NCBI GenBank assembly: GCA_025360125.1
Contig: JANYCU010000012.1
Span: forward strand, 140,117 to 204,116
Length of the DNA stretch: 64,000 bases
DNA from: Armatimonadota bacterium
Lineage (GTDB): Bacteria > Armatimonadota > Fimbriimonadia > Fimbriimonadales > Fimbriimonadaceae
Direction of reading: 5' to 3'
Position numbers and translations under genes: made by a program. The notes under the pieces were generated by a model. That model worked only from the letters and a program-made list of their open reading frames with translations, had not been told where the DNA came from and searched no databases. This document shows, one piece after another, positions 1-64,000 of this stretch (position 1 is the first letter of the stretch; each line of letters begins with the position of its first letter).

Positions 1-371
1 AAGTCCTTTCGAAGCACAATCGCACCCGTTGGGCACGCATCTTGGCAATATCCACAGAAGATGCAGCGGATCATGTTTATCTCGTACCTGGCGGCATACC
101 GCTCGCCCGGGCTATATCGCTCCTCATCGGTGTTCTCGGCCGCAACAACATTAATGCACCGAGCCGGACAAGCACCCGCGCAAAGCGAGCAGCCAATACA
201 CTTTTCGAGGCCGCTGTCATAGCGAGTCAAAACGTGGCGCCATCGGGTTCGTTCGAACTGCTCCCGCTTCTCTTCGGGATACATGATCGTTTCTTTTTCA
301 TGGCCAAGACGTTTGCCCGTGATCCCCATTCCATCAACAAGCGGTTTGATAACCTTATCGAGCAGCGACAT
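1..371 (-). CDS. nuoI: NADH-quinone oxidoreductase subunit I (3' part cut by window edge)
   Basis: Peripheral-arm subunit of respiratory complex I; it carries two 4Fe-4S clusters that pass electrons towards quinone. Read on the minus strand from ATG at 371, it shows two ferredoxin motifs: Cys58, 61, 64, 68 (CxxCxxCxxxCP) and Cys103, 106, 109, 113. The frame is still open at base 1, so the C-terminus lies outside the window. The start overlaps the nuoB stop by one base (TAATG), so the two are translationally coupled. nuoB lying directly before nuoI is unusual, since nuoC-H normally lie between them. Identification is firm. Confidence 0.93.
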   Translation of the reverse strand, partial: MSLLDKVIKPLVDGMGITGKRLGHEKETIMYPEEKREQFERTRWRHVLTRYDSGLEKCIGCSLCAGACPARCINVVAAENTDEERYSPGERYAARYEINMIRCIFCGYCQDACPTGAIVLRKD

Positions 372-949
372 TAGACGGACATCACCTCTTGCGGAGTTGG
401 GTTCAATTCAATAAGCCTCAAATCACTCATCGTCTTTGCGCGGCCCCGCTTGATCTTCTCTTGAAGCTTCATAATGCCGTAAATCAAAGCGTCAGGCGAT
501 GGTGGGCAACCCGGAACATAAACATCAACCGGGACGACTTGATCTGCACCCTGAACGATTGCGTAGTTATTGTAAACGCCACCCGATGAAGCACATGCTC
601 CCATCGAGATAACCCACTTAGGTTCGGGCATTTGGTCGTAAATTTGTCGAAGAACAGGAGCCATTTTCTTGCTAAGACGGCCCGCAATGATCATGACGTC
701 TGCTTGGCGCGGAGTGGCTCGAAAGGCTTCCGATCCAAACCGAGCAATATCAAATCGAGGGTCTGCCGCGCTCATCATTTCAATCGCGCAACAAGCTAAT
801 CCAAAGGTAACCGGCCAAAGCGAATTAGCTCGCGCTTGACCAACAAGGGTCTCAAGCGAAGTGACAATAAAATTGCCTCCCTTCTCGGCACCCGGAATGG
901 CTGGCATACTGCTGTCATGTAAGACTACGGTTTCGACTCTTTTTGGCAT
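371..949 (-). CDS. nuoB: NADH-quinone oxidoreductase subunit B
   Basis: NuoB holds cluster N2, the last Fe-S centre before quinone in complex I. The 192-residue protein has the expected length and the family signature: the tandem pair Cys53-Cys54, Cys119 in GACASSGG and Cys148 in PGCPPSP, which together bind N2. It is the first gene of this operon segment, with no nuoA upstream (the next gene upstream is an unrelated reductase separated by a repeat array), and runs into nuoI with a one-base overlap. A TAGAAT hexamer sits about 20 bases before the ATG on the minus strand and could be a -10 element, but no good -35 is visible. Confidence 0.95.
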
Positions 950-1067
950 GGATACGCTCTCATCTATTCTACCGAGAACTGGCTAGTTTTTCCTCTCCTC
1001 TTTAACGGAGCGAAGCATCCTGGAGCTTGGAAAGTGAGAGGAACGGAGTTCCCGAGCTAGGTATCTT

Positions 1068-1203
1068 CCCTTGCCCTTGCCCTTGCCCTTGCCCTTGCCC
1101 TTGCCCTTGCCCTTGCCCTTGCCCTTGCCCTTGCCCTTGCCCTTGCCCTTGCCCTTGCCCTTGCACTCTGCACTCTGCACTCTGCACTCTGCACTCTGCA
1201 CTC
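1068..1203. repeat. Composite tandem array: CCCTTG x16 then CACTCTG x5
   Basis: Sixteen exact copies of CCCTTG (1068-1163) run straight into five copies of CACTCTG plus a partial sixth (1164-1203). The array ends five bases before the stop codon of the reductase gene at 1208. All frames stay open through it, which creates spurious repetitive reading frames on both strands. Related shorter arrays occur at 5991-6014 and around 5861-5883, always between genes. Confidence 0.97.
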
Positions 1204-1207
1204 GCCC

Positions 1208-2110
1208 TTAAGCCCCACCCAACAACCGATAACACGTCCACGCCGCCAACGCATCCTGCGCCGCCGACCCAATTGACTTGTACAACGTCCGACCCGAAAC
1301 CCCTTCGCTCGACATCAAATCGCCAAACAATCGCACATCCGGCTTAATGTCGATCAAATCCCCACTGGTCTCCAACGAAGCTAAATTATCAACCCAAATC
1401 GCCGAAGCCCGAACCAAATCCGGTGACAACTCCCGCATCGACGGGCGATATGAACCGATCTCCGAAACATGTGTCTCTGCCCCAACCATGTCAAGCGACA
1501 ACAACGGAGCCTCGCTATTTGTCGCCATCACGATCATCTCCGCTCCATCGGCAACTTCAGCGACGCTCGAACACGAGACGACTGGCAAGCCAACCGCCGC
1601 CACCGCATCAACGTGTCGATCCATAACCCGAACTTCCGAAATCGGTCGTAAGACGGCCAGTGCCCGCAACGTGCTCAACCCTTGCGGACCAGCCCCCACC
1701 AATCCAAGCACCGTCGCTTCCGGTCGAGCCAATCGATGCGTCGCCAGCGCCGTACTCACCCCTGTTCGCAACGCCGTTAAGGAAGCAGCGTCAAATGTTG
1801 CCAACGGCAACCCAGACTGAATATCGAACAGAATCGTTACGCCCTGAAAGCGTGCCTGCCCTGCCGCCCGATTCCCCGGAATATCGTTAAACAGCTTCAC
1901 CGCGTAGATATCGGGAAAGACACCATCCGGCGACGCCCGAATGTACGCAGGCATGACCAACCCATTCCCCCCCGAAGCCTCTAAGGAAACGTATTGTCGC
2001 GACGGAATCTCAGCCGCCCCGCTCGCCACCGCCCGAAATGCCCACGACATGGCATCTAAAATCTCGACCGGATAACCCAGCCCAACAATCTCCTCCGCCG
2101 AAATGTTCAT
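1208..2110 (-). CDS. Ornithine cyclodeaminase / mu-crystallin family NAD(P)-dependent enzyme
   Basis: A 300-residue soluble protein of the OCD/mu-crystallin/alanine dehydrogenase family, whose members deaminate or reduce amino and imino acids with NAD(P). Visible signs are the substrate-side Lys in the YAVKLFN segment near residue 70, the conserved LRTGVSTALAT segment near 113-125, and a Rossmann nucleotide motif GLVGAGPQG near 135-143. Length is normal for the family. The actual substrate (ornithine, proline-type imines, alanine or a siderophore precursor) cannot be told from sequence, and the neighbours give no pathway hint. The gene stands alone, with a tandem array at its 3' end and a dispersed palindromic element upstream. 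Confidence 0.85.
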   Translation of the reverse strand: MNISAEEIVGLGYPVEILDAMSWAFRAVASGAAEIPSRQYVSLEASGGNGLVMPAYIRASPDGVFPDIYAVKLFNDIPGNRAAGQARFQGVTILFDIQSGLPLATFDAASLTALRTGVSTALATHRLARPEATVLGLVGAGPQGLSTLRALAVLRPISEVRVMDRHVDAVAAVGLPVVSCSSVAEVADGAEMIVMATNSEAPLLSLDMVGAETHVSEIGSYRPSMRELSPDLVRASAIWVDNLASLETSGDLIDIKPDVRLFGDLMSSEGVSGRTLYKSIGSAAQDALAAWTCYRLLGGA

Positions 2111-2261
2111 GCCAAAACAATCTTACTTGTATTGAATTTCGTTTCGAGGAATGACTTTAAAATGCAATTGACAAATAGATGATTTTGATGTCCAAATATA
2201 TCTCGGGCATCCTGCATACCAATATGTGAATGCCATTCATGCATTTCTTAGGCGGTGGCAC

Positions 2262-2418
2262 AGCCCCACAGGGGCGGTCCTGAGTCAGCCTAGGTCGTAG
2301 AAGTCGAGCATTGTCTCAGCAATGCAAGACTTCGTAGGCCTAGGTAGCAAGGACAATCAGTCCCTTCCACGGCCGCTCCAATTCAACTTTGAAGTCGAAT
2401 TATGAGACGAGCGGCCCC
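2262..2418. repeat. Dispersed palindromic element, copy A
   Basis: About 155 bp made of nested inverted repeats: a small GCCCC/GGGGC hairpin, a long hairpin opening with GTCAGCCTAGG and closing with GTAGGCCTAGG around a TTGTCTCAGCAA centre, then GGCCGCTC paired with GAGCGGCC. The same architecture recurs at 5648-5812 and, partly, at 5501-5570. It has no coding potential and accounts for most of the 2111-2482 gap. A non-autonomous MITE or REP-like element is the likely class. Confidence 0.8.
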
Positions 2419-2482
2419 ACATTTAGAATAAAGAGATTTCCCGCCGTTCTATAGGACCCTCTACGCACTTCGCACTCCGCTC

Positions 2483-3391
2483 CTATTTCTTGACGCCCTT
2501 CGGCTTCGGAAAGAAATAGAGGTCATCCGCCGCCGCCGAATCCGCGCCGATGTCGATGTACCGATCAACCCAAGATCCGACCGGAATCTCCTTCGCCGAA
2601 ATCCCCAGGCTTTTCGCAAAACCCTTTGTCGATCCTGAATTCAGGAATGTATGCCCCTGAAGCTCGGGGCTCCAAGCAAACTTCCCACCAATCGTCCCTT
2701 CCAAAGGTGTCGGAGAAATCACAAACATCTCGTGGCGGATGCCATCGACCCAACAATCCTTGGGACTGGCATAAGGCACAAATGGTACTTCCGTCTTAAA
2801 TGACAGGCGAACCGCGCTGGTGCGCAACACCTCACTCTTCGAATAAACCTGAAATGCCGTCAAAAACCACCGCTTCTGAACATAGGTTTCAAGCCACTTC
2901 TTTTGTTCTAAACTCGCCTTGTAGCCGTTTTTGTCCATCCATTCCGACAGCGCGATTACATCGCTCGCCAAGATTGTTGTCGCTTTCAGATTTCCAACCA
3001 ATTCAACCTGCTTAACCTCAACCTTGCCCCGAATTAACGTTCCATAATTTGAATCAAGGTCATCCTCGTGATTCGGTTTTGGCGTAGCTGTCACTGGGCG
3101 AGGAGGGTAGATCAGAGACGAAAGGAAGGTAATTGGCTCATTCCCGACTTCCTTAACCTTTGGTATCGAGGGAGTAGGAACCAAGAATTCAAATTTCTCG
3201 GCTTTCGACATGAATGCCGAAGACTGAACCAATTGCTCGGTCTTGGTCGCCGGGTCCCACACCAAAATATTGCACTGAGCCACCATTCCGACCGATGGCC
3301 ACGCCATCGACGTCAAAATCATCGACCCAATACTATTCGAGGTCGCAAAAACTGCAATCCCAATTCCTATAAACCGTCTCGTCCTGCCCAT
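2483..3391 (-). CDS. Exported protein of the DUF2330 type
   Basis: A 302-residue protein starting with a basic stretch (MGRTRRF) and a hydrophobic segment to about residue 35, consistent with a signal peptide or N-terminal anchor. The following region has the pattern of DUF2330 proteins: a Cys right after the export segment, a WDPATKTEQLVQS-like stretch, a FLVPTPS motif and a Trp- and Pro-rich C-terminal half. The family has no known biochemical role. It is monocistronic, with a palindromic repeat downstream and a 33-base gap to the dapE stop upstream. The assignment rests on pattern memory, so the family name is moderately sure and function is unknown. Confidence 0.6.
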   Translation of the reverse strand: MGRTRRFIGIGIAVFATSNSIGSMILTSMAWPSVGMVAQCNILVWDPATKTEQLVQSSAFMSKAEKFEFLVPTPSIPKVKEVGNEPITFLSSLIYPPRPVTATPKPNHEDDLDSNYGTLIRGKVEVKQVELVGNLKATTILASDVIALSEWMDKNGYKASLEQKKWLETYVQKRWFLTAFQVYSKSEVLRTSAVRLSFKTEVPFVPYASPKDCWVDGIRHEMFVISPTPLEGTIGGKFAWSPELQGHTFLNSGSTKGFAKSLGISAKEIPVGSWVDRYIDIGADSAAADDLYFFPKPKGVKK

Positions 3392-3424
3392 AAACGCGAA
3401 GAACGCGCGAATTTCCGAAAAGTT

Positions 3425-4552
3425 CTATGGCAAAAGCGATTCTAAGACTAAGCGGTAAATCCGAACACATCCTTCGAGTTCGGCAACTCCAACGCATTCG
3501 TTCGCCGCATGAATCGTCGCGTTAATCGGCCCAAACTCCACCACCGGAATCTTGTGCGCGGCAAAAAATCGTGCATCCGACGTCCCGCCCCCGGTTGCTT
3601 GGCTCGGAGTCCGCTTGGTCTCCGCCTTTACTGCGCCCGCTATCGCATCAATTAATTTCGGATTGTGCGTGATGAACGGCTGAGCCGAGGCATTCCAAAC
3701 AAACTGACAATCCAACTTATAAGCGTGAGCCATCATGGTGATCCGCTCTTCGATTAACTCAGCGGTAATTTCCGTGTTGTATCTCAAATTGAAATCGAGC
3801 GTCAAAGATCCCGGAACAACGTTCACCGCCCCAGTTCCCGCGTGAATATTCGATACCTGGAGGGTCGACGGAGGAAAGTCATCGTTCCCGCTGTCCCATC
3901 TAATGGCTAATAACTCGGTAAGAAAAGGAGCCAACCGATGAACCGGATTATCCGCCAAATGCGGGTATGCAACATGCCCTTGCTTTCCAAAAACCGTCAT
4001 TTTCGCACTAACCGAGCCACGCCGACCGACCTTGATCATGTCGCCAAACCGAGCATCGCTGGTCGGTTCGCCCACGAGCGCATAGTCAATTTTAACGCCA
4101 CGGTCAACCAACGTCTGCAAAGCGCGCCCCGTCCCGTCAACCGCCATTCCCTCTTCATCGCTCGTGACCAATAAGCCAACCGTTCCAGCATGATTGGGGT
4201 TTTCCAGAACAAACTGCAACAGCGCAACGCAAAGCGCCGCTAACGGCCCCTTCATGTCGGCGGAACCTCGCCCGAAGATCATTCCATCCCGAAGTGTAGG
4301 ATCAAACGGCTGAGTGTCCCAGGATTCAAGCGCACCCGGCGGCACCACATCGCAGTGGCCATCGAAAACCACCAAAGGAACTCCCGAACCATGGGTAACC
4401 CACAAATTCCGAACGTCGCCATAATCCAGATGCTCAACCGAAAACCCTTGCGCCCCAAAAAGCGAAGCTAAATACTCCTGAATCCCCCCGTCCGAAGGCG
4501 TGATCGAGGGCCGCCGAATCAGTTCGCAAGCGAGATTGACGACCGATATCAT
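3425..4552 (-). CDS. dapE: Succinyl-diaminopimelate desuccinylase-like M20 peptidase
   Basis: Hydrolyses N-succinyl-L,L-diaminopimelate to L,L-DAP and succinate in lysine and peptidoglycan synthesis, using two zinc ions in the cytoplasm. The 375-residue protein shows the M20 metal and catalytic residues in order: FDGHCDVV, GRGSADMKG, the SDEEG pair (general base and ligand), and a late His in NATIHAANE. The internal lid/dimerisation domain spans roughly 180-290. It lies four bases downstream of dapD in the same direction, which makes the desuccinylase role much more likely than acetylornithine deacetylase or a generic peptidase. Confidence 0.9.
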   Translation of the reverse strand: MISVVNLACELIRRPSITPSDGGIQEYLASLFGAQGFSVEHLDYGDVRNLWVTHGSGVPLVVFDGHCDVVPPGALESWDTQPFDPTLRDGMIFGRGSADMKGPLAALCVALLQFVLENPNHAGTVGLLVTSDEEGMAVDGTGRALQTLVDRGVKIDYALVGEPTSDARFGDMIKVGRRGSVSAKMTVFGKQGHVAYPHLADNPVHRLAPFLTELLAIRWDSGNDDFPPSTLQVSNIHAGTGAVNVVPGSLTLDFNLRYNTEITAELIEERITMMAHAYKLDCQFVWNASAQPFITHNPKLIDAIAGAVKAETKRTPSQATGGGTSDARFFAAHKIPVVEFGPINATIHAANECVGVAELEGCVRIYRLVLESLLP

Positions 4553-4556
4553 GTTT

Positions 4557-5375
4557 CTAGTCCCGCAGAAGGTCGTTCAACGAGGTCTTTGCCCGAGTCT
4601 GAGCATCGACTTTCTTCACGATGATCGCCGCATATAAACTATGCGATCCGTCCTTGCTCGGCAAGTTGCCCGGAACAACGACCGATCCTGCCGGAACCCG
4701 TCCGTACATAATTTCGCCCGTCTCCCGGTCATAAATCTTCGTACTTTGGCTAATGAAAACGCCCATTGATATGACCGAATTCTCTTCGACAATCACGCCT
4801 TCAACGATTTCCGATCGAGCACCAATGAAACAGTTGTCTTCGATTATGACTGGGTTTGCCTGAAGTGGTTCCAACACGCCACCAATTCCAACTCCTCCGC
4901 TCAAGTGAACATTCTTACCAATCTGAGCGCATGAGCCAACCGTCACCCAGGTGTCAACCATCGTTCCCGCGTCGACGTATGCCCCGATATTCACAAAGCT
5001 CGGCATCACAACCACATTTGAACCAAGAAAACATCCACGCCGAACCGTCGCACCCGGAACGACCCGGTAACCGCCTTGCTCAAAGTGGCTGTATTTGAAA
5101 TGCTCAAACTTGAGAGGCACCTTGTCGAAATACTTGAGGCATCCGGCTTCACTGGTATCGCTTCCCGTCACCTTGAAGAACAAAAGAATGGCTTTCTTGA
5201 TCCATTGATGGGTGATCCACTCGCCATTCACCTTTTCACAGACCCGCAATTCCCCGCTGTCAAGGCCATCCAAAACAACCTCAATCGCGAGTTTTAGGTC
5301 GTCGGAATAATTGGCAAAAGAAATATTGGCTCGGTCTTCCCAAGCGGATTCAATGATCGGAGCAAACTGGTGCAC
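4557..5375 (-). CDS. dapD: 2,3,4,5-tetrahydropyridine-2,6-dicarboxylate N-succinyltransferase
   Basis: Transfers succinyl from succinyl-CoA to tetrahydrodipicolinate, the first committed step of the succinylase branch to DAP and lysine. The 272-residue length is typical. Residues about 105-225 show the hexapeptide repeats of a left-handed beta-helix (for example [20 protein letters not shown] and [12 protein letters not shown]), ending in the [20 protein letters not shown] segment characteristic of DapD. It is first in a two-gene operon with dapE (four-base gap). The upstream 5376-5500 stretch holds its promoter region, with no sharp sigma-70 consensus visible. Confidence 0.95.
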
Positions 5376-5500
5376 GGGAGTTAAGTTGTACCTGGAAACA
5401 GAAGATAAAGGCCCAACTTAGAAGGCAACTGACAACACCTACCTCTTCATCATTCAAAATATTCACTGGAATTAAGACTAGCTTCAAGAGGGCGGCAACG

Positions 5501-5570
5501 TGTCAGCCTAGGTCGGAGAAGTTTTACGTTATCTCAGCAACGCAAAACTTCGAAGGCTAAGGTGGCAACC
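5501..5570. repeat. Dispersed palindromic element, partial copy C
   Basis: This repeats only the central long hairpin of copies A and B: TGTCAGCCTAGGTCGGAGA, a GTTTTACGTT arm, a TCTCAGC turn and an AACGCAAAAC arm. The outer right arm is mutated (GAAGGCTAAGG in place of GTAGGCCTAGG). It lacks the flanking GCCCC/GGGGC and GGCCGCTC/GAGCGGCC hairpins. Confidence 0.75.
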
Positions 5571-5647
5571 ATCCATTCCACCATTCTTGAATCCAACTAT
5601 CGGTCCATGTCTTCGGTGCAAATCCAAGACTATGAAGGAGTCAAAAA

Positions 5648-5812
5648 CAGCCCCAAAGGGGCGGCTCTGTGTCAGCCTAGGTCGGAGATGTTTTACGTTG
5701 TCTCAGCAACGCAAAACTTCGTAGGCCTAGGTTCGTGACCGCAATAGTCCCTTCCGCGGCCGCTCTATCAAACGTAGAATTCCAGGGCCCAGGCGAGCGG
5801 CCCACGGGCTTG
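5648..5812. repeat. Dispersed palindromic element, copy B
   Basis: The best-formed copy: a GCCCC-AAA-GGGGC hairpin, then the long hairpin with GTTTTACGTTG facing CAACGCAAAAC and CCTAGG at both ends, then GGCCGCTC paired with GAGCGGCC. It sits between dapD and a small lipoprotein gene. The rest of the 5376-6039 gap holds partial copy C, a CCCTTG/CCCTCG run near 5861-5883, a possible degenerate hairpin with two GTGACCGACC/GGTCGGTCAC-type arms (5931-5975) and a CACTTG array; no gene is apparent. Confidence 0.8.
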
Positions 5813-5990
5813 TCGGCAAGCATCTAACTCCAAACTCCAAACTATTACGTCCTAGCCCCGCGCCCTTGCCCTCGCCCTCGCTCTTTTAGTTGCCCCCGAG
5901 CCTAATCCTTCCCGAAGCAGGGGAAGGTGGCAGGTCGGTCACTCCGAAGTATTTGGAATCGCGTGACCGACCTGACGGAAGGGATGATTG

Positions 5991-6034
5991 CACTTGCACT
6001 TGCACTTGCACTTGCACTCCGCACTCCACACTCC
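5991..6034. repeat. CACTTG x4 tandem array with degenerate CACTCC tail
   Basis: Four exact CACTTG units (5991-6014) are followed by CACTCC-type units up to about 6034. As at 1068-1203, the array ends a few bases from the stop codon of the neighbouring minus-strand gene (6040). Confidence 0.9.
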
Positions 6035-6039
6035 CGCCC

Positions 6040-6384
6040 TCACTGAACGGTTATCGATATATCCCCAGAATCCGCCTCACCCGTAAATAACGTAAACCCG
6101 GCGTGAATCGTATACGTTCCCGCCACCTGAGGAGCTTGGTAAACCGCACGGCTGTGGTCGTTAAAGACCGGAGTCACCGTCCCGTTTCCACTTCCCCCAA
6201 CAACCTCATAGCTATAACTGACCGCATCGCCATTCGCGACTATGACCGTGAGCTTAACCGTTCCGCCAACGGTCGTCGTCGCATTGTGAGGCAAAACCGC
6301 AAACGAAGTCCCCGACTGATATCCTCCACAACCTGACGACAGCACGACCAAGCCAACTATGAATCCAATCACAATTCGTCGCAT
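6040..6384 (-). CDS. Small Ig-like lipoprotein
   Basis: A 114-residue protein with a classic lipoprotein signal: MRR, a hydrophobic stretch, then the lipobox LSSGC with Cys at about residue 19 followed by GGYQSG. The mature part is rich in Thr, Val and Gly with an alternating beta pattern (TTTVGGTVKLTVIV, GTYTIHAGFTL), consistent with one Ig-like sandwich. The same style recurs in the larger cyclophilin lipoprotein at 11623-12903. No enzymatic motif is visible. It is divergent from the FMN reductase upstream, with 54 bases between the starts. Confidence 0.7.
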   Translation of the reverse strand: MRRIVIGFIVGLVVLSSGCGGYQSGTSFAVLPHNATTTVGGTVKLTVIVANGDAVSYSYEVVGGSGNGTVTPVFNDHSRAVYQAPQVAGTYTIHAGFTLFTGEADSGDISITVQ

Positions 6385-6438
6385 ATTCCCTATTCTATGC
6401 CAATTATTGCCTTGTTCACCTCGTATTTTCTTGATGGA

Positions 6439-6930
6439 ATGATCATTGGTCTGTGCGGCAGTTTAAGGGAAAAATCCCTCAATCGAATGGTGCTTACCGC
6501 CCTTCTAACCAAAATCCCCGAGCTCACAATTTGGGACGGAATGGGCCATCTCCCGTTGTTTAACCCCGATGTCGAATTCACCGAAAATCCATTCGTCCAG
6601 GACCTTCGAGCTCAACTTCGAGTGGCAAAAGTCGTGATCATCGCCAGCCCCGAGTACGCGCACGGTGTCACCGGAGTCATGAAAAACGCCCTCGATTGGG
6701 TCGTTGGCACGGGTGAATTTATGCAAAAGCCAACCGTGGTCATCAATTGCTCAGGTGCTGCGACCATTGCTAATCTTGCACTCCGCGAAACTCTTTCCGT
6801 CATGGAAGCACAAGTAATTCCCTTCACTATTCCACTGAGAAGCCACGGTACGACAATCGAACAAATTCTCTCTGACGAAACCTTAAGGTCCGAGCTGAAT
6901 CGAATCGCCGACTACTTAAAACTTCCCTGA
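6439..6930 (+). CDS. NADPH-dependent FMN reductase family flavoprotein
   Basis: A flavodoxin-fold reductase of about 163 residues. Reading from ATG at 6439 gives MIIGLCGSLREKSLN, the usual beta1 plus phosphate-binding loop (GSLRxxSxN). The SPEYAHGVTGVMKNALDWV segment near residues 72-90 is the second flavin-contact signature of the family. An upstream ATG at 6397 is in frame, but its 14 extra residues do not match the family, so the later start is preferred. Likely acceptors are quinones, azo compounds or metals; the physiological substrate is unknown. The region after the stop contains a CCCTGAT triplication and no obvious terminator. Confidence 0.82.
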   Translation: MIIGLCGSLREKSLNRMVLTALLTKIPELTIWDGMGHLPLFNPDVEFTENPFVQDLRAQLRVAKVVIIASPEYAHGVTGVMKNALDWVVGTGEFMQKPTVVINCSGAATIANLALRETLSVMEAQVIPFTIPLRSHGTTIEQILSDETLRSELNRIADYLKLP

Positions 6931-6951
6931 TCCCTGATCCCTGATCTCCGA

Positions 6952-7311
6952 TCAAAACAACCTACTGCCAATCTTCGCATCCAAGTTCATCGGAGTAATC
7001 AGCGTGGCTTCGCCGCTATCCATCTTCGGCACCTGCACACCCAGCGTCAAAAACTCAGACCGCACTCCCCCAATCTCCCTAGGTTCAAAATTCAAGACGC
7101 CAAAGATCAACTGCCCCATCAACTCTTCCTCCGAATGATTGGTAAACCTCCCCACGCTCGTCCGAACCCCATATTTCCCAAAATCCGCCTTAATTACGTA
7201 CGACGGCTTCGGAGCATCCACCGCCTGCGCAATCTCAATAATCCGCCCCAACCGAATATCAAGCTGCTCAAAAACATCAAAGGAAACCGTCGGCTTTGTC
7301 TCAGCACTCAT
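6952..7311 (-). CDS. csaA: tRNA-binding domain protein (CsaA-like)
   Basis: A stand-alone OB-fold tRNA-binding domain of about 119 residues, as in CsaA, which has been described as a chaperone-like or export-related protein, and as in the C-terminal domain of some methionyl-tRNA synthetases. Signs are FDVFEQLDIRLGRI at the N-terminus, YVIKADFGKYG, and the ending GEATLITPMNLDAKIGSRLF. The start is placed at ATG 7311 (MSAETKPTVSF); the 30-residue extension upstream lacks family similarity. It is tail-to-tail with the FMN reductase and divergent from msrA. Confidence 0.8.
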   Translation of the reverse strand: MSAETKPTVSFDVFEQLDIRLGRIIEIAQAVDAPKPSYVIKADFGKYGVRTSVGRFTNHSEEELMGQLIFGVLNFEPREIGGVRSEFLTLGVQVPKMDSGEATLITPMNLDAKIGSRLF

Positions 7312-7496
7312 AGAATCATTATGTGACTGCGCGAATTTATTCGCGCTCTCAGCTGCGCCATTTATTGCGCTGGATAACCGAATCAAAGTCGGCAATGGCA
7401 AAGAAACGCTCTGTCAGCCCACCTCACCCTTCAACACTTCGCACTCCAAACTGAAAAAACCTGAAACTATGAGCACTCCTCGCGCATTCTATTCGT

Positions 7497-8198
7497 ATGA
7501 AAATAAGAATGGTCAAGCATATGGGAATCGCTGGTTTACTCGGAAGTTTCGTAATACTGACGGCATGCGCCATGAAGCAGGCTCCTGCGGCGCCTGCACC
7601 ACAATCTGCCGCACCACAAATGAAGAAAATGGAAGGAAAATCAATGATCGTCGCTGGCGGCTGTTTCTGGTGCGTCGAAGCCCAATTTGAAGAACTAAAA
7701 GGAGTCCTCGACGTCGAAAGCGCCTACGTCGGCGGAAAATCGGCGAAAACATCGTACGAGGAAGTCTGTGGAGGAGCAACAGGACACGCCGAAGCCGTCA
7801 AGATCACCTTCGACCCTAAAGTCGTGGACGAGGCAGACTTGCTTCGAATATTCTTCGTTGCCCATGATCCGACCCAGCTAAACCAGCAAGGTAACGACCA
7901 CGGAACTCAGTATCGTTCCGCAATTTTCTACTCATCGCCCGAAGAGAAGGCTCTCGCACAAAAAATCATTCACGAAATTGATGCTGCGAAAATCTTTTCG
8001 CAGAAAATCGTAACCACGCTCGAACCAATTAAAAACTACATTCGCGCTGAAGAATATCACCAGGATTACTTCAAAAAATACGAACAGGCCACTGAAGAAC
8101 AGCGAAGCCAAATGAATGCTGGCTACTGCTCGTTTGTTGTCTCTCCAAAAGTCAAACACTTCCGAGAAATGTTCAAAGACAAATTGAAGAAGGGCTAA
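7497..8198 (+). CDS. msrA: Peptide methionine (S)-S-oxide reductase, lipoprotein form
   Basis: Repairs oxidised methionine in proteins. Residues about 50-230 match MsrA: the catalytic Cys in GGCFWC, the family stretch GATGHAEAV, DPTQLNQQGNDHGTQYRS, EEYHQDYFKKY, and a C-terminal Cys in GYCSFVVSPKV that may act as a resolving residue. What is less usual is the N-terminus: a hydrophobic segment ending in a lipobox (VILTAC, Cys at about 24) and a Pro/Ala linker, so this copy should be a membrane-anchored exported enzyme protecting envelope proteins. Its stop overlaps that of the convergent PPK2 gene by four bases. Confidence 0.92.
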   Translation: MKIRMVKHMGIAGLLGSFVILTACAMKQAPAAPAPQSAAPQMKKMEGKSMIVAGGCFWCVEAQFEELKGVLDVESAYVGGKSAKTSYEEVCGGATGHAEAVKITFDPKVVDEADLLRIFFVAHDPTQLNQQGNDHGTQYRSAIFYSSPEEKALAQKIIHEIDAAKIFSQKIVTTLEPIKNYIRAEEYHQDYFKKYEQATEEQRSQMNAGYCSFVVSPKVKHFREMFKDKLKKG

Positions 8199-9022
8199 CG
8201 TCCCTTCTCGTAAGCAGCAATATCCGCTAACGCTTTGGCGCCAATCGCCTCAAGCTTTGCCCGCCAAGACTCTTCATACGGCTTCAGAGCATCATGAATG
8301 GTTTCGACGACCGCTAGGTCTCGAAACCATTTTTCATTGGCTGGAACAATGTGCCAAGGAGCTTTCTTTGTTGAACACTTGCCCAAAGCATCCTCATACG
8401 CCTCGATGTAGTCCTTCCAAAGCTCTCGCTCCTTCCAGTCGCCAACGTTTAGCTTCCATGCCTTGCGCGGGTCTTGTTGTCGCGCCAAAAGCCGTTTCTC
8501 TTGCTCATCCTTTGAAATGTAAAGGTAGAACTTCAGGACAATTGTCCCCGACTCCACCAAAGACTCCTCAAATTCATTGATCGTCTCATATCGTTTTTGC
8601 CACACGTCCTTTTCAACGAGGTCATGAACGCGAACGATTAAAACGTCCTCGTAGTGCGATCGGTTAAAAATGACGGTCTCGCCTTTCCCAGGCGTCTGCT
8701 GATGAGTCCGCCAAAGAAAGTCGTGTGCAGCCTCAATAGGAGTTGGAACTTTAAACGATGCAACCCGCGTCGACTGAGGGTTCATGAACTTCATGATGTT
8801 CCGAATCGTGCCGTCCTTGCCCGATGTATCACACCCCTGAAGAACCAACAATAACGGGTTTTCACCCGCCGCAAAATGAAGCTCCTGCAATTCTCGCAGC
8901 TTTTCCCCCAACTTCACCAGCTTCTCTTCGGCTGCGGCCTTATCCAATCCATCGGTCTTTGAAGGGTTAATCTCCTTGAGCATTACCTTCGAATCGGGCT
9001 TCACCAGTTTTGAATAAGGCAT
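8195..9022 (-). CDS. ppk2: Polyphosphate kinase 2 family protein
   Basis: Transfers phosphate between polyphosphate and nucleotides. The 275-residue one-domain protein shows a P-loop-like GCDTSGKDGTI near residue 65, the lid and second-motif stretch NRSHYEDVLIVRVH, and LLARQQDPRKAWKLN, all PPK2 hallmarks. The start is ATG 9022 (MPYSKLVKP). Length and the single domain fit the short PPK2 classes, which usually phosphorylate AMP and/or ADP from polyP; which one applies cannot be settled by eye. It is divergent from the Nudix gene, 22 bases away. Confidence 0.9.
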   Translation of the reverse strand: MPYSKLVKPDSKVMLKEINPSKTDGLDKAAAEEKLVKLGEKLRELQELHFAAGENPLLLVLQGCDTSGKDGTIRNIMKFMNPQSTRVASFKVPTPIEAAHDFLWRTHQQTPGKGETVIFNRSHYEDVLIVRVHDLVEKDVWQKRYETINEFEESLVESGTIVLKFYLYISKDEQEKRLLARQQDPRKAWKLNVGDWKERELWKDYIEAYEDALGKCSTKKAPWHIVPANEKWFRDLAVVETIHDALKPYEESWRAKLEAIGAKALADIAAYEKGR

Positions 9023-9044
9023 TGTCAAAGTATTCTATCATGCG

Positions 9045-9464
9045 ATGCCAAAGGTTCAGACCACGAGAATTGGATGTTATGCCGTCATCGTCAAAGAGTC
9101 CCAAATCTTGCTCTGCCGCTTAAGCGTAAAATTACAACATCAAGGACGATGGACTCTCCCCGGCGGCGGACTCGAATTTGGTGAATCCCTCGAAGTTGGG
9201 CTCCAACGCGAGGTCCGAGAAGAAACGGGGCTTGATGTCATCCCAATAGCACTGCTTGCTCATCAATCGGGACTCTGGCAATTACCCGAAAAAGAAATCC
9301 ATAGCTTTCAATTTCTCTTTTCCGTTGAAATAGTTGGAGGCTCACTAACCCACGAACAAAACGGATCTACCGACTGCGTAGAATGGGTGCAGTTCGACTC
9401 CATAACCGCAGATAATTCTGTAGATATTGTCCATCAAGCGTTAGGCTTGGCTAAGCGGCCTTAG
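9045..9464 (+). CDS. Nudix hydrolase
   Basis: A 139-residue single-domain Nudix protein. The Nudix box is complete: GG-LEFGESLEVGL then REVREETGLDV, with the REVREE core that binds Mg2+ and the diphosphate substrate. The strand before it (RWTLPGGGLEFGE) is typical of MutT/NrtR-like enzymes. The substrate is unknown; house-cleaning of nucleotides or ADP-ribose derivatives is usual for this size. The last 14 bases overlap the 3' end of the convergent GGDEF gene. Confidence 0.88.
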   Translation: MPKVQTTRIGCYAVIVKESQILLCRLSVKLQHQGRWTLPGGGLEFGESLEVGLQREVREETGLDVIPIALLAHQSGLWQLPEKEIHSFQFLFSVEIVGGSLTHEQNGSTDCVEWVQFDSITADNSVDIVHQALGLAKRP

Positions 9465-10854
9465 TCTCTAGACTGACCGTATCATCAAAGTGTGATACTC
9501 GGTCACGGCCGTTATGTTTTGAATAATAAAGGGCCGAATCAGCCTTCTCTACCATTTCGCGAGTACTTTCGATGCCGCAAAAGGTCGAACAGCCAATGCT
9601 TGCATGAATCTCTCGATACGGCCAGTTATAGCAATTAATTGCTAACCGGAACCGTTCCGCCGCCAACAGCGAAGCTGCCTTATCACAGTTGTCCAAAATG
9701 ATCGCAAACTCTTCTCCACCATATCGAGCAGGACGCTCATATCGCCGAGCAGTAGATCGTAAAACATTCGCAAATTTTTCGAGAATTTCATCTCCAGCCT
9801 GATGCCCAAACACATCATTAAGCGACTTGAAGTGGTCGATGTCAAACATCAGAACTGAAAAGGTCTGACTTTGTCGAACAGAACGATCCAAAACCTCTTC
9901 TAGCAGCTCGTTAAATCGCCGACGATTAGTCAAAGAAGTCAAACCATCGGTAACCGCAAGTCGTCGTAATTGACGATTCGCTTCCTGCAATTTGAGACGC
10001 TGCTTCTCCATCACCCGCAGGTAATTTCGGTTTTCTCGCATCTGCTCTTCAAGTTGCTCTTGAGCCAGAACTCGGGCCGTAATATCGAGGTTGCCAGCAA
10101 TCGCCGCAACGACTTCGCCTTTTTTATTCGTAAGACTGACGATCTTGCACGCCAGATGAACGACTACGCCATCGTCTCTTGTAAAGGACCAGTCAAACTC
10201 AGTCCCTGATTCTGAAGTGAATATTTTGTCGACAACTTCACTCGACCAAGCTCCAGAGCAATCGGGATCCAAAGTATCCCAAACATAGTTCAAAAAGGCC
10301 TGATACCCTTCGATTCCAAAAATCTCCGTAGCTAATCCGTTCCACTCATGGATCATTCCTTTGGCATCAAAAGTAAAGCAGCCGACGGGCAAACCGTTGA
10401 ACAGTGCCTCAAAACGACGAGATGCAATCTCAAGGCTTTCGATACTTGCATGCAAATCGTCGCTCGATCGGTCAAATCGATCTTCCGATTCCCGCCACTG
10501 AACGCGATCTTCATAAATGTTAATCGCAAAATTTAAAAGGTGGACAAACTTAGAGTCAAATTCACGGCCAATAACGAGGTCAGCCCCGGTTTGTTGCCAA
10601 GCTTCGGCAAATCGACTTTCAGTCCAGATAACCACCGTGTTCCGATTCTTCTGATCGGAACCTAGCATTTCTATCGCAGATTCAGATGGTGCTTGTCGAG
10701 CATGGACAATCGTCAGACCATTTGCTTCATCTTTAAAGTTGTAGACCGTCGGGTCATCGCCGACGACAATTGAATACCCTCGAGACTCAAGGTGCTCAAA
10801 AACCTGAGGATCAAATTCCCCGACCCAATGACAATTACCCCGTTGCGCGCTCAT
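9451..10854 (-). CDS. PAS-GGDEF diguanylate cyclase with N-terminal sensory-like domain
   Basis: A predicted c-di-GMP synthase of 467 residues. The first ~110 residues resemble a receiver- or GAF-like alpha/beta domain (IVVGDDPTVYNFKDEA and similar) but show no clear phospho-acceptor. A PAS domain follows at about 147-265 (FNGLPVGCFTFDAKGMIHEWN), then a coiled coil (270-305), then the GGDEF domain with DGLTSLTNRRRFNE, MFDIDHFKSLND and an intact active loop RYGGEEF near 375. The product-inhibition site appears as RRYE rather than RxxD, so feedback control may be weak. There are no transmembrane segments, so it should act in the cytoplasm on a soluble signal. Confidence 0.9.
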   Translation of the reverse strand: MSAQRGNCHWVGEFDPQVFEHLESRGYSIVVGDDPTVYNFKDEANGLTIVHARQAPSESAIEMLGSDQKNRNTVVIWTESRFAEAWQQTGADLVIGREFDSKFVHLLNFAINIYEDRVQWRESEDRFDRSSDDLHASIESLEIASRRFEALFNGLPVGCFTFDAKGMIHEWNGLATEIFGIEGYQAFLNYVWDTLDPDCSGAWSSEVVDKIFTSESGTEFDWSFTRDDGVVVHLACKIVSLTNKKGEVVAAIAGNLDITARVLAQEQLEEQMRENRNYLRVMEKQRLKLQEANRQLRRLAVTDGLTSLTNRRRFNELLEEVLDRSVRQSQTFSVLMFDIDHFKSLNDVFGHQAGDEILEKFANVLRSTARRYERPARYGGEEFAIILDNCDKAASLLAAERFRLAINCYNWPYREIHASIGCSTFCGIESTREMVEKADSALYYSKHNGRDRVSHFDDTVSLETKAA

Positions 10855-10921
10855 AAACCCCGAAAAGAATCCTACAAAGAGTTATCAGCCAATTAAAACT
10901 CGTTTCTCAGGGTTGTGTCCC

Positions 10922-11626
10922 CTATTGCCGATTCAAATTGTTCCAGGCTTCGCGGTAACGAGTATGGACATACCGGGGAATTTCAAAGAGATTGACTGCA
11001 GATTCTGCCTCCCGACATGCCTCCGAAAAAGCCGCCAAGTACCCAGCCTGCTTCGCAAGCTTTGATACTCGCGAGTCAAATTTTCCATTCGGATAGGCCA
11101 ACTGATCAACTTTATGGCCCAACTTTGACTCTAATTGAGCCTTGGAATTTCGAAACTCCGCCAACACCTGAACATCTGTCATCTTCGTCAAGTCTTCCGG
11201 GTGCGTGACGGTCTGAGACGCGATCGTGCACAGTCCAGATCGATCCAACTCAACCAGTTGGCTCCACGTCATCTTTGGCCGACCAACTGGTGAACCAGCA
11301 AATCCGGTGTGGACAAACTGAGTCACGGGTATCCGCTCCTTCTTCAAAATTGGCCAAGCGAACTTATAAAAGCCCAAATAATTGTCGGCGAAAGTAATGC
11401 AAATCGACTTTTTCGGCAAGGCTCGATGATCTCGGACACTGCGATAAACCGTCCCAGAATCCACAAAAAACGCCCCCTGCTTTCTCAACCAAGCAATCTG
11501 ACTCCTGAATTCTTGAACCGTACAGTCAAACCAGACTTTCTTGTTGCTCGCATCCGCAACAATATCGTGATAAGTAAGGATGGGAGTCTTAGCAACAACT
11601 CCCAAATAGAGCCAAACACCGATCAC
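10922..11626 (-). CDS. Polysaccharide deacetylase-like (NodB fold) protein with altered catalytic motifs
   Basis: A 234-residue exported protein (hydrophobic N-terminus) with the NodB/CE4 order of motifs: ILTYHDI near 18, a motif-1 position near 75-82, a motif-2 position (ASQTVTH) near 140-147, and AYPNGKFD near 178. Motif 1 reads TFADNY where active enzymes have TFDDGY, and motif 2 reads SQTVTH where SHTxxH is usual. So the catalytic base Asp and one metal-binding His appear replaced. Either the protein has lost deacetylase activity and binds glycans, or it uses a variant site. The gene starts within four bases of the cyclophilin lipoprotein stop, forming a two-gene operon. Confidence 0.75.
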   Translation of the reverse strand: MIGVWLYLGVVAKTPILTYHDIVADASNKKVWFDCTVQEFRSQIAWLRKQGAFFVDSGTVYRSVRDHRALPKKSICITFADNYLGFYKFAWPILKKERIPVTQFVHTGFAGSPVGRPKMTWSQLVELDRSGLCTIASQTVTHPEDLTKMTDVQVLAEFRNSKAQLESKLGHKVDQLAYPNGKFDSRVSKLAKQAGYLAAFSEACREAESAVNLFEIPRYVHTRYREAWNNLNRQ

Positions 11627-12903
11627 GGCAATTCGACAGTCGCGGTCGAAATCTGGTCACCCTTTCGAAGGGCGTCAATGATAGCGGTTCCCGCTGCAAC
11701 CGCTCCAAACACCACGTAATTGCCATCAAATCCAGGTTGATCCGAAAGGCAAATGTAGATTTGGCTACCGGCCGAGTTCAAATCCGAACCGCGCGCCATT
11801 CCTAACGAATAATGCAAGTTCAAGAGGCTATTTGGCTCAAAATTGATCGTATATCCGGGTCCACCTGTTCCAATCGAAGGGTCCGTCAACGGCTTTGTCT
11901 TCGTCAAAGGATCGCCCCACTGAACAACGGTTCCCGCCTCATAACGATGGACAAATATTCCGTTATAGAACTTCTCGTTGGTCAAAGAAACCAAGTTTGC
12001 GCAAGTTATAGGAGCTTTGTCAGGTCGCAAGCTCAAAACAACGTCACCTTGACTCAAGAAAGAAAATCGAACGTTGAGATTCGGTGCCACCGTGACCGCG
12101 GTCGAATCGCTCTTCGAGTTGTCCGCCTTGCTTGTCGCCGTGATCGTCGCTGTTCCAGTAAACGATGAATTGGCCGTCCAAACGCCAGCTGTAGTAATCG
12201 TTCCCGTATCCGCCGACCAATCAACGTTCGTCGACACTTCACCACTAATCTTTGCCGTAAACGTATATCGCGAAAGTGGCAAGGCCAACTTCGTGTCCGA
12301 TCCATTCACAATCGAAATTGGCGGAACCACTCCAACTGGAATAGTTACCGACTTCCCTGGATCCAAAACACTCGTAGCGGTTACGTGGGCTGTTCCTGCT
12401 GTTCCCGGTGCCGAAAGCAATCCGCCCGATGAAATTGAACCATAATCAGTCGCCCAGGTCACGTCATTCGACGATGCTCCGTTGACTTTAGCCGAAAGCT
12501 GCAACGTTCCGTTAAACGGAACGAAAAATGGACCCGACGGAGAGTTCGCCGATGAAATAGAAAGGAAATAGCCGGAATCGACAATCGCATTGGCCATTCC
12601 AAATTTGGCAGGATTCGAGGTCAGGGCAACCTGAACAACGTATGTTCCCGACGTAGATGGGGCTGTATATTCTCCCGTTTGTAAAATTGTTCCGCCATTT
12701 GGAGTATTAACCGACCATGTTATCGGGGCAGACCCGCCATCCAAAATTGCCGTTAATTGAACCTTCTGCGTCGGTTTCAAGTGGACCGGATTTGGGCTAA
12801 TTGAAACATTGTTGACGGTGCCCGAAGGAGCAGCGCCCGAGCCTCCGCACCCAACCAAAAGACACGTAATCGTGCACAATAATCCAATCAAAAATGAGCG
12901 CAT
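11623..12903 (-). CDS. Lipoprotein with Ig-like repeats and C-terminal cyclophilin-type PPIase domain
   Basis: A 426-residue envelope protein. The signal ends in a lipobox (LLVGC, Cys at about 19), followed by three Ig-like/BIG2-like repeats (about 30-270) each with the WSxDxGxI pattern. Residues ~275-426 are a cyclophilin domain: FVHRYEAGTVVQWGDP, GTGGPGY, GMARGSDLNSAGSQIYI and a late FGAV. Key positions are partly changed compared with classic cyclophilins (His/Arg kept in FVHR). A role in folding of secreted proteins at the outer face of a membrane is likely. It is first in an operon with the deacetylase-like gene. Confidence 0.85.
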   Translation of the reverse strand: MRSFLIGLLCTITCLLVGCGGSGAAPSGTVNNVSISPNPVHLKPTQKVQLTAILDGGSAPITWSVNTPNGGTILQTGEYTAPSTSGTYVVQVALTSNPAKFGMANAIVDSGYFLSISSANSPSGPFFVPFNGTLQLSAKVNGASSNDVTWATDYGSISSGGLLSAPGTAGTAHVTATSVLDPGKSVTIPVGVVPPISIVNGSDTKLALPLSRYTFTAKISGEVSTNVDWSADTGTITTAGVWTANSSFTGTATITATSKADNSKSDSTAVTVAPNLNVRFSFLSQGDVVLSLRPDKAPITCANLVSLTNEKFYNGIFVHRYEAGTVVQWGDPLTKTKPLTDPSIGTGGPGYTINFEPNSLLNLHYSLGMARGSDLNSAGSQIYICLSDQPGFDGNYVVFGAVAAGTAIIDALRKGDQISTATVELP

Positions 12904-12918
12904 TGTCCTCTATTGTAA

Positions 12919-14487
12919 TCAATTTCTCTTTAGGTTAAGCTTTACGGGCAAAGAAACCCGCAAAACTGGGTGTGTCGTCCCTAGTTCGAACGATTCCCCA
13001 AAAGCCCCCCACGCTGTCAATCCGTCAACAGTATCTGGCTGCAGTAGGTTAAACACGAGCAAGCCTAATGGCTGCCCCGTTGGCACAAAATATGACCCGC
13101 TCGGCACCTTAGCATCGGTCCAATTCCCTTCCAAAGTGATCAGCTTATGGCCCTGAAATGCACCCTTTGCTTGGTCAAATTTGGTGACGTGAAATTCTTG
13201 GGCCGAAACCGTTCCCGACCCATCGAGATCATAAAACTGAACTCCGTGCAGTTTCATCAATTCCACTGCTTTCGTAGCACTCTTAGGCACGATGTAACCA
13301 AAAGGCAAAGGCTGATATCGATCTCCTTCAAATCGATCCCAAACTGGCATCGGAATGGTCTCCAAATCTCGCACCGGCCCAGACCGACGACCACCCGTCC
13401 TCAAGTCCTTTTCAAGCAGCACGCCTTCAGTTCCCCGCAACTTCATCTTGTAACGAGTTGCCATCATCGGCGCAGTTTTCGGATTCTTGCCCCACTGCAC
13501 AACTTCAGCATCCATTCGTTTCCGCATCGCCTTAATTCGAGATGCATCGCTCAAAAGCTTGCCCAAACATTCATCGACGAAGTGCTCAGTATCCTTAATC
13601 CGATTCTCAAACGTTTCATACACCATCGCCTCGCTCAATATCCCGATGGTATTTCGCATTCCGGCATAGTTAGTCACATAACGTGGCTCGGCCCCAAATG
13701 TCTCAAATTTCCACTTCTCATTTTCAAAAACCCCGTTGCCGTAATCAAAAATCTCGGTCCCAAACTTCACTTTGACCGTCTTCCGAACCTGCGGGAAAAA
13801 CTCATTAAAGCAATAAGCCTGCAAGAGCGGATGCGAGTTCGGCTCGTTCGGTCCAGCGTAGGTCAATGGGTATCCGTGCCGAGTCCCGTCCGTGGTATGA
13901 AGGTCAAACATCGCATGCGGATTCCATGGGTAAACAAACTTCAAAACCCCGGCCATTTCTGGCGATTCCACCTTCATGCAGTCTCGGTTCAAGTCAAAGT
14001 TCTGTCCATTCGGCCGAACACCAACCATTTCCGGCCCATTTTGTCCAGGCCGATTTCGTGCCTGTGGCCCAAATTTTTCATTCCCGTCAATGTTGTAAAT
14101 CGGTTGAACGATCAAAATCGCTTTGTCCAAAACCCCCGACGATTTTTGACAGTATCGTCGCAACAAATGAAGCGCCGCTTCCTTTCCTTCAACTTCTCCA
14201 GCATGGATGTTCGCCTGAATGTAAATGATCAATTTGCCCGATTTTGCCGCTTCTGCCGGATCCTTCACCATCGGCCTGGCCGCAATAACCATCGGAATCT
14301 TCTTACCTTCCGTGCTGGTTCCGCTCGAACGAATGTCAATCGGAGCCCCGATAGCTTTCAGGTCATCCAAAAACTTAATGACATCGGCATAAGTCGATGT
14401 CTCCTTGAATCCAGAGGATTCAGCCTTAGTCAGTGGGCCAGTTTGCCCCTGTCCGACCAACAACAACGAAAGCGCAAAGGAGAACAT
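12919..14487 (-). CDS. Exported M14-family zinc carboxypeptidase
   Basis: A 522-residue secreted metallopeptidase. An N-terminal signal peptide (MFSFALSLLLVGQGQT) precedes the M14 domain. Zinc ligands appear as HAGEVEGKE (HxxE) near residue 96 and as the later His in FDLHTTDGTRHG near 205; NGPEMVGVRPNGQNFDLNRD is the usual substrate-binding stretch with Asn-Arg. The region after about 320 is a beta-rich C-terminal extension of unclear role. It degrades peptides or removes terminal residues outside the cytoplasm. It stands alone, upstream of and parallel to the lipoprotein operon, with divergent rph 60 bases away. Confidence 0.85.
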   Translation of the reverse strand: MFSFALSLLLVGQGQTGPLTKAESSGFKETSTYADVIKFLDDLKAIGAPIDIRSSGTSTEGKKIPMVIAARPMVKDPAEAAKSGKLIIYIQANIHAGEVEGKEAALHLLRRYCQKSSGVLDKAILIVQPIYNIDGNEKFGPQARNRPGQNGPEMVGVRPNGQNFDLNRDCMKVESPEMAGVLKFVYPWNPHAMFDLHTTDGTRHGYPLTYAGPNEPNSHPLLQAYCFNEFFPQVRKTVKVKFGTEIFDYGNGVFENEKWKFETFGAEPRYVTNYAGMRNTIGILSEAMVYETFENRIKDTEHFVDECLGKLLSDASRIKAMRKRMDAEVVQWGKNPKTAPMMATRYKMKLRGTEGVLLEKDLRTGGRRSGPVRDLETIPMPVWDRFEGDRYQPLPFGYIVPKSATKAVELMKLHGVQFYDLDGSGTVSAQEFHVTKFDQAKGAFQGHKLITLEGNWTDAKVPSGSYFVPTGQPLGLLVFNLLQPDTVDGLTAWGAFGESFELGTTHPVLRVSLPVKLNLKRN

Positions 14488-14547
14488 GATCTTAGGTTAG
14501 CCCGAATGCCACGATGATGTAAAGCCGACTGGTACTCTTACAGTGAT

Positions 14548-15258
14548 ATGAGACCCGATGGCCGAGAGCCAGACCAACTAAGACCTTTTGAATTCGAACG
14601 CGGATTTGCAAAATTTGCCGAAGGATCCTGTCTACTCAAACTAGGCGATACCCACATGTTGGTAACCGCATCTATCGAAGAACGAGTCCCACCATTTCTC
14701 AAAGGAAAAGGAAGCGGCTGGGTCACCGCCGAATACTCCATGTTGCCACGATCCGGTCGCCAACGAAACGACCGATCACTCATGAAACCTAACGGCCGAT
14801 CAATGGAGATTCAACGCCTCATTGGTCGAGCCATGCGAGCCGTCGTTGACCTCGAAAGCCTTGGCGAGCGAACCATCACCCTTGACTGCGACGCCGTCCG
14901 CGCCGATGGCGGAACCCGATGCGCATCGATCACCGCCGCGTACATCGCTCTCTATGACGCGCTTGAATATCTAAAAAAGAACCGATCGCTCAAGAAAAAT
15001 GTTCTCAAGGATTCCATATCAGCGATCTCCGTAGGCGTGTATCGTGGACAAGAAGTTCTCGACCTCAACTATGACGAAGACAGCGTCGCCGACACCGATA
15101 TGAACGTCGTCATGACCGGTTCCGGAAAGTTTGTCGAAGTCCAAGGCACCGCCGAAAGCGACCCTTTTGGAGCCGATACCCTTGGCCGAATGCTCAAACT
15201 CGCGAAAAAAGGTTGCGACGAGCTAACCGAAGCGCAAAAACAAGTTCTCGGTTTGTAA
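14548..15258 (+). CDS. rph: Ribonuclease PH
   Basis: A phosphorolytic 3'-5' exoribonuclease that trims tRNA precursors. The 236-residue protein has the family start ([20 protein letters not shown]), the [20 protein letters not shown] strand, [26 protein letters not shown] with the phosphate-binding Arg residues, [12 protein letters not shown] and a C-terminal GTAESDPFG. It overlaps the rdgB start by one base, a common bacterial pairing. Confidence 0.96.
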
Positions 15259-15851
15259 TGATCTCAAAAATCGTTATCGCTACCCATAACCGAAAAAAGG
15301 CAGGCGAAATGCTCACCATCCTGAGCACTCGATTCCCGAGCATCATCTTCCTTACCCTTGCGGACCTCAAAGGAGCCCCGGAGCCTGAGGAGACAGGAAC
15401 AACTTATGCCGACAACGCAATAATCAAAGCGCAGTCAGCATTTGATTTTTGCGGTGAATGGTGCGTAGCCGATGATGCTGGACTCGAAATCGATGCCCTC
15501 GATGGTGCCCCTGGACTCTATAGCAAGCGATTCGGCGGTGAAGATTTACCATTCCCCGAGAAAATGGCTAAAATCCTCTCCCTCATCAAACACGAATCAA
15601 ACCGAGCGGCCAGATTTAGATGCTGTGTCGCCCTTATCGGACCAAACCACCCACCTAAAGTTTTCACCGCAATATGCGAAGGATTAATCTCTGAGAACAC
15701 CAGCGGTACCAGTGGATTCGGCTACGACCCAATCTTTTTCTTGCCCGAACTCAACTGCACCATGGCCGATTTAACCCCCGAGCAAAAGCACCAAATCAGC
15801 CATCGAGGCAAAGTTCTCCGCGAATTAGGAGATTATCTTGCCGCATTATGA
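15258..15851 (+). CDS. rdgB: Non-canonical purine NTP pyrophosphatase (RdgB/HAM1)
   Basis: Hydrolyses dITP, ITP and XTP to monophosphates, keeping deaminated purines out of nucleic acids. Reading from ATG 15258 ([18 protein letters not shown]) gives 197 residues with the THNxxK start motif, ETGTTYADNAIIKAQ, DDAGLEIDALDGAPG with catalytic Asp, SRxxGFGYDPIFF-type (SGTSGFGYDPIF) and the SHRGKVLREL ending. The ATG overlaps the rph stop (TAATG), and an upstream in-frame start at 15213 lies inside rph and is less likely. Confidence 0.95.
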   Translation: MISKIVIATHNRKKAGEMLTILSTRFPSIIFLTLADLKGAPEPEETGTTYADNAIIKAQSAFDFCGEWCVADDAGLEIDALDGAPGLYSKRFGGEDLPFPEKMAKILSLIKHESNRAARFRCCVALIGPNHPPKVFTAICEGLISENTSGTSGFGYDPIFFLPELNCTMADLTPEQKHQISHRGKVLRELGDYLAAL

Positions 15852-15892
15852 AAACCATTCACGATCTAACCCGTCCATAATCCAATAGAGCC

Positions 15893-16918
15893 ATGACAGT
15901 TGTATCCCTTTTTCTAACTTCCTTAGCAATTCAAGGTGCCAAACCGAGCGATCTTAGGACCGTCGACGTAAAACCTGCTGGCTTAAGCGTCTCAGTTCCC
16001 AAATCCTGGGGCCAAAATGCTAAAGACGGCACCCTAAGCGCTTCGCTTAGAGTCCCAATTCCTGGCTCAAAACTGTTTGGGAAAATGGATATTGGATTTG
16101 TTAACGATGATTCCAAAGATGTCGATGGCTTCCTCGAAGCCTCAAAATCTGTCCTGACCGTCGGTGGCAATACCATTCAGCGACAATGGAAGGTCGACAT
16201 CATGACTTCCCCACTCGCCCTCACCCGGTTTAGCAAAGGCGAAGTCACCACCGTCCGCGGCGTCCTTTTCCGACCGATTCGGTCAAAGTTTATGATTTCA
16301 ATTTCCGGCCCAACCGCAATCTTTGACCAGATCGAGCCATTCCTGCTTTCAACCCTTGAATCCATGAAAGAAATCAAGGTTATTCAAGCAAAGCAGGCCG
16401 CCGTAGCTACCGAGAGAATCATTCATATTTCAAAACCTGCTGGATCTCCAGAAAAAAGACTTCCATTCTCTCACCAGGTCCAAATCAACGGAAAGCCCTT
16501 CTATATCCACCTGCCAACCGGAGTCAAAGTGGCGACGATCAATGAAAACACGATTTCATGCACCGTCGATGGCCTTAAAAGTCCGGTAGTTGTTACCGCC
16601 TACACTGCAGAGGGCAACCCGCCCAGTACCATTTTCCAGGCAAAAGCAGCCGAGACAAGCAAGCTTTTCAAAGGTGCCGTGCAAAGGATCGACCAAACCT
16701 CGAACAAGCATGGCGACAAGCAAGTGCGCGACTTTATTTGGCGCAACGGCTTCAGTGAAAAGTCGGGGGCTCCCTTGATGACCGCAGATTGCGTCACGAC
16801 GCAAAACCTTCCAATGTTCTTGTACTCGTCCTACACGCACGAAGGAATCACCCAATCCGACAACGACCGAAAAACTCTGACCAACTTCCTAACCACAATT
16901 CGACTGACTGAAAAATAG
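15893..16918 (+). CDS. Exported protein of unknown function
   Basis: A 341-residue protein with a short signal-like N-terminus (MTVVSLFLTSLAIQGA) and two similar-looking halves (about 20-150 and 185-340), each starting with a strand of the type GLSVSVPKSW / FYIHLPTGVKV and ending in a helix with LLSTLESMKE / TLTNFLTTIRL. This resembles the layout of small alpha/beta envelope proteins such as PsbP/DUF1795-type domains, but I do not recognise a family with confidence. Its stop overlaps the GTG of tsaB (TAGTG), so it is co-translated with tsaB-murB. Confidence 0.65.
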   Translation: MTVVSLFLTSLAIQGAKPSDLRTVDVKPAGLSVSVPKSWGQNAKDGTLSASLRVPIPGSKLFGKMDIGFVNDDSKDVDGFLEASKSVLTVGGNTIQRQWKVDIMTSPLALTRFSKGEVTTVRGVLFRPIRSKFMISISGPTAIFDQIEPFLLSTLESMKEIKVIQAKQAAVATERIIHISKPAGSPEKRLPFSHQVQINGKPFYIHLPTGVKVATINENTISCTVDGLKSPVVVTAYTAEGNPPSTIFQAKAAETSKLFKGAVQRIDQTSNKHGDKQVRDFIWRNGFSEKSGAPLMTADCVTTQNLPMFLYSSYTHEGITQSDNDRKTLTNFLTTIRLTEK

Positions 16919-17481
16919 TGATTTTTGCGTTTAGCACCAGCTCACCAATTGCCTCAGTCGCGATTTTCGACGAGAGTGGAAGTCTGCTCTTTGCCGACTC
17001 AAAGCTTTCAGAGATGAAAGCAAGCGAAGTCTGCTTGTCAATGATCGAAAAGTCTGGCTTCGACCCTCGACGGGCAAAACTTTTCCTCGCCGACATCGGC
17101 CCAGGCTCCTTCACAGGAACCCGAGTCGCCGTAACCATCGCCAAAACCCTTGCCTTCGTCACCGATGGCCAATGCGGAGGCGCAAACGCATTTGATCTCA
17201 TTGGGTCCACCGAAACCGTAATTTTGCCCTCCAAAAAAGGCGAATGGTTCATTCGCAGACCGGGCGTCGAACCGATTCGAGATACTTCCCTTCCGTCCGA
17301 ACCTTACATCGGCTTCGGCCCAAACTTGCCAGATCAAACCTATCCGCTCGCCGAACAATTTGGCCCGCTCATTCCAAACTTAAAGCTCGTCTCACCGTTC
17401 GATTTTCTGCCCGCCTATCTCATCGAGCCCAGTATCTCAATCCAAACGAAAAACCTCGGCCTGTCAGGAGCGAAAAAATGA
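16918..17481 (+). CDS. tsaB: tRNA t6A biosynthesis protein TsaB
   Basis: A partner of TsaD in the threonylcarbamoyl-adenosine-37 modification of ANN-decoding tRNAs. The 187-residue ASKHA-fold protein starts at GTG with FAFSTSSPIASVAIFDESG and carries the TsaB signature GPGSFTGTRVAVTIAKTLAF near 62-80. The C-terminal half is short and divergent compared with typical TsaB (about 220-230 residues). It is coupled to both neighbours: TAGTG at its start and ATGA with murB at its end. Confidence 0.85.
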   Translation: MIFAFSTSSPIASVAIFDESGSLLFADSKLSEMKASEVCLSMIEKSGFDPRRAKLFLADIGPGSFTGTRVAVTIAKTLAFVTDGQCGGANAFDLIGSTETVILPSKKGEWFIRRPGVEPIRDTSLPSEPYIGFGPNLPDQTYPLAEQFGPLIPNLKLVSPFDFLPAYLIEPSISIQTKNLGLSGAKK

Positions 17482-18434
17482 ACTGGGAAACCGTTGCTCG
17501 ACAAGTTTCGATCCGAACCTATACCACCCTCAAAGCCGGAGGCAATGCCGAATTCTTCGCCATCGCCCGCACGTCCGACGACCTCAAACGGATAGCCGAA
17601 GGCTGCCAAGCCAACGGAATCCAACTCACTCCAATCGGAACGGGCAGCAACATCCTTCCGTCTGATCACGGCGTGCCGGGAATGGTTGTCGTCAACCTAA
17701 CCTCAAACCTCACCTTCGACACTGACGGAACCATCACCGCCGACGCCGGAGTCGGTTTCCAAGAGCTCTATCTTCAGGCCGCCCAGCGCGGACTCGGCGG
17801 ACTAGAATTCGCCGTTGGAATTCCCGGCACGATTGGCGGAGCCCTCGTCAGCAACGCAGGTGCATACCGGAGCGAAATCTCCGAATTCCTCACCAAACTT
17901 GAAATAACCTTTGATGGCAAAACTCAGTGGGTCGATCCATCCTGGATGCAATTCTCCTATCGAGATTCCATTCTTCGCAAACCCGAACCCGCCAATGCAG
18001 TTATCCAACGCGTAATGCTGCACCTCAATCCTCGCGAACCCAAACACATTTACGACGACGGACGCGAATACCAACGGCAGCGCATCAGCAAACAGCCCCC
18101 TTCCGCCAGCGCCGGAAGCTTCTTCAAAAACGTCATCAGCGAAGAACTCTCCCAAACCATCGAAGGACTCACGGACGGCATGCGCAAAAATCGGGTCGTT
18201 CCCGCTGGCTTCCTCATCGAGGCATGTGGTTTAAAGGGCTTCAGAATCGGCGGAGCGATGATTGGCGAACGACATGCCAACTTCATCCTCAATGTCGCCG
18301 GAGCAACCGCTACCGAGCTAAGGTCCCTCTCGCATCACGCAAAGCAAGAAGTCCTCGCCAAGTTCAATGTCGAAATCGAAGAAGAAGTCCTCTATCTCGG
18401 CGATTGGTCCAAGTTCGAACCTATTCCTGCGTAG
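17478..18434 (+). CDS. murB: UDP-N-acetylenolpyruvoylglucosamine reductase
   Basis: Reduces the enolpyruvyl group to form UDP-MurNAc in peptidoglycan synthesis, with FAD and NADPH. Starting from ATG 17478 (overlap ATGA with tsaB, preceded by CAGGAG) the protein has 318 residues. Motifs include PIGTGSNILPSD (FAD), GIPGTIGGALVSNAGAY, the catalytic YRDS, and SAGSFFKN with the proton-donating Ser. The HANFILNV ending is also typical. A longer frame running back to 17244 overlaps tsaB and is not the real start. Confidence 0.96.
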   Translation: MNWETVARQVSIRTYTTLKAGGNAEFFAIARTSDDLKRIAEGCQANGIQLTPIGTGSNILPSDHGVPGMVVVNLTSNLTFDTDGTITADAGVGFQELYLQAAQRGLGGLEFAVGIPGTIGGALVSNAGAYRSEISEFLTKLEITFDGKTQWVDPSWMQFSYRDSILRKPEPANAVIQRVMLHLNPREPKHIYDDGREYQRQRISKQPPSASAGSFFKNVISEELSQTIEGLTDGMRKNRVVPAGFLIEACGLKGFRIGGAMIGERHANFILNVAGATATELRSLSHHAKQEVLAKFNVEIEEEVLYLGDWSKFEPIPA

Positions 18435-18753
18435 TCCGATTCTTTTCGAGCTTCGGAGGCGAAAGCCATCCATAGTCGTTCATTCGTAGTGCCAAGAGCA
18501 AGGCCATCTGAATCAAAAAAGACGCAACAAACAAGAAGTAAACCGCCCGCAACACGGGCAATCCAATCTTGCGCGCAAATCGATTTTGGCGTTTATATTT
18601 GTCGTAATACGCCGACGCCTTTGCCTCCGACATCTTCGCCATCGGAAACAAATGCAGCCGCTTCATCCACGGTCGGCGCATCCAGTACAAAACGAGAAAC
18701 CACGTCTGCCTGGCTAGCAAGGTTGCAAAACTAAGCACAAATCTTTGTCTCAA
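18421..18753 (-). CDS. Small membrane protein, unknown
   Basis: A 110-residue protein with a basic N-terminal half and one clear hydrophobic helix near 67-90 (LRAVYFLFVASFLIQMALLLAL); the first ~25 residues could form another. The best start is a TTG at 18753 or a nearby internal ATG, so the N-terminus is uncertain. It converges on murB with a 14-base overlap and diverges from the PAP2 gene, whose ATG also begins at 18753, so the two promoters must overlap the opposite coding regions. No family recognised. Confidence 0.5.
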   Translation of the reverse strand: MRQRFVLSFATLLARQTWFLVLYWMRRPWMKRLHLFPMAKMSEAKASAYYDKYKRQNRFARKIGLPVLRAVYFLFVASFLIQMALLLALRMNDYGWLSPPKLEKNRTTQE

Positions 18754-19364
18754 TGTACACTACGTCTGTGCAGTTTGATCACGCCATTTTCAAGTCGATC
18801 AATTCGTGGCCCTCAAACCTCGAATCGGCCATGCGATTCTTTAGTGAAGGCCTGAATCAAACATGGATGAAACTCCTCCTGGGCGTCATCATCATCGCCA
18901 TGATCGCGGCCGGAAAAGACACGCGTAAAGGCGCAATCTGTAGCCTCATCGCATTTCCTCTTTCCGATGGCACAACCCACTTACTCAAATACTTTTCGCC
19001 TCTCCCGCGTCCTTACGACGATCCCAACATCTCGGGAGTCGTAACCCGCCTTGCCGAATCTCATAATCCAGGAACTGCCTCTGCGCACTCGGCCAACATG
19101 ATGGCCACCGCCATTTGCATGCTCATAGCCCTGAGATGGGGCGGAATACCGTGGCTGATTCTAGCCATCTTTGTTGGGCTCAGCAGAGTCTACAATGGGG
19201 CCCATTATCCCTATCAAGTCGCCCTAGGTTGGATCGTAGGTGCCTTTTTCGCCGTACTGGTTTCTACCACATGGGAATTCATCGCCAAAAAAAGAAGAGC
19301 CAAGGACGAACTAGCTACCCCGAAAGAGGTCACCGTTAACAATGGGCAAGAACCCAGCGTCTAA
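18753..19364 (+). CDS. PAP2-family membrane phosphatase
   Basis: A membrane phosphatase of the acid phosphatase/PAP2 superfamily, possibly acting on undecaprenyl or phosphatidyl phosphates. The 203-residue protein has several transmembrane helices and the three-part active site: KYFSPLPRP (KxxxxxxRP), GTASAHSA (a variant of PSGH with Ser-Ala-His) and SRVYNGAHYPYQVALG (SRxxxxxHxxxD-like; the final Asp position is less clear). The 3' end overlaps the next gene by 23 bases, so the two are probably co-transcribed. Confidence 0.85.
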   Translation: MYTTSVQFDHAIFKSINSWPSNLESAMRFFSEGLNQTWMKLLLGVIIIAMIAAGKDTRKGAICSLIAFPLSDGTTHLLKYFSPLPRPYDDPNISGVVTRLAESHNPGTASAHSANMMATAICMLIALRWGGIPWLILAIFVGLSRVYNGAHYPYQVALGWIVGAFFAVLVSTTWEFIAKKRRAKDELATPKEVTVNNGQEPSV

Positions 19365-20055
19365 AGCGTTTCTGTTCGCAATGGTCATTTCCATTGTTCT
19401 CCCATTCATCCCAATTCTCAAATGGGGACTCCTCCCTTTCGATCTCCTCAACACTCACCTTCACGAGATGTTTCATGCCTTTGCCGCCCTCGCCACTGGG
19501 GGCCAAGTTGACCACATCGAGGTCTACAAATCTGCAGAAGGAGTCACGCTAACACGCGGCGGAATCTCCTCCATCATCCTCATGGCGGGTTACCTCGGAG
19601 CCTCACTCTTCGGTGCCATCATGGTCATCGGCAGCCGCAACGAAAAGTATTCGAAATTCTGGTTGCGATTCCTTGCCGTCTTGGTTCTGGTCTCCAGCAC
19701 AATTTGGGTTCGAGGCGATGCTCTAGGCTGGATGATTGGCTTCGCATGGCCAATACTCATTCTCTTCGGCTCATTTCGGCTCAAGGGTCAAGCCCTCGTG
19801 GTCGCCGCCCAATTCTTAGCCGTTCAACAATGTCTCAACAGCATAAAATCACTGCGCGACCTGGTCATCCTCAGCAACTCAACCGTCGTAACCGATGCCC
19901 AAATGCTCGCAAATATAACTCACATTCCCGCAATGGTTTGGGCTATCATGTGGCTCGCCGTGAGCCTGTTCGGAATTGGGGTCGCAATGGTGAAGATCAA
20001 TAAGATCCCAGTTAAGACCGAGCCAGAAGCAGTTACCGGACAGTTACCGGGTTAA
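19342..20055 (+). CDS. Peptidase M50B-like integral membrane protein
   Basis: A 237-residue protein with about six hydrophobic helices. Near residue 40 it has HLHEMFHAFAALATGG, which contains an HExxH zinc motif within a membrane helix, the mark of M50B-like proteins. A second Asp-containing helix (RGDALGWMIGFAWPIL) near 125 may complete the site. Whether it cleaves membrane substrates or is a non-proteolytic relative is not known. It follows the PAP2 gene with overlap, and its 3' end overlaps the convergent GerMN gene by 23 bases. Confidence 0.78.
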   Translation: MGKNPASKAFLFAMVISIVLPFIPILKWGLLPFDLLNTHLHEMFHAFAALATGGQVDHIEVYKSAEGVTLTRGGISSIILMAGYLGASLFGAIMVIGSRNEKYSKFWLRFLAVLVLVSSTIWVRGDALGWMIGFAWPILILFGSFRLKGQALVVAAQFLAVQQCLNSIKSLRDLVILSNSTVVTDAQMLANITHIPAMVWAIMWLAVSLFGIGVAMVKINKIPVKTEPEAVTGQLPG

Positions 20056-20545
20056 TATCAAAGTGGCTGAGATACTTCAAAATCTCGCCGTCCACCCGAA
20101 TCTGAAAAGTCTTGATCGTGTCAAATTTGGCCAGAGTTTCCTTCATCGTGTTGATGAAGTCCGACTCTTCTTCGCTGCCCCATCCGTAGCGAACCGCGTT
20201 ATTCATATCGACAATCGCATTTTCGTTGTCAACCGTCACATCTAGCACGCGAATTCCCTTCTGATCAAATGTTTTCGCTTTAAGTGCCTTGGTCAAGGCT
20301 TCGACTTTCGAAACCTTATTTGCTTGCAAATCTGGATTGTTGGCATCAACATTTTTCGTTGGCGCATTATTACTGCCCGACAAGGCATCTTTTCCAAGAA
20401 TCCCGCTCGTAGCGTCAGTATCTGGCCCCCCAGCAACATTCAGTTTTGAGACGTCATGCCGCACATAGTTTGCAATGCCAGCAAAGCCAGCTCCAGCCAC
20501 CGCTGCAGCCGCAATAATTGCCCATGGAAAATTACGTTGTCTCAT
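20033..20545 (-). CDS. GerMN domain envelope protein
   Basis: A 170-residue protein with an N-terminal anchor (PWAIIAAAAVAGAGFAGIANYV), a disordered Asn/Asp/Ala-rich linker to about residue 75, and a C-terminal GerMN (sporulation/spore germination) domain: KVEALTKALKAK, VLDVTVDNENAIVDMN, and IKTFQIRVDGE. GerMN domains also occur outside spore formers and are often next to cell-wall amidases. Here the start overlaps the amidase stop by four bases, so it likely works with it at the cell wall. Confidence 0.82.
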   Translation of the reverse strand: MRQRNFPWAIIAAAAVAGAGFAGIANYVRHDVSKLNVAGGPDTDATSGILGKDALSGSNNAPTKNVDANNPDLQANKVSKVEALTKALKAKTFDQKGIRVLDVTVDNENAIVDMNNAVRYGWGSEEESDFINTMKETLAKFDTIKTFQIRVDGEILKYLSHFDINPVTVR

Positions 20546-22161
20546 TGTCCGTAGTATGTTTTTAATCCCGAAACGACCGACTTAGCAAGAGCCCGAGCGA
20601 ATTTCTCGGATTGAATCATTTCTCGATCCTTTTGATTCGTCATAAAGCCTGATTCAATCAGAATGCTCGGCATCGACGACAACCGAAGGACCGCTAGGCC
20701 AGAGTTATAAAGAGTACCGTCACTGCGAACACCGACACTAGACATCAAATTATATTTCGCCAATTCGCTTTGAATACATTCGCCCATAAACTTGCTGATC
20801 GGGCTGCCGATATGATAGAAAATGATCGTGCCGTTAGGACCGGTGTCGCTCTTTCGGCCTGGTTCATTGGCATGAATCGAAATAAAGATATCCGCGTGGT
20901 TTCGGTTCGCCAACGCTGGTCGAGACTCAAGCGATGGGAACGAATCATCGTCCCTGGTCATGATAACCGTTGCCCCTTCCGCCGTCAATTCATCCCGAAC
21001 AAACCGCGACAAGAACAATGTAACGTTCTTCTCTTGCGCGCCACCAGCCGACGACCCAGGTTCAGGTCCGCCGTGACCAGCGTCAAGAACAATCACTTTG
21101 CCCGTTAGCTTTCCGCCCGTACTATTCGGACGAATCAAGTTAATCGAAACACTAGAAGCGTTCGCAACAATCTCCGCCCCCATCGCCCGCTTCAATTGAA
21201 GCTTCAAAACGGTTGTCGTCCCGACAATCGTCGTCGAAACTCCTTTGATGGCATTAGAATGAATCGTAAAATCTTTGGGCAAAGTGCAATTGAGGTTGGT
21301 AAAAACAACCTCAAGGACGTCCTTCTCTGGTCGTCGATAAATTGCTGTGCCTTTCCATTTCCCAGGTTCAAATTTAACGCTCAGAGCCGTATTCGTCTCG
21401 GTCTCCCAATCCAATCCAAGCGGAATCTCCGTGATCGGACTTTGCGGGTTTTGATCCTTGGTCGGATTCACGTCCTTCACCGGAGTCTCAACCTTAGGCG
21501 GGGTAATGACCTCCGGATTTAAGTTGATCTTTAAACTCGACGCCGATGGCAGCTGAAGTTTCGGCAAATTCGGAACGAAGTCCAGATTCAAGACGATTCG
21601 AACCGTGTTCGGTCCATATTGAGACACCGTCGTACTGCCGTCCGAATCAACTTTGGTATCGCTGCGAGAGTATCGTGCTCCCTCTAAATCGACCACAACT
21701 TTCTTGCTACCAATGACGGAGAATGTTGGCCGAACCGCCATCGCCGACTGCACCGTAAGCACCCCATTCTTGACGTTAATATCAAAAATAGGGCTCGAAA
21801 TCTGCAGAATGTCATATCCGCCGGGCGTCCAACTGGACGCACCACCAAGCTGGCCAATTGCTTCGCGAAGCAAAATACACGCTTTACCGTTCACCTGACG
21901 TGTCGGCAACTGTAGCGTATTATTTTCTGCGTAAATCTTGGTTCCCGCCGTGGCCGAACCCGAGGTCCATCCAAGGTCGGCGAGGGTGTCAAGGGGCAAA
22001 AGGAACTCATCCCCAATTCTGAAGCCTTTGACTGGAACGTCCCGAAACGTATAGTTTGCGGTCGCAATTCGAGTCTGAGCGGCTAATGCTGTAGTACATA
22101 GCACCGTCCCTAGTGCTAGAAGTCCTTGCAGTCTTCTCATCCTGACCAGGTCATTGTACAT
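20542..22161 (-). CDS. N-acetylmuramoyl-L-alanine amidase (AmiC-like, AMIN plus Amidase_3)
   Basis: Cleaves the lactyl-amide bond between MurNAc and stem peptide during cell separation or wall turnover. A signal peptide starts at MRRLQGLLALG (ATG 22140 is a second candidate; 22161 is taken here, and the 30 residues before it lack signal character). A copper-amine-oxidase-like/AMIN region spans about 45-230, a Pro-rich linker follows, and Amidase_3 covers about 365-535 with zinc ligands in VLDAGHGGPEPG (His), the Glu in AQEKN, SIHANE (His) and the catalytic Glu in LIESGFMTN. A GerMN protein follows in the operon. Its 5' end lies 93 bases from the tRNA-Val gene used by the integrated element. 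Confidence 0.9.
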   Translation of the reverse strand: MYNDLVRMRRLQGLLALGTVLCTTALAAQTRIATANYTFRDVPVKGFRIGDEFLLPLDTLADLGWTSGSATAGTKIYAENNTLQLPTRQVNGKACILLREAIGQLGGASSWTPGGYDILQISSPIFDINVKNGVLTVQSAMAVRPTFSVIGSKKVVVDLEGARYSRSDTKVDSDGSTTVSQYGPNTVRIVLNLDFVPNLPKLQLPSASSLKINLNPEVITPPKVETPVKDVNPTKDQNPQSPITEIPLGLDWETETNTALSVKFEPGKWKGTAIYRRPEKDVLEVVFTNLNCTLPKDFTIHSNAIKGVSTTIVGTTTVLKLQLKRAMGAEIVANASSVSINLIRPNSTGGKLTGKVIVLDAGHGGPEPGSSAGGAQEKNVTLFLSRFVRDELTAEGATVIMTRDDDSFPSLESRPALANRNHADIFISIHANEPGRKSDTGPNGTIIFYHIGSPISKFMGECIQSELAKYNLMSSVGVRSDGTLYNSGLAVLRLSSMPSILIESGFMTNQKDREMIQSEKFARALAKSVVSGLKTYYGQ

Positions 22162-22254
22162 GCTTTTTCTCAAATTGAACAGCTTCCTCTTTGGAATTTT
22201 CGGTTTAAATCTGGGTATCTTGAATGTCGTTCCATAACTTTTTGGAACCAACCC

Positions 22255-22329
22255 GGGCGATTAGCTCAATGGTAGAGCATCTCGTTTACACCGAGAGGGT
22301 TGGGGGTTCGAGCCCCTCATCGCCCACCA
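22255..22329 (+). tRNA. tRNA-Val (anticodon UAC)
   Basis: Complete cloverleaf of 75 bases including encoded CCA: acceptor GGGCGAT/ATCGCCC, D-arm GCTC/GAGC, anticodon stem TCTCG/CGAGA with loop TTTACAC (anticodon TAC), a five-base variable loop, and T-arm GGGGG/CCCTC with TTCGAGC. Its 3' half (from the anticodon stem on) is repeated exactly at the window end, which marks it as the integration site of the element to its right. Confidence 0.97.
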
Positions 22330-22333
22330 CTAT
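22279..22333 (+). repeat. attL: tRNA-Val 3' end, left copy of the direct repeat
   Basis: This 55-bp block starts at the anticodon stem (ATCTCGTTTACACC) and continues four bases past the CCA. The same 55 bases occur at 63946-64000. The base before it differs (C here, T in the right copy), which sets the left limit of identity. The intact tRNA is kept on this side. Confidence 0.95.
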
Positions 22334-22456
22334 TTTAGGTTCAAAATAGTCTTACGCTGGTCAAACGACCAATCGTTCCAAAGGTTCTTCTCTCAGTTTT
22401 CTCTCAAATGCTCTCAATTGAGAAGAAAAGCTCACCGAAAATCGGTGAGCTCATAA

Positions 22457-23590
22457 TCAACGAAAAACTCGATCGAGTGAATCGTGAAGAATTGTTTGTG
22501 CAGTACTTAGTGGCCGCGTATAGTTCGCTTCGGTTACTCCAACGGAGGCGTGGCCGATATGCTCTTTATAAGTCGTGGTTGAGACTTCCGGCATCAGCTT
22601 TTCAATGATGTTCGCGTGTGTTAAGCGACAATCTTGCGGAGTCATTTTTTCCGGAAGTTTTGCATCGTTTCGAATGGTTCTCCACGTTGCGTAGACCAAT
22701 TTCCTCATTCGAGGCTTGTTCTCGAACAAAGCAGGCCATAAAAGGTCCTCAGGTTCCATGTCTTTTGCGTAGTCCCAAAGAATTGCTTTGAGCTTCGAGC
22801 ACATCACCACGTTGCGTGTCTTGTCCTTTTTCGGAAGCTCAACAGTTTGCTTACCCTTTGAATCAATTCGTACCGCCTTATCAATGACGATTAGATCATC
22901 TTCGAATCGGAGTTGCCGTCGAGTCACCGCCATTTGCTCACCGAGCCTTACACCGCCCAGTAGAAGGATTGCAAGCATTGCCCTCCGCTCTGGATCGAGG
23001 TCCTTACATGCCACAGCTTTGCAAACCTCCTTTGGGGTTAGTGCAACTGCAACCCTAGGCGCGGGCCTCGGGACCGGTAGTCGAAACGGATTTGCAACAG
23101 ACATGGGAACTCGCTGATATGGTGAAACGCCCTGATTAAAGACTCGCACAAGATCACTACGAAGCTCCACGAGCGTTGCCTTTCCCACCCCATCAGCAAG
23201 TAGCTTCTTAAACAAGGCACTTACTTTCAACGGGTCAATTCGAACGAGAGGTGTATAGCCAAACGTTTCACGGGCATAATCGTTGAATCGCTGCTTTCTG
23301 CCTTGAATCGTTTTTTCCATTAGATTCCCTTCCCAATCGTTTTCCACCAGCCAATCAAACCAGTCACCGAGGCTTATTCCTCCCACAACCTTAGCCACTT
23401 CTGTTTTTGAACCCCTCTTTAATGACCGGAGAAAGTCGTTGCCATCGGTTTTCGTGTGAAAGGTTCTCGATAGACGCGACTTCCTACCCATGTCGTCTTC
23501 GAACGTGTATTGGACTCGGAACTTGCCCTTCGATGCTCCTTTCAAAATGAGCTTACAACTGCCCTCGTTATTCTCTGCGCGCTTTGCCAT
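22457..23590 (-). CDS. int: Tyrosine-type site-specific integrase
   Basis: A 377-residue phage-type integrase that would catalyse recombination between the tRNA att sites. The N-terminal ~70 residues resemble an arm-binding domain, 75-160 a core-binding SAM-like domain, and 190-377 the catalytic domain. Active-site residues seen: Arg in LLGGVRLGEQMAV, Lys in KKDKTRNV, Arg in QDCRLTHANI (the usual first His is Gln), His in HIGHASVG and the nucleophile Tyr in TEANYTRP. It points towards the tRNA, 127 bases from it, which is the usual layout. A 63-base gap separates it from the putative excisionase. Confidence 0.93.
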   Translation of the reverse strand: MAKRAENNEGSCKLILKGASKGKFRVQYTFEDDMGRKSRLSRTFHTKTDGNDFLRSLKRGSKTEVAKVVGGISLGDWFDWLVENDWEGNLMEKTIQGRKQRFNDYARETFGYTPLVRIDPLKVSALFKKLLADGVGKATLVELRSDLVRVFNQGVSPYQRVPMSVANPFRLPVPRPAPRVAVALTPKEVCKAVACKDLDPERRAMLAILLLGGVRLGEQMAVTRRQLRFEDDLIVIDKAVRIDSKGKQTVELPKKDKTRNVVMCSKLKAILWDYAKDMEPEDLLWPALFENKPRMRKLVYATWRTIRNDAKLPEKMTPQDCRLTHANIIEKLMPEVSTTTYKEHIGHASVGVTEANYTRPLSTAQTILHDSLDRVFR

Positions 23591-23653
23591 AAGATCAAAC
23601 TAGAAAAGAAATTGGAGCGAGTCCAAACTCGCTCCATTCATGCAATGCATCCT

Positions 23654-23890
23654 TCAGCGGCGAACCTTTAATCGACGCGATGTTTCCAAATAATCGATGA
23701 ATCTATTGAGTTGATCGAGAGTAACGCGACGACTCCTTCCTAACCAAATGGATTCCAAAAATCCTTTGTCGAGGACTCGATAAATTTGGCTTCTGGAAAG
23801 AGACAGGATCGGTTCCAAATCTTCAATCGAGAAAAGCAACTTAAAAGAGCCTCTCAGGTGCTTTGTGTCCCTGAGATCGACCTTCTTCAT
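23654..23890 (-). CDS. Excisionase-like helix-turn-helix protein
   Basis: A 78-residue protein with a MerR/AlpA-type winged helix: LFSIEDLEPILSLSRSQIYR forms the helix-turn-helix and GFLESIWLGRSRRVTLDQLNRFI the wing and third helix (the pattern of helix-turn-helix domain 17 / excisionase family). Its position between the integrase and transfer genes fits a recombination directionality factor. Its ATG overlaps the stop of the upstream gene (ATGA). A purely regulatory role is the alternative. Confidence 0.75.
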   Translation of the reverse strand: MKKVDLRDTKHLRGSFKLLFSIEDLEPILSLSRSQIYRVLDKGFLESIWLGRSRRVTLDQLNRFIDYLETSRRLKVRR

Positions 23891-24234
23891 ATAAACCTCA
23901 CCGTCTTGGTATGCCGTGTGTACTCGTCCCGAGGCACAACACTCGATCCCATAGAGAAGCCGAAAAGGCTATGCTCGATCTTGTGATAGGTTCGGGATTG
24001 CTCATAGGTCGAGATTTCTACCCCTCGATATCCGAGCTTTGCTGCTAAGAACAAGGCTCCAAGTTCGGGGCTTTGCTTGGCAATCGTTTGAAGGATTTCA
24101 AGGCCCGCTTGAGCGCGTGAAACGGCAATATCGGTATTGCCGTGTTGACGCGCTTGCTGGCTTTGTGCGAGAAGGTTATGAGCCTGATTGATTTGTTCTC
24201 TCAGGCTATTGGGGACTGTTACTACTTCATTCAT
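23887..24234 (-). CDS. Small helical protein of the integration module, unknown
   Basis: A 115-residue protein, mostly helical in its first two thirds (LREQINQAHNLLAQSQQARQ, and an Ala-rich helix with Gln), followed by a loop with Tyr and Arg residues. It resembles a TPR-like or coiled-coil helical pair, but no family is recognised. It sits between the replication-relaxation protein (nine-base gap) and the excisionase-like gene (ATGA overlap), so it is clearly part of the same operon and probably helps in excision or transfer. Confidence 0.6.
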   Translation of the reverse strand: MNEVVTVPNSLREQINQAHNLLAQSQQARQHGNTDIAVSRAQAGLEILQTIAKQSPELGALFLAAKLGYRGVEISTYEQSRTYHKIEHSLFGFSMGSSVVPRDEYTRHTKTVRFI

Positions 24235-24243
24235 GTTTTTTTG

Positions 24244-24921
24244 TTAACTCCAGTTAGGAATGGCGCGAGCACCGATCTCCTCGAAGGTCTGGCAGAGAAA
24301 TTCAAAGCCAGGATTTGTCGGTAGTGTTTTGCGCAAGTGACGAGATCGGAGGGTTCCGGTGGTTACGGTAAGAAGTCGAAATGAACTGAATCCATAGAGG
24401 TCGTGGCAATTGCCCGATTCAGCGAGGGCTTTGTATCCCTGAAGCTTTTCCTTGAACTTCGAAGGGTTCACGTGCCCGAGGTCAACTTCCACAAAAACGG
24501 GAAGTGAAGTTGCGAGAATCAGTCCATCTGGTCTAATCTCAATGGGCTTCTTAGCTTCAAGTTGTCGCCACAGTTGTTGCTCGAATCGCCAGTCTCCGCC
24601 TTTGCGACAGAGGGCTATGCGGACGCTGGATACCGAAAGTGCATGACGGACAAAGCGAGGTGAATTAGAGCGGCTTTCGAGAAGTTTGGACACCTGAACA
24701 CTTACAATCTCACTTGCAAGATGTCCAGCCATATAGAGGCTTTGGCTGAAGAACGGAGTCTCTAGCTTTCGAACCAATTGGATTGCCGATAACTCTTTGA
24801 GTCTTGTGTTAAGTCGACAAATTGACGAGAAATAACCAAGCTCAAGTATCTGATCTCGGCTGAGGATGTGGCTCAAGGCCAAGTCGCCAACGAGCTTTAC
24901 GTCTCTAGCGGTTACCCTCAC
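24244..24921 (-). CDS. Replication-relaxation family protein
   Basis: A 225-residue protein that begins RVTARDVKLVGDLALSHILS, a winged-helix start typical of the replication-relaxation (Replic_Relax) family found on integrative elements and plasmids. The C-terminal half (IEIRPDGLILATSLPVFVEVDLGHVNPSKFKEKLQGY) has the D-x(n)-VEVD-x-G pattern seen in these proteins and hints at a nuclease-like fold with Asp and Glu residues. It likely acts in element replication or DNA processing for transfer. It starts at GTG overlapping the ATPase stop. Confidence 0.78.
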   Translation of the reverse strand: MRVTARDVKLVGDLALSHILSRDQILELGYFSSICRLNTRLKELSAIQLVRKLETPFFSQSLYMAGHLASEIVSVQVSKLLESRSNSPRFVRHALSVSSVRIALCRKGGDWRFEQQLWRQLEAKKPIEIRPDGLILATSLPVFVEVDLGHVNPSKFKEKLQGYKALAESGNCHDLYGFSSFRLLTVTTGTLRSRHLRKTLPTNPGFEFLCQTFEEIGARAIPNWS

Positions 24922-26252
24922 AGCCAGTCCTCCAAAGAGCCTTGTATGGGTGCAATGGGTTCAGGTTTTATCGATGTAGCAACGGGTTTAACAATGTACG
25001 GAGCGAACGGAGGAACCGCATTTCGAAGTTCACTCAACAACTGCTTCGCTTTGGCACTCCTGACACCGACATTCGGAATCAATGGCTCATTGAGCTCAAC
25101 ATGGATTGGGGCTTGGTCTCGACACCAGAGAATCGCTTCCCCGCGGGGAAGAGACGCTAAATCGAAAGTTTTGGGGTCACCAGTTAAGTCTTTGGAAAGG
25201 ATCGCGGCATCGTCCCGGCCAGTCCGAAAAAACAGTTTGACCCCGACGTTGTTGAGGATCATTGAACGAATTTTCGGAGTTAGTTGGGCTAGGATCTGAT
25301 TGGCTAGAAACAAGGACAACTTGAAGCGTCTGCCTTCGGCGAGAATTGCTTCGAACTCATCCATATTGAAGTTCTCAAATTCATCGACGTAGAGCCGAAC
25401 GGGAACCCTTTGAGACTCAGGAATCGTGACTCTGCCGAAAATCTCTCGGCAGATTGCCGACAGGAAAAGCGAGCCCATCATTCGTCCTGCCCCGTGAAGT
25501 TCATCGACAGCCAGCGAAATGAGCATTACGGAGCCTGGTGTATTCAAATGTTTTCCGATGTCAGTTGGGCATTGATGCCCAAGCATTCGTCTCAGTCCTT
25601 CCGTTGCAAAAAGAAGGCTCAGTTTATTGAGAACCGGGTTCACATACCCGGTCTGCTTATCTGGAGACAAAGAGTCGAATCGCTCCCAGAATTGCGTCAT
25701 CGACTCGGAATTTAACTTTTTGAGAAGACTCGCCCTGAAATCGCCGTCCGTGAGAAGTAGCTCAATCTGTGTTAACGGGGCTTGCGATTCGGCGAGTAAG
25801 AAGAGGCAGTACCTGAGTGTTTCGGCCGTCTGGACGCCAAGATCATTTTCGTTGGAAATAGCGGCAAGAACGTTAAGTGCGCGGAAGAACGGTTCACCAG
25901 CCCCGAAGAGTGGACTGAAGCCCAGCGGTCTCTCCTTTTCGCGAAGATCGAAGTGCTTGATCTTGTCAGGACTGACCCGGCCAGCACATAGCTCAATCGC
26001 TCCACTGACGAGGTCTCCTCTCATGTCGAGCACTACGAATGAATGTCCAGATTCTATGTCCTGGTTAATGAAGGTGTGAATGCTCGTGGTCTTTCCCGAT
26101 CCAGAGCCGCCGCATGAATAGGCATGGATTTCTAGTTGCTTAGGGACAACCGAGACCAAGGCTTCCGGAATCGAGGTGCAAGTGTCGAGCCAATTTTTCT
26201 TCACACCGATCCAATACTTCGGTAACTCTAGTTGTGGGTTCAGATTCTCCAT
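24918..26252 (-). CDS. TraG/VirD4/HerA-type DNA-transfer ATPase
   Basis: A 444-residue P-loop ATPase without clear transmembrane segments. Walker A is GSGSGKTT near residue 48, preceded by the IHAYSCG strand; VVLDMRGD is an early strand, and the Walker B is LYVDEFENF near 295. The LSLFLANQILAQL stretch and late FFRTGRDDA match TraG/TraM-recognition-type coupling proteins. It would pump or couple DNA during transfer. I start it at ATG 26252 (MENLNPQ); an in-frame start at 26354 would run through the divergent regulator. First gene of the transfer-integration operon. Confidence 0.85.
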   Translation of the reverse strand: MENLNPQLELPKYWIGVKKNWLDTCTSIPEALVSVVPKQLEIHAYSCGGSGSGKTTSIHTFINQDIESGHSFVVLDMRGDLVSGAIELCAGRVSPDKIKHFDLREKERPLGFSPLFGAGEPFFRALNVLAAISNENDLGVQTAETLRYCLFLLAESQAPLTQIELLLTDGDFRASLLKKLNSESMTQFWERFDSLSPDKQTGYVNPVLNKLSLLFATEGLRRMLGHQCPTDIGKHLNTPGSVMLISLAVDELHGAGRMMGSLFLSAICREIFGRVTIPESQRVPVRLYVDEFENFNMDEFEAILAEGRRFKLSLFLANQILAQLTPKIRSMILNNVGVKLFFRTGRDDAAILSKDLTGDPKTFDLASLPRGEAILWCRDQAPIHVELNEPLIPNVGVRSAKAKQLLSELRNAVPPFAPYIVKPVATSIKPEPIAPIQGSLEDWL

Positions 26253-26290
26253 CTCATTCGTCTTTATATGAGCATTGCAAAGGAGGAACT

Positions 26291-27430
26291 TTGAAAGACG
26301 GCGGTGAACGCGATTATTTAGTCGGGACTCAACTGGAGACAAATCCAAGTTCATTTGTTCAAGTTGTTAAGGAAGCCTTCCTCTTAGAGCACGACTGCGT
26401 TCACAACCAAGACATTGCAGAAGTCTTAGGCGTCGATAAGAGCCGAATCACCCAACTCTTCGCGAATCCAAAGACCTTAAAGCCTGAGAGCATTCAGAGT
26501 CTTTTGAGTCACCTGAAGAAGAAAGAACACCGCAAGCGAATTGTAAGAGCTTGGACGATGGAATGTTTCGGTGAAGACATATCCGATCCAAAAGTAGGTC
26601 AGCTTACGGGAGACAAGATCACCCACAAGACTATTACGCGAATAGATCGGATGGTAAGACAGTCACGGCTCAAATTAGCCGCGTTAACGGCCCAAGAAGC
26701 TTATTTAAAGACCGATGATGAGGAATTAGCTGAACGATTATTAGACCGCGCGTATTGGGCAAGACAGCGTCTTGACGAGCCTGGACATGCGATGCTCTTA
26801 GTCCGCGTTATGGCGCATCGAGCGGAGAAGCGTGGGGCAACATTCCGCCTAATTGCGGCTCACCTGTGCCGTGTAAGGATATTGGCAGGGTTAACGGACT
26901 GCAAACCGGAAGAACTTGAGCCAATTTTCCAAACGGTCGGCGACCTATTAGAGCAAGTGAAAGGAACGACTCCAGCAAAGAAACCTTACATGATGGGATC
27001 TACCCAAATCTATCGAACTCTCTTGAGAAATTCACGGATTCTTTTTATGGAGCGAGGAACGTTGGAAACCGATCCAGAGTTCTTGAAGGAAGCACTTCGG
27101 TCAGTTCTCAAAGAAACCAAGCCCTCCATTCCTCAGTCGCACAGGTTTGGCGCATGGCAGACTGCCGCCAGGATTTACCTATTGCTTGGAGAGTTCTTCC
27201 AAGCGCAAGAAGCCCTCGAAAAGTCCTTTGAGTCAGGCGAGGTGAAGAACCTCCAGGTGTACGAGATGAGTGGCCTTATCAAAGGTCGAGTCCTGATGAA
27301 AACAAATACTCCCCAAGAGGCAGCCAAGTACCTGAGAAAAGTGAGTCTGCAATGCCGAAAGACAACCGACCTCTACCACTTGAGGCTCGTCGAATATGAG
27401 CTTGCCAGGCTCGAAAGCAAGCTCTTTTGA
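26291..27430 (+). CDS. HTH-TPR regulator
   Basis: A 379-residue protein starting from TTG 26291, which has a strong AGGAGG five bases upstream; an in-frame codon at 26234 lacks such a site. Residues ~15-70 are a Cro/XRE-like helix-turn-helix (NQDIAEVLGVDKSRITQLF then PESIQSLLSHL). The rest (130-375) is helical with TPR-like pairs (AERLLDRAYWARQRLDEPGH, LGEFFQAQEALEKSFESGE). Such HTH-TPR proteins often sense peptides or oligomeric state. It faces the ATPase operon with only 38 bases between starts, so it probably controls its own and the transfer operon's promoter. Confidence 0.8.
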   Translation: MKDGGERDYLVGTQLETNPSSFVQVVKEAFLLEHDCVHNQDIAEVLGVDKSRITQLFANPKTLKPESIQSLLSHLKKKEHRKRIVRAWTMECFGEDISDPKVGQLTGDKITHKTITRIDRMVRQSRLKLAALTAQEAYLKTDDEELAERLLDRAYWARQRLDEPGHAMLLVRVMAHRAEKRGATFRLIAAHLCRVRILAGLTDCKPEELEPIFQTVGDLLEQVKGTTPAKKPYMMGSTQIYRTLLRNSRILFMERGTLETDPEFLKEALRSVLKETKPSIPQSHRFGAWQTAARIYLLLGEFFQAQEALEKSFESGEVKNLQVYEMSGLIKGRVLMKTNTPQEAAKYLRKVSLQCRKTTDLYHLRLVEYELARLESKLF

Positions 27431-27459
27431 GAGTAGAAAAGGCAAGCAGAACCCCAAGC

Positions 27460-27489
27460 AATACCCCGACTAGAGCTACTCGGGGTATT
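27460..27489 (+). terminator. Hairpin terminator after the HTH-TPR gene
   Basis: A perfect 10-bp stem AATACCCCGA/TCGGGGTATT with a 10-base loop, 30 bases after the stop. The T-tract is short, so it may be a weak intrinsic terminator or act in both directions. Confidence 0.6.
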
Positions 27490-27642
27490 TGAACCTAGCT
27501 TGAAGCTAAGAGAATATTCAACCCTCATAGTTATCTATCTCTTATTCACTCGTCTCTCCCGTTCCTCACTCATTCATTCTAGAGAGCCATTCGGCCAGCG
27601 ACGGCCAAGCATTGATGACTACCGAATCACTTGCTAGTCTGC

Positions 27643-27948
27643 CTAGTATTTTTGACCAAAGAGGCCCGGATTGTGAAGAATCAGTGGTACTAGAAAAATG
27701 AACGCCCAATACAGGGCCAAAGTACAGTAGACCAAAAAATATGCCACGGGAATTGCACCAACGAAGACCAAAATTTGCCAGTAATTGCGCCGCAATATAG
27801 AAATCAGGAATCCACAACTTATTGCAGCCGCAAGCATTGGCCCAACTTGCAGGTGAAAGGAAAAGAAATTGAGGTACGAAAAGATAACAGCGAGAAGCAT
27901 GGTCGCCTTAGATTCGAGGTTCACTTCGATTTTGGAACTTAGATTCAT
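27643..27948 (-). CDS. Small integral membrane protein, unknown
   Basis: About 101 residues with three hydrophobic helices (TMLLAVIFSYLNFFSFHL, MLAAAISCGFLISIL, and ILVFVGAIPVAYFLVYCTLALYWAFIFLVPLIL). Starts at ATG 27948 or 27966 are possible. No family recognised. It stands alone between the HTH-TPR gene and the lipase lipoprotein, and is antisense to neither. Hydrophobic ORFs this short can be chance, so the gene is plausible rather than proven. Confidence 0.45.
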   Translation of the reverse strand: MNLSSKIEVNLESKATMLLAVIFSYLNFFSFHLQVGPMLAAAISCGFLISILRRNYWQILVFVGAIPVAYFLVYCTLALYWAFIFLVPLILHNPGLFGQKY

Positions 27949-28076
27949 AACTCTGATGCTATCCATTCCTACTAGAAACTAATCGTAGGAAACAATCCAG
28001 TGATAGTCAAGCGATCCCTAAATTGCATACGATTTGATTGTTGGAGCACTAATTAAAGATGTGATAAGATAACCAG

Positions 28077-29561
28077 ATGCGCCTGGGCCCTTTTTTGCTC
28101 CTTTTTTCTGTGATTCTGATGAATGGCTGCGGCGGCGGCGGCGGAACCACTGATCCGAACCCACTTATCCGATCAGTCACGCTGTCGATTGATGGAACCG
28201 TTGGTGGAAGTGTCTCTGATGCTAAAACCGGAATCACAGTAACAATCAGTCCGGGGACTGACCTTCTACCAGGATTCCACCCTGTCACAGTTAATTTTTA
28301 TCAACATCAACCTGGAGGATCAGTTCCGCCCGGAGTAATTTCGACCACAGAAGGCGTTGAGGTTAAAATCGATCCTAACCTTTACTCAGATAGTAATCCC
28401 CCTGTTCTAACGATGCCGTCGCTTTCGACATATGATCGAATACAAACTTCTGCATTTACAAGGGATACGTCGGGCGGAATGCATCCTCTGACGATAACTT
28501 ACGACTCCGGTTCGAATCGAATCAGTGTAGTTCTTCCAAAAACTGTTTCTTCCAATTTTTCGAAGCAAATTGCCAAACCCCAGATTGGCATTTTTAACCC
28601 AATCTTTTTCATTGCAACCTGGGGCAGTCTTAAGAGCACAATTGTGGCCGGAGGAAGATTCTGGGAATACACGCCTGTTCAGGGCGGTGCAGGCACTTGG
28701 AACGCTGCCCCCTCCAAAATGCCAACTGGGCGAATCGCCGTTATTGTCCATGGAATGGCCAATCAAAAGGACGACATGACCGACCTTGCCCGATTCATCT
28801 CAAGAGATATTCAGGAGTATGCGGGCGTCCCTATTTACGACAAAGTCTGGGTGTATGAATACAACTGGTGGGCTCATATTGATGAGAATGGCGATCTCTT
28901 TGCATCTGCACTCCAATCAGCAATTGGCCCAGGGACAAATGTTGAAATAATTGCCCACAGTATGGGTGGATTGGTTTCAAGGTGGGCGCTTGAGAAACGT
29001 GGAATGGGGTCAACAATCCATAAGTTGACTACACTCGACACTCCAAACGAAGGAGTTCCTCTTGGAATTATTCAACTCTTGGTGAATGTACTTTTGAATG
29101 AAATCAATATCCCAGTACAGGGAGCTATTCCGGGTGTTGAAGACCTAGTGGTTCCATTAATCGATCCGTTCGGAACCTCATTTTTGAACCGACTTAATTC
29201 TGGAGATTCACCATACAAGGCTACCGCCAACTATTACACTTCAGCATCCACAGGTTACGGTCGTTACGGCAATTTCGGAGTTATCAGCGAGTCTCTGTAC
29301 AATCCTTTCAGTCATGTGATCGATCACGACGGCATCGTTCCAGTCTACAGTGCCAACTCGGCCGTCTTGTCCAGCAAAAGTACCTCTTGGTCCGATTTGG
29401 GCAACCATACAACAATACTCAACCTAAGCCACAGTGAGGTTAATGGTGATCCAGACAACACTACAGGTGGTTGCAAAGGTACAAATTCCAGCGTTCAGTG
29501 TCGTATGGAAAATGGCATTAAGGATTTCATCCTTGCTTCAGTTAAAGGGGGTGTTCATTGA
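28077..29561 (+). CDS. Lipase-like alpha/beta hydrolase lipoprotein
   Basis: A 494-residue envelope protein. The signal ends in a lipobox (LMNGC, Cys18) followed by a Gly run. Residues 30-210 are beta-rich (an Ig- or DUF-like module), then the hydrolase domain: the oxyanion stretch IAVIVHGMANQKDD, the nucleophile elbow AHSMGG with Ser295, the Asp in DHDGIVPVYSAN and a late His in LNLSHSEV, which gives a complete Ser-Asp-His triad. It probably cleaves acyl esters outside the cell. The downstream lipoprotein overlaps by four bases, so the two are made together. Confidence 0.83.
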   Translation: MRLGPFLLLFSVILMNGCGGGGGTTDPNPLIRSVTLSIDGTVGGSVSDAKTGITVTISPGTDLLPGFHPVTVNFYQHQPGGSVPPGVISTTEGVEVKIDPNLYSDSNPPVLTMPSLSTYDRIQTSAFTRDTSGGMHPLTITYDSGSNRISVVLPKTVSSNFSKQIAKPQIGIFNPIFFIATWGSLKSTIVAGGRFWEYTPVQGGAGTWNAAPSKMPTGRIAVIVHGMANQKDDMTDLARFISRDIQEYAGVPIYDKVWVYEYNWWAHIDENGDLFASALQSAIGPGTNVEIIAHSMGGLVSRWALEKRGMGSTIHKLTTLDTPNEGVPLGIIQLLVNVLLNEINIPVQGAIPGVEDLVVPLIDPFGTSFLNRLNSGDSPYKATANYYTSASTGYGRYGNFGVISESLYNPFSHVIDHDGIVPVYSANSAVLSSKSTSWSDLGNHTTILNLSHSEVNGDPDNTTGGCKGTNSSVQCRMENGIKDFILASVKGGVH

Positions 29562-31177
29562 AATTCCTCATTCAGTTTGGGCTAGTTTTGGTCCTGCTTG
29601 GGCTCTGTTCTTGTGGTGGCTCAGGACAAATTCCACAGGCAAGTCAAAAATCCAAAGTCCAACTTTCCGTAAATTGGCCTGTAAACGACACTAGGTTCAT
29701 CCACGATCGTGCAAACAAGGTTACGGCGACTGTGACAGTCTCCGGTGTTGCCATGCCTCCAGTCTCAACCTCTCGCCCGCAAGGCGGTGGGACTTCTTTC
29801 TTGACATTGGAGAACTTGCCGAGCGGCACTGCGATTTCTTTCGATGTGTGGTCTGAGGATACCAATCTCAATTCGCAAGAGGGTCATATTGTCAGGTTGA
29901 GTGAAGCCAAACCCATAGTTGTACTCGAACCGGGCCTAAATCACTTAGATTTTGCACTTCAGTCAAATACTACAAAAATTGATATTTCTGGGGTTCCTTC
30001 GAACCCAATGAATATTGGTGACCTTGTTCACTTAACTGCAATAGCAAAAAACTCAGACGGCGTCATGGTGCTTTCAAGCCAGGATGCTTTCGTTTGGTCT
30101 TCGTCTAGTCCGCTCACAGTTAGCATGGACTCTTTTGGAACTGCAATTGGGATTCAAAATGGCACATCAGTCATCACAGTGCGCGAGAAAGGCAATGAAA
30201 CACAAAATGCTTTCTCAAGTTTTGTCTCAATCACCGTTGGTAATTCACCTCCATCAACTTACCAGTTTGTCGAATTAGCCCCTGGCCACACCTACAGCCG
30301 AGCAACGGGAATCAATGCCGATGGAACAGTTTGCGGCTACCTTTACGATTCTCCTGGCAATATCAACTACTCATTCACCTACAAGTTTGGAACGGGCATT
30401 CAAATGCTTGACACAACCCAGATTCCCACCTTTACAGGCTCCCAAGCGATGGGAATCAATGATCTGGGTGATGTACTTGGAACTGCTTACTCATTTCAAA
30501 ACCCAACAAGTGTATTCGTATGGAATCATGACGGTACAAGCACCTATCCATCCCACGCGGGTGAGTCGTATGCCCTTTCGATCAATGCTTCAGGGGCATT
30601 TACTGGTGTTTACCGAGCACAGTTCTTCGATGATTTTGGTCCAGCAATTTGGTCGTCTTTGACGGCTCAACCGCAAGGACTCCCAACGAGCACTCGAAGT
30701 TCTGGCGCATATATAGCAAACTCAGGTCATGTTGCATGGTGGAATGGATCGGATTCAACAGCATTTGTTGGATTGCCAGGTTCGTCAACTTCGCTTTCAT
30801 CAATTTCGGGTACTAGACCAGTCGTACTTGGATTAAACAACACTGATTCTGTTGCTGGCTATGGGCTTCCACCTGGAGGCGCAACATATGCTTGCGTTTG
30901 GGATCAGCAGGGACGTGCTGATCTTGGACTAGGACAGACAAACGGAATAAACGATTCTGGAGTTGCCGTAGGCGTTACAGTTGACCAGAACGGAGCTTTC
31001 ACAAGTGCATTCATCTGGACACGCACAACTGGTTTGAAAAACCTTACTCAAATGATTCAAGGAATGGATGCCAGTTGGTCAGGTGTCATCCCTGTCGGAA
31101 TCAATAAGAACGGATGGATTGTGGCGGAAGGATTAAAGAACGGTCAGGCTGCTGGATGTCTTCTGATCCCGCAATAA
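29558..31177 (+). CDS. HAF-repeat lipoprotein
   Basis: A 539-residue protein starting at TTG within the TTGA overlap, with a purine-rich AAAGGGGGTG upstream. A lipobox (LGLCSC) anchors it. Residues 30-220 contain Ig/BIG2-like strands, and ~235-535 show repeats with the HAF/extracellular-repeat pattern: INADGTVCGY, GINDLGDVLGTAY, INASGAFTG, GINDSGVAVGV and INKNGWIVAEG, each preceding a short beta segment; these usually form a beta-propeller. No catalytic residues are apparent. It is likely an outer-surface partner of the co-transcribed lipase. Confidence 0.8.
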   Translation: MKFLIQFGLVLVLLGLCSCGGSGQIPQASQKSKVQLSVNWPVNDTRFIHDRANKVTATVTVSGVAMPPVSTSRPQGGGTSFLTLENLPSGTAISFDVWSEDTNLNSQEGHIVRLSEAKPIVVLEPGLNHLDFALQSNTTKIDISGVPSNPMNIGDLVHLTAIAKNSDGVMVLSSQDAFVWSSSSPLTVSMDSFGTAIGIQNGTSVITVREKGNETQNAFSSFVSITVGNSPPSTYQFVELAPGHTYSRATGINADGTVCGYLYDSPGNINYSFTYKFGTGIQMLDTTQIPTFTGSQAMGINDLGDVLGTAYSFQNPTSVFVWNHDGTSTYPSHAGESYALSINASGAFTGVYRAQFFDDFGPAIWSSLTAQPQGLPTSTRSSGAYIANSGHVAWWNGSDSTAFVGLPGSSTSLSSISGTRPVVLGLNNTDSVAGYGLPPGGATYACVWDQQGRADLGLGQTNGINDSGVAVGVTVDQNGAFTSAFIWTRTTGLKNLTQMIQGMDASWSGVIPVGINKNGWIVAEGLKNGQAAGCLLIPQ

Positions 31178-31200
31178 TCTATTAGCGCCGATTACTTCGA

Positions 31201-31338
31201 TTCTACGGTCCTTGCCCTGACGCAACTTTCCCATTTAAGGAGGGCGAGGACTGTAGAACCCGCCCGCCCGTCCCTGTCTGTTCTGTTGGATTTTTCGTGG
31301 GAAAAATCAAAAGCTCCTTGCATGTCGCAAGGAGTTTT
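31201..31338 (+). ncRNA. Three consecutive hairpins ending in a terminator (candidate structured RNA)
   Basis: Directly after the HAF lipoprotein: an 18-bp stem with one mismatch and one G-T pair (31201-31218 with 31241-31258), a 7-bp GATTTTT/AAAAATC hairpin near 31289-31308, and a 7-bp CTCCTTG/CAAGGAG hairpin followed by TTTT (31314-31338). No reading frame fits. It could be a small RNA with its own terminator, an elaborate 3' UTR, or a recombination site remnant. Confidence 0.45.
31314..31338 (+). terminator. Rho-independent terminator
   Basis: Stem CTCCTTG/CAAGGAG with loop CATGTCG, followed by TTTTC. It would end transcription of the lipase-HAF lipoprotein operon or of the structured region before it. 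Confidence 0.75.
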
Positions 31339-31414
31339 CTGCTTGTTCTGAATGCAAAGACAGGAGGTTCAAAGGCTTTGTTGTGGAAAAGCCTGACTTT
31401 CTGTTTGTTCTTTT

Positions 31415-31762
31415 TTATATTTCTGTTTTATATTGTCCTTCGGAAAGCGATGCAGTTGGCTTCGAATTCAAGCGAGGTTTTCTTCGGTGGCCGTGGGTTA
31501 TGTGGATAAGTCCATGATCCTCCAGTGCTTTCAAGGCTTTTGAAATGGCTTCGCTGGAGCGGCCAGAACGCTGCATGAGCATCGAATAGGACAATACAAC
31601 CGGATGCTCAGCCCTATTCCATCCTACGGTGCTTCTGAGCAGAATTAAGAGGATTCTAACTTCGGTGTCACGGAGCATCGGCATCAGTTTGTCAATGAAG
31701 ATGTTGGGAGTCTTAGTCCACGGAGTCATTGATCCCATGAGTTTCAATTTGATCTTTGGCAT
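31415..31762 (-). CDS. Winged-helix replication-initiation-like protein
   Basis: A protein of 104-115 residues (start at ATG 31762, 31738 or 31729). It has the wHTH seen in DnaD/phage replisome-organiser N-terminal domains: TPWTKTPNIFIDKLMPML, EVRILLILLRSTVGWN, SYSMLMQRSGRSSEAISKALKALEDHGLI. These bind DNA and load the helicase on mobile elements. A separate gene just upstream (31713-31976) carries the domain that often follows it in Rep proteins; the two overlap by 50 bases in different frames. They may be a split pair. Confidence 0.65.
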   Translation of the reverse strand: MPKIKLKLMGSMTPWTKTPNIFIDKLMPMLRDTEVRILLILLRSTVGWNRAEHPVVLSYSMLMQRSGRSSEAISKALKALEDHGLIHITHGHRRKPRLNSKPTASLSEGQYKTEI

Positions 31763-31976
31763 AGTAGATTTCTTTAGGAGGTGAATACTTGTTTCTCACC
31801 GCGTTAATGAGGAAGGCACCAGGACGGCGGGCAGTACGAAATGGCAACCATTCGAGTTGGCGTTCAACTTCATCCAGAGGAAATTGTAGTAGCTCAATAA
31901 CACCAGAATGGCTAATGCCAAGTTGAAGGAGCTTCGCGGCGACCTGTACACTACGATCCCCGGGCGAAGCGGCCAT
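31713..31976 (-). CDS. Small Rep-associated protein
   Basis: An 87-residue protein with VERQLEWLPFRTARRPGAFLIN then VRNKYSPPKEI, a pattern (QLEWLPFRxAxxPxxxLxxAIxxxYxPP) common in the C-terminal parts of replication-initiation proteins of plasmids and phages. The N-terminal half is helical (VQVAAKLLQLGISHSGVIELL). It overlaps both neighbours in the minus-strand cluster (26 bases with the Mrr-like gene, 50 with the wHTH gene). Role in element replication is inferred. Confidence 0.6.
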   Translation of the reverse strand: MAASPGDRSVQVAAKLLQLGISHSGVIELLQFPLDEVERQLEWLPFRTARRPGAFLINAVRNKYSPPKEIYYAKDQIETHGINDSVD

Positions 31977-32472
31977 GGGAGAGGAATTCGTTGACTCGTT
32001 CTAGCTGGTTCTCCAACTCTCCGAAGAAGGCATAGTCTGGGCTTCCATCTTGTCGGATTCCAATCTTGAACTTCGTCAGCATCGAGGCGAAGTGTGATCC
32101 GTCGATGACTTCGACCCTAGACTTCCCGTATTTATCTTGATTTTTTGCCACTTTTGGGCTAAGGTCTTCGGTGGATACGACGATACCGAAGTCGGAACCT
32201 GTGCGGTCGATGGCCCCTGCCATCTCATCTAGCATACGAGTCCTTACACCATCATTAATTACCTTTATGATGACCTTGATGGGTACATGTCCAATGCTCG
32301 TTTGACAAAGCAATTCACATCCGCCGACACGAGATTTTTGCGCATTTAGTCTGCGGCCTAACAGTTGGATATCTCCATAGCCGGACCGAGTCAGAATTTT
32401 CGATACGAGCATTAGCAGGACATGGAGGGAACTTCCTTGGAGGGTCCCTTGCAGCGCTTGTTCTTGATTCAT
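31951..32472 (-). CDS. Mrr-like PD-(D/E)XK nuclease-fold protein
   Basis: A 173-residue protein whose middle part follows the Mrr/restriction-endonuclease type IV layout: SKILTRSGYGDIQLLGRR, then CELLCQTSIGHVPIKVIIKV (the usual acidic-x(n)-ExK or QxK core) and GAIDRTGSDFGIVVSTEDLSP. The catalytic acid is not clearly conserved; the Glu in CELL and the Lys in KVIIKV are candidates. It may be a restriction/defence protein or a DNA-processing factor of the replication cluster. It overlaps the XRE gene by four bases. Confidence 0.55.
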   Translation of the reverse strand: MNQEQALQGTLQGSSLHVLLMLVSKILTRSGYGDIQLLGRRLNAQKSRVGGCELLCQTSIGHVPIKVIIKVINDGVRTRMLDEMAGAIDRTGSDFGIVVSTEDLSPKVAKNQDKYGKSRVEVIDGSHFASMLTKFKIGIRQDGSPDYAFFGELENQLERVNEFLSHGRFARGS

Positions 32473-33011
32473 GAGATTTCTTTCTTGGCTTCAAAGCCTT
32501 TTGGGTTTCGTGATGTCACCCAGGTTCCTGGTTTGACATCGGTAAATGCAGGTTGTGTTCGTCCGAACTCATCCAGTGCTTGTTCTGGGAGACACCCCAG
32601 GCAACCAGTTAGGTCGCAGACCGAGCGCGTAAGGAATTCTCCATTCTCGGCAATAAGGTCTCTTGGATCCATTCTTATTCCAAGTTCCTTTTCAATCGCC
32701 GCAGTTACACGGGCCACAAGCGCAAACGAGGGGTTAATTTTATTGTTGATAAGCCGAGAGATGGATGAGGGAGAAACTTCGGCGACTTCGGCGAGACGCT
32801 GAACCCCTCTGCAAGCAAACTTATCGACGTGGATCATCACGTCTTCAAACCGATTGATTATTGGGCCGCAGCCGCTAAAAGTTGGTGGGTGTTTCATGAA
32901 ACCATTTGAACACACCGAACAAACACCGACAAGTCTTGCACCATCTACGCAATTCGTGCGTAGATGTAAAGTTTCTTTCAGTAGCTGAATTTGCTTTGGT
33001 ATGGTCGGCAC
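32469..33011 (-). CDS. XRE-type DNA-binding regulator with Cys-rich tail
   Basis: Up to 180 residues; the start could be ATG 32897 (MKHPPTFSG), since residues before it look unlike the family. The helix-turn-helix is near 65-100 (GVQRLAEVAEVSPSSISRLINNKINPS), followed by LVARVTAAIEKELGI. The C-terminal part has three Cys in VCDLTGCLGC plus others nearer the end, suggesting metal or redox binding. It leads the minus-strand replication/Mrr cluster and is divergent from the serine recombinase (about 140 bases between the outermost starts), so it likely regulates both. Confidence 0.7.
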   Translation of the reverse strand: MPTIPKQIQLLKETLHLRTNCVDGARLVGVCSVCSNGFMKHPPTFSGCGPIINRFEDVMIHVDKFACRGVQRLAEVAEVSPSSISRLINNKINPSFALVARVTAAIEKELGIRMDPRDLIAENGEFLTRSVCDLTGCLGCLPEQALDEFGRTQPAFTDVKPGTWVTSRNPKGFEAKKEIS

Positions 33012-33150
33012 ATGTGGCTACCAACACCAAGCGATAAGGCGGTTGAGAAGTTCCAAGCTTTAGTTTTGGCTCATTCTGGGTTAGTGTTAGATCAAAAGCA
33101 CGCCAGAGCAAGTGCTACCAGATTTCTCCATCTCTACTTTATAAAATCCT

Positions 33151-34740
33151 ATGCGAACAGCTATTTACGCAAGAAAGTCGACTGAGAGTGAAGATAGGCA
33201 AGTGCAGAGCCTCGACGACCAGCTATCTGCTCTTCGGGATCTCGCCATTAGAGAAAATATTCAAATCGACGAGATATTCATCGAATCGCGTTCTGCCAAA
33301 ACTCCATACCAACGCCCTGAATTTCAACGTCTGATCGGCGAGATTGAAGCTGGGCGAATCAATGGAGTTCTGACTTGGTCCATCAACCGACTGAGTAGAA
33401 ATCCAATTGATGGGGGAATTATTTCTTACCATTTGCAAACAGGTGCTCTTAGCTTTATTCGAACCATTGACCGTCTATACCAACCGGAGGATAACGCCCT
33501 ATTGTTGTCTATTGAAAATGGTATGGCTACAAGCTACATCCAAGACTTGAGCCGGAATGTAAAACGTGGGCTAAAAGGCAAGGCAGACCGGGGTTGGCAT
33601 CCGGGACGAGCCCCAATGGGCTACATCAACAATAAAGAGACACGTCAGATTGAGCCAGATCCTAGGCAATTTCCTATTCTACGAAAAGGATGGGAGCTAA
33701 TGCTTTCTGGGGGCTACACGCTTGCTGAAGTGCATCGCGAAATGGTGGCCCTTGGACTTTCAGGAGTTCAAAAAGCTTCTCGCAAATCGCCAGTAGCCAA
33801 AAGTATGCTTCACAAGATTTTCTCGAACCCATTCTATCGAGGCGACTTTACATTCGGTGGACAAATCGTGCCCGGAAAGCACGAGCCAATGGTTTCAAGG
33901 GATGAGTACGAACGCGTACAGCACCTCCGTACAAAGTTGGGAGTGAGGAAACATCGAGTCCATGGTCACCTATATTCTGGGATTCTAAGATGTGGCAAGT
34001 GTGGATGCCAAATTGTTGGTGAGACTAAGCGGAAATCATATCAAGGATCCGGTCGAAATGTCTCCTATACGTACTACCACTGCACAGGCGCAAGAGGGTG
34101 CACGAAGCACGGCCTAAACGAAGAACAAATTACCGATGAACTGGGCAATTATCTTGATCGCCTGAACCCTCCCCAGGATTTTATAGATTGGGCTCAGCTG
34201 GGTCTGAGAGAGCAGATGGAACAAGACGTGATTTCAGTTGCCCAATCTACGACAAACTTAAAAGATCAAATTGCTGCCGAAACCAAACGGCTAGACCGAC
34301 TTATTGAGCTTAGGGTGGATGGTGAAATCACGTCGGACGACTTTAAGATTCTTAAAGCAAAATCTGAAATGGTCATTGGCAAGCTAAAGGTTCAGTTAGG
34401 TTCAGCTTATAGTGAGAGCGAGAGAATTCTTGCGTACATTGATGAAAAGTTTCGACTGCTTCGGCAGGTAGATGGGTATGGGAGTTTAGACCAAGGATCA
34501 AAGCGCGGACTTATTTTGGGGTTAGGTGAACAACACTATCTCACTCTGAAAACACTGAATATTTGCCTGGATCCCGTGTATCAAAAAATCGCTGCTTTCG
34601 AACCTCTGAGAAATGGCTCCCAGACTCCAAAAGCAGGCGATTTTGTACCGTCAAATTCAAGTTGGTGGGGGCTGTTGAACGATATCCGCGCAGCTGCACG
34701 GGTCGGTATCGAACTTATGAATTCTAGCAAAAAAGATTGA
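33151..34740 (+). CDS. Large serine recombinase
   Basis: A 529-residue site-specific recombinase. The catalytic resolvase domain starts AIYARKSTESEDRQVQSLDDQ (nucleophile Ser in KSTE) and has the Arg residues of TWSINRLSRNP. A recombinase domain follows (GRAPMGYINNKETRQIEPD), then a zinc ribbon CGKCGC...YYHCTG...GCTKHG near 275-320, and a coiled coil at 350-420. This is the layout of phage/ICE serine integrases and of transposon TnpX-type proteins. The island already has a tyrosine integrase, so this gene may belong to a nested element with the replication/Mrr/XRE cluster. Confidence 0.92.
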   Translation: MRTAIYARKSTESEDRQVQSLDDQLSALRDLAIRENIQIDEIFIESRSAKTPYQRPEFQRLIGEIEAGRINGVLTWSINRLSRNPIDGGIISYHLQTGALSFIRTIDRLYQPEDNALLLSIENGMATSYIQDLSRNVKRGLKGKADRGWHPGRAPMGYINNKETRQIEPDPRQFPILRKGWELMLSGGYTLAEVHREMVALGLSGVQKASRKSPVAKSMLHKIFSNPFYRGDFTFGGQIVPGKHEPMVSRDEYERVQHLRTKLGVRKHRVHGHLYSGILRCGKCGCQIVGETKRKSYQGSGRNVSYTYYHCTGARGCTKHGLNEEQITDELGNYLDRLNPPQDFIDWAQLGLREQMEQDVISVAQSTTNLKDQIAAETKRLDRLIELRVDGEITSDDFKILKAKSEMVIGKLKVQLGSAYSESERILAYIDEKFRLLRQVDGYGSLDQGSKRGLILGLGEQHYLTLKTLNICLDPVYQKIAAFEPLRNGSQTPKAGDFVPSNSSWWGLLNDIRAAARVGIELMNSSKKD

Positions 34741-34881
34741 ATCTGGCTATAGGTTTAGCCCTTCTTTGCGTTTAACCACAAATCCATGCTTTTTAGTCAC
34801 ATATCTATTGTACGGGACGAGACTCAAGGTTTCATATCCACCACGCGGATGGACCTTCGTTGCGTGGATAGTTCAAAATTT

Positions 34882-35082
34882 TCACTTTTCAGAATCCTTT
34901 GGAATACTGGGCTTAGAGTCGCTCATAGAATCCCACAGATACGTTTTGATGAAATAAAGCTGAAGCAATCGAGTTGCTCCGTTTCGAGCTTCTTCTTGTG
35001 TCAGTTCCACATTGCAAACCTTCTTTGCAATTCTCGCAAACTCTTTTACTTGCTCTTCAGACGGGGGCGTATCATGAGATAT
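34882..35082 (-). CDS. Small helical protein downstream of ATP-grasp, no standard start codon
   Basis: An open frame of 66 codons that is not found when only ATG/GTG/TTG starts are used. Its translation (SEEQVKEFARIAKKVCNVEL then TQEEARNGATRLLQLYFIK) looks like a common short protein of mobile islands, with helix EEQxxEFxxIxxKxxxVELTxEEA and the NGATRLLxLY helix. AAGGA lies just upstream of an ATA codon at 35082, so either ATA is used, or the 5' end carries a frameshift (an ATG in another frame sits at 35076). It lies 32 bases after the ATP-grasp stop, in the same direction. Confidence 0.55.
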   Translation of the reverse strand: MSHDTPPSEEQVKEFARIAKKVCNVELTQEEARNGATRLLQLYFIKTYLWDSMSDSKPSIPKDSEK

Positions 35083-35114
35083 TTTTCCTTCTCAACTACG
35101 ACCTGTGAAACTGT

Positions 35115-36260
35115 CTAAGGTGCCTCAAGCGCCTTAAGTACTTTCAAATATAGCTCATCTACCCTTTGAATCTGTTGGTCTCCCATTGACCCATAGTTAT
35201 CTAGCCCTGGTGCGCTATTGATCTCAATAACCCCATATTCCTGCATGGGCTGATCTATGGGGCCTGTACACATGAGATCAACGCCACAGAGTCTGAGCCC
35301 AAAATCTCTCGTTATCGATGTGGCAAGGGTTATATATTCTGGATGAATGCAATGTGTAACATCTCTTGCATCTCCCCCGGTTGAGAGATTTGCAACATCA
35401 AGTAATGTGAGGGATTCACCTTCTGACAGGATGCTCTCAATGTTTTTTTTCGCTCTTTTCAGTTTTGCCGTAATACGCGGATCTTCCAAATCAAGCACTG
35501 TATCTCTACCAGTTGAGACAAATTGGACCTGCTTTTGGTTGAGTAAATCAAGTATGGAACTTGATCCGTCTCCTACTACTTTAAGTGGCATACGCTCGTA
35601 GGCAGAAATGACCTCATTGTCTAAGACTACAATTCGGTAATCAGAACCTTTTAGGAACTCCTGCACGACCATCATTGATGAGCGCTTGAGAATATGCCGC
35701 GCTTGTGCATAATATTCCCGTTTCGTATGGGCCTTTGAAATGAGCGTTCCCTGACTTAAGTTGTGGGGCTTGAGTATGACGGGAAGACCTATCGATTGTG
35801 CGAACACCCAACCGTCGTCTATCGTACGCTGCATAGCAAGCGATTCATTGAACTTTTCGGTAAATACCGTAATGTCTCGGGGAACGGCGTAGCCAAACTT
35901 TCGCAAGAAATAGCTGGTATAGCCCTTGTCTCTGGCTATTTCCGATGAACCTTGGGGATTGACGTTGAAATTTCGGTCTTTGAAGAGCACCCTCCTTCCC
36001 GATTGGAAGGTAATGGATCCCACGAATCCGTAGTCCGGTTCGAGTTCTACAACTGCTCCAATACTGCCAGCCACACGTGAAATACTGTCTGAAACGAACG
36101 TTTTTCGCACTATCCATAGTTTGACATGTTCTTCGCTGAGTATCTGAGCTGACGGAGGCACAGTTGAATTTGGAATTGTTAGAGCAATGAAGTTAAGGAT
36201 GGAGCTACTCCAACAATGCCCAATCAAACCCCTTCTGACAAGGGTGTAAAACAGTGGCAT
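35115..36260 (-). CDS. ATP-grasp ligase of the cyanophycin synthetase / GshAB type
   Basis: A 381-residue ATP-grasp enzyme; such proteins join an amine to a carboxylate via acyl phosphate. Visible: the linker ARDKGYTSYFLRKFGYAVP near 110, PVILKPHNLSQGTLIS (ATP-binding Lys), VQEFLKGSDYRIVVLDNEVI, MPLKVVGDGSSSILDLL, LSTGGDARDVT, and the Mg-binding end GVIEINSAPGLDNYGS with Glu and Asn. This set is typical of the stand-alone ATP-grasp relatives of cyanophycin synthetase. The first 60 residues are poorly conserved. It follows the TIR gene by 48 bases, so a shared operon is likely, and it might make a small peptide or amide conjugate for that system. Confidence 0.85.
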   Translation of the reverse strand: MPLFYTLVRRGLIGHCWSSSILNFIALTIPNSTVPPSAQILSEEHVKLWIVRKTFVSDSISRVAGSIGAVVELEPDYGFVGSITFQSGRRVLFKDRNFNVNPQGSSEIARDKGYTSYFLRKFGYAVPRDITVFTEKFNESLAMQRTIDDGWVFAQSIGLPVILKPHNLSQGTLISKAHTKREYYAQARHILKRSSMMVVQEFLKGSDYRIVVLDNEVISAYERMPLKVVGDGSSSILDLLNQKQVQFVSTGRDTVLDLEDPRITAKLKRAKKNIESILSEGESLTLLDVANLSTGGDARDVTHCIHPEYITLATSITRDFGLRLCGVDLMCTGPIDQPMQEYGVIEINSAPGLDNYGSMGDQQIQRVDELYLKVLKALEAP

Positions 36261-36308
36261 GCTGCTTCACGAGCCTTGCAAGGAAGAGTTCTGGATCGGG
36301 TTCGATCC

Positions 36309-37094
36309 TCAAACTTCTCTCATAAGGAAATCTTTAAACATAATCGTCCCTATAGAAAATGGACTATCAGCCTCAAAGTAGCAGTAAAAGCTGGTAGCGG
36401 ACGTAACGCTAGGAGATTGAAATTTTCGTTCGTAGATCGGCGGAGCCCGGTTCTCACTGTTCATGAAGAAAATGCCTACCCCATCTCCGATGGCTTGGGA
36501 GTTTGGAATGCCAAACCAGGTTTTAACAGCTGAGTAATTTGCTCCCACGTCAATGCCAATATAAAGCCCTTCCGTCGGGCTAATCTTGACCCCAAACTCC
36601 ACAACAATTGCATGTTTGCCAGCCGTTTCTGCGGGAACGGACGAGTGGCAAGCGAATCCATTTCTGAATGTCTCGTCTTGAGGCCCCTTGGGCTTGTCTT
36701 CAATTCCTCGTAAAAGCTCTTCGCAGGCTGCATCAAACACCTTATTGGTAAAGTTCGCATAGAGCTTATTGCGAAGCATAATTGGAACTTTGCATGCCCG
36801 CAAAACCGCAGGAATCACAAATTTCTCTCCAAGGCCCTTTTCTTCCGCCAATTCCATAATCAGGCCAGTCGCGACTTCTTTTTTCACCCAAGGTGAATTT
36901 ACAGACGCTTCACTAAGGAGTACGACCAGTCTATCGGCACTTTCGATCCCATCACCGATTTTTTCGATGAGAGAATCGCCAGGAGTCATCGACCACTCAT
37001 CAAACCATACTTCAATGCCACGCTTACTTAGCCAACTTGCTATTGGGCGGGCGATTTCCTTGTCGGCAGACGAGTGTGATACAAAGACCTTCAT
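36309..37094 (-). CDS. TIR-domain protein with C-terminal beta-rich domain
   Basis: A 261-residue protein. Residues 1-135 are a TIR_2-type domain: KVFVSHSSADKEIARPIASWL, GIEVWFDEWSMTPGDSLIEKI, ESADRLVVLLSEASVNSPWVKKE. The Glu in WFDEW (Glu33) is at the usual place for a candidate catalytic residue by alignment memory; many bacterial TIR enzymes cleave NAD+. The C-terminal ~110 residues, after a short linker, are beta-rich with aromatic residues (GLYIGIDVGANYSAVKTWFG), perhaps a sensor or ligand-binding domain. It precedes the ATP-grasp gene. A conflict-system effector is likely. Confidence 0.85.
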   Translation of the reverse strand: MKVFVSHSSADKEIARPIASWLSKRGIEVWFDEWSMTPGDSLIEKIGDGIESADRLVVLLSEASVNSPWVKKEVATGLIMELAEEKGLGEKFVIPAVLRACKVPIMLRNKLYANFTNKVFDAACEELLRGIEDKPKGPQDETFRNGFACHSSVPAETAGKHAIVVEFGVKISPTEGLYIGIDVGANYSAVKTWFGIPNSQAIGDGVGIFFMNSENRAPPIYERKFQSPSVTSATSFYCYFEADSPFSIGTIMFKDFLMREV

Positions 37095-37277
37095 TTTCTA
37101 TATTTTAGCAAAAAGAACCCCGATTGGGATTCCTTCATTTTTGTTCACTTTGGTGGTACAGAACGAAGTTTAGTCGGACTTAATGAGTCACTCATCAATG
37201 CTCTGCTAGGAGACCCATTTCCCGACTTGTGGTGGGAGGAAATGGTAACGTCCAAAACGCACCAATTTGACTTCTAA
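37080..37277 (+). pseudogene. 3' fragment of a coding region
   Basis: A 66-codon open stretch on the plus strand without a start codon, from a TGA at 37077 to TAA at 37277. Translation has protein character: SFIFVHFGGTERSLVGLNES, then ALLGDPFPDLWWEEMVTSK. It begins over the TIR start codon, so it is most likely a truncated gene end left by an earlier rearrangement. Family unknown. Confidence 0.35.
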
Positions 37278-37332
37278 TTCCTCCAAACGAAGGGCGGCTC
37301 CCGTGAACCGCCCCTGTCCTCATCGCGCCTTT

Positions 37333-37620
37333 TTAGCGCGGCGGATCGACCGTTGTGTCACCTGAAGTAGGTGATGGCGTCGATGCGAGCGTGATTGTTC
37401 CACGCGCAACACATCGTAGCTTGCGGTCACCATCTTGCGCGGTACACAGAGCCATCTCCGCGCTACCTTCAAGATGTGATCCAATGAGTGGCTTAATTTG
37501 CCTTTCATTGTTTCTTTCCTTTGAACCTTTGAGCAAGTTATCCCCAATCGAAAATAACCCCGCTCGCGACCTTGCCCTGCCGAAGCGGAGCATGATACGC
37601 TTACCGTTGGACTCCCTCAT
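37333..37620 (-). CDS. Possible small protein, unknown
   Basis: A minus-strand frame of up to 95 residues whose last ~60 look coding (PLIGSHLEGSAEMALCTAQD, then CVARGTITLASTPSPTSGD). The best ribosome-binding site here, AAAGGAAAGAAACAATG ending near 37508, opens a different frame (62 very basic residues). So either the basic frame is the gene, or a one-base change has disconnected the site from the protein-like frame. Unresolved, low confidence. Confidence 0.3.
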   Translation of the reverse strand: MRESNGKRIMLRFGRARSRAGLFSIGDNLLKGSKERNNERQIKPLIGSHLEGSAEMALCTAQDGDRKLRCVARGTITLASTPSPTSGDTTVDPPR

Positions 37621-37793
37621 ACATCGCTCATCCGTTATCCTTTGGGGGTTCTGGAAAAGTTATGTTGTGTTGGGAGGCCACCTCTCAAAGAAGCTTTCAA
37701 GGGATTGCTTCTTTTTGTCATTGGGCTATCAATAGCACACATTCCATTCCTTTGCCAACGACTACGTGAGTTCGTATAGCTACTTGATTCGCT

Positions 37794-38175
37794 TTGCCTT
37801 GCTTCACGCATAATGGCAGGGACGGATTCAAGTCTGAAAGAGTCTCAGAGTTCTACGAAAAAAGTAAAAAAAATATTCCCCCAAATCTACGCAGGAAATT
37901 TGATGGGCTTCGTATTGCTGTGCAGAAGGTCCCATCGCCTGCACAACTTATTCACTCTAGGACGATTTAGAAATTTGAAATGGATCGCAATTCTTCTACA
38001 AAATTGTATTCCGATTTTCAGAACGCAACCCTCGAAAGCTTGAAAAGTGGCCTTGCAAACAGAACAACCAGCTTTTTACGGTTGGTCATTATGATTGGCG
38101 GGACAATCAAGGCGGATTGCTGCTTCGGAGCTATGAATTATTGCGACTCTCTGCAACGTTCAACGGCATCGGCTA
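37794..38175 (+). pseudogene. Decayed coding region with frame changes
   Basis: A TTG-started frame at 37794-37970 reads as protein (DGFKSERVSEFYEKSKKNIP, then LRRKFDGLRIAVQKV) and ends at TAG; protein-like text then continues in other frames, such as LYSDFQNATLESLKSGLANR and NNQLFTVGHYDWRDNQGGLL up to about 38175. This is what a gene with several indels would look like. No family recognised. With the 37080-37620 features, it fills the 1.1-kb stretch between the TIR gene and the next XRE gene. Confidence 0.35.
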
Positions 38176-38222
38176 GCTTAGGCTCGCGATAGTATTCCTT
38201 TTGTATCCTTCCAGATACTGAA

Positions 38223-38504
38223 TCACTTCTGGGTGATCTTTTCGATGAATTGGGCGAACAAAACGTTCGGATTTACATCAAGTGCCATGCAAACCTGATA
38301 GAACTCGACTACATCGATTCGGCGTTCTTTGTGCTCAATATGGTTGACGAACCGAGGCGATTGCCCAAGTCTCGATGCCAATTCCCTTTGACTGACTCCC
38401 TTTTCATTACGAGCCTCTTTAAGCACGGTGATCAACTCGTCGTACTCAAAGGTGTTCAGAGAGGCGACCGGACGTTTGTTTCCCACATCCCAAATTGCCC
38501 TCAA
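38223..38504 (-). CDS. XRE-family transcriptional regulator
   Basis: A 93-residue Cro/C1-type helix-turn-helix protein: ELITVLKEARNEKGVSQREL, ASRLGQSPRFVNHIEHKERR, then VVEFYQVCMALDVNP. It covers one complete HTH_3 domain with short tails and no second domain. Divergent from the exported-protein pair (68 bases between starts), so it may regulate it. An antitoxin role would need a partner toxin, and none is seen next to it. Confidence 0.82.
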   Translation of the reverse strand: MRAIWDVGNKRPVASLNTFEYDELITVLKEARNEKGVSQRELASRLGQSPRFVNHIEHKERRIDVVEFYQVCMALDVNPNVLFAQFIEKITQK

Positions 38505-38572
38505 AGAGTGTTTCTATCTTTGGTCCAAACATAATATAGTTAACCATCAGGCTTTGCCTTGATGAGGTTACA

Positions 38573-39118
38573 ATGACTCTCGCACTTGCTACTCTCCTCG
38601 CATATCATTCGACAATCCAAAAGTACCCGCCGACCGCACCAGGTCCCTGTTTCACCGACATTTCTGATCAAAAAGAAATTGATACCTTCGAAGAACGGGA
38701 GAAGAAAGCCGCAAGAACACTAACGCTCGCGGAATTTGGCGCTCCATATATCAGTATCTACAACAAGCAGCATTCATTACGGCAACCGTTCGGTCCAATG
38801 ACGGTTGATCATTTCTCTGGCGAGCACTTCACCTACGGTATGAGTTTTGCGCCAGTCAATATTACGCCACTTCCAGATGGGTTCACCATGAAGGTTGTCT
38901 ATCATCACTGGGGTACTCCAGATGACCCAGAAACAGCAACGCGCTATTACCGCCTTACAGACCATACGAAACAGGTTCATGGAAGCTCGATCCCCCTCTA
39001 TCCAGAGGCAAAGCTAAAGAGGTATGGATGGGCGGAGGTTCATATCCTTCTCAATGACATTTCAAGTGACTTTCGGATAGTGGACGACACTCGAAGCAAA
39101 AAGGTTGGCCACCAGTGA
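38573..39118 (+). CDS. Probable exported protein, unknown
   Basis: A 181-residue protein with a short, weakly hydrophobic N-terminus (MTLALATLLAYHSTI). The body is rich in His, Tyr and Phe (DHFSGEHFTYGMSFAPVNI, MKVVYHHWGTPDDPE) with no motif I recognise. It overlaps the next gene by four bases (GTGA), so both are co-translated. The two genes differ in base usage from the neighbouring regulators only slightly. Confidence 0.55.
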   Translation: MTLALATLLAYHSTIQKYPPTAPGPCFTDISDQKEIDTFEEREKKAARTLTLAEFGAPYISIYNKQHSLRQPFGPMTVDHFSGEHFTYGMSFAPVNITPLPDGFTMKVVYHHWGTPDDPETATRYYRLTDHTKQVHGSSIPLYPEAKLKRYGWAEVHILLNDISSDFRIVDDTRSKKVGHQ

Positions 39119-40287
39119 TTATTTCACTTGCCATTGCTTCGATGTCTTTTCAGGATAGCAATATCGGAGATACGAGCGAGTTCGTTATGTCGGCAAGCGG
39201 TCAGATCATCGTAGCGCGCATTGAGGAGTATGCAAAACCGACAAAGATTGTGGTCAAGAACCTTGATACGGGTGAATTAAGCCAGATTCTGGGGCCGGAT
39301 GGCAGTGCCCCCAATGCGAATTGCGTCAAAGCGGCGATATCAGCAGACGGCAGTACCGTGGCATTTGTAAGCGGAGCGACAAATCTTGGTTTCTTAAACC
39401 CTCAGAAGTCCGTCAATATCTACACGTGGGACCGTGAAAGTAAGAAGATCACCTGTCTTACCGAGAAGTGTCCTGCCGACATACTTGCTCGGCATCCTTA
39501 CTCTCTCAGTGTTGCGAACGGTGGAAAGCGAATTCTCTTTGAAACCCTTCCTCTCAACAGCATGCCTTCGCGCCTGTTCGTGATTGATGGAGATAAAGGA
39601 GTTCAAACACTTGCCGGAGCCCTGAGGCTTGGAGACGTCCAAGAAGAGGATTATCGAGGAGGAATGTCTGCAGACGGATCGGTTATCTATGCTGCAGTGC
39701 AAGACAAGGTCTATTCTAAAGGGCAATCTTCGCCCAACCCCGTAATCATCGTTGCATCGCTTGATAAGGGCATTTCAAATAGAATCTACCTTCGCTCCCG
39801 TGCTGTTGTAGGTGGTTTATGTGTTTCTGGCGATGGATCGACCGTTGCTTTCAACGACTGCCAGTATCAGAGCGGTCAAATTCAGCTCACCGTTTATACG
39901 GCAGAAAGGAATAGTCCAACTCCGATTGCTTGGCGAAAGCATATTGAGAAGAACCAATCACACTATCCATGGGCTCTTGCGATCAACGGAAACGGTACTG
40001 CTATAGCCTGTCAATCCGCCCAAGGTAACGCAAAAGGCGAAGACATGATCTATGTCGGTACGTGGCCTGGAAATCAATGGCAGGTTGCTTCGATCGATCG
40101 GTATGGAAATCGCAATGAATACTTCTGTGGCATCGATGCCCGCTCATTGCGAGGATTTGCTTTCACCAACAACACTTCAATCCTCACCTTTGTGGGCAGA
40201 TTCGACGATCCCAACCACCGAGAGCATGTGACAGGAAAACTCTACCGAAGGGATCTGGAACTCGGGAAGACAACTCGAATCCAATAG
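39115..40287 (+). CDS. Beta-propeller protein with WD40/PD40-like repeats
   Basis: A 390-residue protein starting at GTG in the overlap with the upstream gene, with a short signal-like stretch (IISLAIASMSFQD). Repeats with the PD40/TolB-like signature occur along its length: AISADGSTVAFVSG, VANGGKRILFET, MSADGSVIYAAVQD, VSGDGSTVAFND, AINGNGTAIACQS. This predicts a six- or seven-bladed propeller, likely a binding scaffold outside the cytoplasm. No catalytic motif. Confidence 0.75.
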   Translation: MIISLAIASMSFQDSNIGDTSEFVMSASGQIIVARIEEYAKPTKIVVKNLDTGELSQILGPDGSAPNANCVKAAISADGSTVAFVSGATNLGFLNPQKSVNIYTWDRESKKITCLTEKCPADILARHPYSLSVANGGKRILFETLPLNSMPSRLFVIDGDKGVQTLAGALRLGDVQEEDYRGGMSADGSVIYAAVQDKVYSKGQSSPNPVIIVASLDKGISNRIYLRSRAVVGGLCVSGDGSTVAFNDCQYQSGQIQLTVYTAERNSPTPIAWRKHIEKNQSHYPWALAINGNGTAIACQSAQGNAKGEDMIYVGTWPGNQWQVASIDRYGNRNEYFCGIDARSLRGFAFTNNTSILTFVGRFDDPNHREHVTGKLYRRDLELGKTTRIQ

Positions 40288-40344
40288 GCGCAGCGTTTCT
40301 TGCTTGCACCAACGATTCAAAATTCGCCGTTACACTCCTCTTCC

Positions 40345-40387
40345 CCAATTGTTAATGAGCGGCCAAGCCGTGAACCTTAACAACTGG
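40345..40387. promoter_or_regulatory. Inverted repeat before the ArdC gene
   Basis: CCAATTGTTAA (40345-40355) faces TTAACAACTGG (40377-40387), 10 of 11 positions matching, with a 21-base spacer. It lies about 58 bases before the likely ArdC start and could be an operator or a hairpin in the leader. Confidence 0.4.
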
Positions 40388-40444
40388 AAATGAAATGGAA
40401 TACCAAAACATCCCCCAAGTTGGAGGTTGCGTCGAGGTGTTTCC

Positions 40445-41305
40445 TTGATCGCAAATCTCTATGAAATCGTCACTCTGAAGATTATCGAGGCACTGAACCA
40501 AGGAGTTGTGCCGTGGCGTAAGCCATGGCATAAATCCAATCAGATGCCCGTGAATCTATTGACCAATAAGCCGTACAGGGGCGTGAATCCGTGGCTACTT
40601 TCGGCGACCAAGTTTTCCGATCATCGATGGCTAACGTATAAACAAGCTCAGGAACTCGGTGCGAAAGTTCGACCGGGAGAAAAGTCCACGATGGTTGTGT
40701 TTTGGAAATTTCCAGATCGGAAGAAGGAGGACGAAGAAAAGGAAGATCTAACGAACCATGCTCCAATCCTGCGCTACTACAACATATTCAATGTAGAGCA
40801 AATAGATGGACTGAACCTTCCAACCAATCCCGAAAAGTTGGTCTTATCCGATACTGATAGGATTGAACGAGCTGAGCTATTCCTTCGAGCAATGGCTTCC
40901 CCTCCCGCGTTTGAAGAGCGTGGAAGCGAGGCCTGGTATAACCCGGGACAGGATTTGGTTAGGATTCCACCAATTCACCTCTTTGATTCGGTCGACAGCT
41001 ATTACAACACGAAATTCCACGAATACGCCCACTCCACAGGGCACAGGTCGAGACTCAATCGGTCTGGCGTTATGGGATCGATTCACTTTGGATCAGAGGG
41101 ATATAGTCGGGAAGAGCTCGTTGCAGAACTCGGTTCATCCTATTGTTGCTGCCTACTTGGTCTTGATGGATCACTCATTGATGATGCAGCCTCGTATATC
41201 GGCGGTTGGCTTACATCCTTGAAGTCAGATCCTCGTGCAATTGTGATCGCCTCTGGTCAAGCCCAGAAGGCAGCGGACTACATTCGAGGTGTTTCATACC
41301 TTTAA
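40445..41305 (+). CDS. ardC: ArdC-like antirestriction protein (ssDNA-binding plus zincin domain)
   Basis: A protein of 286 residues from TTG 40445, with GAGGTG five bases before it. The N-terminal domain (to ~125) is the ArdC/ssDNA-binding module: YEIVTLKIIEALNQGVVPWR, NLLTNKPYRGVNPWLLS, VVFWKF, YYNIFNVEQI. The C-terminal zincin-like domain has HEYAHSTGH at 192 onwards and later REELVAELGSSY with an acidic residue. ArdC proteins guard incoming single-stranded DNA against host nucleases during conjugation, which supports a transferable element. A strong terminator follows at once. Confidence 0.9.
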   Translation: MIANLYEIVTLKIIEALNQGVVPWRKPWHKSNQMPVNLLTNKPYRGVNPWLLSATKFSDHRWLTYKQAQELGAKVRPGEKSTMVVFWKFPDRKKEDEEKEDLTNHAPILRYYNIFNVEQIDGLNLPTNPEKLVLSDTDRIERAELFLRAMASPPAFEERGSEAWYNPGQDLVRIPPIHLFDSVDSYYNTKFHEYAHSTGHRSRLNRSGVMGSIHFGSEGYSREELVAELGSSYCCCLLGLDGSLIDDAASYIGGWLTSLKSDPRAIVIASGQAQKAADYIRGVSYL

Positions 41306-41310
41306 TCTTT

Positions 41311-41338
41311 GCCCTCTGAAACATTCAGAGGGCTTTTT
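41311..41338 (+). terminator. Strong intrinsic terminator after ArdC
   Basis: A perfect 10-bp stem GCCCTCTGAA/TTCAGAGGGC with a three-base loop and a TTTTT tail, five bases after the ArdC stop. Confidence 0.93.
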
Positions 41339-41348
41339 CAATTGAAAA

Positions 41349-41369
41349 GCCCCTTCGAGTTGAAGGGGC
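41349..41369 (-). terminator. Intrinsic terminator of the DprA-like gene
   Basis: On the minus strand GCCCCTTC/GAAGGGGC with a five-base loop, followed by TTTTC, just after the stop at 41375. With 41311-41338 it forms a back-to-back terminator pair between convergent genes. Confidence 0.85.
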
Positions 41370-41374
41370 AAGAA

Positions 41375-41908
41375 TCAGTTGAAGAGAAGACCCGGCACCT
41401 GCCGACCTACAATCTCCTGGATCAATCGATCGACCGAGACGAGAGTGGTGCGTGTGCTCTTTGGAGCATGTGGTTCCTGGCGAGAAACGATGAGGTCGCA
41501 ACCTGGGTCGTACTCATAGCGCCAAAGCCTTGCCATGAGAAACGGCTCTTCAGAAAGGTTAGTACCAAGGTGGTTGTAGAAGCCGCCTCGTATAACAAGT
41601 ATTCGTGGAGCGCCCCATCGAAGTGGCACCACGGCTGCTCGTTGGTGTCCGGTATGGTGAATCCCGGTGACCAAAGTCTTTCCATCGAGTACCAAGCTCT
41701 CAGCTTGGCGTTCGATTTCATTGAGTTGATTTCCATCGTGACTGCTTGCACCGAATGCCGCATCAATCTTGACCAATTGCGAGCAGAGGAGACGAGTATT
41801 GCCGTATAGCCAAAGGTTTGCTGGCTCATAGAAGCCAGGTTCTTCGTTGAAGGGGGCTCTTCGGCGTGGTGGAAGAGGTCGTGTTGTCGAAATGTCGAGT
41901 GTTTTCAC
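41375..41908 (-). CDS. DprA/Smf-related Rossmann-fold protein, degenerate
   Basis: A 177-residue protein read opposite to an overlapping plus-strand frame that does not look coding. It follows DprA in order: NLWLYGNTRLL, a KTLVTGIHHTGHQRAAVVPL segment at the place of VSGLARGIDAAAH, APRILVIRGGFYNHL for the next strand, then a P-G loop. DprA loads RecA on single-stranded DNA during uptake; relatives of the SLOG superfamily bind nucleotides in conflict systems. Normal ssDNA-contact residues seem altered. Terminator at its 3' end and ArdC opposite suggest a DNA-entry role. Confidence 0.6.
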   Translation of the reverse strand: MKTLDISTTRPLPPRRRAPFNEEPGFYEPANLWLYGNTRLLCSQLVKIDAAFGASSHDGNQLNEIERQAESLVLDGKTLVTGIHHTGHQRAAVVPLRWGAPRILVIRGGFYNHLGTNLSEEPFLMARLWRYEYDPGCDLIVSRQEPHAPKSTRTTLVSVDRLIQEIVGRQVPGLLFN

Positions 41909-41940
41909 ACGACCATCGTCTAGCTATTTGGATGATGAGG

Positions 41941-42231
41941 CTAATTTCCGGTCATTGACGCAAGATTAGACCACCGAGCAGCCGCTAGAGCAAGCAAGAG
42001 CAGCACCCACATGATCAACTTCCAGTTTTCGATCAGAAGTTCTTGTCGCTTTGCCTCGTCGATCTTCCGACCGCATCGTCCGCATACGATGCGAAAGCCA
42101 TACGAAGTGCGCGCTGAAACAGCCCGGTCCCTACCGAACTTGACATGCTCACTTCCACCCGTCCGCACCTTACGACGGAGTTGGAAGTCAGCAGAACGAA
42201 ATCGAGTTCCGCAGAGATAGCAATTAGCCAT
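41941..42231 (-). CDS. Small zinc-ribbon membrane protein
   Basis: About 96 residues from ATG 42231. It has CYLCG near residue 3 and CGRCG near 48, together a four-Cys zinc ribbon, followed by a polar helix and one transmembrane helix at the C-terminus (LIMWVLLLLALAAARW). Such proteins are often membrane-tethered nucleic acid or protein-binding modules, but no function can be assigned. It sits 32 bases upstream of the DprA-like gene and is parallel to it, so they may be co-transcribed. Confidence 0.6.
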   Translation of the reverse strand: MANCYLCGTRFRSADFQLRRKVRTGGSEHVKFGRDRAVSARTSYGFRIVCGRCGRKIDEAKRQELLIENWKLIMWVLLLLALAAARWSNLASMTGN

Positions 42232-42592
42232 GTCGCCCAGGCTAATGCAACTGACGTGGCGAGTAAAATTCTCTCGCATCTACGCAAGCGATTGTAGGCT
42301 CACAATACGTCACAATTCAGGGAGAGGCGCAAGATCGTGGCGGACACATCGCATTCTTGGCCCTCAAGTCTTTGCCGATCGTCCTTCTTTGAAGAATGGC
42401 TTACAATGCAAGTGGTGCTGCTTCAAGTTCATAACCAAACTGTCGTACCGAAATATATCATGCGTAGGCTGCATATACTAGAATACAATTGAGAAGTAGG
42501 GAGTTTGACTTGGCTTTGCAATCAACTTTCTGTCGTCACCAATATTTTCTTGCCCGTATTAACCATGTTTTCTATTCAATTGAGGCTGATCG
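42232..42592. other. Region without a clear gene
   Basis: Only short frames occur. One plus-strand frame ending at 42481 finishes with a Cys-rich stretch (CKWCCFKF, then CVGC), possibly the tail of a lost zinc-ribbon gene. No terminator or clear promoter is seen. Confidence 0.3.
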
Positions 42593-42838
42593 ATGCTTAG
42601 GTTGCGTTGCTACGTATTTGGAAACCTCGTCCGGGAATCTAGTACTCGAGAACTGACCCGCGAAGAGCTCACTTTTTTGGAAAATCACCGGACCGAATGT
42701 GAAGACTGTCGGTATAAGGAAGTCACTTCGAAATGTAGCCTAGATGCGGTCAGACCCATCGATAGCGAGGAACATGTGGGTGGCCCTACCAAAACTCTAT
42801 CTATTTTGGATAATCTTGGGTACAAAATTACTCAATAA
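42593..42838 (+). CDS. Small zinc-finger-like protein, unknown
   Basis: An 81-residue protein with helix TREELTFLENHRTECEDCRY that resembles the HxxxCxxC of anti-sigma-type zinc fingers (His, two Cys; a further Cys at 42 and one at 6). No transmembrane segment follows, unlike real anti-sigma factors. It is isolated between the zinc-ribbon gene and the caspase operon and convergent with the latter. Plausible but unproven gene. Confidence 0.45.
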   Translation: MLRLRCYVFGNLVRESSTRELTREELTFLENHRTECEDCRYKEVTSKCSLDAVRPIDSEEHVGGPTKTLSILDNLGYKITQ

Positions 42839-42943
42839 TGAGCCTGAATATCTCCAGTCGTAATCTCTTATTCTGGGTTCTTGGATCAACTTGACGTTCT
42901 AAATTTTTGGATCAAAGATTGAATAACTTTGGCGGATTGGACC

Positions 42944-44296
42944 TTATAATTCGATCGACTTAGGACGATGCGCAGGTTCAAACTTCATCGATTTAAGTCT
43001 TCGAGCTACCTGAATTTTTGGAACCATAAATCTGGATGCTATTTCTTCGACACGCTTGTCTTGCTGATATTCATATACTTTGCCCTTTTTGCGCTTTGCT
43101 AGAACTGAAACATATTCGTTGAAGCTTTCTCCTTTGGCCAAGGCCAGGTCATCCTCAGAAATCCCTATGCTAGTTCCAAAAGACCAAATGAGCCAGGGAG
43201 AAGCGGCGGACAGAATTGGAACAATCCTAGATGAAAATCCTGAGATTTGAATTGTTCCCGGGAACCTGCGGTCCGCTTTCAAGATTTCTTGCCAACTTGC
43301 TTCGAGCATAGGCGGCGCAGATATCTTTGGAGGTCTCACTCTATGGTTGGTTCGCCGATTGAGAGCCATTCGAATTGCGGCAACATCTGGACTATTTGGC
43401 ATCAAAGTCTCCATATTGTTAACCACAATCGATAAGAGGTTTTGGTCAATATCCTTGCCAAGCAGTAATAAATGTGCCCCAAGCAAGCCCATCAGGGGAC
43501 ACCCAAATTTATCGTAAAGGGCATTAGTCAACTCCTTCGGAGGCATTGTATTGCGCCGAAATGCCATTGCATCCCGCATAAAATCAGTGGTAGCCCAAAG
43601 TCGCATCGCTTCATCAGGACCAACATGTTGCGCTCCATCATACGCACCAATTTGGATCGAAGTGAGACCGAGATCAATAGCGCGACGTCCGCCAGTGAAG
43701 GCTGAAATAGATCTATTTGAAAGGGACACAATTGTTTGGGATCGGTTACCGACATACAATGCCATTTCATGGCTTCCTATGTGTTGCGAACTTGTTCGAA
43801 GAATATAGATTCCAGGCGAGAGATTAAGGCGTACTCCCCAAGTGTTCTTCGTTCGTTGCTCAGCGTCGGACAAAGTAATCCGTTTGCCAGTCGGCGTTCT
43901 CAAACTAAGATTAATATTCTTGTTAAGCGCACATTCCTTGTCAGAGAGAAAAAGTGTTAGATTTCCGGTTCCTTGCTCCGGCCATTGCATCGGCTGGGCT
44001 ACTTGCAGGAACGCTTTTGCAAATTCCTCGGAAAAATTATCAAGCCATCCTTTTTCCGGTCCGGATTTGCTGGATGGACCTAAGCGTAACTGCGTGGTCT
44101 TCGTCACATGCAATGGCACTTGGCGAGTGTCCGCCCCTTTACGATATTTGATCAGGTAACGACCCCGAGGCAAGTCCAAGTTCAAGCCGCCAACACCACG
44201 TCCTAAGAGGCGGTACTTGTTTCCGATGGCGAATACTTCCGTCAACGGGTCAGCACTGATTTTCACCGCAAATTTCTTAATTGGTTCTAAACTCAT
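42944..44296 (-). CDS. Unknown beta-rich protein of the caspase operon
   Basis: A 450-residue protein whose start is ATG 44296, giving an ATGA overlap with the caspase gene; an upstream ATG at 44314 lies inside that gene. The first 80 residues look like a PEGA/Ig-type sandwich (LNLDLPRGRYLIKYRKG), and a second similar unit spans 105-200 (LNLSPGIYILRTSSQ). The remainder is helical with few hallmarks. Caspase-like and hydrolase genes lie upstream in the same operon, and the caspase C-terminal part ends in a similar beta unit (GTFAAGIYYLVVTG). It may be a structural partner or target. Confidence 0.65.
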   Translation of the reverse strand: MSLEPIKKFAVKISADPLTEVFAIGNKYRLLGRGVGGLNLDLPRGRYLIKYRKGADTRQVPLHVTKTTQLRLGPSSKSGPEKGWLDNFSEEFAKAFLQVAQPMQWPEQGTGNLTLFLSDKECALNKNINLSLRTPTGKRITLSDAEQRTKNTWGVRLNLSPGIYILRTSSQHIGSHEMALYVGNRSQTIVSLSNRSISAFTGGRRAIDLGLTSIQIGAYDGAQHVGPDEAMRLWATTDFMRDAMAFRRNTMPPKELTNALYDKFGCPLMGLLGAHLLLLGKDIDQNLLSIVVNNMETLMPNSPDVAAIRMALNRRTNHRVRPPKISAPPMLEASWQEILKADRRFPGTIQISGFSSRIVPILSAASPWLIWSFGTSIGISEDDLALAKGESFNEYVSVLAKRKKGKVYEYQQDKRVEEIASRFMVPKIQVARRLKSMKFEPAHRPKSIEL

Positions 44297-45300
44297 GGAA
44301 TCTCCATCGAACAATTTTCTTGGAAGACGTTTACTGGGACATCCTCTCTTCCAGTCACAACTAAATAATAAATTCCGGCAGCAAAAGTACCGACAAACGG
44401 ACCAATTGTCATATCGTAATCCGCGACAACCGTATCTCTGTCATCGAGTAGCTTGATTTTGCTAGGTGGAGCGCCTGCCTTCGTTGAAATGTTGAGAATA
44501 CACTTTCGTTGTTCGACTTGAGGAACAACCAAAAAGCTGCCTCTGATTGCTACTTCGGGACCAAAATCGAGGCCGAGTTGATCGATCACTGAATTGCGAA
44601 CATAGTCGCCAAGATCATCGGCATCAATATTCTTTGCCCTGCTTCTACGAACCGCAAACCCGTCAAGTCCGTGTAGAACTGCGGTTGTCAGAACGCCTTG
44701 GACTTGGCCACCAGGTCCGGTGGGAAGTTCAAGGGCATCACTTCCCGAATTGGTAGCCAGGATTGCAATTCCTCGGACACCGCTGCCAGAGTTACTTGGC
44801 GTAAACGGGCAAGAGAGGGGTTTTCCGTAAGGTAGGAAGGTTCTACAGGCATCGCAGACCAAAACCACTTCTCGAAACCAGGCTTCAAGACAAATATAGT
44901 CCCACAGCTCTTTTGCTGGGATGCCAAATCCTGTCGCTTGTGGAGTCGCGTTGGCCATAAAAAATCCAGATTGACTTTCAGGATTGTGAAATCCGTGTCC
45001 TGAAAAGAAGAGATAGAGCCGATCTCCTAAAGGAAAATCTCCGCCAATTTGTGCGGCTTCATCCTGCATTTTTTGCACAAACTTGTTGATTTGGCTCTCA
45101 AGGGGCTTCGCCTGAGCAGCAGTTTTCGCCTTGGGGTCCGAGAAGATGTTCTTAATTGCTGTCGGGGCCAGATTTCCCCCCTGAGGATTTACGAGCCAGT
45201 CCTTAAACCGTGCGGCGTCCCATTCGGCTCCCAACAATGGGCCTAGACCAGGATAGTTATTTATCCCGACGATAAGTGCGCGGTGATTGGTTACTGGCAA
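44293..45300 (-). CDS. Caspase-like peptidase (C14 family)
   Basis: A 335-residue protein starting at TTG 45300, one base after the hydrolase stop. Residues 1-230 are a caspase/metacaspase domain: ALIVGINNYPGLGPLLGAEWDA at the start, the catalytic His102 in LFFSGHGF and Cys152 in VLVCDACRTF, with the dyad complete. The C-terminal 100 residues form a beta-sandwich. Bacterial caspase-like proteases are known effectors in abortive-infection and cell-death systems, activated by partner proteins. Here it is sandwiched between a hydrolase and a beta-rich protein in one operon. Confidence 0.88.
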   Translation of the reverse strand: MPVTNHRALIVGINNYPGLGPLLGAEWDAARFKDWLVNPQGGNLAPTAIKNIFSDPKAKTAAQAKPLESQINKFVQKMQDEAAQIGGDFPLGDRLYLFFSGHGFHNPESQSGFFMANATPQATGFGIPAKELWDYICLEAWFREVVLVCDACRTFLPYGKPLSCPFTPSNSGSGVRGIAILATNSGSDALELPTGPGGQVQGVLTTAVLHGLDGFAVRRSRAKNIDADDLGDYVRNSVIDQLGLDFGPEVAIRGSFLVVPQVEQRKCILNISTKAGAPPSKIKLLDDRDTVVADYDMTIGPFVGTFAAGIYYLVVTGREDVPVNVFQENCSMEIP

Positions 45301-45301
45301 T

Positions 45302-46786
45302 TCACTTCCACCCTACTATGATGTCTCTTATACTGTCGAACGTTGTATTTCTTACCGCCTTGCCATTTTGTTTAAATGACGGATGACCAAAGTCGCCATG
45401 GTCTAATGCATTGGTCATATGTTGGGTTTCGGTATCGCTAACAGACCAGCCAACTCGCCCAACGTCTTTACCAAAGAATTTGCATACTTCGTCTACTCCC
45501 TCAACTCCGACTCCAGCTGAACCTCGATAGAATCTCTGCATTCCGACGAGTGGACAGTCAACAATGTCCTCCAAGAGACCGGAAATGAAGTAGAGCAGTG
45601 AACTTGGATAAAACACGGCGACCTGCGGAACAAGTACGTCTCTCCGTTCATTGTCGTCGGTCATCGTAAACATACGAAGATGGGAAATTTGGCTGATATT
45701 CTCGGTGAGTGCCTCGGCAAAGCGATCCATCCTAACTGCAGGAGCCAAAAATACGACTTCGAAAGTTCTTGTTATCCCCATCTTTTTGGCCGCACGAAGC
45801 ATATCGCAAATAAAGATTGCTCCGGCACTGTGACCAATCAGAAGAATTCGTTTTGTCGGGGGTAGATCACGAATTGACTCGAGGAATGCAGTGCCAGCGA
45901 AGACTTCAGGATCGGCTCCAAAAGCATCCTCCGAGTATTGCTTCATGACGCCCCAAACGGTTTCGCCAATATTCGCGATATAAAGTTTTCTTAAGATTTC
46001 TTCAGTAATAGTGGCGTGAAGACCATGGTCTGTCTTCTTCAAGTAACGCCCGATAACGTTACCTATTATTTCAACGACTGCAGTAGCGGCTTTCGCAATC
46101 GAAAGAATTCCTTTTGCGCCATCCGGTCCTGACCAGTCATGGATTACTTCCGGAGACATTAAGGATTTCGAGGATGCTCGGATCGAGAACCCCTTGTGTT
46201 GAGGCTCATTGGGATGTTCCGCCTGAACAACCTTTTGCACTTCCGTGACCAATCTCGGATCAGACTTCAATGACATCTGAATTTGTGATTCCTGAGCTGC
46301 AGTCAAGGGCTCCAACTTATGGAGGTCAATATTTCCCAAGAATGCCCGATCGAAGTCGCCATTTTCAGCACTATGTTCCAAAGCCGCGTCAGTTAGTTTG
46401 AGTTTTGGTTGAAGCATTCCCTTGGTAGCACCAATTGTCTCAAGACCCTTTGCATGTACGAACCCAAAGACACGGTCTCTTATCACCTGGAAAATTGTTT
46501 CCTCAGCTATTTGAAGCCAACTGGTTTCGGCGACTTCGACTATGCCTGTTTTCCAAATAAAGAAGAGGGGGTATGCGCCACTTTTTCGATACTCTGTATC
46601 TAGTTCATTTGCGGCCCTGATAGCAACATCAGCACTCACGAGTCCGCCGTGAAAATGAACAACGAGAGTTTCCGAACTGCTTTTTTGAAATGACTCAATT
46701 ATTTGCTGAAGGTCCTTTCGAGAAGTTCGATCGAATTCGCCCTCCTTCATGTCGACCATTGTTAGGGGATTAGGGGGAAGTGCCAT
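45302..46786 (-). CDS. Alpha/beta hydrolase (lipase-like) of the caspase operon
   Basis: About 494 residues (ATG 46786 or GTG 46795). An early strand VVHFHGGLVSADVAI gives an HG oxyanion stretch, and the nucleophile elbow RILLIGHSAGAIFICDML lies near residue 330 with GHSAG. A likely acid/base pair follows (MTDDNERRD, then DHGDFGHPSF near the end). There is no signal peptide. A long middle insertion (residues 90-310) is helical. It looks like a cytoplasmic lipase or esterase; pairing with a caspase suggests that one may activate the other, or that membrane damage is the outcome. Confidence 0.78.
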   Translation of the reverse strand: MALPPNPLTMVDMKEGEFDRTSRKDLQQIIESFQKSSSETLVVHFHGGLVSADVAIRAANELDTEYRKSGAYPLFFIWKTGIVEVAETSWLQIAEETIFQVIRDRVFGFVHAKGLETIGATKGMLQPKLKLTDAALEHSAENGDFDRAFLGNIDLHKLEPLTAAQESQIQMSLKSDPRLVTEVQKVVQAEHPNEPQHKGFSIRASSKSLMSPEVIHDWSGPDGAKGILSIAKAATAVVEIIGNVIGRYLKKTDHGLHATITEEILRKLYIANIGETVWGVMKQYSEDAFGADPEVFAGTAFLESIRDLPPTKRILLIGHSAGAIFICDMLRAAKKMGITRTFEVVFLAPAVRMDRFAEALTENISQISHLRMFTMTDDNERRDVLVPQVAVFYPSSLLYFISGLLEDIVDCPLVGMQRFYRGSAGVGVEGVDEVCKFFGKDVGRVGWSVSDTETQHMTNALDHGDFGHPSFKQNGKAVRNTTFDSIRDIIVGWK

Positions 46787-46832
46787 ATTATTCACGTGTC
46801 ATTGAAGTTAGATGATTCTCAGAAGGCTGTTC

Positions 46833-47140
46833 CTACTCAAACTTAGACCTCTTGATCCTCTTGGACAGGCCTGCAAGAAAGTAGCCTTGTTCTCCTTGAA
46901 AACAGACTCGATATTTAATGCTGGAACTGTAGAAGCATTCTGTGTCGATCAAGTGCCGAGATCCAAAAAATGTACTTCCTGATGGGACTTTGATCGACAC
47001 TGAAATAATTCGATAGCGGGTTCGATGTTTGCGCCGAAATCACCTCTTGTATTACCTGCTTCAAATCCTTCCCGATGAAGAAACATTTGCCATTGGAGGA
47101 CATCGTCCCCCCTTAAACCTAATTTTAGAACTCTTATCAT
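46833..47140 (-). pseudogene. Peptidoglycan-binding-type protein, frameshifted
   Basis: An ATG at 47140 opens VLKLGLRGDDVLQWQMFLHR, GDFGANIEPAIELFQ, the first half of a PG_binding_1 domain (GxxVxxLQxxL then TxxAxxxFQ). The frame then ends early at TGA, while another frame of the same strand continues with protein-like text (IKVPSGSTFFGSRHLIDTE, YRVCFQGEQGYFLAGLSKR) to TAG at 46833. A one- or two-base indel near 47000 would join them; part of the domain also seems lost. Located directly upstream of the caspase operon. Confidence 0.55.
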
Positions 47141-47218
47141 TTACTCCCCAATTTCACCGCTTCTATTTCAAGGGCGAAGGCACCGAATCGAACGTTAGAT
47201 GCCTTCACAATGATTGGT

Positions 47219-47623
47219 TCAGCCGTTGAATCGCAAGTTAAAGCGAGCGTCGTCGCCGTTGAGAGTCACTGGGCGGAAATCGACTGCAACTCGAATGGGA
47301 TGCTGCGCCGAATTCTTAGGAGCCACAACAACCCCGGCCTCATGATGCAGGACGCCGTCAATATAAACATCAGCCTTATGAGGGTTCAGAATACTTGGTT
47401 TCGCTTCTAACGTAACATTTGTTCCGTTTACGTCAATAACGAACTTAAGACCTTGTAGTTCAACGCTGGCAGCAGAGAACTTTCCAGCCAATTCGACTTT
47501 CGTTGGCGGATCGGTATGCCCGTGGATGTCAACCCATCCTTCCCATTTCTTGGGATCGTTTCGGTTAGCGAAGGCTGCTTGTAGCAGTGACTTAAGAAGC
47601 TGAATAATCGTGCTTAGACTCAT
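47219..47623 (-). CDS. Unknown beta-rich protein
   Basis: A 134-residue protein (start ATG 47623). A short helix (LSTIIQLLKSLLQAAFA) precedes beta-strand text: WEGWVDIHGHTDPPTKVELAG, VIDVNGTNVTLEAKPS, ADVYIDGVLHHEAGVVV, VAVDFRPVTLNG. No signal peptide. It is parallel to the caspase operon and 78 bases from the broken peptidoglycan-binding gene, and divergent from the muramidase. No family recognised. Confidence 0.6.
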   Translation of the reverse strand: MSLSTIIQLLKSLLQAAFANRNDPKKWEGWVDIHGHTDPPTKVELAGKFSAASVELQGLKFVIDVNGTNVTLEAKPSILNPHKADVYIDGVLHHEAGVVVAPKNSAQHPIRVAVDFRPVTLNGDDARFNLRFNG

Positions 47624-47723
47624 TTCAAATGCATTATACACATCAATTTGATTTCTTTCATTAAGATTTTATTTTCTCCAATTCAGTACCTTAATCCCCG
47701 ATCGTGTATGATGATCTTTAACT

Positions 47724-48308
47724 ATGAGTTCTACCAAAGTTAGCTTTTCACAATCAGATGTAATCGCCGCTGCCGGACTTGATCCTAATTTCAGGGCAGC
47801 TTTGCCATTCATTTTGGACCATGAAGGAATGGTTCTTGAGAATGTTCCGGGCGATCCTGGAGGAGCAACATGCTGCGGAATTACGCATTTTGATTACGAC
47901 GCCTATCGGCACCAACATGGCCTCGCTTTACATTCGTTAGGTCAAATTACTCCGGCCGAGGTTGCTGGTTGCTACCGGGAACACTATTGGCAGCCCCTTC
48001 AGTGCGGAAAGGTTCCTTTTCCTGTAGCAATGGCACTGTTTGATAGCGGAGTCCTATGTGGCAATTTGCGGGCAATCCATTGGCTTCAAATTGAATTGGG
48101 AGTAACTGTTGACGGTGTGCCAGGTCAAAATACTCTCGCGGCCGTAGGTGTTTATGTGCAAAAGCACGGCGCAAGTTTGCTCGCAACCAAAATTCTCGAT
48201 CAGCGTGAGCAATTTCACCGAAATATCGCTTCTGGAACAGGATTGAGTAAGTTTCTGAAAGGTTGGCTGCAGCGTGTTAAAGATTTGAAAGCGTTCATCA
48301 CTCAGTAG
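47724..48308 (+). CDS. Glycoside hydrolase 108 type muramidase
   Basis: A 194-residue peptidoglycan hydrolase. The N-terminal GH108 domain has FILDHEGMVLENVPGDPGGA then GITHFDYDAY, with Glu34 at the catalytic place. The C-terminal part matches PG_binding_3 (PLQCGKVPFPVAMALFDSGV, LGVTVDGVPGQNTLAAV). Phage endolysins and secreted lysozymes share this build. No signal peptide is seen, so release would need a holin or another route. No phage genes are nearby. Confidence 0.85.
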   Translation: MSSTKVSFSQSDVIAAAGLDPNFRAALPFILDHEGMVLENVPGDPGGATCCGITHFDYDAYRHQHGLALHSLGQITPAEVAGCYREHYWQPLQCGKVPFPVAMALFDSGVLCGNLRAIHWLQIELGVTVDGVPGQNTLAAVGVYVQKHGASLLATKILDQREQFHRNIASGTGLSKFLKGWLQRVKDLKAFITQ

Positions 48309-48506
48309 TACGAAACATCGTGTGGGCAACGAATTGAAATTTCACGGCTGTTGACAGGAAGCTTTTCGTGCCAACTCTATACTCAACCTAGAAAGGCAAG
48401 GGCACGCTTAACCCATCGATAGGGGCTCACCTGGTGGGAGCATACATTGTTTGTGTGCAAATATTTCTAAGAAAATCTTCAAAATAGGTCCCTTTGTTTG
48501 CCTAGA

Positions 48507-51500
48507 ATGCCATATCCTATTCTTCTGTGTGTGAGGAAGTGGTTGAAGAAAATTTGTAAGTGCGTTGTACTCTGCGCGCACGATGATTGGTGGTTTATTG
48601 CCAAATGTATCGAGGCGGCAAAGGCTTTCGGCCCAATACTCGCCTTCGTCTCCCGAACTTCCTGGAATGGCTCAACCGGCGACTGGCAACTAGTCGTAAA
48701 CGAAGCCGAAAAAGCCGGAGCTGAAGTCATCCTCGGAGATTGGGATAACGAAACTTCCCACCGCCGCCACGCCTACGAAGAAGCCAAAGCTAAAGGCTAC
48801 CGTTACGCCCTCATCCCCGATGGAGACGAAGTCATCGAGACCAAACTCCTCGAAACGTTAACCAAGATCGCCGATGCCCAAATTGCAGAACGGGTCCACG
48901 CCTACATGGACACCTACTGGAAGTCCGCTCGGTACGTTATCCGTCCGCGTGAACAACTCGCCCCCGCAATCCTCATCGACCTCACCCAGGTTGAACATAT
49001 CTACATCCGCGACTTCCAAGGTGGCCGGCCGATTACCCTCGCGCCCGACCATGGCGTCATCCACCATCTCAGCTACGCCGGACCCGACGAGCGCATCCAC
49101 CGCAAGATCACAACCTGGAGCCACAAACACGAGCTCGTCCCAGATTGGTATCACAACGTCTGGCTCAAGTGGGACCAAGACAAGACCCTTCGTGATTTCC
49201 ACCCGACGCATCCACAAGCCTACGGAATGGCCGAACGGATTGAGACTCCCGAAATCCTCAAAGGAATATGGGATGAACGCCCCGTCGCCAATACCAATCC
49301 CGACAAACCGAAAAAATGGCCGACCTTAAGCATCGTCATCCCCCTCCACGGTGGACGAGCGGATATCAAGCAATGCCTTGACAGTCTCGAAAAGTGCCAA
49401 GACCTGATTCACGAACTCATCGTTGTCGATGACGCATCTCCCGATGACGCACCTGAAGAAGCCAAACGAAAGAACGTAGTGCTAGTCGCAAGCGAGGCAA
49501 ACCTGGGCTTCGCCAAAACCTGCAACCGGGGATTCGAAACATCCACCGGCGAAGTCATCCTCTTCCTCAACTCCGACACGATCGTCCCCAGACCCGGTCT
49601 CATCAAACTCATTGAAGGGCTGACCAAATCTGGATCGATTGGAGCCGCTGGACCAATGTCCAACAATGTCGGCTACCACCAGCGCATTCCTCCAACCTAC
49701 ACGAGTCTCGACACCCTTGACAATTTCGCCGCCGACCTTGCCGAAACCCAAACCGAAGACAGGGACGTCGAAATCCTCGTCGGCTTTGCTTTGGCCATCC
49801 GGCGAGCAACTCTCAATGAAGTCGGAGCTTTCGACGAACGATTTCCTGTCGGAATGTTCGAAGACACCGACCTCTGCTACCGCATCGCCCGCGCCGGATA
49901 CCGCTTGCGCATGGTCACAGGAGCCTACGTCCACCATTGGGGATCGCGCACCCTGCAACGGGTCATCCGTGATATGGAAAGTCTGCTTCACCAAAACGGA
50001 GCCATATACCGTGAAAAGTGGCAGTCAGATATCGAATGCGGCTACGCCTCCCACCTACCCGGCTTCAACCTCAACGACGGCCTAGTCAGATTCGATGAAA
50101 CGAGATCACCAGATCGCATAAAGCTGCATTTGGAAGAACTTAAGCAAAGAGCCAACATCTCCCTGTGCATGATTGTCAAGAATGAAGAGCGCGTCCTTAG
50201 CCAATGCCTCGAAAGTGCCAAGCCGTTCTTTAAAGAAATCATCGTGGTCGATACGGGATCAACGGACCGCACCAAAGAGATTGCCCGCGAACACGGCGTC
50301 AAACTCATTGAAAGCACGTGGCCAGATAGTTTCGCCGCTGCCCGTAACGAATCCCTCAGTCACGCCACCGGCGACTGGATTTTCTGGCTCGATGCTGACG
50401 ACGTGTTGCCCTTGCAAAGCGGCGAAGCCATTCTTCACGCCGCGATTAATGCCGGGCCTGAAATCACCGGCTTTATCGTCCCTGTCCAATTCGTCGAAGA
50501 AGGACCGAACGCCGGAACCAAGGTGGACCACGTCAAACTTATTCGCAACTTCCCAGGCATTGAATTTGAAGGCCGTATTCATGAGCAAATCCTCAGTTCT
50601 ATTCGCAAGCACGGCGGCGAAATCGTGCGCCTTAACGCCGTTGTCCTGCACGCTGGGTACGACACCAGCATCAAAGGACAAGCTAAAAAACGAACCCGTG
50701 ACTGGCATCTGTTAAATCTTGACCTCCAAGATCGCCCCAAGCACCCATTCGTCTGGTTCAACATCGGCATGACCCACCACTACACGGGAGGTCATCATGA
50801 AGCGGTCGAGGCGCTGAAGAAGAGCATCCAGTTCGCTGGCGGGCAAGATTCGCACCTTCGCAAAGCATATTCACTTATGGGAGTCTCATACCGTGTACTC
50901 GGCCTACTTGACGAATCCGAACATGCTTTTCAAGAAGGACTCAAAAGGGTCGGCGAAGACCCCGAACTCACCTTCCAGCTAGCGATGACGGAGACAGCGA
51001 AAGGCAATCTCATCGAAGCTAAGCGCCTCTACGAAGACGTCCCCGAAGACACCGGCGAATATTTCAGCAGCATCGATATCGGAATTCTCACCTTCAAGCG
51101 CCTGCACAATCTCGGAGGTATCAAGATGGCGCTTGGCGACTATATCGGCGCCCGAAGGGACTGGACCAATGCTTTCCAATCCAACCCGAGATCTACCATC
51201 AGTCTCATCGCTCTTATCGACGCCGCCCTCGAATATGGTGACCTCAATACAGCCCGAACCGCACTCGAAGACCTGAGCCGCGTTGAAGGATTCTCCATTG
51301 ACTGGGCCGAAAGGAGAGCCAAGCTCGCCGATAGCCTGCAAGAACCGAATGGCGCAATGGGTTGCCTCGACTTCTTCGTCCAAACGAACAGCCACGCAAT
51401 CGGTCCTCGCCTCGTTTTATCGAGAATGCTCCTCGCCAACGAGAAAGCACACCTCGCCGTCCCGCACCTCCAAACGCTTGAGAGGCAAAGTGTTGCCGAA

Positions 51501-52511
51501 GCCGCGTTTATGCTCGGCGTCTATGCACTTCAGAACGGCGACCTAACCAGCGCCCTTCGTTTCACAGAGCGGGCCATCGAACTCAATCCTAGTCATACAC
51601 AAAGCCAACAACAACTCCAAAGTATTCGCGCTCTGATCGATGAGCCAATACCATCAATCCTTAGCGCAGAAGAGCAGAGAAAGCTTCTGATTGGGCCAGA
51701 TGTAGGAACCCTGAGCAAAGCTACCAAAAGGCACTCGATCGTCATCGTCACCTACAACTCAAGAGAGTGGATAACCAAATGCTTAAATACGGTTTTGCCG
51801 ACAATCACTGAAAACGATGAAATTATAATCGTGGACAATGCGTCAATGGATGAAACCATCAAAGCAATTCCAAAGCTTAAACAGCTTAAAGTAATTGCAA
51901 GTAACGAGAATCTTGGTTACGCTCCGGCTGCAAATGTCGGCATTCGCGCCAGCAAAGGCGAGTTCATAACCCTCCTTAATCCCGATACTGAAGTGAGCCC
52001 TGGCTGGTTAGAGGGACTCGCGAGTAGCATCGATGAAACCACCGGCGCGGTTGGCCCAGTCTCCGACAACATCGGCGGAGCCCAGTTCATTGGCCACTAT
52101 CTACAGAGTGGATTTCCAATTCACCAATTACAGGCAGAAATGAAGCGCCGGTACGAAGATCAAACCGTGGATACCAAGCTAATCATGGGAATGTGTTGTA
52201 TGGTTCGTCGCGAAGTCTTTAACGAGTCAGGATTGCTCGATGAAGGGCTGTTTTTAGGTGCGGACGACCTCGAACATTCGTGGCGGCTAAAGAAACTCGG
52301 CTACAAACTCACGATCGCGCTTGATGTCTTTGTGCATCACGCTGGACAGAAGAGTTTCGAAACTCGCGATAGGTCTGAAGTTGCAGACCTCGTGACGAAG
52401 AGCGACACACACTTGAAAGAAAAACTGTCCAAGTTTTACGGTGACCGTCAACTCACCTCTCACCAGCTTTGGAGTTGCAACATATTCGATGAAGCGCTAC
52501 AAAGGGTTTGA
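48507..52511 (+). CDS. Giant multi-domain glycosyltransferase (three GT2 modules with TPR)
   Basis: About 1334 residues. The first 270 residues are a GT2-related module (VVLCAHDDWWF, ALIPDGDEV). Full GT-A domains follow: ~275-510 (LSIVIPLHGGRADIKQCLDS, VVDDASPDD, FLNSDT, a late EDTDLCYRIARAGY), ~545-770 (SLCMIVKNEERVLSQCLESA, VVDTGSTDRT, WLDADD), and ~1080-1330 (IVIVTYNSREWITKCLNTVL, VDNASMDET, LLNPDTE). Between the last two lie TPR-like helices (~760-1040). The start could also be TTG 48543. It would build or attach a glycan in several steps. The stretch 48600-51650 is richer in GC-ending codons than the gene ends or its neighbours. Confidence 0.87.
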   Translation: MPYPILLCVRKWLKKICKCVVLCAHDDWWFIAKCIEAAKAFGPILAFVSRTSWNGSTGDWQLVVNEAEKAGAEVILGDWDNETSHRRHAYEEAKAKGYRYALIPDGDEVIETKLLETLTKIADAQIAERVHAYMDTYWKSARYVIRPREQLAPAILIDLTQVEHIYIRDFQGGRPITLAPDHGVIHHLSYAGPDERIHRKITTWSHKHELVPDWYHNVWLKWDQDKTLRDFHPTHPQAYGMAERIETPEILKGIWDERPVANTNPDKPKKWPTLSIVIPLHGGRADIKQCLDSLEKCQDLIHELIVVDDASPDDAPEEAKRKNVVLVASEANLGFAKTCNRGFETSTGEVILFLNSDTIVPRPGLIKLIEGLTKSGSIGAAGPMSNNVGYHQRIPPTYTSLDTLDNFAADLAETQTEDRDVEILVGFALAIRRATLNEVGAFDERFPVGMFEDTDLCYRIARAGYRLRMVTGAYVHHWGSRTLQRVIRDMESLLHQNGAIYREKWQSDIECGYASHLPGFNLNDGLVRFDETRSPDRIKLHLEELKQRANISLCMIVKNEERVLSQCLESAKPFFKEIIVVDTGSTDRTKEIAREHGVKLIESTWPDSFAAARNESLSHATGDWIFWLDADDVLPLQSGEAILHAAINAGPEITGFIVPVQFVEEGPNAGTKVDHVKLIRNFPGIEFEGRIHEQILSSIRKHGGEIVRLNAVVLHAGYDTSIKGQAKKRTRDWHLLNLDLQDRPKHPFVWFNIGMTHHYTGGHHEAVEALKKSIQFAGGQDSHLRKAYSLMGVSYRVLGLLDESEHAFQEGLKRVGEDPELTFQLAMTETAKGNLIEAKRLYEDVPEDTGEYFSSIDIGILTFKRLHNLGGIKMALGDYIGARRDWTNAFQSNPRSTISLIALIDAALEYGDLNTARTALEDLSRVEGFSIDWAERRAKLADSLQEPNGAMGCLDFFVQTNSHAIGPRLVLSRMLLANEKAHLAVPHLQTLERQSVAEAAFMLGVYALQNGDLTSALRFTERAIELNPSHTQSQQQLQSIRALIDEPIPSILSAEEQRKLLIGPDVGTLSKATKRHSIVIVTYNSREWITKCLNTVLPTITENDEIIIVDNASMDETIKAIPKLKQLKVIASNENLGYAPAANVGIRASKGEFITLLNPDTEVSPGWLEGLASSIDETTGAVGPVSDNIGGAQFIGHYLQSGFPIHQLQAEMKRRYEDQTVDTKLIMGMCCMVRREVFNESGLLDEGLFLGADDLEHSWRLKKLGYKLTIALDVFVHHAGQKSFETRDRSEVADLVTKSDTHLKEKLSKFYGDRQLTSHQLWSCNIFDEALQRV

Positions 52512-52606
52512 CCACGTGAAAATGTCGCCCACCAAAGTTTGCCGTGAGATACAATTTGTCAATTCGGACCGAAAATCGCAATATAATTGTGATTAGGAAA
52601 TTTTAG

Positions 52607-52963
52607 ATGACTTTCTCGGATCGTGTTCAGGATCACGTTGTCAATCAAAGAAATCGCGGGGAATTGCCAGGCGCAAACAGGGTTGGCCTAGCGGGTACTC
52701 CCGGCGACGGACCTTACGTTAAAATTTGGCTGAGAACCGATGACGACAAGATTCTCAAAGCGTCGTATGACACGAACGGCTGCCCAAGTTCTATTGGCTG
52801 CTCCAGTGCTTTGTGCGAATTGGCAATAGGGCGAGACATGAATAATATGAAATTACTGGAACCAAGGGAGCTGGAATTGTTTCTTGGCGGACTACCAGAA
52901 GGCAAAGGTTACTACGCCGCGCTCGCGATTAACGCCCTTCGAAGTGCAATGGGACAAACGTAA
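52607..52963 (+). CDS. IscU/NifU-type iron-sulfur scaffold-like protein
   Basis: A 118-residue protein with the NifU_N/IscU pattern: VKIWLRTDDDKILKASYDTN, GCPSSIGCSSALCELAIG with conserved Cys and a Ser/Ala-rich helix, then GLPEGKGYYAALAINALRSA. Scaffolds hold nascent Fe-S clusters with three Cys and an Asp; here Cys in NGCPSS and ALCE are visible, and the C-terminal third Cys of IscU is absent. A TATAAT lies 20 bases upstream of the ATG (52582-52587) with AGGAAA after it. No cysteine desulfurase is nearby, so the role on the island is unclear. Confidence 0.75.
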   Translation: MTFSDRVQDHVVNQRNRGELPGANRVGLAGTPGDGPYVKIWLRTDDDKILKASYDTNGCPSSIGCSSALCELAIGRDMNNMKLLEPRELELFLGGLPEGKGYYAALAINALRSAMGQT

Positions 52964-53241
52964 CTTGCCTGGAACCATATAAATGGTGATCTAGTTGCTG
53001 CTAGTAAATCTCCAAATTGTTAGGATGATTGCTACTCGAAAGCCAAAGCTATACTGTTGCCAGCTTACTGGTCAAACACGACCAACAAACAATAGGAAGA
53101 CATCCTACAACTCTAGACCGTAAAGAAATAGAGACTGGTCAGGACCATCTCTTAAACACCTATTTGTTTAGCTATCACAATCAATATGAGGTTGATCGAG
53201 AGCGATGTCCATACACTCATTTATATTAATTGCATTTATCC

Positions 53242-53499
53242 CTATGGTTTCCTTCTTAGCAACCTAACCATGGTCACAACTGCGGCAACACACATACAGA
53301 ACGCTATAAACTCCACGAAATAGACATAAGGCGGATGATAGGCAGACATCAAATGTCCCGGACGATTAGGATCGGGCCTGTCCATCCCTGTGCCAAGAAC
53401 GAACGGAACTACGTAACTTAGATCCAACAAGATCCACAACGCAATTCCGGTCAATACTATGCAGCAAATCACTCCAGCAGACTTAGTTATTGATTTCAT
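53242..53499 (-). CDS. Small two-helix membrane protein (immunity candidate)
   Basis: An 85-residue protein with an N-terminal hydrophobic helix (AGVICCIVLTGIALWILLDL), a polar loop rich in Pro and Tyr (about 35-57), and a second helix (YFVEFIAFCMCVAAVVTMV) ending in RLLRRKP. It lies nine bases downstream of the RHS tip gene, in the same direction. Small membrane proteins right after RHS C-terminal domains are often immunity proteins. No family is recognised, so that role is inferred from position. Confidence 0.55.
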   Translation of the reverse strand: MKSITKSAGVICCIVLTGIALWILLDLSYVVPFVLGTGMDRPDPNRPGHLMSAYHPPYVYFVEFIAFCMCVAAVVTMVRLLRRKP

Positions 53500-53508
53500 A
53501 GTTAAACA

Positions 53509-54465
53509 TTACCTAAGATAAGGTAATTCATCCAAAATACACCCTGCCAAAGCATCACCATGATCTGGATTATTCCCTTCGCCGCAACAATGCATTAGTT
53601 CATGTAAAATAGTCATTTCTATTGCATATAACTTGTGTAAAGCGCAAGCCGGATATACGCAAGTGGCTGAGACTTGACCGATGCAAAACCATCCACCCTT
53701 TTTACAAATGGTGTCGACTGATTCGTTGCAAATATGTATAACACAAAGTGGCCCCCAGCCAGGAGGATCTGTATATGCGCAGTTGGCACCGCGGCCACAA
53801 CCATACCAGGAAGAATTGCAGGTAATCTCAACTTTGTGTTTAGCAGAGGTGGAAGTACACTTGTTCAAGATGCAGTCATACATATCTTGGGCTTTCTTGG
53901 CGGTTCCCAGCTCGCCTTGCATGCATTTTAGGGCTCGATTATAGTTCCACGGGTGAGCTTTAACTTTGTCAGCTGCATCGCACGCAGCCTTTTGCCCGCC
54001 GTCAAGTGATATTGGTGGCGGAGCCTTAACGGCCTTGCCGCCCTTGCAGGCTTCGCACGGACACTCGTAAGTGACCTTTATGGTATTTCCAGTAGGATCT
54101 GAAAGAGCGGTAGGCCGACTCTGGACATATACATATGCCTTTTCCGCTGGCCAGTAGCTATCAATTGATGTCCATAAGGCATTGGTATCATTATAGTGCC
54201 GCGCTCTAACGTAATGAGTCGATGCTTTGAGATTTGAACTACGATATCCCAAAGTTCCCATCCAACCGAACGAACCTCTTGACCCCGAAGACCAGAGAGA
54301 ATTGCCATAGGGTCTATATCTTCCGTCAAAGGTTTTGTTAGCTCCAGTTTGGTCAATTTCAGCGGTGACGGAACCAAGACTGTCGGTAAGGAAGTCCTTT
54401 CGGCCGCTGGCATCTTTGTAGCCAATCATCTGGCCGTCGATCGTGTAGTAATTGGTTGTTGGCAT
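53509..54465 (-). CDS. Separate RHS C-terminal cistron with zinc-protease motif
   Basis: A 318-residue protein from ATG 54465, which has AGGAG six bases upstream and starts two bases after the RHS stop. The first ~125 residues are the end of an RHS/YD core (YYTIDGQMIGYKDASGRKDF, DSLGSV, YVRARHYND). The remainder is a distinct Cys-rich domain with about 17 Cys and HELMHCCGEGNNPDH at 288-302, an HExxHxxG zinc motif with a later His as possible third ligand. It is likely a secreted metalloprotease-like toxin tip. A longer in-frame start at 54504 overlaps the upstream gene and lacks such a ribosome site. Confidence 0.8.
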   Translation of the reverse strand: MPTTNYYTIDGQMIGYKDASGRKDFLTDSLGSVTAEIDQTGANKTFDGRYRPYGNSLWSSGSRGSFGWMGTLGYRSSNLKASTHYVRARHYNDTNALWTSIDSYWPAEKAYVYVQSRPTALSDPTGNTIKVTYECPCEACKGGKAVKAPPPISLDGGQKAACDAADKVKAHPWNYNRALKCMQGELGTAKKAQDMYDCILNKCTSTSAKHKVEITCNSSWYGCGRGANCAYTDPPGWGPLCVIHICNESVDTICKKGGWFCIGQVSATCVYPACALHKLYAIEMTILHELMHCCGEGNNPDHGDALAGCILDELPYLR

Positions 54466-54467
54466 TG

Positions 54468-57400
54468 TTAGCTCCTGCCTTGCAAAAAGTCGCTTCCATC
54501 CCATACAAGAGTGGTAATTCCCGCTCCCTGCTGCTCAGTTCTCTTTAGTCCATCGGGTTCGTAAGTCATAGTTGTGAGGGTCGAATTGAAGATATGGACA
54601 ACCAGTCGGTTTTCCTGGTCGTAAACCATCGTAACAAATGGTGATCCTCTTCTGTCACTTACGTCATCCGTATGAATCACCGTATTGTTTCCATCACCGC
54701 TGTAGGTATAAGTGGAAATTAGATTAATGGTCCTGCTGGTTATAATTTGGCCCGCTGGATTATATACGATGGTAGTCGGGCCATCTTCGTTTGTAAACGT
54801 CCGGTTGTCCACCGCATCGTAACTGTAGGTGTAGAATGCGCCTGTCTGATAGAAGAATGCCGATATTAGCCTGTACTTATTGTCATAACCGTAAACTGTA
54901 AGTTCGCCATTACCATCGAAGATTTGAAGCGGATTACCGATGTTATCATAAGTGTAGGTAAGTCGTTGCCAATCAGAACCACTTGGTTGGAAGTCTTCCA
55001 TCTTCGTTATTCTGGAATTCGCATCGTAGGACTTGGCACGAATGATTCCAGACTGAAAGATTAGAGTCGTCTGACGAGAATATTGGTCGTATTGGAAGGT
55101 GGTTTTCACGCCACCTGGATCGACGAATGTCGTTGTTCGTCCAAGGGCATCGAAGGAAAATGTCCTGACGCCACCATCGGGATCCTTGAGCGACGTTCGC
55201 TGATTCACCGCATCGTAAGTGTAAGCCTGACTCAGCAAACCCGGGTCAGTCTTGCCGGTTAAATTTCCATTCAGGTCATATGTATAGGTAGTTGTTCCCG
55301 TATAATTGATGGCCGACGTTGGAAGGCCGACGCTATCGTATGAATGCGTTATGAGTGATCCATCTGCAAATTTGATGATAGTTTGCTGTCCAACAGGGTC
55401 GTACATGAAACTTGTCACGACGCCACTGTGTTGTTGCTTCGTTAGCCTTCTGCCATTTGCATCGTAGCCATAGGATGTAACACTTCCAATTTCATTGGAA
55501 ATAGCGGTTACTCTACTATTCGCATCGTAAATCATCGTAATGAGATTACCGAGTGCATTTTGCAGCCCCACTTGCCTGCCAATGGCATCGTACGTGGTGG
55601 TCGTTCGGAAGCCGAAGGAATCAATACTTGCCATCGCGCGACCTAGAGCAGTGTAAACCGTTGAAGTGATATTGCCATTGGCATCAGTGACTGCAATTTT
55701 GCTACCGCGAACATCATATGCAAATGACGACATCAGGCCAAGTGCATCTTGCGCTGAAATCGTTTGCCCAGCACCATCGTAAACGGTTGTCGACAAGAAA
55801 CCAAGAGGAGACAGTAAGGCAATTGGTCGGTTTGCTGCATCGTAAATCTTTGATGAAATTTCGCCCAATGAATTAGTAAACGCTGTCACTCGACCGTCTG
55901 CATCATATGTGTAGCTCGAAACTAAGTTCAGGGCACTTTGAGAGGTCTTGCGCCGCCCAGCCAGGTCATAAGTCGATGACGAAAGGTAGCCCCGAGCGTC
56001 TTGAACGGCAATTGTCTGACCTGCCACATCATAGAAATAACTTGTGATGAAGCCCTTGGGGTTAATACTGGACGACGCAAGATTCAAATTAGCTTGATAA
56101 ATCGTAGTCCAAACAAAATTCAGGCCATCTTGAGTGGTAAGTTTTGCACCAGAAAGGTTGTAAGTGTAACTTGTGGCATACCCAAGTGCATCGACATTCG
56201 CAATTACCTGACTGGCCCCGTCATAAACCGTTGTTTGAACGAAGCCTAGCGGAGAAGTGCTCGCTACTATTCGGCCCAAGGCGTCGTACGTTTGTGTAGT
56301 TCGGTTACCGAGGGCATCTTGAATTGCAACTACATCGCGCGCATTGTAGATCGTTGTAGCTAGGTCACCAAGGGCATTTTGAACACCGTTTGGCCTTCCC
56401 GAGGAGTCATATGAGTAACTCGTGAAATAACCGAGTGCGTCCTGGCTCGCGACTTTCTGTTTTGCGTAATTATAAACAGTGGTGTTAATTCGTCCGAGCG
56501 GGTCAATCGTCGCCGTCTTTTCGCCCATGCTGTCGAAGACAAAGGTCCAGATGCTTCCAAGTGGGTCTTTGCTGGTCAGAATATTGCCAAATCGGTCATA
56601 GGTCAGTGTGGTCCTAAAACCCATCGGTGTTACGTTTGCTACTTGAAGGCAAGAATCGTAAACCAAAGTGGCAACCGCATCGAAAGGATTCATTTCCGAA
56701 ATTAGATTCCCGCCAACATCGTAGGAGTAGCTGGTGATATAACCGAGCGGATTTGTTTTCGCTATCATGTTTCCGAGTGAGTCGTAAGCCATGGTGAAAA
56801 TACCACCATCTGAATCTAATTGGGCAATTCTATTTCCAAAAGAGTCGTATTGGAAAGTAGTGAGTAATCCACGTGGATCCTGACCTACAAGCTCTTGGCC
56901 AATGGAGTCATAGGAAACAGTTGCCCTCCTCCCTAATGGATCAACCGACGCTACACGCCTCATCTTGGTGTCATAAATGCTCGTCCATACGTTGCCAAGC
57001 GCATCGATCTGTGTGGTGAGATTCCCTACAGAGTCATACTGGAAGGTAGTGCGATTTCCAAGCGGATCATCAGAAACGAGCACCCTGCCCGAGCTGTCAA
57101 ATACTCTGCTTTCAATTGTCCCGTACGGCACAATGGTTTTCGTACGGTTTCGCAGCAGATCGTAGGTATACGTGACCGTATATCCCTCTGGCAACTGCCT
57201 ATTGATCAGATTTCCAATCCCGTCGTAAATTAGAGTAGTTAAAGCATTTCTGGGAGATTGAATCACGGTCAGGCCTGTTGCATATGAATAAGTCCATGCC
57301 GCACTTCCAGCAGTCACCTGGCTCACCCTTCCTGCTCCATCGTAACTGTAATCTGTTCGATAACCTCGCGGGTCTTCAACGGCAGTAACAATATTTCCGG

Positions 57401-58103
57401 AAACGGAATATTTCGTTTGGCAACCAGACGGAACCATGAAGGTGGTGAGGTTTCTTGCGGAATCATATTGCATTGTCCAAACTCGTCCACCCCAATCTTG
57501 AACACTCGAAAGCAATGACGTTGGCAAACTTGCGGCATATGCAAATGTCAAAAGCCTTCCTGCGGGCTCCATAATTGTCTTCAGCAATCCCAATTCCGCA
57601 CCAGAGCCGTAAGTAAACGTCTGGGCATTGCCGCTCGAGTCGTAGACACTGGCAACCTTGAGCGTTGCTGGACTACCGCTGCCAACTTGGTCTACATACC
57701 GAGCGACAGAGCCGTCGATCATTCGCTCAGTGAACACCGTTCCGTCATAGGTCAACGTCGAGCCACAAACTGGGGCACTAACAGGCGTATATGTGTTTAA
57801 CCCTGAAACGGAACTCACCAAAGTGAAAGCGTAATTTGAAAAATCTCCTCGAACGAGCGTAACAACGCCATATCCAACTTGCGAAACTATGTTCGCGGCT
57901 GCGGTGGCAGATCGTCCAAAGCCAAACTCAAGGTCAGAGGTGCTTTCGGTGCTGTAGAAAAATTGAACGGTGAGTCCAAATCCCTGGGCTTTTAGACTTA
58001 TTTCGGGGTCTATGCGAAGCTCACCAGTATAGGGATCAGGCGTAGGATGATATGGGTGGTCTGATCCCCCAAAAACTGCCCCCGGCGATGAGTCGTACTT
58101 CAT
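54468..58103 (-). CDS. RHS/YD-repeat protein core
   Basis: A 1211-residue protein built from about 40 YD-type repeats (for example YDSFGNRIAQLDSDGG, YDALGRIVASTSPLG). Such proteins wrap into a beta-cocoon around a C-terminal toxin domain. The N-terminus (HPTPDPYTGELRIDPEISLK) lacks a signal peptide or a PAAR domain. It stops at WDGSDFLQ-GRS, exactly where normal RHS proteins run on into their core motif; that motif is in the next cistron. Two GT9 genes, a Hint protein and an HldD gene lie upstream in the same direction, after a 257-base gap. Confidence 0.9.
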   Translation of the reverse strand: MKYDSSPGAVFGGSDHPYHPTPDPYTGELRIDPEISLKAQGFGLTVQFFYSTESTSDLEFGFGRSATAAANIVSQVGYGVVTLVRGDFSNYAFTLVSSVSGLNTYTPVSAPVCGSTLTYDGTVFTERMIDGSVARYVDQVGSGSPATLKVASVYDSSGNAQTFTYGSGAELGLLKTIMEPAGRLLTFAYAASLPTSLLSSVQDWGGRVWTMQYDSARNLTTFMVPSGCQTKYSVSGNIVTAVEDPRGYRTDYSYDGAGRVSQVTAGSAAWTYSYATGLTVIQSPRNALTTLIYDGIGNLINRQLPEGYTVTYTYDLLRNRTKTIVPYGTIESRVFDSSGRVLVSDDPLGNRTTFQYDSVGNLTTQIDALGNVWTSIYDTKMRRVASVDPLGRRATVSYDSIGQELVGQDPRGLLTTFQYDSFGNRIAQLDSDGGIFTMAYDSLGNMIAKTNPLGYITSYSYDVGGNLISEMNPFDAVATLVYDSCLQVANVTPMGFRTTLTYDRFGNILTSKDPLGSIWTFVFDSMGEKTATIDPLGRINTTVYNYAKQKVASQDALGYFTSYSYDSSGRPNGVQNALGDLATTIYNARDVVAIQDALGNRTTQTYDALGRIVASTSPLGFVQTTVYDGASQVIANVDALGYATSYTYNLSGAKLTTQDGLNFVWTTIYQANLNLASSSINPKGFITSYFYDVAGQTIAVQDARGYLSSSTYDLAGRRKTSQSALNLVSSYTYDADGRVTAFTNSLGEISSKIYDAANRPIALLSPLGFLSTTVYDGAGQTISAQDALGLMSSFAYDVRGSKIAVTDANGNITSTVYTALGRAMASIDSFGFRTTTTYDAIGRQVGLQNALGNLITMIYDANSRVTAISNEIGSVTSYGYDANGRRLTKQQHSGVVTSFMYDPVGQQTIIKFADGSLITHSYDSVGLPTSAINYTGTTTYTYDLNGNLTGKTDPGLLSQAYTYDAVNQRTSLKDPDGGVRTFSFDALGRTTTFVDPGGVKTTFQYDQYSRQTTLIFQSGIIRAKSYDANSRITKMEDFQPSGSDWQRLTYTYDNIGNPLQIFDGNGELTVYGYDNKYRLISAFFYQTGAFYTYSYDAVDNRTFTNEDGPTTIVYNPAGQIITSRTINLISTYTYSGDGNNTVIHTDDVSDRRGSPFVTMVYDQENRLVVHIFNSTLTTMTYEPDGLKRTEQQGAGITTLVWDGSDFLQGRS

Positions 58104-58359
58104 ATTTCACAAGTTCGTCCCAAATCCAATTTTGCAGAAGTCCCCCTTCAATGGCACGATGACTTATCGTACTACAAAATGAACCAATTCGAAGAATAAT
58201 TTTCAAGGCTTTTTTATTGACACGTTCAATTGAATGACAAAAAGTGTGAGGGAAGGTCGATTCTTAGTATTGAGCCCATCGTAGCAAGAAAACCGGCCAG
58301 TGTGAGGTTCAACTAGAATGCCAACCTGACTATCGTTTTATGCTCCGCAGTACGCGCCA

Positions 58360-59382
58360 TTACGAAGCTGGGGCAGCCTGAACGTTGCCATTTGATCTTC
58401 CCTCCGACATCTGCAATAGAGGCTTATCAAATGCCAAATACAACTCAATGGCCTCAATAACATGTCTAGCCTCGATTAAATCTAAACATCGTGGAAGAAT
58501 GCGTCCAGAGTTGGTCTTTACAGGCCTAAGACAAAGGCTATTATCTTGTTCGGAGCCGTCGCCCAAGAATGTAATTCGACTTTTCCAACAGCCACCGTTG
58601 TCGCAGCAGGCCAAACTTCCGTTGGTGTGAAGGTATTGATGGTGTGGATATGCTTCCCATTGGGAGGGTTCGCGCCCGCCTGCGACAACCACACATGGAC
58701 GATTCTTGGGCCTTCCGGGCTTTGTTTCCACAGCAGCCGCCATGTGCATGAACATCGTGACTGGACAAACAACGCCATCGGAATTATAGACAAGCCTCAC
58801 GGCTTGCCGAAGGTCCGTTTTTCCACACAAATTAATTACATTTTTAAGAGCAGGATGAGTGTGTCCCTCATCGCCAGATCCTGCTTGAACAAAAAGAATT
58901 CTGTCCTTAAAGTGATCGACTACTTCCTGGCAACGATCTGGGTCCCACCACTTGGCAGTAAAATCGGACTTTCCGCCACTGACAATGATCCAGAATTTGG
59001 TTTCCGGCCTTCCCATAATTTCGTCGACTTGGGAGAGCCAACCTTTCTCTTCCTCTCGCAAGTGAATGTCTCCTTTAAACTCGTGAGCCTTAATATCTAC
59101 GCCCAGCTTCTCGCTAAGGAATAAGCGGAATCCGTGAATAAAATGGTAAGGGCTGGTATTACTCTGATGGATCAACGGATATTCGCATTGAATATCCTCG
59201 ACATCAGAGTCACCTTCGGCAAGCTCTGTAATATATGGGTTGTTTTCCCATAATTGCCCGCACGATGTTCGCACATCCGTTTGAAATTGGTCTGGGAAAG
59301 TAAAATGCAGATCGCGCACGGCGGCAGTAAGCATTACTACATCCCCTGGTGACAGAGAATTCCTTAGGATTAATTTTCTCAC
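58360..59382 (-). CDS. GT9-family (heptosyltransferase-like) protein
   Basis: A 340-residue protein with the GT9/heptosyltransferase plan: LRNSLSPGDVVMLTAAVRDL at the start (SxGDxxxxTxAxR), FWIIVSGGKSDFTAKWWDPD in the middle, and VCPVTMFMHMAAAV for the acceptor or sugar-nucleotide site. The C-terminal part carries LACCDNGGCWKSR then SLCLRP and PRCLDLI, a Cys-rich section similar to the iron-binding finger known from heptosyltransferases of autotransporters (TibC/AAH class). That similarity is from memory. It is 18 bases from the upstream GT9-methyltransferase gene. Confidence 0.82.
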   Translation of the reverse strand: MRKLILRNSLSPGDVVMLTAAVRDLHFTFPDQFQTDVRTSCGQLWENNPYITELAEGDSDVEDIQCEYPLIHQSNTSPYHFIHGFRLFLSEKLGVDIKAHEFKGDIHLREEEKGWLSQVDEIMGRPETKFWIIVSGGKSDFTAKWWDPDRCQEVVDHFKDRILFVQAGSGDEGHTHPALKNVINLCGKTDLRQAVRLVYNSDGVVCPVTMFMHMAAAVETKPGRPKNRPCVVVAGGREPSQWEAYPHHQYLHTNGSLACCDNGGCWKSRITFLGDGSEQDNSLCLRPVKTNSGRILPRCLDLIEARHVIEAIELYLAFDKPLLQMSEGRSNGNVQAAPAS

Positions 59383-59400
59383 TTCAGTATCGCATTCATT

Positions 59401-60975
59401 CTACAACCTTACACAAATCGTTTGGTATCCTGAATGAAGAATCTTCCATCCGTTCTCTAGCAACCATGGCACGGCAAGCGTGCCCTTCCCCGTAAACTTC
59501 TTAGCTCTGTATGGCGTGTCATCGAATATAACTATCGAATTTTCATGGAGAGCATGAAGTGCAGCCGTGACCTCATTGAGTGCGTGCTGCTCATGTCCAG
59601 GAATTTCGGTGTCCATACTGTCAATGAGCAGAATATCTATTTTCGACTTGAATTTGGCGAGGAAATCAACAGAATCTCCGTGCGTGATACTGACTCCTCT
59701 TAGTTCACGAGTGGCACTTCTTGCAAAGGCGCAGTTCTCAAAATTGTTGTCCACCGAATGGAGTTCACCGCCGGTTCGATGCGCAACGGTCCCAAGCAAA
59801 TAAGTTGAATAGCCAGCTCCACGCCAATCTTCTTCACCGCGGATGCACCCAGTTTCAACGATGACAGGTCGGTCAAACCTCTTTAAAACCTCTTTAATAA
59901 GTTTGTCGAAACCAAGATGTCGGTCGATATATTGAGAAAGGGAATTTCCGTGTCCCCTTTCCCAGTCAAGGACAAACTGCTGAAGCTGCATGTCCGCTCC
60001 TAACTGATCAGATGCCAAATACCTCGGTCCGCTCAACATCTGGGCGGCAACATCGGCAATAAAACTTGGTTCAAACCCGTTGTAGCCTGGACTCTCCACA
60101 ATATTAAAGAGAATTCTAGTTTTCTTGTTTAGCTCATGGGTTATGCCATGAGGAACAATGTTCACCGTGCGCCCTCTCGGAAGAGAAACGCGCCCTGGAT
60201 ACTTAGTTAGGCTTGGATACAGGCCAACAACAGGTATATCAGTCAGCCGAGACAAATGAAGGGGGCCACTGTCGACGCTGATAAGGAGGTCACATTGCTG
60301 GAAGAGCGCGAGGAGAGTTGTGACGTCAATCCACTTCCAGTCGTCAACCATGTGGCGGACTCTCCAGTTCGCCATCCTAGCTACCCGGTTGTCCCAGTCA
60401 AGAAGTACGAGGGTGCCACCAATTCGATCAAGTAACTGTCGATAGAGTTCTATTGCGGTGTCTTCTGGGATGTTCTTCTGGTCTGGAGAAGTGTTGCCCA
60501 TCGAATGAATCAAAACTATCGGTTTTGGAAGATCTTCTAGAAAATCAGCTACCGATTTTCGCGACTCATCGATAATCCACGGGCTCACATCGATTTTAGT
60601 GGAATAAAGCTCTTCCCAAAGTTCTTCACTTGTTCCTATGGCTGGCAAGGGAGATCCCGTTACGTTTATGCCTACTTTGTTGTACAGCCAGTACTGATCC
60701 GCCGTTTCAATAGACGGGTCGGGAGACTCGCAGAAGTACACATATTGGAGATTCGGATGATCGACTGGTATGCGAGCGACGCCTTGGGCTGAAAAAGCGG
60801 CGGCCTTGTCGTCGGCGCAGTGTAAGTTAATTCGATATCCTCGTCGCTTGTAGAGTTCAAGAACATGGGCAAAATTTGCACAATCGCCGAGCCCATGGTC
60901 AAACCATAGATTCAGCTCCATCGATTTGTCATCATCCTTCGATGCAATTTCGCCAGATTTCGGTTCCACATTCAT
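59401..60975 (-). CDS. GT9-like domain fused to a class I methyltransferase
   Basis: A 524-residue fusion. Residues 1-330 are GT9-like: WFDHGLGDCANFAHVLELY, PIVLIHSMGNTSPDQKNIPE, LISVDSGPLHLSRLTDIPVV. Residues ~360-524 form an S-adenosylmethionine-type methyltransferase of the Methyltransf_24/cephalosporin hydroxylase-like kind: VIVETGCIRG, LHSVDNNFENC, DILLIDSMDTE, IVIFDDTPY. It may attach a sugar and methylate it. A 140-base gap separates it from the Hint gene upstream, 18 bases from the GT9 gene downstream. Confidence 0.8.
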   Translation of the reverse strand: MNVEPKSGEIASKDDDKSMELNLWFDHGLGDCANFAHVLELYKRRGYRINLHCADDKAAAFSAQGVARIPVDHPNLQYVYFCESPDPSIETADQYWLYNKVGINVTGSPLPAIGTSEELWEELYSTKIDVSPWIIDESRKSVADFLEDLPKPIVLIHSMGNTSPDQKNIPEDTAIELYRQLLDRIGGTLVLLDWDNRVARMANWRVRHMVDDWKWIDVTTLLALFQQCDLLISVDSGPLHLSRLTDIPVVGLYPSLTKYPGRVSLPRGRTVNIVPHGITHELNKKTRILFNIVESPGYNGFEPSFIADVAAQMLSGPRYLASDQLGADMQLQQFVLDWERGHGNSLSQYIDRHLGFDKLIKEVLKRFDRPVIVETGCIRGEEDWRGAGYSTYLLGTVAHRTGGELHSVDNNFENCAFARSATRELRGVSITHGDSVDFLAKFKSKIDILLIDSMDTEIPGHEQHALNEVTAALHALHENSIVIFDDTPYRAKKFTGKGTLAVPWLLENGWKILHSGYQTICVRL

Positions 60976-61115
60976 AGTTTTTTAGATCAACAAATTGTCC
61001 GGGCACATGAAAATGACATCGAAGTTCAACGCAAGATTAATTCGGAATATTTACTTCTGCTTTTGGTCAAAACATCCACGACAAAACTAAAAACGTTATG
61101 TTCGTCCTTAAAGAC

Positions 61116-61979
61116 CTAGCCCGTATTTGCTGCTGCGCTGCTTGAAATAGGCTGGATCTTGTTGTGGTGGAGAATTCCGTTTGCAAAATAGACATGCTGC
61201 GGCTCACAAGTCCATCCGAAAACTTGAGCATGGCCCGCGTCTTCGATCGAAATGACCCTGATGGCATTTCCTAGCTCATCGACAAGCATGTGCACTTCCA
61301 AATCAAAGTCCTTTATGACCATTTGTTCACCCAAATGATTGATCAGTTCATGAGAATCCGAGCACGTAAATTCTCCCTTTTCGTGGACCACTCGAAGACA
61401 TGGTTGGACTGAGCTGAAAACGTCTACTACTTTTTGTCTTGAATCGCCAGTCACGGACGGCCCGACAAGCAAATCTCCGATGCTGATTTCATATGCAAGC
61501 TTACAGTCATTTTGCCAGAGCCTAACCTTGGCATTTCCGACAAGGCAAGAAGAAGATGAGGAAGATGATGATGACTTTGAAGAACTAGGCGAACCGGAAG
61601 AACTTGAACCGGACGAACCGGACGAACCGGACGAACCAGACGAGTTTGATGTATCTGACGACGCGCTGGTCGAACTTAAGGAGAAACCGGAACTTTGAGA
61701 CTGCCCGGAACTCTGCGATTGCTGGGAAGACGATGTCTCGCTAGATGCTGAAGACTGATGTGAGGACGAAGATGAAGAACTGCTTCCACCACAATCCACA
61801 GGCGGGCATCCGTCGTCGCCGGGCATTGGCAAAGGACTCTTCTGCCCCGGCGTACAACCGTCGCAACAGGAATCACCACCAGTTCCGGTTCCACCCCCCG
61901 ACAGAATTGAGTAAGGCCCCGACCTCGTTTGGCTTGCTCCAAAATTATTCATTTTATTCACTCGACTACTTTTCGGCAC
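61116..61979 (-). CDS. Ser-rich protein with C-terminal Hint (intein-like) domain
   Basis: A 287-residue protein in three parts: a Gly/Cys/Pro-rich head (1-65), a Ser-dominated linker (66-144, mostly Ser with Gly, Gln and Thr), then a Hint domain (145-273) opening with Cys145 in CLVGNAKVRLW, with DSHELI in the middle and ending FANGILHHN. Cys at the first position, the penultimate His and the final Asn273 are the residues needed for thioester formation and cleavage. The next residue is Lys274, so full protein splicing is unlikely; this fits the bacterial intein-like (BIL) class. Heptose-type sugar genes lie on both sides. Confidence 0.85.
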   Translation of the reverse strand: MPKSSRVNKMNNFGASQTRSGPYSILSGGGTGTGGDSCCDGCTPGQKSPLPMPGDDGCPPVDCGGSSSSSSSSHQSSASSETSSSQQSQSSGQSQSSGFSLSSTSASSDTSNSSGSSGSSGSSGSSSSGSPSSSKSSSSSSSSSCLVGNAKVRLWQNDCKLAYEISIGDLLVGPSVTGDSRQKVVDVFSSVQPCLRVVHEKGEFTCSDSHELINHLGEQMVIKDFDLEVHMLVDELGNAIRVISIEDAGHAQVFGWTCEPQHVYFANGILHHNKIQPISSSAAANTG

Positions 61980-62177
61980 GCCCCTACATCAATATACCGT
62001 TCGATTATACGACGAATATTCTTCGAAGTGAGCAAACTTAGGGATGATTTTCTGGCCATCTATGTTGTTCTCATGATTTTGTCGATTACGAATACTGCTG
62101 GACGAACTCGCTCAAGGGGCATCTCGCCTGCGGCTATCGTGGCGATTACATGAGATTCGGATCATAAATTTGTATCT

Positions 62178-63128
62178 TCAACTGTGATCTTTCCGCAAAG
62201 CCATTACAAAGTTGTGTATGCCTTGCTCAAGTGTATAGAAATCTTGTTCGTAGCCCAACTTTCGAAGTTTCGAAGTATCCGCCCTTAGATTCGTTTGATA
62301 TTTGCCTTCCATTTCCTTGGGGAATTCCATATATTCGATGTGACCCGCACCTGCTTCTCCAATTATTACATTTGCCAGTTCGTTCCATGTTCGGTCAACG
62401 CCGGTGCCCGCGTTGACTATCTCCTGAATCGAGTCCTTTTCGTAAAAAAAGAGATTGATGTCCACGAGGTTTTTGACTGAAACAAAGTCCCTTCGCTGTT
62501 CGCCCGGCCCAAACTCGCCATACGCGCCGAAGATCTTGGCAACACCAATCTTATGAACTTGGTCGTAAAGTTGATGGACCATAGAGGACATTTTCCCCTT
62601 GTAGGACTCTCCAATTCCGTATGCATTGAAGTAGCGCAAGCCAACCACGGTGGATTCAATCCTTGGTATAAGTGACCTCACGTACCGGTCAAAAAGGACT
62701 TTGGATTCTCCGTAAATATTAAGACTTGACTCCAGGCCATCATCTTCAATTCCAATTTGTCTGTTGCCATATACAGCTGCGCTGGATGCATATATGAAGG
62801 GAATTCGGTGATCTGTTGCAAAATGAAGGAGGGCTTTCGAGTATTCAAAATTGTTATGGAGCATATAATCCTCGTTGGTCTCAAGAGTATTCGTACAAGC
62901 CCCCTGGTGAAAGATGACATCTACCTCTGAACCGTGAATGCTTTTGCCAAGCTGGAGGAGAAAAGCGCTCTTGTTGACATAATCGCGATACTTTGCCCCT
63001 GTAATATTTTTATGCTTTTGAGTGCCTTCGATGTTGTCGATGATCAGGATATCTTCAGCACCCCGCGAATTTAATTCACGAAGAAGATTGCTTCCTACAA
63101 ATCCAGCCCCGCCGGTCAGAATGATCAT
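62178..63128 (-). CDS. hldD: ADP-L-glycero-D-manno-heptose 6-epimerase-like (HldD)
   Basis: Interconverts the C6 epimers of ADP-heptose, the donor for heptosyltransferases. The 316-residue short-chain dehydrogenase-type protein has TGGAGFVGSNLL for NADP, FHQGACTNTLETNEDYMLHNNF (family-specific), Ser in YASSAAVYG, the Tyr-Lys pair in YGESKVLFD and GLRYFNAYG. Length fits HldD closely. Its order before the Hint gene and two GT9 genes suggests one sugar pathway. HldE or GmhA are not in the window, so precursors must come from elsewhere in the genome. Confidence 0.9.
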   Translation of the reverse strand: MIILTGGAGFVGSNLLRELNSRGAEDILIIDNIEGTQKHKNITGAKYRDYVNKSAFLLQLGKSIHGSEVDVIFHQGACTNTLETNEDYMLHNNFEYSKALLHFATDHRIPFIYASSAAVYGNRQIGIEDDGLESSLNIYGESKVLFDRYVRSLIPRIESTVVGLRYFNAYGIGESYKGKMSSMVHQLYDQVHKIGVAKIFGAYGEFGPGEQRRDFVSVKNLVDINLFFYEKDSIQEIVNAGTGVDRTWNELANVIIGEAGAGHIEYMEFPKEMEGKYQTNLRADTSKLRKLGYEQDFYTLEQGIHNFVMALRKDHS

Positions 63129-63434
63129 TAGGCACTTTCTCCTGCGCGGCCCCGGCGCAACCGGTCCACCTTTGATGGACCTTGGATCAGTTCCCTATCA
63201 GACAGACGTGGACAAACATTAGGGTGTTCACGGCGCTTCGGTATTCGCGAGTGTGGATAAGTTTTCAAGTTTTTGTGCCTTGGCGTGAAAAACGTACGGA
63301 TTATCTGAGTTAAGACGAGATTGTGGAATATTGTACCAAGCTGACTCGACAAATTCTGGGCCCAAATTAATAGGAATTTGCTACGGCACAATCAATCCTC
63401 TCCCTTGCCTCAAATATAGAAAGCACTGGTGAAG
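63129..63434. other. Region without a clear gene
   Basis: Lies between hldD and the decayed methyltransferase. Short frames only; an 87-codon minus-strand frame is basic and not protein-like. It probably holds the promoter of hldD (minus strand), but no sharp consensus is visible. Confidence 0.35.
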
Positions 63435-63855
63435 TTAAGTCTTGCGAACAGCGGCCTGCATTTCCCCAGATTGCTGAACCAGGAAACCAAACGTCTCGGC
63501 GGCCTCGAGCAGGGCCCCCTTAACTCCAGGACAATTTTGCCACTCACAATCATCGAAGATCATAATCCCGCATTGAACGAGGCGTGGCAAAAAAAATCGA
63601 TTGCGTCACTTGTGGTTTCATAGAAGTCGCCGTCTACATGAACAAAGCAGAATTGGGAGTTGCCTAGTTCATCTGCAACTGTCCGGGAATCCAGCCAGTT
63701 TTACTTTAAGGCTATGCCTTTCAGCTTGTCCAACGTGAAATTTTGCTTGAAGAGTCGTGGATTTGTTTTTTTGACGGTTCTGCTGCTCGGTGAGGTTCTT
63801 GCCTAAAAGGTGTTCCGAAGCCATTCGGCAACCAGCGCCCCGAACTTTTCTAAGA
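63435..63855 (-). pseudogene. Decayed class I methyltransferase (TylF-like)
   Basis: Read in three frames, the minus strand gives one family: GALVAEWLRNTF, then a frame with LQAKFHVGQAERHSLKVKLA, GFPDS, then TVADELGNSQFCFVHVDGDF, TTSDAIDFF, then after a run of eight T PRLVQCGIMIFDDCEWQNCP, GVKGALLEAAETFG, ending at TAA 63435. This is the TylF/macrocin-type methyltransferase pattern (HVDxDxYE, FDDCxW, PGVK). Several indels break it, one in the homopolymer near 63590. It ends about 90 bases inside the right att repeat. Confidence 0.65.
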
Positions 63856-63945
63856 ATCTGTGAATTGGTCTCTCAATTGGAGGAAACTTTGAGAAACGCG
63901 GAGAGACAGCCGTAGATTCAAAAACTGTCGTTTGAGCCTGATAAT

Positions 63946-64000
63946 ATCTCGTTTACACCGAGAGGGTTGGGGGTTCGAGCCCCTCATCGCCCACCACTAT
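63946..64000 (+). repeat. attR: right copy of the tRNA-Val direct repeat
   Basis: Identical to 22279-22333 over all 55 bases up to the window end (the true repeat could be longer). It starts at the anticodon stem, so the 5' half of the tRNA is missing and this copy is not a functional tRNA. Confidence 0.95.

Follow-up and report, generated by a model that had tools for sequence, protein, structure and literature searches.

A Hint domain is fused to a small Gly/Cys/Pro-rich peptide of an RHS operon in an Armatimonadota genome of 4.1 Mb, within the 64,000-nucleotide stretch of DNA analysed here (the window), which forms the end of its contig (positions 140117-204116). The Hint protein is read as an RHS-operon peptide that is predicted to cut itself, is likely glycosylated by a giant glycosyltransferase with GT2 domains and TPRs (GT2-TPR), and serves a likely RHS toxin; this combined reading is given about an even chance. 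Four of its parts are directly observed: the fusion itself, the motifs of the Hint, a gene order that recurs (GT2-TPR, NifU-like protein, peptide or Hint-peptide, RHS core, RHS tip) and the position of the Hint Cys1 at the last Cys of the peptide, the last of these in an alignment of selected sequences. The features of the locus are listed in Table 1.

Table 1. Features of the Hint-peptide/RHS locus and of the element around it (window coordinates).
Feature	Coordinates	Strand	Description
Left 55-bp repeat in tRNA-Val 3′ end	22279..22333	+	likely att site
Tyrosine integrase	22457..23590	-	of integrative element
Giant GT2-TPR glycosyltransferase	48498..52511	+	1337 aa, several GT2 domains and TPRs
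NifU-like protein	52607..52963	+	118 aa, single-invariant-Cys type
85-aa ORF after RHS tip	53242..53499	-	hydrophobic by eye; candidate immunity gene, judged by its place
Separate RHS tip ORF	53509..54504	-	331 aa, overlaps core end; C-terminal HExxH motif (read by eye)
RHS core	54468..58103	-	1211 aa, 21 RHS-repeat matches
GT9 protein	58360..59382	-	340 aa; PF01075 36.1 bits (cut-off 22)
GT9 domain + Methyltransf_24 protein	59401..60975	-	524 aa; PF01075 31.5 (cut-off 22), PF13578 45 (cut-off 26.3)
Hint-fused RHS-operon peptide	61116..61979	-	287 aa, GTG start; likely start ATG at 61952
N-terminal Gly/Cys/Pro-rich peptide part	61785..61952	-	56 aa, 5 Cys, residues 10-65
Ser tract	61548..61784	-	residues 66-144; possible sugar acceptor
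Hint domain	61161..61547	-	Cys145-Asn273; Cys1, C-S-x-x-H block B, C-terminal HHN
C-terminal tail	61116..61160	-	residues 274-287, from Lys274; no Ser/Thr/Cys at +1
HldD, ADP-glyceromanno-heptose 6-epimerase	62178..63128	-	TIGR02197 338.1 bits (cut-off 274.6)
Right copy of 55-bp repeat	63946..64000	+	perfect repeat, at very end of contig

Judging by the repeats at tRNA-Val and the mobility genes, an integrative element of ~41.7 kb most likely carries the Hint locus as cargo. Between the repeats are found the tyrosine integrase, relaxase- and coupling-protein-like genes, a serine recombinase and ArdC, among others. A phage structural role for the Hint protein was considered and dropped: a comparison of 26 ORFs with Pfam returned the relaxase- and coupling-protein-like genes, no capsid or tail match, and one phage-type lysozyme. 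The region 31951-46795 is likely defence cargo, with a TIR protein (PDC-S66 and ThsB-like matches), Mrr-like and caspase-like genes and an adjoining alpha/beta hydrolase. The element also carries a RimK-like ATP-grasp ligase (35115-36260), and positions 63429-63700 on the minus strand look by eye like a decayed methyltransferase fragment.

The ATG nine residues into the Hint-peptide ORF fits the starts of the Hint relatives better than the GTG does, and the N-terminal part that follows it is the apparent counterpart of the peptides that precede RHS genes in Hint-less loci. The preliminary description had reported a Ser-rich tract right before Cys1, and such a tract of 79 aa, 53 of them Ser, indeed ends at Cys145 of a full Hint; the remainder comprises seven Gly, six Gln, three Thr and ten residues of other kinds. 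Ser is encoded by all six of its codons (13/11/10/10/6/3), and one (GGT TCG TCC) mini-repeat occurs inside the tract. The N-terminal parts of the eight other Hint-peptide proteins contain 8-19% Ser, and the poly-Ser tract is special to the window copy among the nine. Its role as a sugar acceptor is plausible, since a relative of protein and peptide glycosyltransferases, the GT2-TPR protein, is part of the recurring module.

The assignment of an intein-class Hint with catalytic motifs, likewise made in the preliminary description, holds by both profile and structural model. As a single sequence, the Hint part gave no relative at E<=0.001 in a protein search and a weak match to PF14890 (E 0.019, under its cut-off), and a profile built from seven Hint relatives matched the gp41-1 intein over positions 2-129 with an E-value of 7e-17. 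The Hint part of an AlphaFold2 model of the protein is mostly above pLDDT 85, with residues 7-21 and 23-142 below 50, and structure matches to the model are BIL2 of BUBL1 (6.4e-10) and gp41-1 (TM 0.85 by target length). Across seven aligned Hints, Cys1 and the block-B His are present in all and the C-terminal His-Asn in six, the penultimate His being absent from the Hint of genome G075; the window copy has every motif, including the HN-K ending noted earlier (H272-N273-K274). The residue at +1 is Lys274 in the window and Thr in genome G091. Because splicing inteins need Ser, Thr or Cys at the first position of the C-extein, the window Hint is expected to cleave and not to splice. Self-cleavage is a fair prediction for a Hint of the intein class that has kept its catalytic motifs.

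Close relatives of this Hint (E<=1e-8) were found in six of 290 other genomes of the phylum, and in all six the genes for GT2-TPR, NifU-like protein, Hint protein and RHS core follow one another in that order and in the same direction. A profile search of the phylum genomes recovered the same seven Hints at E<=2e-44, the next match appearing only at 1.5e-13. Eleven loci with these weaker matches (E 1.5e-13 and weaker) were inspected: seven are Hints behind an RHS end, three (L039, L040 and L052) have the Hint in a shorter ORF, and one has no ORF across the match. Two further Hint proteins of metagenome origin, P0125 and P0126, were found in a large protein collection; P0126 lacks a Ser tract and shares 39% identity with the window Hint. 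Viral contigs gave no match for the Hint or the NifU-like protein.

The module extends well beyond the Hint-bearing genomes. The RHS N-terminal part was found at 91 places in 58 of 291 genomes, six of these places being in the window's own genome. Sixty-six related stretches (3-20 kb) were fetched, in which local tblastn located 70 RHS places, so that 71 were examined with the window. Among the 67 stretches, window included, a NifU-like gene (E<1e-8) is present in 58, GT2-TPR matches (E<1e-20) in 42 and an RHS tip in 44, many stretches ending at contig ends, including many of the 25 in which GT2-TPR was undetected. NifU-like genes themselves occupy 59 places in 42 of 85 genomes of the family, and an RHS start lies at most 2 kb downstream at 47 of them. 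The window copy is among the other 12, and its module parts are kept in a rearranged form: two GT9 genes lie between the Hint and RHS genes, while the GT2-TPR and NifU-like genes are on the plus strand and converge on the RHS block. Endolysin-type release, suggested by a GH108 gene before GT2-TPR, was dropped as a candidate, GH108 occurring in one of the 67 stretches, the window's own; in L028, an Amidase_3 is found at that place.

In Hint-less loci, the place of the Hint protein is occupied by a short Gly/Cys/Pro-rich ORF, with 45 credible cases. These were drawn from the 70 RHS places outside the window, after 15 had been skipped (12 without a NifU-like gene within 1.5 kb and three without an ORF), six had been assigned to Hint (L030 counted among them) and four had scored low. 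The number of Cys is odd in 39 of the 45 peptides, with five in 24 of them, as in the N-terminal part of the window protein, and seven in 10, and is even in six (binomial p 5e-7); the choice of peptides favours Gly/Cys/Pro-rich frames, which inflates Cys numbers but should not determine whether they are odd or even. The excess persisted after thinning (34 of 40, p 8e-6), and NifU-like proteins, taken as a parity control, gave 35 odd and 25 even counts. A Cys lies within 13 residues of the C-terminal end in 40/45 peptides (shuffle mean 27.7, maximum 35, 0/500 as high), and Cys-Pro is enriched (37/45, against a shuffle mean of 27.0 and a maximum of 36). The sublancin-type GCG[GS] site is unenriched, occurring in six of the 45 peptides, a number reached by 44 of 500 shuffles.

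When seven Hint proteins and eight hand-chosen Hint-less peptides were aligned, all 15 rows placed Cys1 of the Hint and the final Cys of the peptides in one column, and the Hint therefore seems to substitute the peptide end from its last Cys onward. In the Hint forms, the number of Cys before Cys1 is odd in only six of nine. A scan of the genome collection with two peptide patterns, narrow enough that its hits say nothing on absence from other phyla, returned nine loci, from three Fimbriimonadaceae, one Armatimonadetes, two Chthonomonas, one bacterium and two archaea. The archaeal locus of Methanolobus is next to a cysteine-desulfurase-like gene and was set aside as an ordinary scaffold. A record titled Methanoregulaceae archaeon (L154, JADZEW010000024.1) is likely a mislabelled or mixed bin.

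The RHS proteins are likely toxins, carrying the traits of RHS polymorphic toxins in their RHS repeats, a variable C-terminal tip and a small ORF after the tip; the C-terminal part of the window's tip ORF is the likely toxin part. Core and tip could be scored as split or fused at 45 of the 71 RHS places. The tip is an ORF of its own, starting 15-57 bases after the core stop, at 27 places, and forms one ORF with the core at 12; at the remaining six the distance is longer (200-2638 bases), and these may be broken cores. Arrays of four or five tips are found in some loci. Tandem arrays with near-identical starts and different ends, most then followed by a small ORF, are located at L028:3-6351, L030:10936-16910 and L027:14145-16283, small ORFs after tips being found in L028 and L030, and such arrays would provide one core with several exchangeable tips. 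In genome G134 (L109:1500-17800), three tandem RHS genes with an identical N-terminal part and different ends stand behind one peptide gene and one NifU-like gene.

The best solved relatives of the GT2-TPR protein are GmaR (E 2.6e-27) and SunS (3e-20), which match a region at about 50148-50831 (residues about 551-778) in which the DAD and HE regions align. The NifU-like family, examined in 60 rows, has one invariant Cys in all of them and the third ligand Cys in 22, the first being replaced in the rows shown, and thus departs from the usual three-ligand-Cys set of Fe-S scaffolds. An invariant Lys accompanies the single invariant Cys in this RHS-tied NifU_N family.

Under the preferred reading, the peptide would probably first be glycosylated by the GmaR/SunS-like GT2-TPR protein and then go on to serve the presumed RHS toxin. 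An odd count of Cys, in most cases five or seven, would leave a single Cys modified or linking while the others pair up in disulfides, as in glycocins, and the Ser tract would supply the window copy with many more O-sites. The Hint would cut itself off after the Ser tract, with Cys1 forming a thioester at the peptide end that is then hydrolysed or transferred to another nucleophile, and a step at Asn273 would release the tail. HldD and the GT9 pair would be add-ons of the element, possibly placing heptose on the same protein. A fuller and more speculative version, held to be somewhat improbable, is that the RHS toxins of Armatimonadota come with a glycocin-like glycopeptide of their own: the GT2-TPR protein would add sugar to the odd-Cys peptide, the single-Cys NifU-like protein would handle it, and its last Cys would attach it either to the cell surface or to the RHS shell, the Hint of some loci taking over this Cys and turning the link into a self-made, Hedgehog-style thioester ligation and the window adding a poly-Ser glycan brush.

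The preliminary description had instead centred on heptose. An HldD gene upstream and GT9 and GT9-methyltransferase genes downstream, all in the same direction, were confirmed by family matches above cut-off, with the GT9 genes at 58360-60975, outside the interval 61116-63128 to which the set had been assigned. In an element-specific heptosylation, HldD would make the donor, the two GT9 proteins would decorate the Ser tract in the manner of TibC/AAH, and the Hint would free the decorated piece. TibC/AAH heptosyltransferases modify autotransporters and form a dodecamer with an iron finger. Six co-directional genes run from HldD to the RHS tip, or seven with the 85-aa ORF, and the Ser tract occurs in the sole copy with GT9 and HldD neighbours. 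Since no second HldD match at E<=1e-30 exists in the genome, HldD and the GT9 pair may add a heptose specific to the element to the peptide of the window copy. A kinase-domain relative is also present in the genome (301.8 bits, under the cut-off of 345), which says little because that kinase family matches in 14 of 14 control genomes and exceeds the cut-off in two. Against heptosylation as the main account, relatives of GT9, GT9-methyltransferase and HldD were found in 0/66 related stretches, the six Hint ones included (tblastn E<=1e-4), a lack of co-occurrence that the preliminary description had itself named as refuting; the set of Hint, GT9 and HldD is thus not supported as the system. The family of the GT9 protein is also very common, numbering 3,715 proteins at E<=1e-5, of which the best 119 besides itself are 63-77% identical. 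The GT9 protein matched no solved structure at E<=1, in a search that missed every other GT9 structure as well and so bears weakly on kinship with TibC/AAH. This account is considered unlikely.

The position of the peptide immediately before RHS, its C-terminal Cys bias, and the separate, adjoining ORFs for RHS core and tip would suit a structural role, in which the Gly/Cys-rich peptide caps the RHS shell, anchors it or helps to export it, held by disulfides or the Cys1 thioester, while glycosylation is irrelevant to it and the GT2-TPR protein makes a surface glycan. Such a role leaves unexplained why a GT2-TPR protein with a GmaR/SunS-like domain keeps company with the peptide, and it too is judged improbable. 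More doubtful still is that a mobile BIL-like Hint landed on the peptide as a relic or passenger and that the Ser tract is functionless slippage. The mini-repeat in the tract would fit this, as would the presence of a Hint at just 7 of the 71 RHS places and the four changes of the Hint label on an RHS tree (70 rows, quick method), at least two of them forced by well-supported branches. Yet the catalytic motifs are retained at 21-30% identity to the window Hint, the six Ser codons are mixed in the tract, and the label changes are few compared with shuffled labels (mean 6.8, one of 500 shuffles as low); the Hint label is clustered on the tree, yet appears to have been gained or lost more than once.

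An accessory module of this kind around RHS genes was not found in the open-licence PMC literature searched, where no paper was found that joins Hint, Rhs, glycosyltransferase and NifU, that treats an RHS toxin of Armatimonadetes, or that concerns a NifU-like protein with an Rhs toxin operon or a glycine-rich Hint with an Rhs polymorphic toxin. In that literature, glycocin with Rhs gave nothing beyond a Lactobacillus bacteriocin survey, and bacterial intein-like with Hint and Rhs nothing beyond a MafB paper; 'Rhs' is absent from the main text of the Fimbriimonas ginsengisoli genome paper (PMC4072686). If true, the Hint-peptide reading would unite Hint self-processing, SunS/GmaR-type peptide glycosylation and RHS assembly with exchangeable tips, a combination not found in the literature searched. 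It would also give a first lead on the assembly or export of RHS toxins in Armatimonadota, and glycopeptides that end in a thioester would have a natural source. The odd Cys number, the C-terminal Cys and the operon order are statistical signs that make the proposal directly testable.

Glycocins such as sublancin, pallidocin and thermoglycocin are small Cys-rich peptides (five or seven Cys) whose neighbour is a GT2 related to SunS and bearing helical repeats, as in the RHS module. Characterised glycocins have five Cys and two disulfides (PMC6405829), and a seven-Cys glycocin forms three disulfides and carries sugar on both Ser and Cys (PMC12457901). In Cys count and in enzyme the resemblance is real. 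In contrast to glycocins, the RHS-module peptide lies in an RHS operon, has a C-terminal Cys and shows no GCG[GS] enrichment, and the window has no C39 transporter, the one C39 peptidase match in its genome being on another contig. With transporter and sublancin motif missing, the peptide is better said to work like a glycocin than to be one. GmaR, a flagellin glycosyltransferase and the best solved match of the window GT2-TPR, has the GT2 region in common, whereas in the window this region is one part of a protein of 1337 aa that has TPRs and several GT2 domains and is encoded beside RHS genes. In IscU/NifU scaffolds, three Cys act as Fe-S ligands; the NifU_N Pfam family matched above cut-off in the three NifU-like relatives scanned, but the RHS-linked family keeps one Cys instead of three. 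TcB/TcC toxin shells, whose core and C-terminal tip are made as separate polypeptides, resemble the RHS places described here, some of which differ in carrying arrays of tips. The RHS pretoxin HINT (PF07591) also occurs near RHS proteins, but sits after the RHS part in one chain, whereas the window Hint belongs to a separate small upstream protein. Finally, the window Hint has its fold, Cys1, block-B His and C-terminal His-Asn in common with BIL/Hint domains, the gp41-1 intein and BIL2 of BUBL1, and differs from them in being joined to a Gly/Cys-rich RHS-operon peptide and in belonging to a separate protein encoded before the RHS gene.
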